From contig JAGMZX010000003.1 in NCBI GenBank assembly GCA_018005585.1, positions 1 through 38,272 of the forward strand: a DNA stretch of 38,272 nucleotides, given 5' to 3'. The stretch comes from Candidatus Hydrogenedentota bacterium. GTDB lineage: Bacteria; Hydrogenedentota; Hydrogenedentia; Hydrogenedentales; JAGMZX01. Both the position numbers and the translations under genes were made by a program. The notes beneath the pieces were generated by a model. It was not told where the DNA came from, searched no databases, and saw nothing but the letters and a program-made list of their open reading frames with translations. Each line of letters opens with the position of its first letter. The first letter of the stretch is position 1. Positions 1 to 38,272 of the stretch are shown piece by piece.

Positions 1-2
1 CA

Positions 3-950
3 CAGTATGTCCAGTTGCAGCGAGAGTACTTCAATGTGGGGCTGTCGTTTGAACTGTTCCTCCGCGCCTTTGGCGAACTGGATATCCTGCACGAGGACCA
101 GGTCAAATACGACACGATGGGCGGCTATGACGTGCTGGTGCTGTTCGACGTCGAACTGCTTCCGCGCAAGGTGGCCGAGCACATTGCGGGCTTTGCGGCC
201 CGCGGCGGCGTCGTCATCGCCGACTGCCTCCCGCAGCTCGACGAGAACCGCCGGCCGCTGGACGTTCTCGGGAGAACCTTTGGCGTCGAAAAGGGCGCAA
301 CCGGCCGTATTCCCCGCACTGGGAGCTGGGTGCCGTATCGGGACATGCCGCCAGAGTGGTTTTCCCGCCCCGGGAACGCGCCCGATGAGACGGTTTTCGA
401 AACCGATGTCTTCAGGTCAGACAGCTGGACCGCAGATCCCGCGCAAGGCATGGGCGATTTCCTTGTTGTCAGTCCGCGTGAGAATTCCGTGACGGACGGC
501 GAGGTCCTGGCGCGGCTGGAATCCGGGCGGCCCGCCGTGATACGGCGCGCGGTGGGAAAAGGCTGGGCGTATCTCTTGGGATTCTGCACGCAAGACACGT
601 ATTTCAATACCTGGCGGGATGAGAATACGGCACACCGCGAATCGTTGCGCGCGCTCTTTTCGGAATTGACCCGTGCTGCGGGCATACGCCCCCATGTCCG
701 TTCGGCCAACCCCGATATTGAGGCATCGATCCGGGCCAACGAGAAGGAAGGTTTTCTGTTCGTGATCAATCATGAGGCGGCCGACCCGGAAACCTGCGTC
801 GAACTGCGGGATCTCGCGTTTCCGATAGGCAGACTCGTCAATCTGGACGATGACGTCGATTGCCCGGCCGTACCCTTGCCGGATGGCCTGCGCATCGATG
901 TCACTATCCCGCTCGGAGAAGCGCGTTTGTTTCACGTGCTGCCCGGATAG
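3..950 (+). CDS. C-terminal part of a glycosidase-like protein with a GH42-type trimerisation domain (5' end outside window)
   Basis: The frame is open to the left edge, so this is the 3' part of a longer gene; a TTG near position 15 could serve as a start but is probably internal. The visible part begins with an alpha/beta domain whose strand-turn motifs (YDVLVLFDVELLP, then FAARGGVVIADC) resemble the GATase-like trimerisation domain of GH42 beta-galactosidases. A strand-rich tail follows, with FLFVINHEA, as in the C-terminal domain of those enzymes. The catalytic barrel is not visible, so no substrate can be given. The next gene downstream has the same kind of domain, which suggests a small glycan-utilisation cluster. 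The domain type is reasonably supported; the enzymatic function is inferred. Confidence 0.6.
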   Translation, partial: QYVQLQREYFNVGLSFELFLRAFGELDILHEDQVKYDTMGGYDVLVLFDVELLPRKVAEHIAGFAARGGVVIADCLPQLDENRRPLDVLGRTFGVEKGATGRIPRTGSWVPYRDMPPEWFSRPGNAPDETVFETDVFRSDSWTADPAQGMGDFLVVSPRENSVTDGEVLARLESGRPAVIRRAVGKGWAYLLGFCTQDTYFNTWRDENTAHRESLRALFSELTRAAGIRPHVRSANPDIEASIRANEKEGFLFVINHEAADPETCVELRDLAFPIGRLVNLDDDVDCPAVPLPDGLRIDVTIPLGEARLFHVLPG

Positions 951-1097
951 AACAGGTCAGCCGACGACTCTCAGCCGACAAGTCCGTTTTTGTTGTTGTG
1001 CCCTGCTTCTCGCCGTTGACCCGGTCTTGAAAACCGCGTCATGCGCCATTCATCATGTCTGGCAGAAACCTTCGTGCCGCGGGCGGGGAGAGAAGAA

Positions 1098-3581
1098 ATG
1101 ACGGGCGCAATGCTTTGTTGGGTGGCCGCAGCGATGCTGGGGTTGGGCCAGACGGAAACGCACTTCGAAGGGGCCCGGCACGTCTACGAACGCGGCCGGC
1201 CCTGCGAACTGCGTCTGAACGCAGCCGATGGCGCGCGCATGCGGTGCGACGTGTCGGGGTACTTTCCTCAGGACCTCGTGGCGTCAGGCGGCGGCGTCGC
1301 CTTTGCGATAGACACGGGCCAGTTGCGGCCCGGAGACTATCTAGTCCGCGCGCGCATCGAAAAGGACGGCCAGACTCCCGAAACGCTCGAGTTTCCGCTG
1401 ACGATCGCGCCGCCGCACGACGCGGAGCGCATGCCCGTCTGGCGTTGGGGCGGCGGATACTCGGACGCGCCGTGGTGGACGCGCCGGGGCTTCACCGGGG
1501 CGTTTATCGGTATCGACGCGCCGCTGGAAACGGAGGACTCGCCCGCGTTCCGGAACATGCGCGCCGCGCTCGAAATGGCGGCGCGCTACGATTTCGAACT
1601 TGGATTCTATTTTCACCCGCTCATGTCCAAGCGGCTCATCAGCGAAGCGCCGGAAACACGCTGCCTCCTCCCGGACGGCGCCCGGGACCCAGACACCCCC
1701 TATCCGCTCGAGCCGAAGGTAATGGACTACGCACAGAGGGTGGCGGAATCGTGGATAGCCGCGTTCACGGATTACCCCGGACTTCGCCACGTCATGCTGA
1801 ACTCTGAAATTCAGACGCCGTTCTGTCTTAACGATGCGGCGGTGCGCCTGGCCCAGGACGAACTGGGCATCAGCCTCAAGGAAATAGTCGTGAGCAAGTG
1901 GGGCCCGCGTGAAGCCGCGCCGGACGAGGTCCAGAACGGCATTATCGAGGACACGAACGCCCGTTACCGGCTTTTGCAGTGGTGGTGGCGGCGCGGTCAT
2001 GGTACCGCGCCGGTAAACGAGGCGATGCACGCAATAGTGAAGGCGCACAATCCCGATCTTATCACATGGCATGAACCATACCGGCTCGCGCCCGTGCGCG
2101 GCTCCCACAAGGGCCTCGATTGCATCGCGACGTGGACCTACGGCTATCCCGATCTCAAGCGGCTGTGCTACACCACCTATTTGCAGGCGGCGGCGCGGCC
2201 GGAACAGCAATTAGTGCAGCAGGACATCACGCTGTTCGTCTATGGCCGCTACGTCATGCCCATCGACGCCACCACGGCGGATCTGTCGCGCGATTTCGCC
2301 GGAAAGGACCCTTATTTCACGGCAAGTCCGGACTACGCGCGTGAAGCGCTCTGGCTCGTGCTCTCGCAGCGGCCCGATATCCTCTGCTTTTACTCCGCCG
2401 GCGCGCTTTCGCCCGATAACCCGGCCAATGACCCCTACTACGCGTCGCCGGAGACCTTCGACGCCATCGGTCAGACCTGCGAAGAGGTCGTGAAACCCTA
2501 CGGTCCGGCCATCCGCAAGTGCCGGCGGACGGCGCCCGCCGTCGCGGTTCTGATGTCGGCGGCCTCCACGTGGTTTCCGGATAGCCCGCGCCTGCCCGGC
2601 TATCCCAATGAGCAGACGCTGCCCTATGCGACGCTACTGATGATGAACCACGTTCCGTTCGACGCGCTGCTCGACGAGGACATTACCGAGGGCGCTCTGG
2701 ACCGCTACGCCGTGCTTGTGATGCCAAAGGCGGACACGCTGACGCGCGGCATGTACGAGCAGATCACGGCCTTCGTCGAGCGAGGCGGCAAAGTCATCGC
2801 TGACGCTTCGCTCCGCGCAACGATTCCCAACGCGCGAATCACCAAGTTCGACTTCACACACCAATTGCGCATGGACGGCACGCGCCTCGCCAGCGGCGAT
2901 GCGGTCACCGCCGAGGAAGACCGCGCGATCATGGAAGGCTATGCAAGGGAACTCGCGCCCTTGCTCGAGGACGTGTCGCGGCCTTGTGCCGCTGCAACAC
3001 CGCGGGTGCTGACGAACACGCTGGAAGGCGGCCTTGCCCGTTACCACTTCTTCATCAACGACGACCGCACCTACGGCCCGCGCTTCGGCCAGTGGAAGCT
3101 GCATTTTGAGCTCGGGGCGCCTCAGACCGCGGAGGTTCATGTCGTGCTCGATGGTTGCCCCGCGCTTTATGACGTATTGCGCCGCGCTGCAATCGCCTAT
3201 CGCACCGAAAACGGCGCGGCGTTCTTCCCCATTCGTCTGACTGCCGCGCGAGGCAAGATCATCGCGGCGCTACCGGAACCGATCAACCGCATCGTGGTTG
3301 AAGCGCCGTCCCATGCGAAGCGCGGCGATACTGTAACGATCACGTGCCAGGTGTTGGGCGACTCCGGGAACCCCATTCCGGCCGTATTGCCTCTGCAAAT
3401 TGAAGTGCGCGACGCCGTGGGTCGGCGGATGGACCAGGCTTCGTTTGTGGCCGCGGAGAATGGCGTCCGCGAAACTTGTTTCACGCTTGCGCAGAACGAC
3501 GCGGCTGGAACGTGGCGCGTCGAAGCGACGGACCTCATCGCGGGCAAGGTTGAGACGGCCTCCTTCGAGGTCCTTCCCTGA
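1098..3581 (+). CDS. Secreted glycoside hydrolase-like protein with trimerisation/GATase-like and C-terminal Ig-like domains
   Basis: 827 residues. I chose the ATG at 1098 because it follows GGGGAGAGAAG and opens a signal peptide (MTGAMLCWVAAAMLGLGQTE); the frame is open further upstream, but that part looks non-coding. After an N-terminal beta domain (about 20-130) comes a barrel-like region with two acidic residues in suitable settings, E237 in LNSEIQ and E326 in WHEPYR, 89 residues apart. They are candidate acid/base and nucleophile, but I cannot prove it. Residues about 490-620 form a GATase-like domain (YAVLVMPKADTLT, VERGGKVIADASLR) as in GH42-type enzymes, and the last about 95 residues look like an Ig/macroglobulin-type beta sandwich. 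It is probably an exported polysaccharide-degrading enzyme, or a catalytically dead relative. Substrate unknown. Confidence 0.65.
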   Translation: MTGAMLCWVAAAMLGLGQTETHFEGARHVYERGRPCELRLNAADGARMRCDVSGYFPQDLVASGGGVAFAIDTGQLRPGDYLVRARIEKDGQTPETLEFPLTIAPPHDAERMPVWRWGGGYSDAPWWTRRGFTGAFIGIDAPLETEDSPAFRNMRAALEMAARYDFELGFYFHPLMSKRLISEAPETRCLLPDGARDPDTPYPLEPKVMDYAQRVAESWIAAFTDYPGLRHVMLNSEIQTPFCLNDAAVRLAQDELGISLKEIVVSKWGPREAAPDEVQNGIIEDTNARYRLLQWWWRRGHGTAPVNEAMHAIVKAHNPDLITWHEPYRLAPVRGSHKGLDCIATWTYGYPDLKRLCYTTYLQAAARPEQQLVQQDITLFVYGRYVMPIDATTADLSRDFAGKDPYFTASPDYAREALWLVLSQRPDILCFYSAGALSPDNPANDPYYASPETFDAIGQTCEEVVKPYGPAIRKCRRTAPAVAVLMSAASTWFPDSPRLPGYPNEQTLPYATLLMMNHVPFDALLDEDITEGALDRYAVLVMPKADTLTRGMYEQITAFVERGGKVIADASLRATIPNARITKFDFTHQLRMDGTRLASGDAVTAEEDRAIMEGYARELAPLLEDVSRPCAAATPRVLTNTLEGGLARYHFFINDDRTYGPRFGQWKLHFELGAPQTAEVHVVLDGCPALYDVLRRAAIAYRTENGAAFFPIRLTAARGKIIAALPEPINRIVVEAPSHAKRGDTVTITCQVLGDSGNPIPAVLPLQIEVRDAVGRRMDQASFVAAENGVRETCFTLAQNDAAGTWRVEATDLIAGKVETASFEVLP

Positions 3582-3696
3582 CGCCGTGCGATAAAGTCGG
3601 CGCGCCCTGCACTGTCAGAGGACACCGGAGCAAGACGGTCATTATCACTCGCGCGGACTGCGCGAATCAGCGGCGTCGCCCGCGGGGGTACGGTCT

Positions 3697-4713
3697 ATGC
3701 AAAAAAGAAGCGCCATGAGACTGGTGCTGGAAGGCCGGGTTCCTCCGTATGTCCCGTGGTCGTTCAAGTTCACACAGGAAGCCGCCACACTGCTCGCCGC
3801 GCATCTCGGCGCCGCCGACCTCGAAACGGCAGTGGACAATCACATCCTCCGCCTCGGCAGCGATGTGGGCTTCTTTGAGCGAACGGGTCCCCACCGGTAC
3901 CGGGATGTCTTCGGTGTGGAATGGGACCGGTCCGTCGACAAGGACATCGGCATTGTCGTGGGTCAGGCGCTGCCCCGGCCCACGCTGGAAGGCTACCTCT
4001 TCCCCGACCCGCTTGACTGGCGGTTCTTCGCGGACATGGAGCGCCGAATTGCGGCGGCGCCGGATCGCTTCCGTGTTTTCGAAATCGGTTTTTCGCTTTT
4101 TGAGCGGGCGTGGACCCTGCGGGGCATGGACACGCTCATGACGGATTTCCTTGAGCATCCCGGCTTCGTGCACGAGTTGCTTGGGCGCATCGCGGACTAC
4201 AACATCGCCCAGGCGCGGAAGGCGATGACGCACGAAATCGATGGCGTGTATTTCGGGGACGACTGGGGGCATCAGCGCGGCCTGATCTTGGGACCCGGCA
4301 TCTGGCGCGAGTTTATCCTGCCTCAGTTGCGGCGCATGTATGGTGTGGTGCGGGACGCCGGCAAGTATGTTTTCATGCACTCCTGCGGCGACGTCGACGA
4401 ACTCTTTGACGACCTCATCGATGCCGGTTTGAACTGTTTTAATCCGTTTCAGCCGGAAGTGATGGACGTCCACGCCCTGCTCGATCGGTACCGCGGCCGG
4501 CTGACGTTCTTCGGGGGCCTTTCCATGCAACGCACGCTTCCTTTCGGCACGGTGGAAGAAGTGCGCGCCGAATCGCGGCGGCTATTGCAGCACGGCGCCG
4601 CGGGAAGCTACGTCTTTTCGCCGTCCCACGCGGTAGAGGGCGATACCCCACTGGCGAACCTGCTGGCATTCATCGATGAAGCCAAGAGCCAGGAAGGCTG
4701 GAAGAGGCGGTGA
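3697..4713 (+). CDS. Uroporphyrinogen decarboxylase (URO-D) family protein, probably methyltransferase-type
   Basis: 338 residues, the usual length of the URO-D family. Family signs are the N-terminal [14 protein letters not shown], the central [14 protein letters not shown] and [21 protein letters not shown], and the C-terminal [17 protein letters not shown] and [20 protein letters not shown]. The HSCGD segment is where cobamide-dependent methyltransferases of the MtaA/CmuA branch carry zinc ligands. Since the neighbours are catabolic and no haem genes are nearby, a demethylase or other C1-transfer role is more likely than haem synthesis; that is an inference. No signal peptide, so cytoplasmic. 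The start ATG at 3697 follows a GGGGGTACGG stretch; an ATG six codons later is the alternative. A paralogue lies at the right end of the window. Confidence 0.8.
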
Positions 4714-4837
4714 GAGGTCAAGGGGACGAGCGCAAACACGAACAGAGGTAGAAGGACCTCGGCACGAAACAGTCTTCAAGCGCCAGGACGATGCCGGTCC
4801 GTCCGGTTATTCTCTTCTTGTGTGGCCGTGAACGGAA

Positions 4838-4862
4838 GGCAACACTTGGGCTTGGTGTTGCC
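4838..4862 (-). terminator. Hairpin downstream of the secreted SGNH protein gene
   Basis: A perfect 8-bp stem (GGCAACAC / GTGTTGCC) with a 9-nt loop lies 25 bp past the stop codon of the reverse-strand gene. A second GC-rich inverted repeat (CGCCGC / GCGGCG) sits between the stop and this hairpin. The run of T after the stem is poor, so this may be a weak intrinsic terminator or a 3'-end stabilising hairpin. It also faces the end of the forward URO-D gene, so it could act in both directions. Confidence 0.4.
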
Positions 4863-4886
4863 CGCCGCCGTGGCGGCGCGTTTCGG

Positions 4887-7499
4887 CTATTTCCTGTGCA
4901 AGACCCGTGCGGTGAAGGTAGCGGCAAGGAGACCGCACAAGACGGCCAGACCCGCGGCGCTGCTCACCGGCAGGAACGGGACCACGGTGACCACGGCCAC
5001 GAACTCCGCGTCCGCCTTGCTCCCGTCGTCATAGGCGCAGCGGTAGACGCCGGAATCGCCCTCCTCGAGCATTACAATGCGCAAGGCGCGCCCCGTGGCA
5101 CCGGTTATGCGTCCGTCTCCCGCTGGGATAGGCAGGTCGTTGCGCGTCCACACGAACGTGCTGTCGGGCGCGACCGGGCAGGGCACGTACAAGCACATGT
5201 TTTCACCGGTCTCATACTGCCCGGTGTAGGACCGGTGGCAGTCCGGAACCTGTCCGCAATCTTCCCCCTCCCCCTCCCCCTCGCCTTCCCCCTCGCCTTC
5301 CCCTTCAGAGGGCGTAATGAGGGCGCTGAGCAGTTCCGCTTCCGTAAGCGCGCCGTTGCTGTTCACGTCGAAGAGGTTCAACAGTGCCTGCGAGAAGCCC
5401 AGTGGGCGCCGTTTCGCTTCCGTGAGCGTCAGGTCGCCGCTCACATCGCCGTCCAGCGATGCAAACTCGTCCAGCAGATGTGCGGCGACTGCGGACTTGA
5501 CCTCGGCCTTGCTCAATTCGCCGTCGTCATCCAGGTCCAGGGCGTCGTGGACCGCTTCGGCGAGGCTCGGCATCTTTTCCTGCGCTTCCGCGAGTGTCAG
5601 CGCCCCGTCGCTGTTCGCATCGTACATATCGAAGTCCCACAGCAACTCCTCGGGCACGTATTCGGGGTTTCCGGGCACGCTGCCGGGGTCCAGCGCCGCC
5701 GTGAGATAACTCTCTTTTTGGCCTGCCCGCGCGCACCCGTGATATTCGGTGCGGTTGCGGAATCCGTCCGCATCGGCATCCCCATACCAGGAGAAGAACT
5801 GCTCCGGCCGCTGGTAGTTGAACATGTTCGGCGGCGTAATATCCACGGGGAAGTCATCCTGACCCGCGATGAACGAGAGCAACAGCACGGGCAACAACAC
5901 GGAATCGATGTCGCCCAGCGTCATGAACCCGGCCATGACCGTATCCATGCCGGGCAGGACCTGCGCGGCGAGCCCGTTCTCACCGCCAAGGTCCGTTTGC
6001 ATCTGCGCGAGGTTATAGGTCCAGTAGTTCACGGCCGCGTCATGCGAAATGCCGCCGCGGGAAGTGAAGTCGATTGCCGGATTGTCGAGACAAGCCTTAA
6101 TCAATCCGAACTCGCAGCTTTCGAGCATCGTATTGCCGCGAATGACCAGGTCCTGGAGATCAATATCGCCGCCGTTCGCGTCGCACAACGCCGGATGAAA
6201 ACTGAAGCCGCCCAGTTCCTCCAGGTAAGGCGTCGAAACGAGGTCCAGAAAGCTGAGCGCGCCGTCAAAATCATCGTCGGCGGGATCCAGGATCGGCTCA
6301 TAGGCGAACGGGCCATTGTGCGTGAAGTCGCCGTTGCCAAATCCCGCGCCCGTGCCCGGCCCGCCCAGCGGATGCCCGTCGCCGTCGGCGATGGTGTCAT
6401 TGTCGATCAGGCTCAAATGCGTCGTTTCCGGCGCCGATGCGGCCGTCACGGTCACGGAATACACGGCGCCGGAGCCCGATACGTTCAAAACGGCCAGGGC
6501 CGGGCCGCCTTCTCCCTCGGCCGCGAGGAAATCACTCGCGTCCACCCCCGTCACCGGCTGGCTGAACGTTACTTGAAAGATCATCTCTCCCGCCTTTCCC
6601 GATGCGGGCGTCATCTCGACCGCGCGCGGCCAGGAGAGCCATTCGGCGACAAATTCGTCCAGGCAGCGGCGCACTATCAAATCGTAGCCGTCCTCCGTGA
6701 GGTGAATGTCCCCATCGATGAGGGCTTCGGCGGGGACGAGGTACCGGGGATCGCCCCCCGGCCAGGGGTCGTAGCCCGGGTAATCGCCGGGATACGGCAC
6801 TGTGAACGGTGGCAACGCGGGCAGCGTGCCGCCCAGTCCGTCCGGCACCTCCGGGACACCGTAGTGATACTGCATCAAACCGAAATTTTGAATGTAGAAG
6901 ACCCGGTCACGCGTCTCCGCGACCGCGCGTTTATGCAATTCCAGACGCGTAAAGGCGCGCTGGCCCGCCTCAATTGAGCAGTCATCTCTCTGCCGTCCAC
7001 TATACGTGTAGCCGTAAATGACGATTTTGATGTCGGGGCGTATGGCGAGCACAAAATCCGCCACCTGCGCCACGTTCGCCTCGATAGCCTCAAAAAGGGC
7101 CTCTTCCTGCGCCAGCGTCATGGAGGGCACCCATCTCGGAAGACCGTCCATCCCGCGCAAGAAATCATTGCCCCCCAGGCTGATGGCCACCACGTCCAGC
7201 GTGGGATGGTTCAGGAGTTCCTGTTCGACCAGCGGCAGGCCAGTCACGACGTAATCATCTGTCGTGGCGCCCATAATCGCTGTGCGGTAGCCCACCTGCC
7301 GGTAATGCTCCAGACCGGGATAATCCTGCAGGGCCTTATCGAAGGACTTCAGAGCCTGTGGAAAGCCCGCCCAACTGTCGCCTACCAATAATATGCGCGG
7401 GATGGGCGCGCCAGGCACATAACCTTCGGCAGCGGCAAGCGGGGGGACCAAGGCCAGTGAAGTGCCGAGAAGGACCAGACACGTGAACCGCGAACGCAT
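4887..7499 (-). CDS. Secreted SGNH/GDSL hydrolase with beta-sandwich, EF-hand, Gly-Glu linker, Ig-like domain and C-terminal membrane tail
   Basis: 870 residues; ATG with a perfect AAGGAGG 7 nt upstream. A signal peptide (1-25) is followed by an SGNH hydrolase domain: block I LLVGDSWAGF (Ser42), block III SLGGNDF (Gly110, Asn111) and block V GDIHLTEDGY (His266). Residues about 290-390 form an Ig-like/Calx-like sandwich (VTFSQPVTGVDASDF). Residues about 620-760 hold at least four EF-hand-like loops such as DANSDGALTLAE, DLDDDGELSKAE and DVNSNGALTEAE, so calcium binding is likely. A Gly-Glu repeat links to an Ig-like domain with paired cysteines and a WTRNDLPI core. The protein ends in Pro, a hydrophobic segment and a basic tail (ARVLHRK), resembling a C-terminal sorting signal. 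Probably an envelope-attached esterase or carbohydrate deacetylase; substrate unknown. Confidence 0.8.
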   Translation of the reverse strand: MRSRFTCLVLLGTSLALVPPLAAAEGYVPGAPIPRILLVGDSWAGFPQALKSFDKALQDYPGLEHYRQVGYRTAIMGATTDDYVVTGLPLVEQELLNHPTLDVVAISLGGNDFLRGMDGLPRWVPSMTLAQEEALFEAIEANVAQVADFVLAIRPDIKIVIYGYTYSGRQRDDCSIEAGQRAFTRLELHKRAVAETRDRVFYIQNFGLMQYHYGVPEVPDGLGGTLPALPPFTVPYPGDYPGYDPWPGGDPRYLVPAEALIDGDIHLTEDGYDLIVRRCLDEFVAEWLSWPRAVEMTPASGKAGEMIFQVTFSQPVTGVDASDFLAAEGEGGPALAVLNVSGSGAVYSVTVTAASAPETTHLSLIDNDTIADGDGHPLGGPGTGAGFGNGDFTHNGPFAYEPILDPADDDFDGALSFLDLVSTPYLEELGGFSFHPALCDANGGDIDLQDLVIRGNTMLESCEFGLIKACLDNPAIDFTSRGGISHDAAVNYWTYNLAQMQTDLGGENGLAAQVLPGMDTVMAGFMTLGDIDSVLLPVLLLSFIAGQDDFPVDITPPNMFNYQRPEQFFSWYGDADADGFRNRTEYHGCARAGQKESYLTAALDPGSVPGNPEYVPEELLWDFDMYDANSDGALTLAEAQEKMPSLAEAVHDALDLDDDGELSKAEVKSAVAAHLLDEFASLDGDVSGDLTLTEAKRRPLGFSQALLNLFDVNSNGALTEAELLSALITPSEGEGEGEGEGEGEGEDCGQVPDCHRSYTGQYETGENMCLYVPCPVAPDSTFVWTRNDLPIPAGDGRITGATGRALRIVMLEEGDSGVYRCAYDDGSKADAEFVAVVTVVPFLPVSSAAGLAVLCGLLAATFTARVLHRK
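5262..5306 (-). repeat. Hexanucleotide repeat encoding a (Gly-Glu)n linker
   Basis: An imperfect tandem repeat of GAGGGG/GAGGGC units on the coding strand encodes alternating Gly and Glu between the EF-hand region and the Ig-like domain. The tract is purely purine on one strand and pyrimidine on the other. Such Gly-Glu linkers are common in secreted proteins of this kind of bacterium; in-frame changes in unit number would change linker length without breaking the gene. Confidence 0.75.
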
Positions 7500-7555
7500 A
7501 CAAGAACCTCCTTGAAGGCAGATTAGGAGACAGTGTGGCCATTGCTAACGAATTC

Positions 7556-7584
7556 ACTATAACCAGGAAATCCAATGAATTCAA
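7556..7584 (-). promoter_or_regulatory. Sigma-70-like promoter for the SGNH/EF-hand gene
   Basis: On the reverse strand the sequence reads TTGAAT, a 17-bp spacer, then TATAGT. Each hexamer differs from the consensus in one or two positions and the spacing is ideal. Transcription would start near 7549, giving a leader of about 50 nt that contains the AAGGAGG ribosome-binding site. Confidence 0.6.
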
Positions 7585-7780
7585 ACCTCCCTGGGTACAA
7601 TGGGCCGGGTTCACCCCATTTTTTCTTGGCTTGGATGCACGATTTCCAGGCCGCTCGAGATCATACGGTTTTCTGCCAACGAGGGTCCCGACAAGTGCCA
7701 CGTAATGACCTGCGCCCCTTCCTTCGTGGCCTGGTGCGGGGGGGTATCCGCGCGTGGCGAAGACCCGGGCCACGGGGAAT

Positions 7781-7810
7781 TTGACACTGCGATACGCGGC
7801 AGGGCATACT
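7781..7810 (+). promoter_or_regulatory. Sigma-70-like promoter for the DEAD-box helicase, with long leader
   Basis: A perfect TTGACA, an 18-bp spacer and CATACT (4 of 6 matches). If used, transcription starts near 7817 and the helicase mRNA has a leader of roughly 175 nt. Long leaders are typical of cold-induced or self-regulated RNA helicase genes, but I did not find a clear cold-box or riboswitch fold by eye. Confidence 0.5.
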
Positions 7811-7992
7811 ATAGGAAATGTAATCGCCGCTGATGAGTAGCAGGCCGACCTCAGTCTTGTCGTTCTTTCTACGCAGAATCACCTCTCAGTACGGATACTC
7901 ACCTGTGTGTTGTTTCCCACTTGGCCGGTGTGCAGCGGGCAACCCGCGATCCTGACCGAATACCGGCGGAACGTTGTAGGGAAACTATTCTC

Positions 7993-9204
7993 ATGTCGTT
8001 TGAAACTCTGTCTATTGATCCGCGCTGTCTCAAGACGCTGAAGTCACAGCGCATCACCGAACCGACGCCAATTCAGGCGCGGGCCATCCCGCTCGCGCTG
8101 GAAGGGCGCGACCTGGCGGCCGTCGCGCAGACGGGCACGGGCAAGACGCTGGCGTTCGCGCTGCCGTCGCTGGCACGTCTTGCGCAGGCGCCCGCGGGCC
8201 GCAACAGCATGCTCGTGCTCACGCCGACGCGCGAACTGGCCGTGCAGATCCGGACGGTTATCGAGCCGCTGGCGCATTCGATTGGGCTGCGTACGGCGTG
8301 CATTTACGGCGGCGTCGGTTTCGGAGCGCAGGCAGATGCGCTGCGCCGCGGCTGTAACATCATCGTGGCGACACCGGGCCGCCTACTCGACCATATGTCG
8401 CGTGGGGGCGTGAACTTCCGCGATCTGCGCATCCTCGTCCTCGACGAGGCGGACCGCATGCTGGACATGGGGTTTCTGCCGGACATCCGGCGCATCCTCG
8501 CGAAATTGCCCGCCGAGCGGCAGACGCTGATGTTCTCAGCGACCTTCCCTCGCGAGATCGCGCGGCTGGCCGCGGACATGCAGCGCAACGCGGCACGCAT
8601 CGAGGTCGGAGCCATCGCGAAACCCGTCGAGACCGTGCGGCAGCACATATACACGGTGGCGCAAATGGGCAAGACGCCTCTGCTCTCGACGTTGCTGCGC
8701 GGTAATGGCGTGCGCTCCGCTCTGGTGTTTCTGCGCACGAAGCACCGCACGGACCGCGTGGCGCGTTCGCTGCACAAGGAGGGATTCAAGGTGCAGTCGA
8801 TCCACGGAAACCGGTCTCAGAGTCAGCGCCAGCAGGCGCTGGACGGGTTCCGCAAGGGCCGCTACAACGTGCTCGTGGCAACGGACATCGCCGCGCGCGG
8901 GCTGGACATCAAGGGCGTCAGCCACGTCATCAATTACGATGTGCCAAACAACCCCGAAGAGTATATCCACCGTATCGGCCGCACGGCGCGCGCGAGCGAG
9001 ACGGGCGACGCTATCACGTTCGTGAGCCCTGACGAGTGTGTTGCGCTTGGCAACATCGAGAGCGCGCTGGGCGTGAACCTGCCGCGGGTGCAGTGGGAAG
9101 GCGCCGTGCCGGTGGTGTCGGTCTTTCAGAAGGCGAAGGCGCTGCAAGCTCCCGGCCGGAATGGCCAGGCGCAGCGCAAGCGGCGCTTCTTCCGGCGGCG
9201 GTAG
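7993..9204 (+). CDS. rhlE: DEAD-box ATP-dependent RNA helicase, RhlE-like
   Basis: 403 residues starting at the ATG at 7993; the frame is open upstream but the family begins at MSFETLSID. It carries the full motif set: Q motif ITEPTPIQ, Walker A AQTGTGKT (Lys51), PTRELAVQI, TPGRLLDHMSRG, DEAD-type box (LDEADRMLDMGF, Asp151), SAT (FSATFPREI), then in the second RecA domain ALVFLRTKHRTDRV, ATDIAARGLDI and HRIGRTARA. The short basic tail (RKRRFFRRR) is typical of the RhlE branch and would help RNA binding. Role: cytoplasmic unwinding of RNA duplexes in ribosome assembly or mRNA turnover. It is monocistronic, between a divergent and a convergent neighbour. The family is certain; the RhlE subfamily is likely. 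Confidence 0.93.
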   Translation: MSFETLSIDPRCLKTLKSQRITEPTPIQARAIPLALEGRDLAAVAQTGTGKTLAFALPSLARLAQAPAGRNSMLVLTPTRELAVQIRTVIEPLAHSIGLRTACIYGGVGFGAQADALRRGCNIIVATPGRLLDHMSRGGVNFRDLRILVLDEADRMLDMGFLPDIRRILAKLPAERQTLMFSATFPREIARLAADMQRNAARIEVGAIAKPVETVRQHIYTVAQMGKTPLLSTLLRGNGVRSALVFLRTKHRTDRVARSLHKEGFKVQSIHGNRSQSQRQQALDGFRKGRYNVLVATDIAARGLDIKGVSHVINYDVPNNPEEYIHRIGRTARASETGDAITFVSPDECVALGNIESALGVNLPRVQWEGAVPVVSVFQKAKALQAPGRNGQAQRKRRFFRRR

Positions 9205-9238
9205 TCATTCAGAATTGCGCGGACGATACCCCCGTGCC

Positions 9239-9257
9239 GCGCGGCTCTGCGCGCTTT
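9239..9257 (+). terminator. Possible short intrinsic terminator after the helicase gene
   Basis: A 5-bp GC stem (GCGCG / CGCGC) with a 6-nt loop followed by TTT lies about 35 bp after the helicase stop, in the convergent gap to the prepilin gene. The stem is short and the T-run minimal, so this is a weak call. Confidence 0.25.
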
Positions 9258-9261
9258 CTCA

Positions 9262-10267
9262 TCAGTCGCTTTTCAGGATCTGCATCCCGATCGCGAGCGC
9301 GCGCACGACCGGCGCCTCCTGACTGGGATATCGCATGAAATCGGCGTGACCGTCCAGGTACAGGACGTTTGCGCCGCCTGGGACATGATTGAAATCAGCC
9401 GCCTCGGCCGAAACGACGTCGAACATCACAAAGAGGCTGCTCTGCGCCTTTGCCGCGGCCGCCGGGTTATTGATGTCCGAGATCATAAACCGCTCGATGC
9501 CTTCGCGAAGGCGGTACACCGTGTCGCCGCCGCCATTTCCGTGCCCTGCGAGGCGCGGAGTTGTGGTATCGCGGTCGAGGACTGGCATCGGGCCGAGAAC
9601 GAAATCCGTGATGTCCGGGTTGGTGATGTGGTTTATCATTTCGGGCGACGTGTAGATGGCAAGCCACTGCTCGACGAATTGCACCGGGATCTGTTCATGT
9701 TCCGGAATGACGAGATCCGGCTGAATCGCCAGAAACAGAGGCCGGTACGCCTCGACGTCGACCATGCAGAAATCGTACGCGCCGCAGCGGTCATAGGCGA
9801 AGCCGAGATAGACGTATGAGTCATCAGCGCGCCACCAGCGATTGTGCAAACCCTGGGGCCAGCGATCGATCAGAATGGACTGTCCCAGGCGTTCCGGCGC
9901 AAACAGAGCGTCGTCGCCGTTCGCGGCGTCGTAATACATCTGCTTGAGCGTGTGACTGGCGCTCGAGGGACACACGTAAAGCGCGGGGTCATTGATGTAT
10001 TCCGGAAAGACGCCGGGGATATAGGGAAGCGTAATGAGACCCGCCGACCCGGGCCGGTAATGTTGTATCGGCGGCCACAGTTCTCCGGGCGCCTCATTCG
10101 CGTACATCTTCAGAGCGAGCCCCCACTCCTTGAGATTGTTCGCGCAACTGGCGCGGCGCGCGGCCTCGCGCGCGGGCCAGCGCCGGCAACAGAATCGCCG
10201 CCAGGATGCCGATGATCGCAATGACCACCAGCAGTTCAATCAGCGTGAAGCCTTGCTTCCCCCGCAT
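9262..10267 (-). pseudogene. Type IV prepilin-like protein (DUF1559/H-X9-DG type), frameshifted after the N-terminal helix
   Basis: The gene starts at the ATG at 10267, preceded by GCGAGGA, and encodes [16 protein letters not shown], a perfect type III (prepilin) processing site followed by the conserved hydrophobic helix. The frame then breaks: the N-terminal part runs LLPALARA, while the natural continuation [17 protein letters not shown] is in another frame. The switch lies in a CG-dinucleotide run near 10165-10175; restoring two bases (one CG unit) re-joins the frames exactly. The remaining sequence is intact and ends with HVPGGANVLYLDGHADF, close to the H-X9-DG tail of this family. About 335 residues if repaired. 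It is either a recent mutation, a slippage site or a sequencing error. It lies 72 bp downstream of the FG-GAP gene, probably in one operon. Confidence 0.8.
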
Positions 10268-10339
10268 GACCGGTCCTCGCCTTCGCCGGATTGCTCGCTC
10301 CGGCCTCCTTGATATAGCGCTGCCCGCTGCCTCGCTCAC

Positions 10340-11428
10340 TCAGGCGTTGCCCTCATTATACAGCACGTACAGCCCGTCCTTGCCCGGAACGACGATATCG
10401 AGCCTGCCCAACCCACGCAAATCAGCCAGGGTGGAAAAATTGCCGCACCCGGTGGTTTCGCGCGCCTCGCCATAGATGACGACCTGCTTGGCGAAGCCTT
10501 CGCCCGTCCATTTGAAATAATAGATGCCATAGGGATCGAAGGCGCCGGGGTCGCCGTCACAATGGGCCCGGTAGCGTTTTCCCGTTATGAGTTCCGGCCG
10601 CCCGTCGCCGTCGATGTCTGCCCAGTGCATGTCGTGATACTGCGAATTGAACGGGTCGATCGGATGACGAACCCATTCGCGCCAGCCTTCGCCTCTGCGC
10701 CGCTGCTCAACCCACTCCAGCCCGTACTCATGACCGCCGCCCACAATCAGGTCGTTTATGCCGTCGCCGTTTACATCGGCCACCAGAATGGGCACGCTTG
10801 ACGATGGAAAAAGCTTGAACTCGGGATGCCAAATCCATTTGCCGGCCCAGGGATCCGCGGGCGCTTCGAGCCAGCCGTGGTTCAGAACCAGGTCGATGCG
10901 CCCGTTGCCCGCAACGTCGCCCGCGCCCAGCCCGTGCCCCTGCGGGCCGTCGAAAACCCGGTGTGCGGTGAATTGCCCCGTGCCCTTGCGCCGCGCATCG
11001 ACAACAAGCTTGTAGACGACGAGGGGGCCGTTGGGCGTATTCGGAATGACTTCAGGGACTCCGTCGCCATCGAGGTCCCACGCGCGCGTGGTTTCGATGT
11101 TGCCCGTCTCGGCGATCACATGCTCCGGCCATTCCTTTTCCGGGTCGCCCGGGTTCTCGCGCCAGCGCAGCGTGTTGCCCCACCAGCCGCCGGTGACGAA
11201 ATCGGTGAACCCGTCGCCGTTGACGTCGAACGGAATCGTCGAAAAGTCATCATAGTACTCGTCGTGAGCAGCGACAGCGCCAATTTTGTGCTTCTTCTTG
11301 AAATCCGGGCCTTCATACCACCACGTCCCGGACACAATATCGGGAATGCCGTCATTATTTACATCGAAGACTCCTGCCGATTCGTAACGTTCATCGGCGA
11401 TCAGCACTTTGCGAAACCGCAGCGGCAT
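10340..11428 (-). CDS. FG-GAP/VCBS-repeat beta-propeller protein
   Basis: 362 residues; ATG preceded by GGGAGG. At least five blade repeats carry the calcium-binding D-x-(D/N)-x-D-G pattern: DVNNDGIPDIVSG, DVNGDGFTDFVTG, DLDGDGVPEVIPN, DVNGDGINDLIVG and DIDGDGRPELITG, with a degenerate last blade (GLGRLDIVVPG). The fold should be an integrin-alpha-type propeller. I see no signal peptide, which is unusual because most bacterial FG-GAP proteins are exported; the start begins directly with a blade (MPLRFRKVLIAD), so either it is cytoplasmic or it leaves by another route. The WWYEGPDF and WWGNTLRWREN segments suggest a family common in planctomycete-like genomes. The ligand is unknown. Confidence 0.8.
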   Translation of the reverse strand: MPLRFRKVLIADERYESAGVFDVNNDGIPDIVSGTWWYEGPDFKKKHKIGAVAAHDEYYDDFSTIPFDVNGDGFTDFVTGGWWGNTLRWRENPGDPEKEWPEHVIAETGNIETTRAWDLDGDGVPEVIPNTPNGPLVVYKLVVDARRKGTGQFTAHRVFDGPQGHGLGAGDVAGNGRIDLVLNHGWLEAPADPWAGKWIWHPEFKLFPSSSVPILVADVNGDGINDLIVGGGHEYGLEWVEQRRRGEGWREWVRHPIDPFNSQYHDMHWADIDGDGRPELITGKRYRAHCDGDPGAFDPYGIYYFKWTGEGFAKQVVIYGEARETTGCGNFSTLADLRGLGRLDIVVPGKDGLYVLYNEGNA

Positions 11429-11507
11429 AAGGAGCGCCTCCCATGTTGGACACCCATCAAGAGCCTACATGCACCGCCCTGACATTACAAGACCGGGGCG
11501 GATCTTG

Positions 11508-11516
11508 TGATAGAAT
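11508..11516 (+). promoter_or_regulatory. Extended -10 promoter for the phospholipase C-like gene
   Basis: TGATAGAAT matches the extended -10 pattern TGnTATAAT with one mismatch. No good -35 is present at 17 bp, as is usual for extended -10 promoters. Transcription would begin near 11523, about 20 nt before the ATG at 11542. Confidence 0.4.
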
Positions 11517-11541
11517 AGGCTCACGTATTGAAAGGGACGCC

Positions 11542-12462
11542 ATGCGAAATGCTCATGTTGCGGGGGTGGTCTTTTTGTTATACACGGGGGTTGCCGCCGC
11601 CTGGGGCCCCGCCACGCACATGTACATCGCACAGTGCGTTGCCGAAAGCCAGCACGATGACATACTCTTCGGGGCGGCGTTGCCCGACCTCAACGCGACG
11701 CTGTCGAGCCAGCCCCAGATTGCGAGTGCGCTCAACAGGCTGACCCACTTCGAGGCGGACCTGCTGCCGCCCTCGTATCTGGCCATCGGCATGGTCACTC
11801 ACAATGGCGACTGGGGCGCCGATTACTACGCGCATATTTTCTTCCATCCGGAAGACCCGGATTCCGCTACCACGTACTCGTCACTCAAGATTTCGGAATT
11901 CCGCAGCGTTCTGGGCGTCACGTCCGGTCAGGCGGAAGACCTGCTCGAAATGACCATGGACTACCTGGTCCGGATGGACAACGGACCGCAAGTCGGCAAT
12001 TGGATTGTGCGCAGCGCGCGCGCCTTCGGCCCGCATCAGGAACAGATGATGGTGGACGCTTTCGCGCAACCACTCTCGGACCGCGTGCCCGGCCTTGCGC
12101 TCGAGGACGCCGAGAGCAACATCCGTACCGCCTGTGCGGCGTTCAAGTTCCTGACGGATACCTTCGGCATTCAGTTACAGCGTGAGGATGAAGACATCGC
12201 GTCCGCCATCCCGCCGCTGCTTGCGCGATACATGCACATCGACGAAGAAACCGCAGCCACCTATTTCGAATATGCCGTGGCCGCCTGTCAAGAGGACCAT
12301 CAAGCGGAATTGGACCGGATCTGCGCGAACATTCGCAGCCGGTTCGCGGATATGCCCGAGTACGAAATGCCCCTCGGCCCTGGCGCGGCCATTCTGGTTG
12401 CGGTCTTGTTATTGGCCTGCGCGGCGCGCAAATTGCGGCGCAATTCGGGCCGGCACGCGTGA
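11542..12462 (+). CDS. Secreted zinc-dependent phospholipase C-like protein with C-terminal sorting-type tail
   Basis: 306 residues from the ATG at 11542 (SD-like AAAGGGA). A signal peptide (1 to about 20, ending GVAAA) would leave Trp21 at or near the mature N-terminus in AWGPATHMYIAQ. In zinc-dependent phospholipase C enzymes the mature N-terminal Trp and a following His bind zinc, and this WGxxTHxxIA opening is the family hallmark. Further possible ligands occur in LPDLNA, LTHFEAD and MVTHNGDWGADYYAHIF. The protein ends with Pro, a hydrophobic stretch (AAILVAVLLLACAA) and a basic tail, similar to the tail of the reverse-strand SGNH protein. It probably acts in the periplasm or on the surface as a phospholipase or a structural relative. 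Its stop codon overlaps the start of the next gene. Confidence 0.7.
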   Translation: MRNAHVAGVVFLLYTGVAAAWGPATHMYIAQCVAESQHDDILFGAALPDLNATLSSQPQIASALNRLTHFEADLLPPSYLAIGMVTHNGDWGADYYAHIFFHPEDPDSATTYSSLKISEFRSVLGVTSGQAEDLLEMTMDYLVRMDNGPQVGNWIVRSARAFGPHQEQMMVDAFAQPLSDRVPGLALEDAESNIRTACAAFKFLTDTFGIQLQREDEDIASAIPPLLARYMHIDEETAATYFEYAVAACQEDHQAELDRICANIRSRFADMPEYEMPLGPGAAILVAVLLLACAARKLRRNSGRHA

Positions 12463-13796
12463 AAACACGGTTCACCCGTTTCTATCTGTTGTGTGTGGTC
12501 ATGGGGGTCCTCGTATCGCAGGCCGTCGCTGAGCCGCGCGTCGATGCGGTCTTGGATGTCGCGCCGGTCTGGCCGGGCCATCCCGTCGGCTTCTGCCTGC
12601 TCACGCGGCCACCTTACCAGTTCGTGGGATTCTACGACGCGGAACGCCGTATGACCGTGGCGCAACGCAAGCTGGACGACACGGCATGGCAATTCACGAT
12701 ATTGGATGAGCAAACCGGCTGGGACAGCCACAACTACGTGACCATCGCGCTGGACGCCCAAGGTTTTCTGCATCTCTGCGGTAACATGCATTGCGTCCCG
12801 CTCGTTTATTTCCGAAGCGCGAAACCTTTCGACGCGGCGTCGCTTCTGCGCGTTCCCGCAATGACTGAAAGTGAAGAACAGCAGGTCACCTATCCAAGGT
12901 TCCTCGAAGGCCCGAAAGGCGAACTGGTCTTCACATACCGCGACGGCCGCAGCGGCTCCGGCAATCAAATCTTCAATTCCTATCACATCGAGACAAAGAC
13001 GTGGCGGCGTTTGCTCGACAAACCGCTGACGGACGGCGAGGGCGCCCGCAACGCCTACTTCCAGGGCCCTGTCCCCGGTCCCGATGGTTATTTCCATCTT
13101 TGCTGGGTGTGGCGCGAATCCCCGGACTGCGCCACCAATCACGACCTGTCTTACGCGCGCAGCAAGGACCTGGTCCATTGGGAACACAGCGACGGTACGG
13201 CGTACACACTGCCAATCACGCTGGCAACCGCCGAGGTGGTCGACCCCGTTCCTGCCGGCGGCGGCATGATCAACGGTAACGCGAAACTGGGATTCGATGC
13301 GCGTGGGAGCGTGGTGATCGGTTACCACAAACATGATGAACGAGGGTACACGCAAGCCTATGTGGCGCGGCGTGAAGTGGACGGCTGGCACCACGTCGTG
13401 GTCAGCGACTGGCAATATCACTGGGATTTCAGCGGCGGCGGGAGCATCCCCTTCGACATTCGCATAGGCGCGCCCAAGACCGCGGAAGACGGCGGCCTCG
13501 TACTGCCGTTTAGCCATAAGCAGTTCGGATCGGGCCGCGTGCGTGTCGATTCCGAAACCCTGCGGCGCATCGAGGTGCTGGGGCCGGAAGAGTCCCGCAT
13601 TCCGAAGGGCTTGAGCCGTGCGCAATCGACCTTTCCCGGCGTGGAAGTGCGTTTTGAAGAGGATTCCGGTCGCGCGGAAACCGGGAACATTTCGTACTGC
13701 CTCCGCTGGGAGACTCTCGGGCCGAACCGCGACCGGCCCCGCGACCCGCCTTGGCCCGAGCCGACAATGCTGCGATTGTATCGTTTGGCACAGTGA
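12459..13796 (+). CDS. Secreted BNR_4-family protein (polysaccharide lyase-like propeller)
   Basis: 445 residues. It starts with GTG inside a GTGA overlap with the previous stop codon, so translation is probably coupled. A signal peptide (MKTRFTRFYLLCVVMGVLV, cleaved near AVAEP) precedes a seven-bladed propeller-like sequence. The family-specific stretch is DSHNYVTIALDAQGFLHLCG followed by NMHCVPLVYFRS, with later blades TYPRFLEGPKGELVFTYRDG, RNAYFQGPVPGPDGYFHLCW and NGNAKLGFDARGSVVIGYHK. BNR_4 proteins include PL24/PL25-type ulvan lyases, so cleavage of an acidic or rhamnose-containing polysaccharide is a reasonable guess, but the substrate is not readable from the sequence. Confidence 0.78.
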   Translation: MKTRFTRFYLLCVVMGVLVSQAVAEPRVDAVLDVAPVWPGHPVGFCLLTRPPYQFVGFYDAERRMTVAQRKLDDTAWQFTILDEQTGWDSHNYVTIALDAQGFLHLCGNMHCVPLVYFRSAKPFDAASLLRVPAMTESEEQQVTYPRFLEGPKGELVFTYRDGRSGSGNQIFNSYHIETKTWRRLLDKPLTDGEGARNAYFQGPVPGPDGYFHLCWVWRESPDCATNHDLSYARSKDLVHWEHSDGTAYTLPITLATAEVVDPVPAGGGMINGNAKLGFDARGSVVIGYHKHDERGYTQAYVARREVDGWHHVVVSDWQYHWDFSGGGSIPFDIRIGAPKTAEDGGLVLPFSHKQFGSGRVRVDSETLRRIEVLGPEESRIPKGLSRAQSTFPGVEVRFEEDSGRAETGNISYCLRWETLGPNRDRPRDPPWPEPTMLRLYRLAQ

Positions 13797-13918
13797 GCGG
13801 CGCCGCGCGCCGGGACACGTGCATCGGAATCTCGAACCCAGGCAGAGAGTGGCTTATACTCTCCCCCTCTGGAGCATGTGGTGTCTTCACTCCAATCGAT
13901 GCACCCTGGAGAAGTGTA

Positions 13919-15949
13919 ATGTCGGATTTGCCGGGCGAGCCGAGACGACGAGCCGCGTTGTCCCTGTTGGGCCTGATCGTGCTGCTCGGGCTCGCCCTGC
14001 GCATACCGGGGCTGGGATATAGTATTTCGCCGGATGAGGCCTATTCCCTCGAGTGCATCGTGCGCAGGGGTCTGCGTGCGGTCTTCCTGGGACCTTACGT
14101 GAGCGGCAATCACCTCTTCAGCTCCTTCACAGGTTGGATAGCCTTCTCTATCTTCGGCGACGAGGACTGGGTCATTCAGTTGCCGCCCCTCTTCTTCGGC
14201 CTTGCGACCATACCGCTCATTTATGCGGTCGGCGCCGCGCTTCTTCGCGACCGGCGCGTCGGGATTGCCGCGGCTTTGCTCCTGGCCTGCGCGCCTTATC
14301 ACATCGCTTATTCAACGAATTTCCGTGGCTATGTGGCCGAAATGTTCTTCGCGCTGGCAGCGCTGTACTTTCTCTACAGAAGCCTCCAAGCCCCCAGACT
14401 CCCGCGTCTGATCGGTTTATGCCTGACAGCCGCCCTGATGGCCCTCAGCCAAGTGTCTTCCTTGCTGGTCGGCGCCGCATTTAGCATTGCAGTCGGCGTG
14501 ATCCTCGTCTGGGCACTGGTCCGGAAACGCTGGACGGGGCCCGCAAGCGTGTCGGCGGCCCTCCTTTCGGGAGTTTCAGGCGGCGTCGCGCTGGCGCTCG
14601 TCGACATCGCCTATTCGCCGGTTTTCTCGCTGCACCGCGGCGTACTGAAGCGCGTGTTCGACGGCCAATGGTCCAAGGACATGCTAGGTTTTCTTGCGGG
14701 CGCCGAACATCAGGAATGGCACGCCTTTGACCGATACACGGAGACTATTACCGGCCTCACCGGGCCATGGTTCTGGGTCGCGACAGCCTTCGCGGCGGCG
14801 GGTCTGGCGGTCTGCCTGCTGCGCGGGCGCTGGGGATCCGCAGTATGCGGGGTGGCCGCAGGGGCGCCGATTGCCGTGGTGTACGCCCTCGGGATTAAGA
14901 CAGAACCCCGCTATCTGATGGTCTTAATGCCGGTCTTTCTGCTCGCATTGGCCGCGGGAATCGTTGTGTTGGGTATGACTGTGCGCTTCTTGTGCGAGCG
15001 CGTCCTGCGCCTGCCCTCGCGGTTGGCTTATGCCAGCGCGTGGACGTGTTTCCTGGGCGCGACCGCCGTTTTCTGCATGGCAACGGCCCCGCTGTACCTG
15101 CGCGAATTCCCGCGCGGCGCTCCCAAACTGGCCTGCGTGTCGATGGACACCAAACCGGCTGCGCGATTCCTTGCCGAGGCCGCCCGCGACAACGATATTA
15201 TGATGTACCACCGCAAACAGACATGGCCGATCGAGCTTTACCTGAATCGTTATGTTATGCCCAAGCTGCAGCCCGTGATCCCGCTTCCCGCCCAAGTGCG
15301 CCTGTGGTACTTGTGCGGGCCGGGCAACGAGGAGCATGTCAAGCGGCTGCGTGTGCGCTATCCAGTGGAACTGGCGGCGAGTTTTCACAATTACTTCGTG
15401 TACGCCGCCGATATTTCCACGCAGGCGCTGCGCAGCGTTGCGCTGCCGCCGCTGCAATTGAACCTGCACGGAGCAGGCAATAATTGGTTGTCTCCCTGGA
15501 CCATGACCGGCATGGCCGACAGCATGAGCCTCTTCGTCGGCGTGGATGCCGACAAGCCCGACACGCCGGTCCTGCAAGTGTCCGGCGCCGTACCCGAAGT
15601 ATCATGGGAATTCCTCACCCCGGCCACACCTTGCGGACCCGATGCGCCGGTGGTTTTCCGCGTGGAGGCGGATGCGGAATTCGAGATGCACACGACCGTC
15701 GCACTGTTGCAGTTCTTCGACGCTTCGGGAAGCTTCATCGAGGAGCATACGGCGCCCGTGCCCTGCGGGAATGTGCCGCCAAGACCCACAACCTGGCGTC
15801 AATTTCACGTAGCGACGTTAACGCCCGAAAACGCCGCATCTCTGGCGGCAGGCATCCGCATCGCGCCGTTGACCCGCCCTGGTCGGAGAGCGGCGTTCCG
15901 CAATTTTGCGTTGTGGACCGAGGTCCCACAACCATCGCGCGTTCCATAG
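13919..15949 (+). CDS. GT39/ArnT-like membrane glycosyltransferase
   Basis: 676 residues from the ATG at 13919 (CTGGAGAAG upstream); the frame is open further left but without a Shine-Dalgarno. About ten to twelve hydrophobic helices fill residues 12-455. The first periplasmic loop carries SPDEAYSLE (Asp39-Glu40), the acidic catalytic motif of GT-C enzymes such as ArnT and protein O-mannosyltransferases. The C-terminal about 200 residues are hydrophilic, rich in beta strands, and probably periplasmic. The expected reaction is transfer of a sugar from a polyprenyl-phosphate donor to a lipid, glycan or protein in the periplasm. The next gene, an SGNH-TPR membrane protein 21 bp downstream, is likely co-transcribed, which suggests surface-glycan assembly. 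Confidence 0.82.
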   Translation: MSDLPGEPRRRAALSLLGLIVLLGLALRIPGLGYSISPDEAYSLECIVRRGLRAVFLGPYVSGNHLFSSFTGWIAFSIFGDEDWVIQLPPLFFGLATIPLIYAVGAALLRDRRVGIAAALLLACAPYHIAYSTNFRGYVAEMFFALAALYFLYRSLQAPRLPRLIGLCLTAALMALSQVSSLLVGAAFSIAVGVILVWALVRKRWTGPASVSAALLSGVSGGVALALVDIAYSPVFSLHRGVLKRVFDGQWSKDMLGFLAGAEHQEWHAFDRYTETITGLTGPWFWVATAFAAAGLAVCLLRGRWGSAVCGVAAGAPIAVVYALGIKTEPRYLMVLMPVFLLALAAGIVVLGMTVRFLCERVLRLPSRLAYASAWTCFLGATAVFCMATAPLYLREFPRGAPKLACVSMDTKPAARFLAEAARDNDIMMYHRKQTWPIELYLNRYVMPKLQPVIPLPAQVRLWYLCGPGNEEHVKRLRVRYPVELAASFHNYFVYAADISTQALRSVALPPLQLNLHGAGNNWLSPWTMTGMADSMSLFVGVDADKPDTPVLQVSGAVPEVSWEFLTPATPCGPDAPVVFRVEADAEFEMHTTVALLQFFDASGSFIEEHTAPVPCGNVPPRPTTWRQFHVATLTPENAASLAAGIRIAPLTRPGRRAAFRNFALWTEVPQPSRVP

Positions 15950-15970
15950 CGCACCGGGAGACCGTCCATC

Positions 15971-18394
15971 GTGCCGCGATTACACCTCAGGTTGCCGAAA
16001 CTGAGGACCTGTGCGCTCTTGTTTGTGTCCTGGTGCGTGATTCCCTTGTTTGCGCTGGTTGCGGTCGAGCTGATGCTGCGCGCCGCGGGCTACGGACGTT
16101 CAACCAAGCCCTTCCAGATCGCGCGCATCGACGGCAACGAATACGCCGCGGTCAACATGAATTTCTTCGAGCAATTCATCCCCATGTGGCCGAACCGACT
16201 CCGCACAGAGCCTTATGATGTGGTGATCCCCGTGCGCAAGAGCACCAACACGTATCGCGTGGCCGTTTTCGGCGGCTCCGCGGCGCTCGGTTACCTCACG
16301 CCTGAGTTTGGATTCTGGCGGCACCTGTACACGGTTCTCGAGGCCAAGTACCCGGATGCGAACATCGAGGTATACTGCCTGGCCTGGAATGGCATGAATT
16401 CGCATGTTATGCGGCTCATGGCGCAGGCCTGCACCTTCCTCGATTTCGATCTCTTCGTGGTGTACATGGGCAACAACGAGTTCAAGGGCACGCTCGCGCT
16501 GATCTACGACCTGGATTCGCCCTGGTCCAAGCCGATGCTGGTCAACGTGTACGCCTATCTGTCCAACCTCCGCCTGGTGCAACTCGTAAGCAAGGGCCGC
16601 GCGGTCTGGGCGGGCCGCCCTGACACCCTGCAGGACTGGATCGCGCACGCGGCCTGCTCCTCGTTGCAGGACCCCCGTCTGGAGAGCGTTTATCGCGCGT
16701 ACGAATACAACGTCGAACGCATCTGCGAAGCGGCGCGACGCTCGGGAACGACTGTGCTGTTGTGTTCCGTGGCATCCAACCTGCGCTCTTGGCCTCCCAC
16801 GGGCTCCGAACATGCGCCAGAGATGACCGGCGAGGCCACTCAGGCATGGGACGCGCACTTCGAGGCCGGCAAAACGCACGAAGCGGCGCAAGAATATGCC
16901 GAGGCCGTCGCGGCGTATGAACGCGCCGCAAGCATCGACGATGAGTTTGCCGAACTGCAATTCCGTCTTGGAACCTGCAAGTGGGCATTGGGCCGCTATG
17001 AAGAGGCTGGGGAACATTTTCGTCTTGCCCACGAACAAGACCTGGCGCTGATCCGGGCGAATGGCCGTATCAACAGCATCTTGCGCGACATCGCGCTCCG
17101 CCGCAAGGACGATGGCGTCCTCTTCGCGGACACCGTTGCCGCGCTCGCGGACGCAAGTCCCCACGGCGTTCCCGGAGAAGAGATGTTCGACGACTTTGTA
17201 CACCTGACGTTTGAGGGCAACTACCACTTGGCGCGAGCCGTGTATGAGAGAATTGGGCCGGAAATGCCGGAGTGGCTGAAGCCGTTGCGCGTCGGCGGAG
17301 ACGCCGCCCCAAGCATCGAGGAATGCCGCCGTCGTATGGCCATGACTGCCGTGGAAGACCGTTCACTGGTGGAGAACAGCCAGTCGCTCGCAGGTTTTCA
17401 ACAGTCTCGACAATTGCAGGTGCGGCTACAGGACATGAAAACGGCATTGGACCATGAGCTTGAGGGGAAGGATGCGCACCGCATGACGGCCCAGGCCTGT
17501 AAAGCAGCGCTCGCGATCAACCCTGATGAATACTTTGTGCGCAGGCGTTATATCCAGTCACTGATCACTTTTGCCGACAGTCCAACCGTAGAAGGAGAAG
17601 CACAAACGGTTCTTGACCTGTATCCACACCAATGGGGCGCACGATATGACTTCATTCGCGCGTTGGAACGTGCAGGAAAGTCTGAAGAAGCCCGGCGTCA
17701 GGCTACGGCGCTGACCGAGATTTTCCCCTTCCATGCGGAATCCTACTTCGCGCTCGGCGAGTTACTCGTCCGGGGCCAGTTCTATGAAGACGCGCTCGCA
17801 GCCTACCGGAAGGCGGCCTCACTGAAACGGGTCAACGACCTCGCCCGCGTCGCAGAGGCAACGGTGCTTGAAGAACTTGGAGACACGGACGGCGCCATCC
17901 GCGCATTCACGAGCGCGGCAGCAGTAGGCCCGGAATCGCCCACGGTGTACACGCAACTCGATGAAGCCTTACGCAAGTATCGTACCCCGCCGGACCGCAT
18001 CGCCGTTTGGACGGAAGTCGCGCGCGCGCAGCCGCGCGTGTTCGCCCCGGCGTTCCGGCTGGCGCAGGCCTGCGAAGAAGCCGGGCAGTTCATCGAGGCC
18101 GTGGCTGCTTTTCGCAAATCTGTAGGCCTCCAGCCGGATTTGGACGCGCGGCTGGGCTTGGCGCGTTGTCTGATTCAGGCAAAAGACAGTAACGGGGCCA
18201 TACCCGTGCTGCGCGACATCCTCAAGGCGCAACCCGGTCAAGAAGAAGCAAGCGTCCTGCTAATAAGCGCTTTGCAGCAATCCGGCGACATTGAGGCGGC
18301 CCATGAAGAAGCACGGAATTTCCAGGCGTCCGGCGGCAAGCTGCCGCAGTCGCTACAGGAACAACTCTCAGGCGTTGCGGAGGCAGGGACGTAA
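15971..18394 (+). CDS. Membrane-anchored SGNH hydrolase-like protein with inserted and C-terminal TPRs
   Basis: 807 residues, GTG start. One N-terminal transmembrane helix (about 13-36) anchors the protein. An SGNH domain follows: block I VFGGSAALGY (Ser103), the block II-like AWNGMNSHV, block III YMGNNEF (Gly167, Asn169) and block V DDFVHLTFEGN (Asp408, His411), so the catalytic set appears complete. Two to three TPR-like helical pairs (about 296-375) are inserted between blocks III and V. The last about 350 residues are tandem TPRs. Such proteins are known next to exopolysaccharide genes; a periplasmic O-acyl transferase/esterase acting on the glycan made by the neighbouring GT39-like enzyme is a plausible inference. 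It is convergent with the ECF-sigma operon, with a 30-bp gap. Confidence 0.78.
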   Translation: MPRLHLRLPKLRTCALLFVSWCVIPLFALVAVELMLRAAGYGRSTKPFQIARIDGNEYAAVNMNFFEQFIPMWPNRLRTEPYDVVIPVRKSTNTYRVAVFGGSAALGYLTPEFGFWRHLYTVLEAKYPDANIEVYCLAWNGMNSHVMRLMAQACTFLDFDLFVVYMGNNEFKGTLALIYDLDSPWSKPMLVNVYAYLSNLRLVQLVSKGRAVWAGRPDTLQDWIAHAACSSLQDPRLESVYRAYEYNVERICEAARRSGTTVLLCSVASNLRSWPPTGSEHAPEMTGEATQAWDAHFEAGKTHEAAQEYAEAVAAYERAASIDDEFAELQFRLGTCKWALGRYEEAGEHFRLAHEQDLALIRANGRINSILRDIALRRKDDGVLFADTVAALADASPHGVPGEEMFDDFVHLTFEGNYHLARAVYERIGPEMPEWLKPLRVGGDAAPSIEECRRRMAMTAVEDRSLVENSQSLAGFQQSRQLQVRLQDMKTALDHELEGKDAHRMTAQACKAALAINPDEYFVRRRYIQSLITFADSPTVEGEAQTVLDLYPHQWGARYDFIRALERAGKSEEARRQATALTEIFPFHAESYFALGELLVRGQFYEDALAAYRKAASLKRVNDLARVAEATVLEELGDTDGAIRAFTSAAAVGPESPTVYTQLDEALRKYRTPPDRIAVWTEVARAQPRVFAPAFRLAQACEEAGQFIEAVAAFRKSVGLQPDLDARLGLARCLIQAKDSNGAIPVLRDILKAQPGQEEASVLLISALQQSGDIEAAHEEARNFQASGGKLPQSLQEQLSGVAEAGT

Positions 18395-18424
18395 TCCAAG
18401 CGTCTGCGGTCATACCTGAGGGCA

Positions 18425-19003
18425 CTAAGCTGACGGAGTATCCGGCTCGTCAAACGCAATTTCGATCCGGGCTCTCTCGTCTTTCCACTCGAATTCACAA
18501 ATGTAGACGCCCTCGTCAATCCGCGGCAAATACGGGGTGGTCATTACGCCAATCTCGCGTCTGGCCAGGACCACCTCCCCGTCCTCGTCCGCAATGCGCA
18601 GGAAGAAGGGGCGAATGCGCTTGCCAGACTCGCTGTCCACCAGGTCAAGCATGAGGCCGGTTCGCGAACCGGAAACCACGGTCAAGGCCCTGACGGCCGC
18701 GTGGTTCAGTTTCCGCTCGATCCCTCCCACCGGCGGCAGTCTCATGGCGTCGCCCCGGTCGCGAAGCGCGCGGACTACCAGTACTGGTTCGAGCTTGCAG
18801 GAGATATCCGAGACGCCCATCGCGCAGGTAAGCAGTCTGCCGGCCAGCGAGAACGTTGCATGGGCGTCGGCGCGCCGTTTCAGCCGCCGCGTCCCTTCCC
18901 GGATGGCGTCCGTAAAGAGCGGCCTCAGGTACGCAAAATGCGCGGCTGTCTCCTCGGGCGTCCAGTCCGGCAACCCGTTGAGCGACCTCTCTTCTCGAAT
19001 CAT
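18425..19003 (-). CDS. Protein of unknown function co-transcribed with the ECF sigma factor
   Basis: 192 residues from the ATG at 19003, preceded by GAGGTG at good spacing; a GTG two codons earlier is less well placed. I do not recognise a family. The first half is helical and basic (about residues 30-60); the second half looks like a beta sandwich with TGLMLDLVDSESGKRI, FLRIADEDGEVVLARRE and GVYICEFEWKDERARIE, a pattern seen in Ig-like or carboxypeptidase-regulatory-like domains. No signal peptide or transmembrane helix, so cytoplasmic. It starts 30 bp after the sigma gene stop, so the two are almost certainly one operon. The position is where an anti-sigma factor or sigma-partner gene usually lies; that role is only an inference. 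Confidence 0.6.
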   Translation of the reverse strand: MIREERSLNGLPDWTPEETAAHFAYLRPLFTDAIREGTRRLKRRADAHATFSLAGRLLTCAMGVSDISCKLEPVLVVRALRDRGDAMRLPPVGGIERKLNHAAVRALTVVSGSRTGLMLDLVDSESGKRIRPFFLRIADEDGEVVLARREIGVMTTPYLPRIDEGVYICEFEWKDERARIEIAFDEPDTPSA

Positions 19004-19033
19004 GGGCACACCTCACTATCGAGTCGGCGCCTA

Positions 19034-19603
19034 TTAAGGGTCGAGCTCATTCTCCAATTTCTTTCGTATGCGGGTCAACGCCACGTCGACCGCATTGCGG
19101 GTCTTGCCCAAGGATCGGGCAATGTCATCGATGCTCCTGCCTTCATTAAAACATTGTCGCGCTATCTCCCGTTGTTCTGTCGTGGGCAGTGCTTCAATGG
19201 CCGCCTCCACCTCGCTCACCGTGACCGCGTAATGCTGCTTACCGTCCTGGGCAAGCCTGCGGTCACTGAGTCTGACTTGTGCTATCGAGATGAATCGGGC
19301 CTTATGCCTGCGTCTGACGGCCTTCCTCGCAACGGAGATGGCAATCTTGCGGACCATGCCAATAAGATAACCCGGCCATGGGCGTTTGAGCGCGTACTGG
19401 GGACGTCTATTCCACAGTTTGGCAAGCGCCGTCCAGGACTGCTCGATGATATCCAGAATCTCTTCGCTTTGCCCGGTTCGGGCGCAGTGGACGGCCTCCT
19501 TTTTCACCTCGTGCACCGCCAGCGTGAAGAATCTGTCTTCCGCGTGGCTGTCGCCGACGTAGGCCCGCCTCAGCAACTCGCGCATGTCTTCTTCTTGATA
19601 CAC
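19034..19603 (-). CDS. ECF-family RNA polymerase sigma factor
   Basis: 189 residues. The GTG at 19603 is preferred because AAGGGGA lies 6 nt upstream; an ATG at codon 7 is possible. Region 2 spans about residues 7-100, including RAYVGDSHAEDRFF and the DNA-melting/binding helix PWPGYLIGMVRKIAISVARK followed by a basic RRRHKARF. Region 4 is EAAIEALPTTEQREIARQ and the helix-turn-helix SIDDIARSLGKTRNAVDVAL. There is no region 1 or 3, as expected for ECF sigmas. It is transcribed divergently from the ESCRT/caspase operon, with 282 bp between the start codons, and shares a GGAACC-containing inverted repeat with it. It is therefore the most likely transcriptional switch for that operon. Confidence 0.9.
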   Translation of the reverse strand: MYQEEDMRELLRRAYVGDSHAEDRFFTLAVHEVKKEAVHCARTGQSEEILDIIEQSWTALAKLWNRRPQYALKRPWPGYLIGMVRKIAISVARKAVRRRHKARFISIAQVRLSDRRLAQDGKQHYAVTVSEVEAAIEALPTTEQREIARQCFNEGRSIDDIARSLGKTRNAVDVALTRIRKKLENELDP

Positions 19604-19703
19604 ACCATCCCCTTCCGTACACGCACAGGTGGACCGAAACCGCTCGAAGTCCCGTGGAGACGCCCTTCCCCGGTTATGGACGCAGACGACAGGGCGTGGC
19701 GCA

Positions 19704-19797
19704 GACGGTTCCCTTCCGCAACTCCGGGCGCTATACTACCCGGAAGCGGGGCCGCGCTCAATCTGGGGACTGCGCGCAGGCAATGCGGGGAACCGTC
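19704..19797. promoter_or_regulatory. Divergent control region with inverted GGGAACCGTC elements
   Basis: The 10-mer GGGAACCGTC occurs on the forward strand at 19788-19797 and on the reverse strand at 19713-19704, pointing outwards to the operon and to the sigma gene. GGAACC is the classic -35 core of ECF-dependent promoters. On the sigma-gene side GGAACC is followed after 16 bp by GTCGTC, a reasonable ECF -10, giving a leader of about 75 nt. On the operon side no good -10 is seen at that distance. A separate TATACT (19732-19737) could be part of a housekeeping promoter for the operon, but its -35 is poor. Alternatively the repeat is an operator for a dimeric regulator. Confidence 0.45.
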
Positions 19798-19885
19798 GTC
19801 TGGAGGATGAAAGATGGGGCCGCGCCGGGGCGACTAAGATTGCGTGTTTGGGTGAAGAACGCTCGACGGACGGCGGAGGGCCGGC

Positions 19886-20596
19886 ATGGACGCGCGATTC
19901 ATCGTCATACAGGAACTGCTCGAGGCGCTCGAACAGGTGAAGGGGCGCGCCGCAGTCGGACTGCATTGTCTGCATTGGATGCCCAGTTCCGGCACCTCAG
20001 GGCACGTGATTTCAGCCCGCGGTTTCACCTATGCCGGAGACCAGCAGTACCGACGGGACCCGCCTCCCCGGAAAGGGCCTCACACGGACAATAGCAGGAA
20101 ACCCTCAGGCCAGCGTGACGGTGCGTTGCGCGAGGGCGAGCATGGCGCTTTCGAGGTGTGCAGCCCGGTGGACGGGAGCCTGTTTCTGTTCAGCCTCGGG
20201 TGCGGCGGTACCTGTTCGTGTATTGTGCCTTCCAAGGCCTACCCCGACAACCGCGTCTGCCGCGGCGAACCCCGGTGGTTTCCGGCGCGCGAGCTTCTCG
20301 AGGAGGACGCGCTCGCTGAGGGAGACTGGCTGGTAAGAGGGCCTGCGACCGCCGTTACGGGTCACCTGGAATATCTCCTGGCGATTGTCACGCGGGAACC
20401 GGTGCGCCTGAGGCTCTGCGACCTGCATGACGGCCTGGTGGAAGACCCGGAGGCTGCGCAAGAGGGCGCGCGCTCCGTGGATGGGGAACTGGCATGCGAA
20501 TTGCTCACCCCTGCATTGTTCTCGTTGCCTGCGCATTCCTGGGAGTACGGACTGCTCGCGATGGAGGTCCTGGGACATGCGGGCCGGGAATCATGA
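19886..20596 (+). CDS. DUF4384-like protein, first gene of the ESCRT/caspase operon
   Basis: 236 residues, ATG after GGAGG. The first about 80 residues are not recognisable. Residues about 85-172 follow the DUF4384 pattern: a beta strand (DGSLFLFSLGCGG), a phosphate-poor loop with IVPSKAYPDNRVCRGEP, an aromatic-containing strand, and the closing strand HLEYLLAIVTREPVRL. DUF4384 domains are found beside or fused to caspase-like, kinase and TPR proteins in predicted signalling and conflict loci, where they probably act as ligand- or protein-binding modules. No signal peptide; the domain is often periplasmic elsewhere, so its place here is open. The next gene has a second copy of the domain. The fold assignment is moderate; the function is unknown. 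Confidence 0.55.
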   Translation: MDARFIVIQELLEALEQVKGRAAVGLHCLHWMPSSGTSGHVISARGFTYAGDQQYRRDPPPRKGPHTDNSRKPSGQRDGALREGEHGAFEVCSPVDGSLFLFSLGCGGTCSCIVPSKAYPDNRVCRGEPRWFPARELLEEDALAEGDWLVRGPATAVTGHLEYLLAIVTREPVRLRLCDLHDGLVEDPEAAQEGARSVDGELACELLTPALFSLPAHSWEYGLLAMEVLGHAGRES

Positions 20597-20689
20597 AAAA
20601 AGAACAAGCGACAGTGTGACCCTGGAAACACGTTTCCGGCCGCGGGTGAAAGCAAACGCATCGGAAACAATCGCGAGGGAAGACAACAG

Positions 20690-22180
20690 ATGAGACTTGT
20701 AGTGCAGGACATAGACCCGGCGCCGATGGTGCAGTGCGCAGCCAAGACCGCGGGGCGCAAGCCTGCGGCATCGGTTACGGTGAAGGTCTATCCCGTGGAG
20801 ATAGGCTTGTTGCAGAAGGATGGCCGCTGGCGCGTTGTGACCGATGAGGTCATCCAGTCTGTGACGCTGGAGTCACAGGACACGCTCCTTTGCGTCCCGC
20901 GCGAGGCCGAAATACTGCTGCACTGCACGGAATTTGCGTTTGCCAACTCGGAGCGCCCGTGTGGCGATATGGAACTCTGGGCGCCGGTCCGGTTTCTCGG
21001 AACAATCTCCGAATGCACAACGCTGCTGAGCCGCTTGGAGGCTGCCGATGAGACGTCGCTGCTGCGCGCGCTTGCCTGCGGTTTGCTGCGGGCGCTCGAA
21101 GGTCCCTTGACCGCCCGTCTCGGAACACTGGATTATGCGCGACAGGCCGAAACGCGGATTACCGCCGCGTTGAGCGAGGTTCTGACCGCCGACGAGGTAG
21201 TGTGCGGCCTGAAGCGGCATGCAGGGCTGGTGTTTGTGGAGCCGCCCCGCGTCCGTCGCGTCCAGGAGCCGTGGTTGGACCTGGCTTACCTTAAAGAGCG
21301 GGAACGTGCCCGAAAATCAAGGCCTGAGCGGTGGGAACCGGCATTGCCGCTCAACGGCGCACATCAGGCAGGCCCCAGCGCGGACAACGCGCGCACAAAT
21401 GCCCTGATCGAGACCCTGCTAAGCAAGAGCAGCCTGCTCGAAGCAAGACTGGATAGCGCCCTGCGGCAGTTGCAGGAATGGAAGGTTTCCGGCGGCAGCG
21501 GCGCGGACGGATTTGCACTTTCCGCCGTGTGGCGCGCATACAACGAAAACGGCAGCCGCATCCTGCCCATCCTAGGCCATGTCTCGACGCTGCCTTCGGG
21601 CACGCTGCTCGACGTGGCCGTTCTTGTCAATCGGGACGCCTACGTCTATGTCGTGGTGCGCGAATCCAGCGGGCAATGGCGCTTGCTCGTTCCGGATGCG
21701 CACGGACTGATGGGTATTGAGCGGGACCACCGTCAGCGCGGTGGTATTGCCGTGGTGTGGCCGGGCGTGAATCGCCGGGTCCCCGACCTCCCGTTTTGGA
21801 TGCTGCACGGGCAGGCCGGCCTTGAGCGTGTATACGTCATTGCAAGCGCGGAGCGCATCGATTTGGATGTTTTCCACAGAGAAGACGCCATGGAGCGCCT
21901 GATTGCGGAAGCGCGGCCACTGGGCCGGGCGGAGGGTCTGTCGGCTTACACAGAACGCGAAGGCGAGTCCGGCGTTGACCACATCACGTTTCCTGACGCG
22001 CTGCTGGGCAAGGACCGCATCGTTCATGAAACCCTGATCAGACATGTGTTTCGGGGCGTTCGCGGTGCGCCGTCCGAGTCGGGGACTCCCGCCGGCTCGC
22101 GGGAGGGTGGCGCGGAAAAGACCGAAAGAAATCGTCAGTCCAGAGCGACTAATCCGGTAAAGCGAAGATCGGGAGCATAG
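20690..22180 (+). CDS. Protein with possible SPFH-like N-terminus and C-terminal DUF4384-like domain
   Basis: 496 residues. The N-terminal about 195 residues have the order of elements of an SPFH/band-7 domain: VKVYPVEIGLLQKDGRW, a beta-rich middle (MELWAPVRFLGTI), helical segments, and a final helix-strand pair (LKRHAGLVFVEPPRVRRV). This is suggestive, not proven. A charged linker and a helix (about 235-265) follow. Residues about 279-392 are a DUF4384-like domain: LLDVAVLVNRDAYVYVVV, WRLLVPDAHGL, GGIAVVWPGVNRRVPDLPFW and RVYVIASAERIDLDVF. The C-terminal about 50 residues are basic and disordered. No signal peptide or transmembrane helix. If the SPFH reading is right, it could mark membrane microdomains for the ESCRT-like proteins. 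It ends 4 bp before the next gene. Confidence 0.5.
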   Translation: MRLVVQDIDPAPMVQCAAKTAGRKPAASVTVKVYPVEIGLLQKDGRWRVVTDEVIQSVTLESQDTLLCVPREAEILLHCTEFAFANSERPCGDMELWAPVRFLGTISECTTLLSRLEAADETSLLRALACGLLRALEGPLTARLGTLDYARQAETRITAALSEVLTADEVVCGLKRHAGLVFVEPPRVRRVQEPWLDLAYLKERERARKSRPERWEPALPLNGAHQAGPSADNARTNALIETLLSKSSLLEARLDSALRQLQEWKVSGGSGADGFALSAVWRAYNENGSRILPILGHVSTLPSGTLLDVAVLVNRDAYVYVVVRESSGQWRLLVPDAHGLMGIERDHRQRGGIAVVWPGVNRRVPDLPFWMLHGQAGLERVYVIASAERIDLDVFHREDAMERLIAEARPLGRAEGLSAYTEREGESGVDHITFPDALLGKDRIVHETLIRHVFRGVRGAPSESGTPAGSREGGAEKTERNRQSRATNPVKRRSGA

Positions 22181-22184
22181 AGCC

Positions 22185-22562
22185 ATGGAAAGAACTGACA
22201 TTGCCCGCATGCTGAACAGTCCCAAGCTCCAGAGCGACACCCGCGAGAAACTGCGCGCTCTCGAAGCCCACCTGACCGCGGCGGCGGATACGGAAGTGGC
22301 CACCCTCATGGAGACCATGCAGTTGCCGCGCCTGTGTGTCTGGCTCAGTGAGATGGACGAGGCCTTGTTGCCCGATGCGTTGCGCCGTCCCATGTCGCAG
22401 CCGGAAAACGTGAAGCGCGCGCCCGGATTGGGAACTCTGGTCTCAGTCCGGCCGACCTGGGCGGACCTCAAGCAGATTCTCGCATGCCGGAGTGTGCAGG
22501 CGGTTGAACTGTATGAGACGCTGTGGAAGTTTGAAAGCGATTCCGAGGATAAAGGGAGTTGA
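22185..22562 (+). CDS. Small protein of unknown function between the DUF4384 and subtilisin genes
   Basis: 125 residues, ATG with GGGAG upstream. I do not recognise a family. It is predicted mostly helical, with an N-terminal amphipathic helix pair (RMLNSPKLQSDTREKLRALEAHL) of which only the charge pattern is informative, and a central VRPTWADLKQIL. No signal peptide. It starts 4 bp after the preceding stop and ends 2 bp before the subtilisin start, so it is translated in concert with both. Its size and place suggest an adaptor or inhibitor of the neighbouring protease, but this is a guess from position only. Confidence 0.6.
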   Translation: MERTDIARMLNSPKLQSDTREKLRALEAHLTAAADTEVATLMETMQLPRLCVWLSEMDEALLPDALRRPMSQPENVKRAPGLGTLVSVRPTWADLKQILACRSVQAVELYETLWKFESDSEDKGS

Positions 22563-22564
22563 GC

Positions 22565-25027
22565 ATGGGAGTCAGGATAGACCCCGCGTTGCGCGAGCGT
22601 TTTGCGGCGTTGATGGAAGCGGCCTCCCGGCCGAGCACATCCGCCTTGACGGCGCTTGCGCGGGGGACACGGAGCGTCCGCGGTATCGATGCTGCCAGAG
22701 TGGCGCGCTCGTGCCGCGCGCCGGTCGTCTCGGAAACTGATGTGAAGCGCGTCTACGCCCTTGCGCGCGAGGACGTGCCGCGCCCTCTGTGGCCTCTGAT
22801 TATTGTCGCCTGCAAGAGCGCGGTGCATGTCGAAGGAGCCATCGACGCCCTGACAAGACAAGGATTCGAAATCGACGAGCGCCCGCAAATGCGGCAATAC
22901 CTGAAACCGCTCGGCATGCTGGCGCTCGTTATGCCGCCGAACGCCGCGCTGTTGGACCAAGCCGCCCGCGTCGAAGCGGTCGAAATACTGGCCGACGGCG
23001 ATGAGCGCCTGGCCGTGCCGGCCCCGTTGTCCCAGGAGGAGCAGACGCCAGCGGGGCCGTTGCAGGCGCTGGTCATGACCATGCTCGGAGGCGAAGACCT
23101 CCCGGACGACCTGAACAAGGTGCGGGACGGCGCGGCGCGTGTGGCCATACTCGATACGGGCATTGATGGCGAACACCCGGCGTTTACCGGGCGGATCGAG
23201 AAGCATGTCGACCTCTCGGGGGGTGAATTGGGTCCGGTGGACCCGGTGGGCCACGGCACGCATGTCGGGGGAATCGTGGCGGGACTGCCGCCGGGCGGCC
23301 TGTACGCCCTGACCGGCGTCGCACCCTTTGCGCATCTCGTCGATATTCAGGTGTGGGGCCACGAAGGCATCTTGACCGGTACCTTGCTGCAGGGCATCGG
23401 CTGTGCCATGCAGGAGCGCGTGGATGTTCTGAATGTCAGCTTGGGCGCGGCCCTGCGCACGGATGGAACGTCGATCATTACACGGGCTATACAGAAGGCC
23501 GCCGAAACCGGCCTGATCTGTTGTGTGTCGGCGGGGAATGAGGGCGCTTCGGGGGGAAACACGCTGACCATCCCGGCGGACGCGCGGGACGCAATAGCCG
23601 TGGCGGCAATCGGCCTTGACGGCAAATGGGCCCGGTTCAGCAGCCAGGGGCCATCGGACGACCCCGCCGTGACGGGCCCGAAACCGACGGTCGCGACCCC
23701 CGGTGTGGGTATTGTCGCGCCCCGCTCGCAGGCAAGCGAACAGGCACCCTTTGACCGCGGCGGGCGCTACGTGAGCATGAGCGGAACCTCGATGGCTTCG
23801 CCCATGGCCGCCGGCGTGTGCGCCCTTGGCGTAGGCTATTTGCGCGGAGTATTCGGGGAGGATGCGGATACCGGCGCGATCCTTGCAGCACTGACCGCCA
23901 CGGCGGGCGACCCGCATAAGGAAGGACCAAACAAGGTCGGCCGGGGCATTCCGCGGGTTCCGGCATTTCTGCGCGTGTTGCGCCATGCCCACCAGGCCCG
24001 GTGCACAATCGCGGCGGCTCCCCCACTCCGTCAGACCACCGAGCGGGTTGCGAAGCAACTTGGGGTTGACGGCTTTGCGCAGGCGGACGGCGTAGGGGTA
24101 GCGTCGGGCGCCTCACCCGCATCCGGTGGAGTCGTGGACATGAAGATAATTGGACAGGATGAGGGTCGCGCACCGGACGCGGAAGAAGCGCGTGCGCTCT
24201 TCAAGCGATATCGTGACATCGAGGCAGCGTACCTGGAGGGCGTGCGCGCCAATGTCGCTCGCTTTGCCGGGCAACTTGCGCAAGAACTTGCGGGCAGGGA
24301 TAGCGTACGTGCGGGAGGTTCGTTTGCGCTGAACGAACGGCAGCGTCTAATGGACGACGCTTTGTTGCTGCGCCTGGATGAAGGGGCGCGCATGTGTCTG
24401 CCGGAGAATGGAGAATGGTGGTGGGTGTTCAACCACAGAGGGCTTCTGCGCACGCAGCCGGCTCTGGTCGTTGGGGTTAAGAGCCTCGCCGGCGCTCAGG
24501 CGCTGACGCGGGCGCGTCCCTCGGGCCGGATTTCCGTGGGCGAATACATCGCCCGGTTCTATATGCAGGTGCCGGCGCGGCTTGCACGATTGCAGTTGGA
24601 GGGCCGCACCCCGCCGCCAATAGCACTGGCCGTTCTGGCGCCTTCGCCGTGGCGGGGCGAGGAGCACGATGCCGCCTTGGCAGGGCCCGCCGCGGTCGTA
24701 GTGGTGACGCACAAGGCGCCGGGCGGGGATGAGAAGAGTCCATGGCAGACCGCGCCGGGCACCTTCAATTGGAATGCGTGGCTCGCCCTGACTCCCGCGA
24801 CGCTGGAGACACGGCTGGAACATTACCGCGACCGTTTGAAACAGCACCCGGCGTTGCTGGTCGCGGGCGACAGCGAATATGTGTGGAAGCTCGCGCAGGA
24901 GTTTGGACTGCCGAAAACGGTGACGCGCGAACTGATCGCGGCGGCGGGGCGTCTGGACGGCCTGTTTGAAATCACGCGGGCCGCGGATGGCGAGGAACGG
25001 GTACGCCGCACGCGTTGGGACACGTAA
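22565..25027 (+). CDS. Cytosolic subtilisin-like serine protease (S8) with a 350-residue C-terminal extension
   Basis: 820 residues. The ATG at 22565 has GGAG 6 nt upstream; a TTG two codons earlier overlaps the previous stop. The catalytic residues are all present: Asp197 (VAILDTGIDGEHP), His230 (GHGTHVGGIV), Asn325 (CVSAGNEG) and Ser409 (SGTSMASPMAAG). Residues about 75-150 resemble an I9-type propeptide (ALTRQGFEIDERPQ, ALVMPPNAALL). There is no signal peptide, so it should be made and kept in the cytoplasm, unlike most subtilisins. After the protease domain (to about 470) comes a long unrecognised region with a helical part (FKRYRDIEAAYLEGVRANVA) and a mixed alpha/beta part (GEWWWVFNHRGLL). 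It could process the GTPase, GAP1-like, caspase or ESCRT-like partners, or kill the cell. Confidence 0.88.
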   Translation: MGVRIDPALRERFAALMEAASRPSTSALTALARGTRSVRGIDAARVARSCRAPVVSETDVKRVYALAREDVPRPLWPLIIVACKSAVHVEGAIDALTRQGFEIDERPQMRQYLKPLGMLALVMPPNAALLDQAARVEAVEILADGDERLAVPAPLSQEEQTPAGPLQALVMTMLGGEDLPDDLNKVRDGAARVAILDTGIDGEHPAFTGRIEKHVDLSGGELGPVDPVGHGTHVGGIVAGLPPGGLYALTGVAPFAHLVDIQVWGHEGILTGTLLQGIGCAMQERVDVLNVSLGAALRTDGTSIITRAIQKAAETGLICCVSAGNEGASGGNTLTIPADARDAIAVAAIGLDGKWARFSSQGPSDDPAVTGPKPTVATPGVGIVAPRSQASEQAPFDRGGRYVSMSGTSMASPMAAGVCALGVGYLRGVFGEDADTGAILAALTATAGDPHKEGPNKVGRGIPRVPAFLRVLRHAHQARCTIAAAPPLRQTTERVAKQLGVDGFAQADGVGVASGASPASGGVVDMKIIGQDEGRAPDAEEARALFKRYRDIEAAYLEGVRANVARFAGQLAQELAGRDSVRAGGSFALNERQRLMDDALLLRLDEGARMCLPENGEWWWVFNHRGLLRTQPALVVGVKSLAGAQALTRARPSGRISVGEYIARFYMQVPARLARLQLEGRTPPPIALAVLAPSPWRGEEHDAALAGPAAVVVVTHKAPGGDEKSPWQTAPGTFNWNAWLALTPATLETRLEHYRDRLKQHPALLVAGDSEYVWKLAQEFGLPKTVTRELIAAAGRLDGLFEITRAADGEERVRRTRWDT

Positions 25028-25063
25028 CCGCGGCGCGACGACCGGAAAGACAAGAGGCAGGCC

Positions 25064-26062
25064 GTGACGACGAATAGTGACAGAGAAGAAGAACCGCAAC
25101 GCAAAACACGGGAGCGGCGCATCATGTTCGCCATCGGGAGACTCATTGGATACATAGGCGAAAAGGCTGGGAGACTGGGCCTGCTGGTGATTCTGTGCAT
25201 GGTTGCAGTGCAGGGATACATGCTCATCCGGCCTCGCTCCGCGCAGTTGGATTCCGCGCGCGGCAAGGCGGCCGACCGGCTCACAACCCAAGTCGCAGAT
25301 GTGCTGGCCACGCTACCCGAAATGGACTGGACAGCGCGCTACGTGCGCGTGGCCCGGCTGGCGGGGGACTACGAGGACCACGTGCGCATGCGTTTTGAGC
25401 AGATCCTGCCGGTCCGCATGAATTGCCGCATCGTCACGGACACCCTGCTGGACGAACTGCGAGACCAGATCGCGGCGAAAGCGGCGCGACTGGGCGTTTT
25501 GTCCGAGCCCCGTGCCGACTCATGGAAATTGCCGTCCGTGCGGACCTTGGAGGAAGCGCTCGCGTTCGGCGAAAGCTATGACTGCGATTTTGTGGTGTAC
25601 GGGGAAGTGCACGATTTCCGTTCCCTGGGCGACCGCGTCTTTCTAAAGATGGATGTCGCGGTGGCGGACGTGACGCAGGGCGCGTGCGTGTTCCAGCAGG
25701 CCGTCGAGGCCGGCGACCCGGCGATCATGGCGGACGTGGGCATGACCGCCCTGCAGGGGGAAAATCAGCGGGCCGGTTTGCGGCTGGGTCTTTGGCTTGC
25801 GTTCACGCTGCTGTTGCCGGTGTGCACATGGAAACTCTGGCGTGTGCAACTCGAGCGCGAATCGCGCGCGGTGAACGGCCTGTGCCTGGCCGTGTTGACT
25901 ATGCTGCCAGGCACGCTGGCATGGGGACTGATGGGATTCAGCGCAGCGACCGTGCTCGAGTGGCTCACGTTGGCGCTGGCGTTCGCGCTGGCCATGTCCT
26001 GGAATTTATATATACTGAGTGTGATAGAACGACGGCGCGTGGAGGAACGTTTCGGGGCGTAA
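25064..26062 (+). CDS. Four-helix inner-membrane protein with a probable periplasmic LpoB/CsgG-like domain
   Basis: 332 residues, GTG start. A basic N-terminus precedes one transmembrane helix (about 36-57), a soluble domain (about 60-235), then three transmembrane helices (about 241-262, 270-290, 293-320) and a short basic tail. By the positive-inside rule the soluble domain is periplasmic. It has a mixed alpha/beta pattern with ILPVRMNCRIVTDTLLDELR, a helix, CDFVVYGEVHDF and VFLKMDVAVADVTQGACVF. This resembles the folds of LpoB, CsgG and FlgO, where a sensor reads VxGxV and ends with a TG-containing strand, but I cannot confirm the family. A role as envelope sensor or membrane platform for the ESCRT-like proteins, whose genes follow directly, is plausible. 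Confidence 0.65.
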   Translation: MTTNSDREEEPQRKTRERRIMFAIGRLIGYIGEKAGRLGLLVILCMVAVQGYMLIRPRSAQLDSARGKAADRLTTQVADVLATLPEMDWTARYVRVARLAGDYEDHVRMRFEQILPVRMNCRIVTDTLLDELRDQIAAKAARLGVLSEPRADSWKLPSVRTLEEALAFGESYDCDFVVYGEVHDFRSLGDRVFLKMDVAVADVTQGACVFQQAVEAGDPAIMADVGMTALQGENQRAGLRLGLWLAFTLLLPVCTWKLWRVQLERESRAVNGLCLAVLTMLPGTLAWGLMGFSAATVLEWLTLALAFALAMSWNLYILSVIERRRVEERFGA

Positions 26063-26116
26063 ACGGGCGGAACGCGCCTTCCGCCCCGGAAGCGCAACGG
26101 AGGGAGTGCAATCACC

Positions 26117-26785
26117 ATGAGTTTCTTCGAGCAATTCAAAGGAATGATGCAACGCACCGTCACGGGCATGCGCGTGCAGGACACGCGCAGGCAACTCTTG
26201 GAAGCGTTGGACCGGTCGGACAACTGGACCACCCTCGAACGGGAGTTCGTCAGGCTGCGCGAACTCAGCCGCGAGCGCCAGAGCGATTTGATCCACCGCA
26301 TGGAACCGCTCGAGAAGAAGGCGAAGCACCTTCTGGAAGAGGCCAAGCAGACGCCTCTCAGGCAGAAGCGCGAGGCCCTGTTGAATATGGCCAACAGTTA
26401 CGCGGAGGAACTCGAGGCACTCGGGAAACCCTCCAGGATTTATCTCAATAACACGACCATGCTTACCAGGCTTATCGCGCAGATCCAAGCCGCGCGCGCC
26501 ATGGATGAACAGGGCATTGACCCGGACGTGGTCGACGGCCTGAATGCCCAATTGGAGGAGGTGGCGGAACGCTATGGCGAAGTAGGCGAAGCCGTGAGCG
26601 ACCTGGAGAAAGCCGCACCTCGTTCGGAAGAGACGGGCATGACGGTGGCCGATGTCGAGGCCCGCTTGCAGGGACTCTATGAAGCGCCGGGCGAGACCGG
26701 GGCCGCCGCGGGTGAAACGGTGGAAGACAGGCACGGTCTGGATGAACTGGAGCGGCGTTTGTACGGGCAAAGGGACGCTGAATAA
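26117..26785 (+). CDS. ESCRT-III-like helical protein A
   Basis: 222 residues, ATG after GGAGGGAG. Nearly the whole protein is helical and highly charged. An amphipathic N-terminal stretch (MSFFEQFKGMMQRTVTGM) could touch membranes. A long helical hairpin follows (about 30-110), then shorter helices, and an acidic, Gly/Ala-rich flexible linker (about 185-207). This is the layout of Snf7-type ESCRT-III proteins: basic helical core, acidic regulatory tail and C-terminal peptide. It ends in DELERRLYGQRDAE (209-222), which fits the MIM1 peptide of CHMP1/2-like proteins (L-x-x-R-L near the C-terminus). A second candidate MIM1, ADVEARLQGLY, lies at about 178-188. PspA/Vipp1-type proteins lack such tails. 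Membrane remodelling is inferred from the neighbours, a paralogue and a Vps4-like ATPase. Confidence 0.65.
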   Translation: MSFFEQFKGMMQRTVTGMRVQDTRRQLLEALDRSDNWTTLEREFVRLRELSRERQSDLIHRMEPLEKKAKHLLEEAKQTPLRQKREALLNMANSYAEELEALGKPSRIYLNNTTMLTRLIAQIQAARAMDEQGIDPDVVDGLNAQLEEVAERYGEVGEAVSDLEKAAPRSEETGMTVADVEARLQGLYEAPGETGAAAGETVEDRHGLDELERRLYGQRDAE

Positions 26786-26805
26786 ACAGCAGAGGAGCGC
26801 ACGCG

Positions 26806-27444
26806 ATGTCATTGTTTGACGACCTTTTCAAGTCGCCCGCGCGGCGGAAAGCGGAACAAGACCAGAAACGGCGCGCAGCCCTGCGCACGGGCAAGACCGC
26901 GTTGCGGCGCGAGGCGCGCGCTATTGAAAAACAGAGGCTCAAGCTCGAGGAGACCCGCCGCGAGGCCGTGAATCTGCAGCGCCAGGGGCAGGGCAGCCTG
27001 GTGAAACAAAAGGTGCGGCAGCTTACTTCGGTCCAGAATCAGGTGCTCGCTCGCAGCCTCGCCCACTCGAACATGGAGTTTGCGCTGGAACAGGCTTCCA
27101 CGAAGACGAACTACGAGGAGTTCCTCCGCGCCATGCGCGTCTACGCCAAGATCGAGGAACTGGCCGAAAACACAACGGACCCCGAAGAAGTGCGGCAACG
27201 CATCGAGGAACTCGCGGAAGCCAATGCCGACATCATGGAGCCATGGCTGGAAACCAGCGCCGCCGCGGGTCCGCAAATGGCGCGCGACCTCGAACTTACG
27301 CCGGAAGAACAGCAGCTTTACGACAGTATCGTGGCCGATGCCGTAGGCGATATCGAGTCCGAAGTGCATGCGCAGGACTCGGCCGAAATCAGCATGGACA
27401 AGGAACTCGAGCGCAAGATGGATGAGGCCCTCGGGAAGGAGTAG
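26806..27444 (+). CDS. ESCRT-III-like helical protein B (Vps2/CHMP2-like layout)
   Basis: 212 residues, ATG after GAGGAG. The N-terminus MSLFDDLF with a following basic stretch (KSPARRKAEQDQKRR) recalls Vps2/CHMP2 proteins, which begin with a short hydrophobic anchor and a basic helix. A long helix with regular charges (LRREARAIEKQRLKLEETRR) leads to a short GQG turn and a returning helix (VKQKVRQLTSVQNQVLARSL), the helical hairpin of Snf7. Helices at about 100-145 are followed by an acidic tail. The C-terminus is DKELERKMDEALGKE (198-212), a MIM1-like peptide; its ELER(R/K)(L/M) core lies exactly as far from the C-terminus as in protein A. It ends 5 bp before the Vps4-like gene. The similarity is in pattern and architecture; an HMM comparison would be needed to be certain. 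Confidence 0.7.
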   Translation: MSLFDDLFKSPARRKAEQDQKRRAALRTGKTALRREARAIEKQRLKLEETRREAVNLQRQGQGSLVKQKVRQLTSVQNQVLARSLAHSNMEFALEQASTKTNYEEFLRAMRVYAKIEELAENTTDPEEVRQRIEELAEANADIMEPWLETSAAAGPQMARDLELTPEEQQLYDSIVADAVGDIESEVHAQDSAEISMDKELERKMDEALGKE

Positions 27445-27449
27445 CTCCG

Positions 27450-28592
27450 ATGAACTACGATCGGGAACGGCGCCTGGCCGAGCAGAAGGCGAAAGGGGCC
27501 CTCGAGGACAAGGACCTGCGCATGGCCGCGTACTACCTGTTCAAGGCCGCCAGGCTCACGCTGCAGCTTGCCGGGCGCACCGAGGGGCGCATCCGCGACA
27601 GCCTGAAACGGCTCGCCAAGAAATACGAAGAACGCGGCGACAGACTGCTCCTGAAGGTCAAACAGGACGAGAGCCGGCCCAAGCGCCGCGTGCCCGGCGG
27701 CGAGGACGAGGAAGAGAAACGCTGGGCCATCGAACAGCGGCCGACCACACGCCTGGACGATGTCGCGGGCATGGACGATGTCAAGCAACTGCTGCGCACA
27801 AAGGTAATCGAAGCACAGCAGTATAGCGGCTTGTATGAACAGTATCGGCTCGAGCACGGGGGCGGCGTGCTGTTGTACGGCCCTCCGGGGACGGGCAAGA
27901 CCTACTTCGCGGAAGCCGTCGCCGGCGAGCTCGAAGTGCCGTTCTTTCCCGTCAAGCTCGAAAAGGTGCTCAGCAAATGGTTCGGCGAGACCGAGCAACT
28001 GCTGGCCCAGCTTTTTGAAGCCGCTCGGCAACATCCCATGTCGGTCATCTTCTTCGACGAACTTGAGGCTATCATGCCACGCCGCGGCTCGACGCATTCC
28101 TCCGTCATGGACCGCGTCGTGCCGCAGCTGCTGCAACTCACAAACGGGCTGGAACCATCAAAACATGCCGTAATCCTGCTCGCCGCGACAAACAAGCCCT
28201 GGCTGCTCGATTCCGCGGCCACGCGTACCGGACGCTTCGGCACGATGATCTACGTCGGGCCTCCGGATGCGGAAGCGCGACGGTTCCTCTTCAACCGGCA
28301 GACCCGCGGCGTGCCCACCGACGGCGTAGACGTCGAACTCCTGGTTCAGCGCACCGACGGGTATTCCGGCGCCGACATCGCCCATCCCCGCGAGGGGCTG
28401 TGCGCCGAAGCGCGCCTGCATGCGTTCATGCGCACGGTGCAGAAGATCCGCGATTCCGGCCAGGATGACCTGCCGCCGGAACCGGTTATGATGGAAGATT
28501 TCGAGGTTGCCTTCGGCAAGGTGCGGCCTTCTATTGATCCGGCGGAACTGAAGCGGTTTGAGGAGTTCCGCGCCGCGGCAGGCCGGAGATAG
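27450..28592 (+). CDS. Vps4-like AAA ATPase with N-terminal MIT-like domain
   Basis: 380 residues. Residues about 5-70 form three helices like a MIT domain (KGALEDKDLRMAAYYLFKAA, then RIRDSLKRLAKKYEERGDRL). After a charged linker comes a single AAA module opened by RLDDVAGMDDVKQLL, the meiotic-clade entry motif. It has Walker A GPPGTGKT (Lys150), pore loop KWFGE (176-180), Walker B IFFDELEA (Asp203, Glu204), sensor 1 AATNKP (Asn248), the second region of homology with TRTGRF, and sensor 2 TDGYSGADI. The C-terminal helix MEDFEVAFGKVRPSI matches the Vps4/katanin/spastin end. The Vps4 beta domain is absent: only about ten residues replace it. Expected role: ATP-driven unfolding and recycling of the two ESCRT-III-like proteins, docked through their C-terminal peptides. 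The AAA family is certain; the Vps4-like role is strongly suggested by context. Confidence 0.85.
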   Translation: MNYDRERRLAEQKAKGALEDKDLRMAAYYLFKAARLTLQLAGRTEGRIRDSLKRLAKKYEERGDRLLLKVKQDESRPKRRVPGGEDEEEKRWAIEQRPTTRLDDVAGMDDVKQLLRTKVIEAQQYSGLYEQYRLEHGGGVLLYGPPGTGKTYFAEAVAGELEVPFFPVKLEKVLSKWFGETEQLLAQLFEAARQHPMSVIFFDELEAIMPRRGSTHSSVMDRVVPQLLQLTNGLEPSKHAVILLAATNKPWLLDSAATRTGRFGTMIYVGPPDAEARRFLFNRQTRGVPTDGVDVELLVQRTDGYSGADIAHPREGLCAEARLHAFMRTVQKIRDSGQDDLPPEPVMMEDFEVAFGKVRPSIDPAELKRFEEFRAAAGRR

Positions 28593-28852
28593 TCTACCGG
28601 GAAACGCGAGCATGGGGGCGCTACTATCGAGCACACGACAGCGCGTGATAAGACGTTGTTATCGCGAAATACCCTTCTTGCTGTGGGTGCAAGGACGCGG
28701 CAGTGTTCAGGATGTTGACTCGGCGCGACTTTGGGCAGGGATGAAAGAAACCGTGACGCCGAAACGACATCTCTTGCAGAGGATAGTGCTGGAACTGGGT
28801 TGCGGTGGCCGGCAATGCTCGTGAACCGGCCAGAAGTGGAGGGGCGCCGTCC
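28593..28852 (+). other. 260-bp gap inside the operon
   Basis: This is the largest gap in an otherwise tightly packed operon. I find no supported gene: a 70-codon frame from 28612 lacks a good Shine-Dalgarno and known features. A short inverted repeat (GATAA, 7-nt loop, TTATC near 28652-28668) has no T-run, so it is not a normal terminator. A GGAACT at 28791-28796 resembles an ECF -35 core and could mark an internal promoter for the caspase gene, but no clear -10 follows. Confidence 0.35.
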
Positions 28853-31063
28853 ATGAAACGACGCGCAGTTCTCATCGGCGTGGACAACTACGCGGAGGAT
28901 TCCGGCGTAGGCCGCCTGAACGCGGCGGTTAAGGACGCCAAACGGATTCGCCATTTCCTGCATCTGGTGCGCGGCCACGCGGAATTTGAAATGGCGGAGC
29001 CCTACGGCTTGGTTTGCGACCCCACCAGACAGGAAGCACTCCGCGCCATCGACGCGGCCAGGGACGGCCTGAGCGCGGGCGACTTGCTCTTCGTCTACCT
29101 TGCCGGACACGGGGCCACGGATTCCGTCACGCGTCAGATGCTGTTCCTGTGCCGCGACGCACACGGGCGCAGGCTGGCACAGCGGCTGCGCTCCCGCAAC
29201 GGAGGCGAAGACGCCGCCCGGCACCTTCCCGGCGTAATCAGCCTCGCGGACCTCGAAGGCAGCATCGGCAGCGGCCCTTTCAATTGCGTCCTCATTTGCG
29301 ATACGTGCCGAGCTGAAATCGAAGACCAGTGGCAATCCCGTTCCCCCGGCATCGAAATGGTCGAGAACGCCGAAACCGGTCAGGCGCCCCGGGTCTTCTT
29401 GCCCGCGCGCCCCGGGAATGTATCGGGAACCTTCGTGCGCCTCTTTTCCTGCCGCGAACGACAGTATGCCTACGAGAACTGGAAGGACGGCGGCGGCCTG
29501 TATACCTTCTCGCTCTGCATGGCCATGAACGATCGCTGGCGCACCGACCGCTACGTTGCCTTCGATACCGCCCTTTCGCAGAGCGTGACGCGTTACATGC
29601 AGGCGATCAGCAAGGGTATGTCGCGTCAATCGCCGGACAAACACGTGACCCCGGACGCTGCGGAATTGGTCCTCTGCGACCGGCGGCATGAGATACGGGT
29701 TCGGCAGACAGGGAGCATGGAAACGGCGGTTCTCGACGCCGAGGCAGACCAGGCATGGACAGAACCCGAAGTGAAGGTGTCGATTGGACGCTTCGAGTTC
29801 CCGACGCTGCCGAAGGAAGTGCCGGCCGCCACGCGTGACATTCCCGAGCGCATCCGTCAACTCGAACAGCAGGAATACGGCATAGAGGAAGTGGTCGAAC
29901 AGCTTGAGAACGAAACGCATAAGGCGCTGGTCCCCGCGCTGGAACACATCCAGGACGCCAGGGAGTACTGCGAAGAAATGCGTGAGATGGCCGTCTTGAA
30001 CCGGCCTGTCGGATGGGACGAGCGCACGTGTACCTCTTATGAGACCGGGGAAGCCCTGGACCACGTAGCCGATCCCGTGGAACTGCTGCAGCGAATCCCT
30101 CCGGCTGAACGGGAAGCGGACGTGGCCGACTATTTCACGTGGGTCATCAGGGCGCATCAGGCCAGGAGCGTCCACGAGGAACTGAACCGGCAGTACGAGT
30201 CCGAATTGACACGCGAGAAGCGCAGACTCCAGGAACAGTTGAACAGCGTGCGCACTGCCCGCCGCGCCGCGCAGGAAGAAGACCTCGAATGCGTGGTCCG
30301 TGAGTTTCTGGAAAACGCCGGGCAGGTGGACCAATTCCCTCTGCCCCAATGGAACGAGCAGTTCCGCCTCCTCCGGGAACGCCGCTACGACTGGAGCTAT
30401 GAGGAGTGTCTGGACCGTGCTCTCTACGTCTTCCATAGACAGAAATACGCGCGGTTGCATGCCTCCTTCTCCGCCCCGGATGAGCGCTTGCCTTTCCTCG
30501 AGACTTGCGCCAGGCACGGTGTCGTCGAGGCACAGAAGGAACTGGCTGGTGAACTGGAATGGCGCGTGCGCGAAGCCGAAGCCTTTCACTGGATGGAGCA
30601 GGCGGCGGAAACCGGCGACGCGGAAGCTCTCAATGTCCTCGGCATCTGGCACGAACAGGGCAAGGGTGTCGCGCAAAACCCTATGGCCGCGGTGCAATGT
30701 TATCAACGGGCAGCGGACAAGGAATACCCGCAGGCCCAGTACCGCCTATATCAGATACTGCGCTGGGGTCATTTCAGCCAGCCGGCCAATCCCGTGGAAG
30801 CGCGGCGTCTGCTTGAGGCCGCGGCCGCGAAAGGGCACGTTCCCGCGATGCGCGAATTGGCGGCGTGTCTGCGCCGCGAAGGGCAGTACGGCCCCGCCGT
30901 CACGATCTTGCGCCGGCTGCGCCAGTCGGCCAAAGCCGAAGGCCGCATGGCCCTGGTTCCGTGGAGTATGGAACTGCGCCTGCGCCTGCTGATGATAGGA
31001 CAAGCCTTGAATGGCCGCCTTTCGCGTGCCATGCCGCGCAGGCAGCCGCCGTCCGGAATGTAG
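28853..31063 (+). CDS. Caspase-like peptidase (C14) with coiled-coil region and Sel1 repeats
   Basis: 736 residues from the ATG at 28853 (GGAGG upstream); the frame extends 16 codons left without reason. The N-terminal domain (about 1-280) opens with RAVLIGVDNYAED and carries the caspase dyad, His86 in YLAGHGATD and Cys152 in LICDTCRAE (the usual D-x-C). A long helical and partly coiled-coil region follows (about 335-500, e.g. LTREKRRLQEQLNSVRTARR). Residues about 545-690 hold Sel1/TPR-like repeats (ALNVLGIWHEQGKGVAQN, PMAAVQCYQRAADKEY). No signal peptide or membrane helix, so cytoplasmic. Caspase-like proteases with repeat domains act in bacterial signalling and abortive defence; the Sel1 part would bind a partner, perhaps the GTPase or an ESCRT-like protein. 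It may be made from an internal promoter. Confidence 0.88.
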   Translation: MKRRAVLIGVDNYAEDSGVGRLNAAVKDAKRIRHFLHLVRGHAEFEMAEPYGLVCDPTRQEALRAIDAARDGLSAGDLLFVYLAGHGATDSVTRQMLFLCRDAHGRRLAQRLRSRNGGEDAARHLPGVISLADLEGSIGSGPFNCVLICDTCRAEIEDQWQSRSPGIEMVENAETGQAPRVFLPARPGNVSGTFVRLFSCRERQYAYENWKDGGGLYTFSLCMAMNDRWRTDRYVAFDTALSQSVTRYMQAISKGMSRQSPDKHVTPDAAELVLCDRRHEIRVRQTGSMETAVLDAEADQAWTEPEVKVSIGRFEFPTLPKEVPAATRDIPERIRQLEQQEYGIEEVVEQLENETHKALVPALEHIQDAREYCEEMREMAVLNRPVGWDERTCTSYETGEALDHVADPVELLQRIPPAEREADVADYFTWVIRAHQARSVHEELNRQYESELTREKRRLQEQLNSVRTARRAAQEEDLECVVREFLENAGQVDQFPLPQWNEQFRLLRERRYDWSYEECLDRALYVFHRQKYARLHASFSAPDERLPFLETCARHGVVEAQKELAGELEWRVREAEAFHWMEQAAETGDAEALNVLGIWHEQGKGVAQNPMAAVQCYQRAADKEYPQAQYRLYQILRWGHFSQPANPVEARRLLEAAAAKGHVPAMRELAACLRREGQYGPAVTILRRLRQSAKAEGRMALVPWSMELRLRLLMIGQALNGRLSRAMPRRQPPSGM

Positions 31064-31104
31064 TCTCTGGTTGACACGTCGTGCTTTATGGGAGTTGCAG
31101 CGAT

Positions 31105-34100
31105 ATGAACGTAAAACAATTCTACGACGAGCTACGCGAGCAGGGGCTGAGCGCCGAACTGCGCGATTTCGAACGTGCGGTCGCGCAGGCCATGAACCTG
31201 AAAGTCCGCCCCGATGATTCGCTGGAGGTGCCCGGAAATGTCCAGCAGGAAGTCCGCGGCGTCTTCGGCATGCCGACAGCCAACGTGAACTACTCTCAAG
31301 AAGACGATGAGGAGCCGCGAACGTTTCAGGCTGCCCGCGCATCCGCAACACCCGAATGGCGCCGTTCTCCGTCGGGGCCGCAACTGCCCGGACCCGAGGA
31401 CGAGACAGATCGGCGGAGACTCGAGATAAAGAGCTGGGAACAGATACTCAAGGAGACGCGGCGGCGGCGGAATGAGTCCTATATCGGCGTGCTGGGCATG
31501 CGCAATTCCGGCAAATCGGCGTATTTCTACGTTGTCGGCAACGAACTCATCTCCGAGGTGCGCATCGGCGAATGGGAATGCGGACTCACAAGCACCGAAT
31601 ACGGCATGTTCCTGAATGAGGTTCACAAGCGCATGCCGCGATGGGAGAAAACGCGGCTGGACGAGAGCGTGGATTTCCCGCTCTTCGCGCTTTCGAGGGG
31701 CTCGTCTCTCTTGTCATTATTGCCACGCGGCGACCGCATCCTGCGCAAATCGGTGTATTTCGATTCCTTCGACTGTTCCGGCGAAATGTGGCGTATCGCT
31801 TTTTCGCCGGGCGCCGAGGTGGACATTCACGTTCAACGCGAGGCCGACGTCGTGAACAAGGTCCGGGAAAAGGCCGCGCTGTGCTCCGGCTTTGTCGTGC
31901 TCGTGGACGCTGAACTGGCTCGTCAAGGCAAGGAACAGGAACAGTTGAAACATGACGAGCAACTCGTCTGGAACTACGTGTTCAGCCGCCTGGCTTGGCT
32001 GGATAGCAATGGAGACCGGGCCGGCACGCATATCGGTCGCCCCGTGGCGGTCGCCTTGAACAAGGCCGACCTCTTCGCGGACGCGTTCCAGGTGCGCCTG
32101 GATTCCACCGGAAACCGGCATTCCGGGGAAGATTCGCCCCGTTTGCGGTCCCTCCGGGATATTCTCTTCGACCTGACGGGCACGAACCCGGACGCACAAG
32201 CCGAAGCGAGAGAAACGCTGGCAAATGCTCAGATTCGCCGGCAGTTGTCCGAGCAGTCGGAAGTCTTCATCCAGCGCCATTTCCCCCAGCTCTACGACCA
32301 GATCGACAAGCGCTGCGACAACAAACACTACTCTCTCATGAGTTGCTGGGGTCGCGATGTCGAGAAGGTCTACAACGGCGAAGGCATGCACATCGGGACC
32401 AACATCCTGTCTCCGCACCGCTCTTTCGGAATAGAGGAGCCGCTGCTCTGGATTGTGAGAGCGATACAAAAGCGGCGTCATACCGAGGACATAGGCAAAA
32501 GGACGAGGCGGTTCGTCGCCGCGGTGGTGGCCTTGGCAGTCCTTTTCGCCGGAGCGCTGCTTACCACGTCGTGGGCTGCGGGCAAGGCCGCGGAAAATGA
32601 CCGCCCGGAAATCGGGGAGGTGTTGTTGTCCGCTTCCGAATACAACCCGATTTCCCGCGGCCTCAATTGGTTCAACGGCCAGCCGGACCATGCCCTCTAT
32701 CTGAACGCGCAGAGCACGATCGCGGAGGCCTATTTCGCCCGCCACCGGGGCCATGGCGAAAGCGGTGACTGGGCCTCCGCCGAGCGCGACGTCCGCGAGG
32801 CGCTGCGCGTCATAGGTGAAGTCCCGGACAGGCAGGAGCACGTGGAACGCTACGGGTCCGCGCTGGTGGCGTGCCTCCTGGGCCTGGCCCGGCAGGCGGC
32901 GGAAGGCGGAGACGCGGAAACGCGGTTTGCGCGCTTAAGCACGGCCGTACAGGACGCGCGCGCTTGCGCTGTTTCGCCCGATGAAGCCCTGGACGAAATG
33001 CGCGGCGCGTTGGTCGAGCGCTACACGGAAGGGTTGCTCGACCGGGAAGCGGATAGTCCGCACGCGGCCTTTTTCACGGGCCGTGAACGCCTGCGCAACG
33101 TGGACGCCGGGACCTCCCAGGAACGCGCCTTCGAGACGGCCTGCGCGAGCGCGTTTTGCGGCAAGTTCGACGAACTGTGCATCGCCGGTGATTGCTCCAA
33201 CGCCAGCTATCTTACCTCGCACATGGACACGTCGCCGTTCGGCACGGCGTTGACCGCGGAACGGCGCCAAGCCATGTACGAGGCGCTCGTGCGAGCGTTT
33301 GAGAAACAGGGCGAGTCGGCGCGGACTTCGGGCCTGCTGGCGGACAGCGAGAAAGCTTTTGACCAAGGTGTTCGTGCCGCGCGCGAATACGACGTGGACC
33401 CAGCATCGGCGTTGCGGGGCCTCGCGGAGTCGTACATGCTCGAGTTGCGCCTGTTGATTGAGACGCAGGGTGTGCCGGCCGCCGACGAGCGCATGAACAC
33501 GGCAAAGGCGCATCTCGCCGAATTGCAGGCCTCTGACGATGTGCAGTCCCATTTCCTGGGCCAGTGGTCGTGCGCGAAGGCGTGCGGCTTGCTCCGCCAG
33601 CAGGCCTGCACGGAGGCCGTCGAGAGCTTCCGCATGGCGGCCACCCTGCTCCCACTCGACGTGGTGGCCGCTGACGCCGTGCCCGGCCTGATTGCTGCCG
33701 CGCAGGCGGTCACGGATGTCAAGCAGTACGATACGCGCGACTTCCTGCTGCGCTCCGCGACCGAATTCGCGGGACCGGCCGACGCCGAGCGCATTGCGGA
33801 CCTGCGCGTCTCGGGCCTGATTGAGCAAAGCGAGTATCAACTGCGCGCCGGCGACCCCAAAAAGGCCACCGGCTATCTTAACACCGCCCTCGAACTTCGG
33901 TCCGGCGACGCGCGTGCGCAGGCGTTGCTGGAGCATGCGTCCAGGGCCGGCGGCATGGTTTTCATTGCCGCGGGCGGCACCGGTTTCTACCTGGACCGCA
34001 CCGAAGTCAGCAATGAGGCGTATCAACGGTTTCTCAAGCATGCCCCGGAAGGCGTGCTGAACCCCGTCGGCTGTGCCGCGGGTGACTACGAAATCTTCAG

Positions 34101-34521
34101 CAGGGAAACGACGGCGCCTGTCGTGTTCGTCTCGTGCGCGGAAGCGCAAGCCTACGCCCGCTACATGGGCAAGCGGCTACCCACCGCGGCAGAGTGGGAG
34201 GCGGCGTGGGGAACCAGGACTTACCCTTGGGGCAATACCTTCCCCGAGAGCGGAGTCAACACACGCGAAAGCGTTTTGGGTGCCGCCGCGCCGCCCGATT
34301 CCAGTCAATGCCGTGCCGACGTCTCGAGTCAGGGCGTCCGCAACCTCGCGGGCAACGTGGCGGAATGGACCTCCACCGTGTCCGGCGGCGGATATGTGGT
34401 CAAGGGCGGGACATGGCTCGACGGCGAGCAATTCGCCCGGAGGGACCACCGTATGGAGAAAGACGCGAACGCGCGCGAGCGCAGTATCGGCTTCCGTTGT
34501 GCGCTGGATGCCGTTCCTTGA
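31105..34521 (+). CDS. Transmembrane GTPase fused to TPR-like region and inactive SUMF1/FGE-like domain
   Basis: 1138 residues from the ATG at 31105 (GGGAG upstream). After a short N-terminal domain and an acidic linker comes a GTPase domain (about 120-440): P-loop GMRNSGKS (Lys137), a switch-II-like FDSFDCSGEMW, and the guanine motif NKAD (about 319-322). The pattern resembles double-GTPase families of predicted conflict systems. A basic stretch (KRTRR) precedes one transmembrane helix (about 468-490), so the GTPase should be cytosolic and the rest periplasmic. A long helical TPR-like region (about 530-945) leads to a SUMF1/FGE-type domain (949-1135: DRTEVSNEAYQRFL, GKRLPTAAEWEAAWG, NLAGNVAEW, GFRCAL). 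The two catalytic cysteines expected after VKGGTW are missing, so it should bind rather than oxidise. It is the likely envelope sensor. Confidence 0.85.
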   Translation: MNVKQFYDELREQGLSAELRDFERAVAQAMNLKVRPDDSLEVPGNVQQEVRGVFGMPTANVNYSQEDDEEPRTFQAARASATPEWRRSPSGPQLPGPEDETDRRRLEIKSWEQILKETRRRRNESYIGVLGMRNSGKSAYFYVVGNELISEVRIGEWECGLTSTEYGMFLNEVHKRMPRWEKTRLDESVDFPLFALSRGSSLLSLLPRGDRILRKSVYFDSFDCSGEMWRIAFSPGAEVDIHVQREADVVNKVREKAALCSGFVVLVDAELARQGKEQEQLKHDEQLVWNYVFSRLAWLDSNGDRAGTHIGRPVAVALNKADLFADAFQVRLDSTGNRHSGEDSPRLRSLRDILFDLTGTNPDAQAEARETLANAQIRRQLSEQSEVFIQRHFPQLYDQIDKRCDNKHYSLMSCWGRDVEKVYNGEGMHIGTNILSPHRSFGIEEPLLWIVRAIQKRRHTEDIGKRTRRFVAAVVALAVLFAGALLTTSWAAGKAAENDRPEIGEVLLSASEYNPISRGLNWFNGQPDHALYLNAQSTIAEAYFARHRGHGESGDWASAERDVREALRVIGEVPDRQEHVERYGSALVACLLGLARQAAEGGDAETRFARLSTAVQDARACAVSPDEALDEMRGALVERYTEGLLDREADSPHAAFFTGRERLRNVDAGTSQERAFETACASAFCGKFDELCIAGDCSNASYLTSHMDTSPFGTALTAERRQAMYEALVRAFEKQGESARTSGLLADSEKAFDQGVRAAREYDVDPASALRGLAESYMLELRLLIETQGVPAADERMNTAKAHLAELQASDDVQSHFLGQWSCAKACGLLRQQACTEAVESFRMAATLLPLDVVAADAVPGLIAAAQAVTDVKQYDTRDFLLRSATEFAGPADAERIADLRVSGLIEQSEYQLRAGDPKKATGYLNTALELRSGDARAQALLEHASRAGGMVFIAAGGTGFYLDRTEVSNEAYQRFLKHAPEGVLNPVGCAAGDYEIFSRETTAPVVFVSCAEAQAYARYMGKRLPTAAEWEAAWGTRTYPWGNTFPESGVNTRESVLGAAAPPDSSQCRADVSSQGVRNLAGNVAEWTSTVSGGGYVVKGGTWLDGEQFARRDHRMEKDANARERSIGFRCALDAVP

Positions 34522-34555
34522 CATAATACCCTCAGCGTTAACCGGGGAACTTTCC

Positions 34556-35077
34556 ATGAACACACGATTCTCCCAGATTGCGTTGCTTGCGGCGCCCGTC
34601 TTCGCCCTGCTCCTGGCGGGATGCGTTTCGACGACCTCCCACATGCCACCGCCTGCGCCAACGGCCAGGGAAGTGCTGGACCACGTAGAGAGCGTTCCAG
34701 CTTTGACCATGACCACGGAACCACGGGCCGGCGCCCCTATCGCAACGGTCCGGGTACGGAGCACAGAGACCCATTTCTTCGTGATAGAGGACGCCGGGCG
34801 CAACCGGACGCCATCGAGGACCGAAACCCAGGAAACGGTCGCCGGCGGCGTGGTGGTCCAGGCGGAAATGCACTACTCCGGCGCCGTCCGGCGGATCGAT
34901 GCCGTCACGTCGGCCGACGGCACTTGGACCGTGGACCTGACGCCGTTCATCCGCGCCGCCTACGAGGACGTGCGCAACGAACGGCTTCGCGTGGTCTTCT
35001 TACTGCCCGACAGCGGCACGGAACTGGTCTATGACATTCCGCAGGACACCCTGGGCCACCTGTACCGGGCGCTCTAA
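34556..35077 (+). CDS. Lipoprotein of unknown function
   Basis: 173 residues from the ATG at 34556 (GGGGAA upstream). A signal peptide ends in the lipobox LLAGC (Cys23), so the protein is lipidated. The residue after Cys is Val, which does not suggest inner-membrane retention. The mature part is a beta-rich domain of about 130 residues (IATVRVRSTETHFFVIED, GGVVVQAEMHYSG, LRVVFLLPDSGTELVYDI) that I do not recognise. It lies between the transmembrane GTPase and the GAP1-like gene, 34 bp and 24 bp away, so it is probably a periplasmic or outer-membrane partner of the SUMF1-bearing sensor. That partnership is inferred from gene order. Confidence 0.75.
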   Translation: MNTRFSQIALLAAPVFALLLAGCVSTTSHMPPPAPTAREVLDHVESVPALTMTTEPRAGAPIATVRVRSTETHFFVIEDAGRNRTPSRTETQETVAGGVVVQAEMHYSGAVRRIDAVTSADGTWTVDLTPFIRAAYEDVRNERLRVVFLLPDSGTELVYDIPQDTLGHLYRAL

Positions 35078-35101
35078 GCCGCGCCGCGGGAGAATGACAG
35101 C

Positions 35102-37639
35102 ATGGATGAAGTGATTTTTGACCAGTGCATGCGCGGCCTGGACCCGGACGGCGCGGACAGGTTTCTGGGGTTCTCCGACGGCATCGGCAGCAAGGAGAAA
35201 TCCATCATCGACCGGCACATGGTGCTCGCATCCTCGAACACGATGTACGACGGCAGCTTGACCGTGTTCCCCTTGCCTCGAGAACGCGTCGGCATCATGC
35301 GTACCTTCCGCACGTCCGACGGCTCGAGGCCCTGGCCCTTCAATCACGCCCTTATTACCAGCAGGGACAACTACGAAGGTCTCCGCGCGAATCCTTTCCT
35401 GCTCGTTCGTTTGGGCAACGTGTTTCGAGTGGATTCCGCCGCGGAACGAAAGTTGAGTCAAATCCGGATTCCCCTCGAGACCCTGGTCTCGCAGAGTCAG
35501 GCAACCGACCCGCCCGACGCGACCCTCTCCGAAATCGAAACCATCACCAGAGAATTCAACGCCCTGTCCGACGAAGTGCTCGAGGCGTTCTTGAACGGCC
35601 TATTGGCATCAAGTTGCGAAAGCGTAAAAGGGCCGCGCCGAATGCTTGTCTTCACGCGCGAGCGCACGGACATGCTGGCGGAAGCCCTGCTGCTCACCGT
35701 GCCTCTCTACGTCCGGTCCCGGTTGTCCTTCACGACATGCCTGACGGAATTCGAGGAGAAATCGGAATGCCGCGTGCGTGAAGGCCTCACCGAGTATCCC
35801 GAGGAGGAGCCCTCGGCCTATGAGGTCAAGTGGTGCTTTGTGCCATTGTCCGAACTGGACCGGCGCGCTGCCTTCATCGAAGGCCGCCGCGGCGTTTCGT
35901 ATATAGAATGGAAGCCCCCGCTACTCACGGGCGAAGGATTCCCCAAGCACCCCTACGCGGAGCGTTTCGTGGAGCTGCGCCGCGATCAAAGTGCGCTCGC
36001 GGATTTTCTGGCCAGCGCGAACGAGGCAGGACTCAAGAACTCATTAAAATCCTTCGTTGAGGGCCACCGCCTCGTGGCGGACCTCAAGCACCTGGACAAC
36101 AAGGCATTCCAGAAACGCGCTCGCGCGATTGACAAGGCTTCCCCGTATCATGACTCGAATGTTCTGGACCAGTATGCCAAGCGGATCATCGTCGAGTTGT
36201 GCGACGTCATCAGGACTGGCGACGACCCCAAGTGGCTCGCGGCGTTCCTGAACGACTATGTCAATTTGTCCCAGACCTATGCGCGTTATCTCGCCCAGCA
36301 TGTCGGCGCGCCCGAAGTGACGAGAGAGCAATGCCCCTTTGCCGTGAATCGTCTGCTCAGGCTGGTCAAGAACGCGCGCGCCACGGAATACCCCGTGCCG
36401 GCGTTTGTGAAACTAGTGCGCAGCATCTTCACGCACATACAGCCGAACAAGCCGCTCTACGAGGCTTTTCTCGCGCAGCTGCAGCCGTACGCCAGGCAGC
36501 GGATCCACCTGCTTCTGCACCAGCGCGAGCATTCCGAAGACGACCTGAACGAGTTTGAAGTGTACCGCGACTATTATCCAGACACCGTCAGCCGCGACGA
36601 CGGGCTGCTCGTTTTTCTCAATGAGGTATTCACGTCTCCCAATCCCGTGGCCTTTGAAAAGGCCCAGGGATACGCGGAGTTCCTGGACCTGCGATATGGC
36701 GAGCGCCACGAGGCAATCTGTAACGACCAGGGGCTCACCACGGCGCTTCGCGAGGAACATCTGCGCCGGCTTCGCGAGGATTTCTATTCCGTCTATGACA
36801 GGATTCTGCGGGCACTCTTGCGCGAAGGAAAGCACCCGCCGCTGTGCGCGCACCTGATGGCCAGATGCGTGTCCCTCCTGACGCACTCGCGCAAGGAACG
36901 GGCAAGAGACTTCATTTTCGAATGCGCCAACTCCTGGCCCTCCCAAGTCACGGACGTCGTTATCAAGACCATCGTCACCGAGACCATCGCGCGCTGGGAG
37001 AAGAAAGAGGTGTGCGAACTGCTCTCGATGCTCATCGACCTCATCAGGCTCGAACGCGTGCCGGAGAGCATTGTTTCGGCCTTGTGCAATCTCCCGGAAC
37101 AGCACGGCCTCGCCGGATACAAGGTTTTCACGTCTCTGTGCCGTCACTTGGACCCCGTCCCCGTTTCTTTCCAGGATTCCCGTGTCTTGGAACACTTCGG
37201 CGGACTGGCAGTCAGGTACTATGATTTGCCCGGAGACGCCGAATCGCGCACGCAGAGCCTGATTGTCGGTGGGAGGACCCTGCAGGATACGAGTCAGCGC
37301 ATGTATCAGGCCTATCTCTCCGCGCTGGACCGGGGCGATTTGGCGCAACGGGATGCGGCCCGGAACCTTCGCTACGCAGCCAAGGGCAAGAAAGGAAAGA
37401 CGTATGGCATTTCGTCGGCGGAAGAAGCACCGCCGGGCCAACACATACGCGTGGAGTTCGCACCGCAGTGGAAGCCCCTGCCAGCCGAACCCTCGCAGAA
37501 GAGCCACGGGCCGAGGCTGAGTTGGACTGACCAGATGGAGGAAGTCATCTGGCGGGCCCTGCCCTGGATCGTTACCTTCATAATGGGTTTCCTGTCGGGT
37601 TTTGTCGCGAACACCTTGCTGTCGAGCGGTATCCGATGA
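35102..37639 (+). CDS. GAP1-like (GTPase-associated) protein with C-terminal membrane anchor
   Basis: 845 residues, ATG after GGGAG. The first about 150 residues match the general layout of the N-terminal domain of GAP1, the protein encoded beside double-GTPases in predicted conflict systems: a strand with FDQCMRGLDPDGADRFLGFS, helix SKEKSIIDRHMVLA, strand VGIMRTFRTS, then PFNHALITSRDNY where relatives have Y-x-x-x-Y-x-G-R-x-G-N-x-x-x-H. I recognise the class, not the exact family, so confidence is moderate. The middle (about 150-760) is helical and without known motifs. Residues about 815-840 (ALPWIVTFIMGFLSGFVAN) form a single C-terminal transmembrane helix, so the rest faces the cytoplasm as a tail-anchored protein. 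The GTPase three genes back in order (one lipoprotein between) is the expected partner. Confidence 0.65.
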   Translation: MDEVIFDQCMRGLDPDGADRFLGFSDGIGSKEKSIIDRHMVLASSNTMYDGSLTVFPLPRERVGIMRTFRTSDGSRPWPFNHALITSRDNYEGLRANPFLLVRLGNVFRVDSAAERKLSQIRIPLETLVSQSQATDPPDATLSEIETITREFNALSDEVLEAFLNGLLASSCESVKGPRRMLVFTRERTDMLAEALLLTVPLYVRSRLSFTTCLTEFEEKSECRVREGLTEYPEEEPSAYEVKWCFVPLSELDRRAAFIEGRRGVSYIEWKPPLLTGEGFPKHPYAERFVELRRDQSALADFLASANEAGLKNSLKSFVEGHRLVADLKHLDNKAFQKRARAIDKASPYHDSNVLDQYAKRIIVELCDVIRTGDDPKWLAAFLNDYVNLSQTYARYLAQHVGAPEVTREQCPFAVNRLLRLVKNARATEYPVPAFVKLVRSIFTHIQPNKPLYEAFLAQLQPYARQRIHLLLHQREHSEDDLNEFEVYRDYYPDTVSRDDGLLVFLNEVFTSPNPVAFEKAQGYAEFLDLRYGERHEAICNDQGLTTALREEHLRRLREDFYSVYDRILRALLREGKHPPLCAHLMARCVSLLTHSRKERARDFIFECANSWPSQVTDVVIKTIVTETIARWEKKEVCELLSMLIDLIRLERVPESIVSALCNLPEQHGLAGYKVFTSLCRHLDPVPVSFQDSRVLEHFGGLAVRYYDLPGDAESRTQSLIVGGRTLQDTSQRMYQAYLSALDRGDLAQRDAARNLRYAAKGKKGKTYGISSAEEAPPGQHIRVEFAPQWKPLPAEPSQKSHGPRLSWTDQMEEVIWRALPWIVTFIMGFLSGFVANTLLSSGIR

Positions 37640-38272
37640 ATTCCCGCGAGATCGTAACACGCACGCTTCATTTCGCCGGTCCCGCGCGCCTGGCCCGGTC
37701 ATTTGCCGGCAGCGATATTTCGACCGTCTCCTATGACGTGGAAACGCCCGCGACCGAATGGGCGGAGACCGGCGGCGGGCGTTGGGAACGCATTGATGAA
37801 TGGGGCAACCTTTGGGCGCGCGTGGACGGGTCATCCAAGGGCGAGGTTGCGCGCGGCGCGTTGGATACTCTCGAGAACGTGGATGCGTATCGCTTTCCTG
37901 ACTTTTCGCAACCGGAATCCTATGATGCCGTACGGGCGGCGCGCGCCGCACAGCCGGACAAATACCTCCTCGGCACGCTGCCGGGTTTTGCGTTCAACAT
38001 CGCCCGGAAACTGCGCCGTATTGACCTGTATCTCACGGATTTGTTGACTGACCCGGAACGCATCGCACGGCTCAATGACCGCATTGACGGGTTGATCAAG
38101 AACATGATGCGCAATTATGCCGCCGCGGGCGCGGACGGCGTCTTTTTTCCCGAGGATTGGGGAACGCAGACGGCGCTTTTCATCGACCCGAGTCTCTGGC
38201 ATGCGGAGTTTGCGCCGCGCTTTGAAATATTATGCAGCTATGCGCACGGATTGGGCCTGAGCGTCTGGATGC
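37636..38272 (+). CDS. URO-D family protein, N-terminal part (runs off window)
   Basis: The ATG at 37636 overlaps the previous stop as ATGA, so translation may be coupled to the GAP1-like gene. The 212 visible residues begin MNSREIVTRTLHFAGPARLA and contain DEWGNLWARVDGSSKGEVAR and the family core GADGVFFPEDWGTQTALFID, which aligns with [17 protein letters not shown] of the URO-D-like protein at 3697. The zinc/cobamide methyltransferase motif would lie past the window edge. Function as for the other copy: probably a cobamide-dependent or other C1 transferase. Although it overlaps the operon, its role looks unrelated to the ESCRT/caspase genes; the operon may simply have been placed before it. 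Confidence 0.8.
   Translation, partial: MNSREIVTRTLHFAGPARLARSFAGSDISTVSYDVETPATEWAETGGGRWERIDEWGNLWARVDGSSKGEVARGALDTLENVDAYRFPDFSQPESYDAVRAARAAQPDKYLLGTLPGFAFNIARKLRRIDLYLTDLLTDPERIARLNDRIDGLIKNMMRNYAAAGADGVFFPEDWGTQTALFIDPSLWHAEFAPRFEILCSYAHGLGLSVWM

Follow-up and report, generated by a model that had tools for sequence, protein, structure and literature searches.

Locus Organization

The window, i.e., the whole stretch of 38,272 nucleotides that was analyzed, is one contig from a 6.08 Mb assembly of a Candidatus Hydrogenedentota bacterium. It carries three consecutive genes, here referred to as ORF1, ORF2, and the ATPase gene (Table 1), with intergenic gaps of 20 bp (ORF1–ORF2) and 5 bp (ORF2–ATPase) in the ORF map. 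Coordinates, strand, and spacing agree with an earlier interpretation made from the DNA letters (hereafter, the sequence-only reading), which had described two charged helical proteins followed by an AAA ATPase. The GC3 values of the three genes (0.75–0.79) equal those of neighboring genes. Predicted models of ORF1 and ORF2 are all-helical, and both proteins combine a basic N-terminal half with an acidic C-terminal half (+10/−19 in ORF2, +3/−16 in ORF1). This charge pattern is kept in 23 of 23 ORF2 relatives and 15 of 17 ORF1 relatives, so that models and charge counts bear out the description of basic N-termini and acidic tails.

Table 1. Features of the ESCRT-like locus, with positions in the window.
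Feature	Position	Strand	Details
S8 subtilase, associated protease	22559..25027	+	Pfam 2.3e-40
Membrane-anchored protein, fourth gene of the conserved set	25064..26062	+	Same family in 13/18 loci
ORF1	26117..26785	+	222 aa/codons, ATG start
VADVEARLQGLYE, MIM1-like, within the acidic ORF1 tail	26645..26683	+	By inspection; absent from some ORF1 relatives
C-terminal MIM1-like stretch GLDELERRLYGQRDAE of ORF1	26735..26782	+	By inspection of the sequence
ORF2	26806..27444	+	212 aa/codons, ATG start
C-terminal amphipathic motif ELERKMDEALGKE of ORF2, MIM-like	27403..27441	+	Pattern conserved in tails
Vps4-like AAA ATPase	27450..28592	+	380 aa/codons, ATG start
Probable MIT domain, three helices	27450..27674	+	Residues 1–75; hhalign and PDB profile
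Vps4_C oligomerization domain and C-terminal helix	28401..28580	+	Residues 318–377; Pfam
Caspase (C14) with Sel1 repeats, associated protease	28853..31063	+	Pfam 1.6e-13

ORF2 Is an ESCRT-III Homolog

By sequence profile and by fold, ORF2 is a homolog of ESCRT-III proteins. On its own it matches the Pfam Snf7 family (PF03357) with an E-value of 0.0097 and 16 bits, which lies below the cut-off of 27.3 bits. Each of the four Hydrogenedentota homologs gave a match (8.9e-5, 0.0097, 0.024, and 0.056), as did 21 of the 23 ORF2 relatives, and two of these exceeded the cut-off (L059 with 35.7 bits and L070 with 28.6 bits). Profiles built from the four Hydrogenedentota sequences (A1) and from 23 homologs (A4) were compared to 177,635 PDB sequences. 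For A1, yeast SNF7 ranked first (9e-5) and Heimdallarchaeota ESCRT-IIIB fourth, with all of the top five being ESCRT-III proteins. For A4, yeast SNF7 again ranked first (1.4e-11), Heimdallarchaeota ESCRT-IIIB reached 2.6e-7, and Shrub, Vps20/32/60-like ESCRT-III, CHMP3, CHMP2A, and Vps24 appeared further down; A4 also scored two designed/fungal TPR chains, via a short motif repeated five times.

The AlphaFold2 model of ORF2 (pLDDT 75.8, two-sequence alignment) has predicted helices at residues 3–7, 11–59, 63–99, 103–122, and 126–139, followed by a tail, and thereby shows the α1–α2 hairpin, α3–α5, and acidic tail of ESCRT-III. In Foldseek, CdvB2 filaments occupied ranks 1 to 5 (probability 0.96–0.99), with E-values of only 0.03–0.09 and a TM-score of about 0.4. 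The alignments behind the models of ORF1 and ORF2 are thin, as the input consisted only of the sequences from the window and from locus L001. Taken with the profile searches, the fold matches confirm the Snf7-like identity proposed for the second protein. Its tail motif resembles MIM1, and a role in MIT binding is putative: the pattern [LIVM]xx[LIVMA][LIVM] occurs in 18 of 23 tails of the ORF2 family, whereas shuffled tails averaged 4.2, a statistic that is supportive only, since the pattern was picked after the tails had been seen.

ORF1 Is Probably a Second, Diverged Subunit

ORF1 is probably a second, diverged ESCRT-III-type subunit. The ORF1 family (profile A5, 17 sequences) has diverged much further than that of ORF2; SNF7 came first among PDB matches (3.6e-4, colinear), with designed and natural coiled coils close behind. 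No significant Pfam Snf7 match was obtained for ORF1, and its relatives gave nothing consistent in Pfam. The predicted model (pLDDT 69.7, two-sequence alignment) consists of a long hairpin with an N-terminal helix (helices at residues 3–16, 21–33, 37–77, 82–132, and 137–173) plus an acidic tail. Foldseek ranks 1 to 7 all belonged to the ESCRT-III superfamily (Loki CHMP4-7, CHMP1B/IST1, and Vipp1), with weak E-values of 0.17–0.5. The model strongly suggests an ESCRT-III fold, and the Snf7-like identity claimed for the first protein is likely, with individually weak fold matches and marginal support from sequence. By comparison with the MIM1 consensus, VADVEARLQGLYE is a putative Vps4-binding motif. 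Four ORF1 relatives (L061 8311–9273, L062 6040–7011, L063 7649–8515, and L064 7069–8097) carry an extra N-terminal domain, which is cysteine-rich, probably zinc-binding, and fused to the helical part.

The ATPase Has a Vps4-Type Architecture

The ATPase combines a single AAA module with a Vps4_C domain, as is the case for Vps4 and CdvC. Pfam identified AAA (4e-37), AAA_lid_3 (above cut-off), and Vps4_C, whose 30.8 bits exceed the cut-off of 21.3; the NCBIfam CdvC model matched with 1.3e-53, under that model's cut-off. All motifs are intact, including Walker A GPPGTGKT (144), pore loop KWFGE (176), Walker B FFDE (201), sensor AATN (245), arginine fingers TRTGRFG (258), SGAD (306), and the Vps4-type C-terminal helix RPSIDPAELKRFEEF (359). 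The pore loop, SGAD motif, and C-terminal helix noticed in the sequence-only reading were found in place, and the Vps4-type C-terminus that it described is borne out by the Pfam match to Vps4_C.

These results bear on the view that ORF1 and ORF2 are unrelated charged coiled coils beside a generic Cdc48-type ATPase. Both proteins are indeed highly charged and helical, and the ORF1 profile also matches designed coiled coils. However, the best matches of ORF2 in the PDB are ESCRT-III proteins, tropomyosin-like, SMC-like, apoA-I, and PspA controls scored at noise level, and Vps4_C lies above its cut-off. The PDB result is independent of the control sequences (coiled coils and PspA). We regard this view, whose coiled-coil part the sequence-only reading had itself named as its possible undoing, as barely credible; it is largely refuted for ORF2, and ORF1 remains mixed with coiled coils at the sequence level.

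The N-terminal helices of the ATPase probably form a MIT domain. A profile of the N-terminal 75–85 residues of 25 ATPase homologs (A6) aligned over its full length with MIT domains of VPS4/CdvC (hhalign 84.7% across 72 columns). In the PDB, its best natural match was the Sulfolobus MIT domain 2w2u (E = 0.007), ranking below two designed minibinder proteins. None of the 25 ATPases reached the Pfam MIT threshold. The MIT-like N-terminus described earlier is thus backed by full-length alignment, at scores below the curated Pfam thresholds, and a MIT identity is strongly suggested.

In the phylogenetic tree, the cassette ATPases, except that of the divergent locus L090, grouped with other bacterial AAA proteins (93/96). 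The sister of this bacterial group comprised Vps4, CdvC, katanin, and spastin (98/97), and Cdc48 branched separately. The cassette ATPases were placed outside the Vps4/CdvC clade in this tree, which was built without Asgard or haloarchaeal Vps4. Their neighbors were bacterial AAA proteins without a known ESCRT-III neighbor. IetA-like proteins, when added, remained a separate, long-branched clade. Among the references, which also included spastin and katanin, VPS4B differed from PDB 7l9x at a single residue, and CdvC was taken from PDB alignments. The ATPase encoded in locus L070 (1965–4982, minus strand) is 1006 aa long; it has two AAA modules and, in its C-terminal stretch, an HELGH motif resembling those of zinc proteases. 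Tandem AAA modules are likewise found in L068 and L069.

The Cassette Recurs in Two Bacterial Phyla

We examined 18 loci. The ATPase and ORF2 were present in 18/18 and ORF1 in 17/18, all three genes thus occurring together in 17. The three-gene string is conserved, and for this reason the objection foreseen in the sequence-only reading, namely that similar strings might never be conserved, falls away. Because the same order was found in independent genomes, the arrangement is not due to chance. A second, diverged cassette lies in the same genome (L026, G000:C225, 3426–5890); a gene for a papain-like protease and a caspase-like fragment precede it, and a further AAA gene follows where the contig ends. 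Further Hydrogenedentota cassettes were found in G040 (L025) and G050 (L001/L027), and G058 has kept the ATPase alone, at a contig edge. A search of 386 relatives with A4 gave clear matches in just three Hydrogenedentota genomes and a weak match in one further genome. ORF2 relatives were also detected in 14 of 388 sampled genomes of Verrucomicrobiota, the sample being drawn from the phylum of a Lentisphaeria assembly, and one Verrucomicrobiota order had the cassette in 9 of 137 genomes.

Several Clostridia (L003, L004, L005, L007, and L009) possess a related ATPase with a MIT-like N-terminus and no Snf7-like gene in the genome; in L003, kinase-like and vWA-like genes adjoin the ATPase. Three weak Pfam Snf7 matches elsewhere in bacteria were opened, two of which look spurious by eye (ribosomal protein S2-like and MlaD-like). 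The third, in G002, is a further and more divergent ESCRT-like locus (L090, G002:C127:9000-21000, 408–10127). Its genes encode, in this order, an S8 subtilase with HTH, an ESCRT-III-like protein (197 aa), a Vps4-like ATPase, a Snf7-like protein (192 aa), an SPFH protein with zinc ribbon, a zinc-ribbon protein, and a membrane protein, i.e., two ESCRT-III-like genes flank the ATPase gene and an SPFH gene adjoins.

The sequence-only reading had called the module complete and probably mobile. Patchy distribution is the sole basis for mobility, and no mobile-element genes were found among the genes scanned in the window. Neither the ATPase nor ORF2 had relatives on viral contigs; plasmids yielded no ORF2 relatives and ATPase matches only to general AAA proteins, and phages only FtsH-like and other AAA matches. 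The rarity and patchiness in Hydrogenedentota, together with the 9 of 137 genomes in the Verrucomicrobiota order, could also point to a recently acquired archaeal or eukaryotic ESCRT cassette, or to a contig contaminated with archaeal DNA. Yet numerous distinct assemblies from two phyla contain the cassette, where its neighbors are bacterial genes such as FtsH, its composition matches that of neighboring genes, and its ATPases are not nested in Vps4/CdvC. Recent acquisition or contamination is very unlikely in our view, with archaeal contamination disfavored by recurrence, ATPase tree, and composition.

Proteases, Kinases, and a Membrane Protein Often Accompany the Cassette

The membrane-anchored protein encoded upstream of ORF1 has hydrophobic N- and C-terminal segments and an LpoB-like middle, a weak domain assignment. 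A similar protein in L090 (411–1319) weakly matches LpoB (0.035). Caspase genes, found downstream of the ATPase in the window, also occur in L059 and L067, and an S8 gene lies beside the related locus L090; CHAT proteases and subtilases are found as well. A family containing a Ser/Thr kinase is present in 8 of 18 loci and a papain-type protease family in 6 of 18. The partner proteases vary among loci, whereas the ESCRT-III genes are constant. Downstream of the caspase gene, the window encodes a protein of 1146 aa (31081–34521). Its N-terminal part looks GTPase-like by eye, and it also has a hydrophobic segment and, at the C-terminus, an FGE-sulfatase domain. Five Verrucomicrobiota loci (L059, L068, L069, L070, and L071) share a conserved gene of ~200 aa that appears ECF sigma factor-like by eye (no Pfam match in L059), and four of them also have an anti-sigma-like gene of ~220 aa; these are possible dedicated regulators of the Verrucomicrobiota cassettes.

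The recurrence of subtilase, caspase, CHAT, or papain proteases beside the module leads to another explanation, i.e., a protease-based defense of the IetAS type, in which the ATPase would be an unfoldase and the helical proteins soluble adaptors feeding the S8 protease or caspase, with no membrane polymer. In PADLOC, IetA models hit the ATPase (1.9e-39) and IetS hits the neighboring S8 protease (5.6e-9). The ATPase, however, falls well short of the IetA equivalog cut-off (120 of 510 bits), the IetS score is 14.7 of 900, and the IetA-like proteins form their own clade apart from the module ATPases. Furthermore, the varying proteases and constant ESCRT-III genes argue against this explanation, as does the true ESCRT-III ancestry of ORF2. 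We therefore rejected an IetAS identity on the sub-cut-off scores and the separate ATPase clade, and consider a mechanism of this type improbable. The G040 contig that carries the cassette also has an IetA-like AAA gene, below cut-off, some 23 kb away (C100:72732-73553).

Proposed Mechanism and Significance

We consider it likely that the cassette is a bacterial ESCRT-III/Vps4-type module. In the mechanism we propose, ORF2, and probably also ORF1, would polymerize on the cytoplasmic face of the inner membrane. A hexameric MIT-AAA ATPase would dock via its MIT domain on the C-terminal tails of ORF2 and ORF1 and, using ATP, pull subunits out of the polymer. Owing to this ATP-driven extraction, the filament would be remodeled and the membrane bent, sealed, or cut. 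The membrane protein encoded alongside could serve as anchor or sensor at the envelope, and proteases and kinases may gate the response. A role in a stress or defense response is suggested by the proteases (caspase/CHAT, papain, or subtilase) and Ser/Thr kinases that recur beside the module, and we infer that membrane repair or controlled membrane remodeling is the most likely function. As a tentative view, to which we give somewhat less than even weight, bacteria would own a native, ancient ESCRT-III/Vps4 branch, sister to archaeal and eukaryotic Vps4 and without recent import, serving as an accessory repair or defense module under protease and kinase control.

The sequence-only reading had assumed that bacteria normally have only PspA/Vipp1 without a MIT-AAA partner. 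A 2023 review sees no clear Vps4 homolog in bacteria (PMC7615534), whereas a 2024 survey by Ravi et al. mentions Vps4-like AAA+ proteins in several bacterial lineages and Snf7-AAA+ cases (PMC11237479). In the passages of the survey that were consulted, no description was found of a two-subunit ESCRT-III/MIT-AAA cassette with caspase/kinase context (PMC11237479). Nor did our literature search, whose scope excluded preprints and most subscription papers, retrieve a paper on this cassette. Novelty is thus high, though not absolute: reviews deny bacterial Vps4, yet related cases in bacteria appear in the 2024 survey. The presence of a paired cassette in two or more bacterial phyla alters the phylogenetic range on which arguments about the origin of ESCRT are built. 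With two subunits and one motor, it also offers a small system for testing how Vps4 drives membrane remodeling, and it connects ESCRT with the caspase/kinase circuits of bacteria, in parallel with ESCRT repair during eukaryotic cell death.

Comparison with Known Systems

The archaeal Cdv system (CdvB/CdvB1/CdvB2 and CdvC) likewise encodes ESCRT-III subunits with a Vps4-type ATPase, whose MIT domain is probable in the bacterial cassette, and CdvB2 filaments are the closest solved folds to ORF2. In contrast, no CdvA was noticed here, the host is bacterial, and the ATPase falls outside the CdvC/Vps4 clade. Cdv is moreover a housekeeping division system, whereas the bacterial cassette is accessory, patchy, and coupled to proteases and kinases. 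With Asgard and eukaryotic ESCRT, the cassette shares two ESCRT-III-type proteins, of which ORF2 is Snf7-like and ORF1 a probable subunit, and one Vps4-like ATPase with Vps4_C; unlike there, no ESCRT-I, ESCRT-II, or ubiquitin genes were noticed in the loci read. The anti-phage system IetAS resembles the cassette in pairing an AAA ATPase with a subtilase, but its ATPases form a clade separate from the module ATPases, and it is not known to include ESCRT-III genes.

PspA/Vipp1 belongs to the same fold superfamily, Vipp1 being among the fold matches of ORF1, and PspA has no Vps4 partner (PMC7615534). A PspA identity (PspA_IM30) of ORF2 was rejected, as A4 scored −5.4 bits (hmmsearch) and 0.3% (hhalign) against PspA. 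The cases of Ravi et al. comprise bacterial Vps4-like ATPases and Snf7-AAA+ neighborhoods, i.e., some bacterial Snf7 homologs with a TM segment that adjoin AAA+ ATPases (PMC11237479). In their Vps4 cases, Snf7 is reported to be displaced by a TPR-6TM protein (PMC11237479), whereas here one ESCRT-III gene and a second, probable one are paired with an ATPase that has a probable MIT domain.
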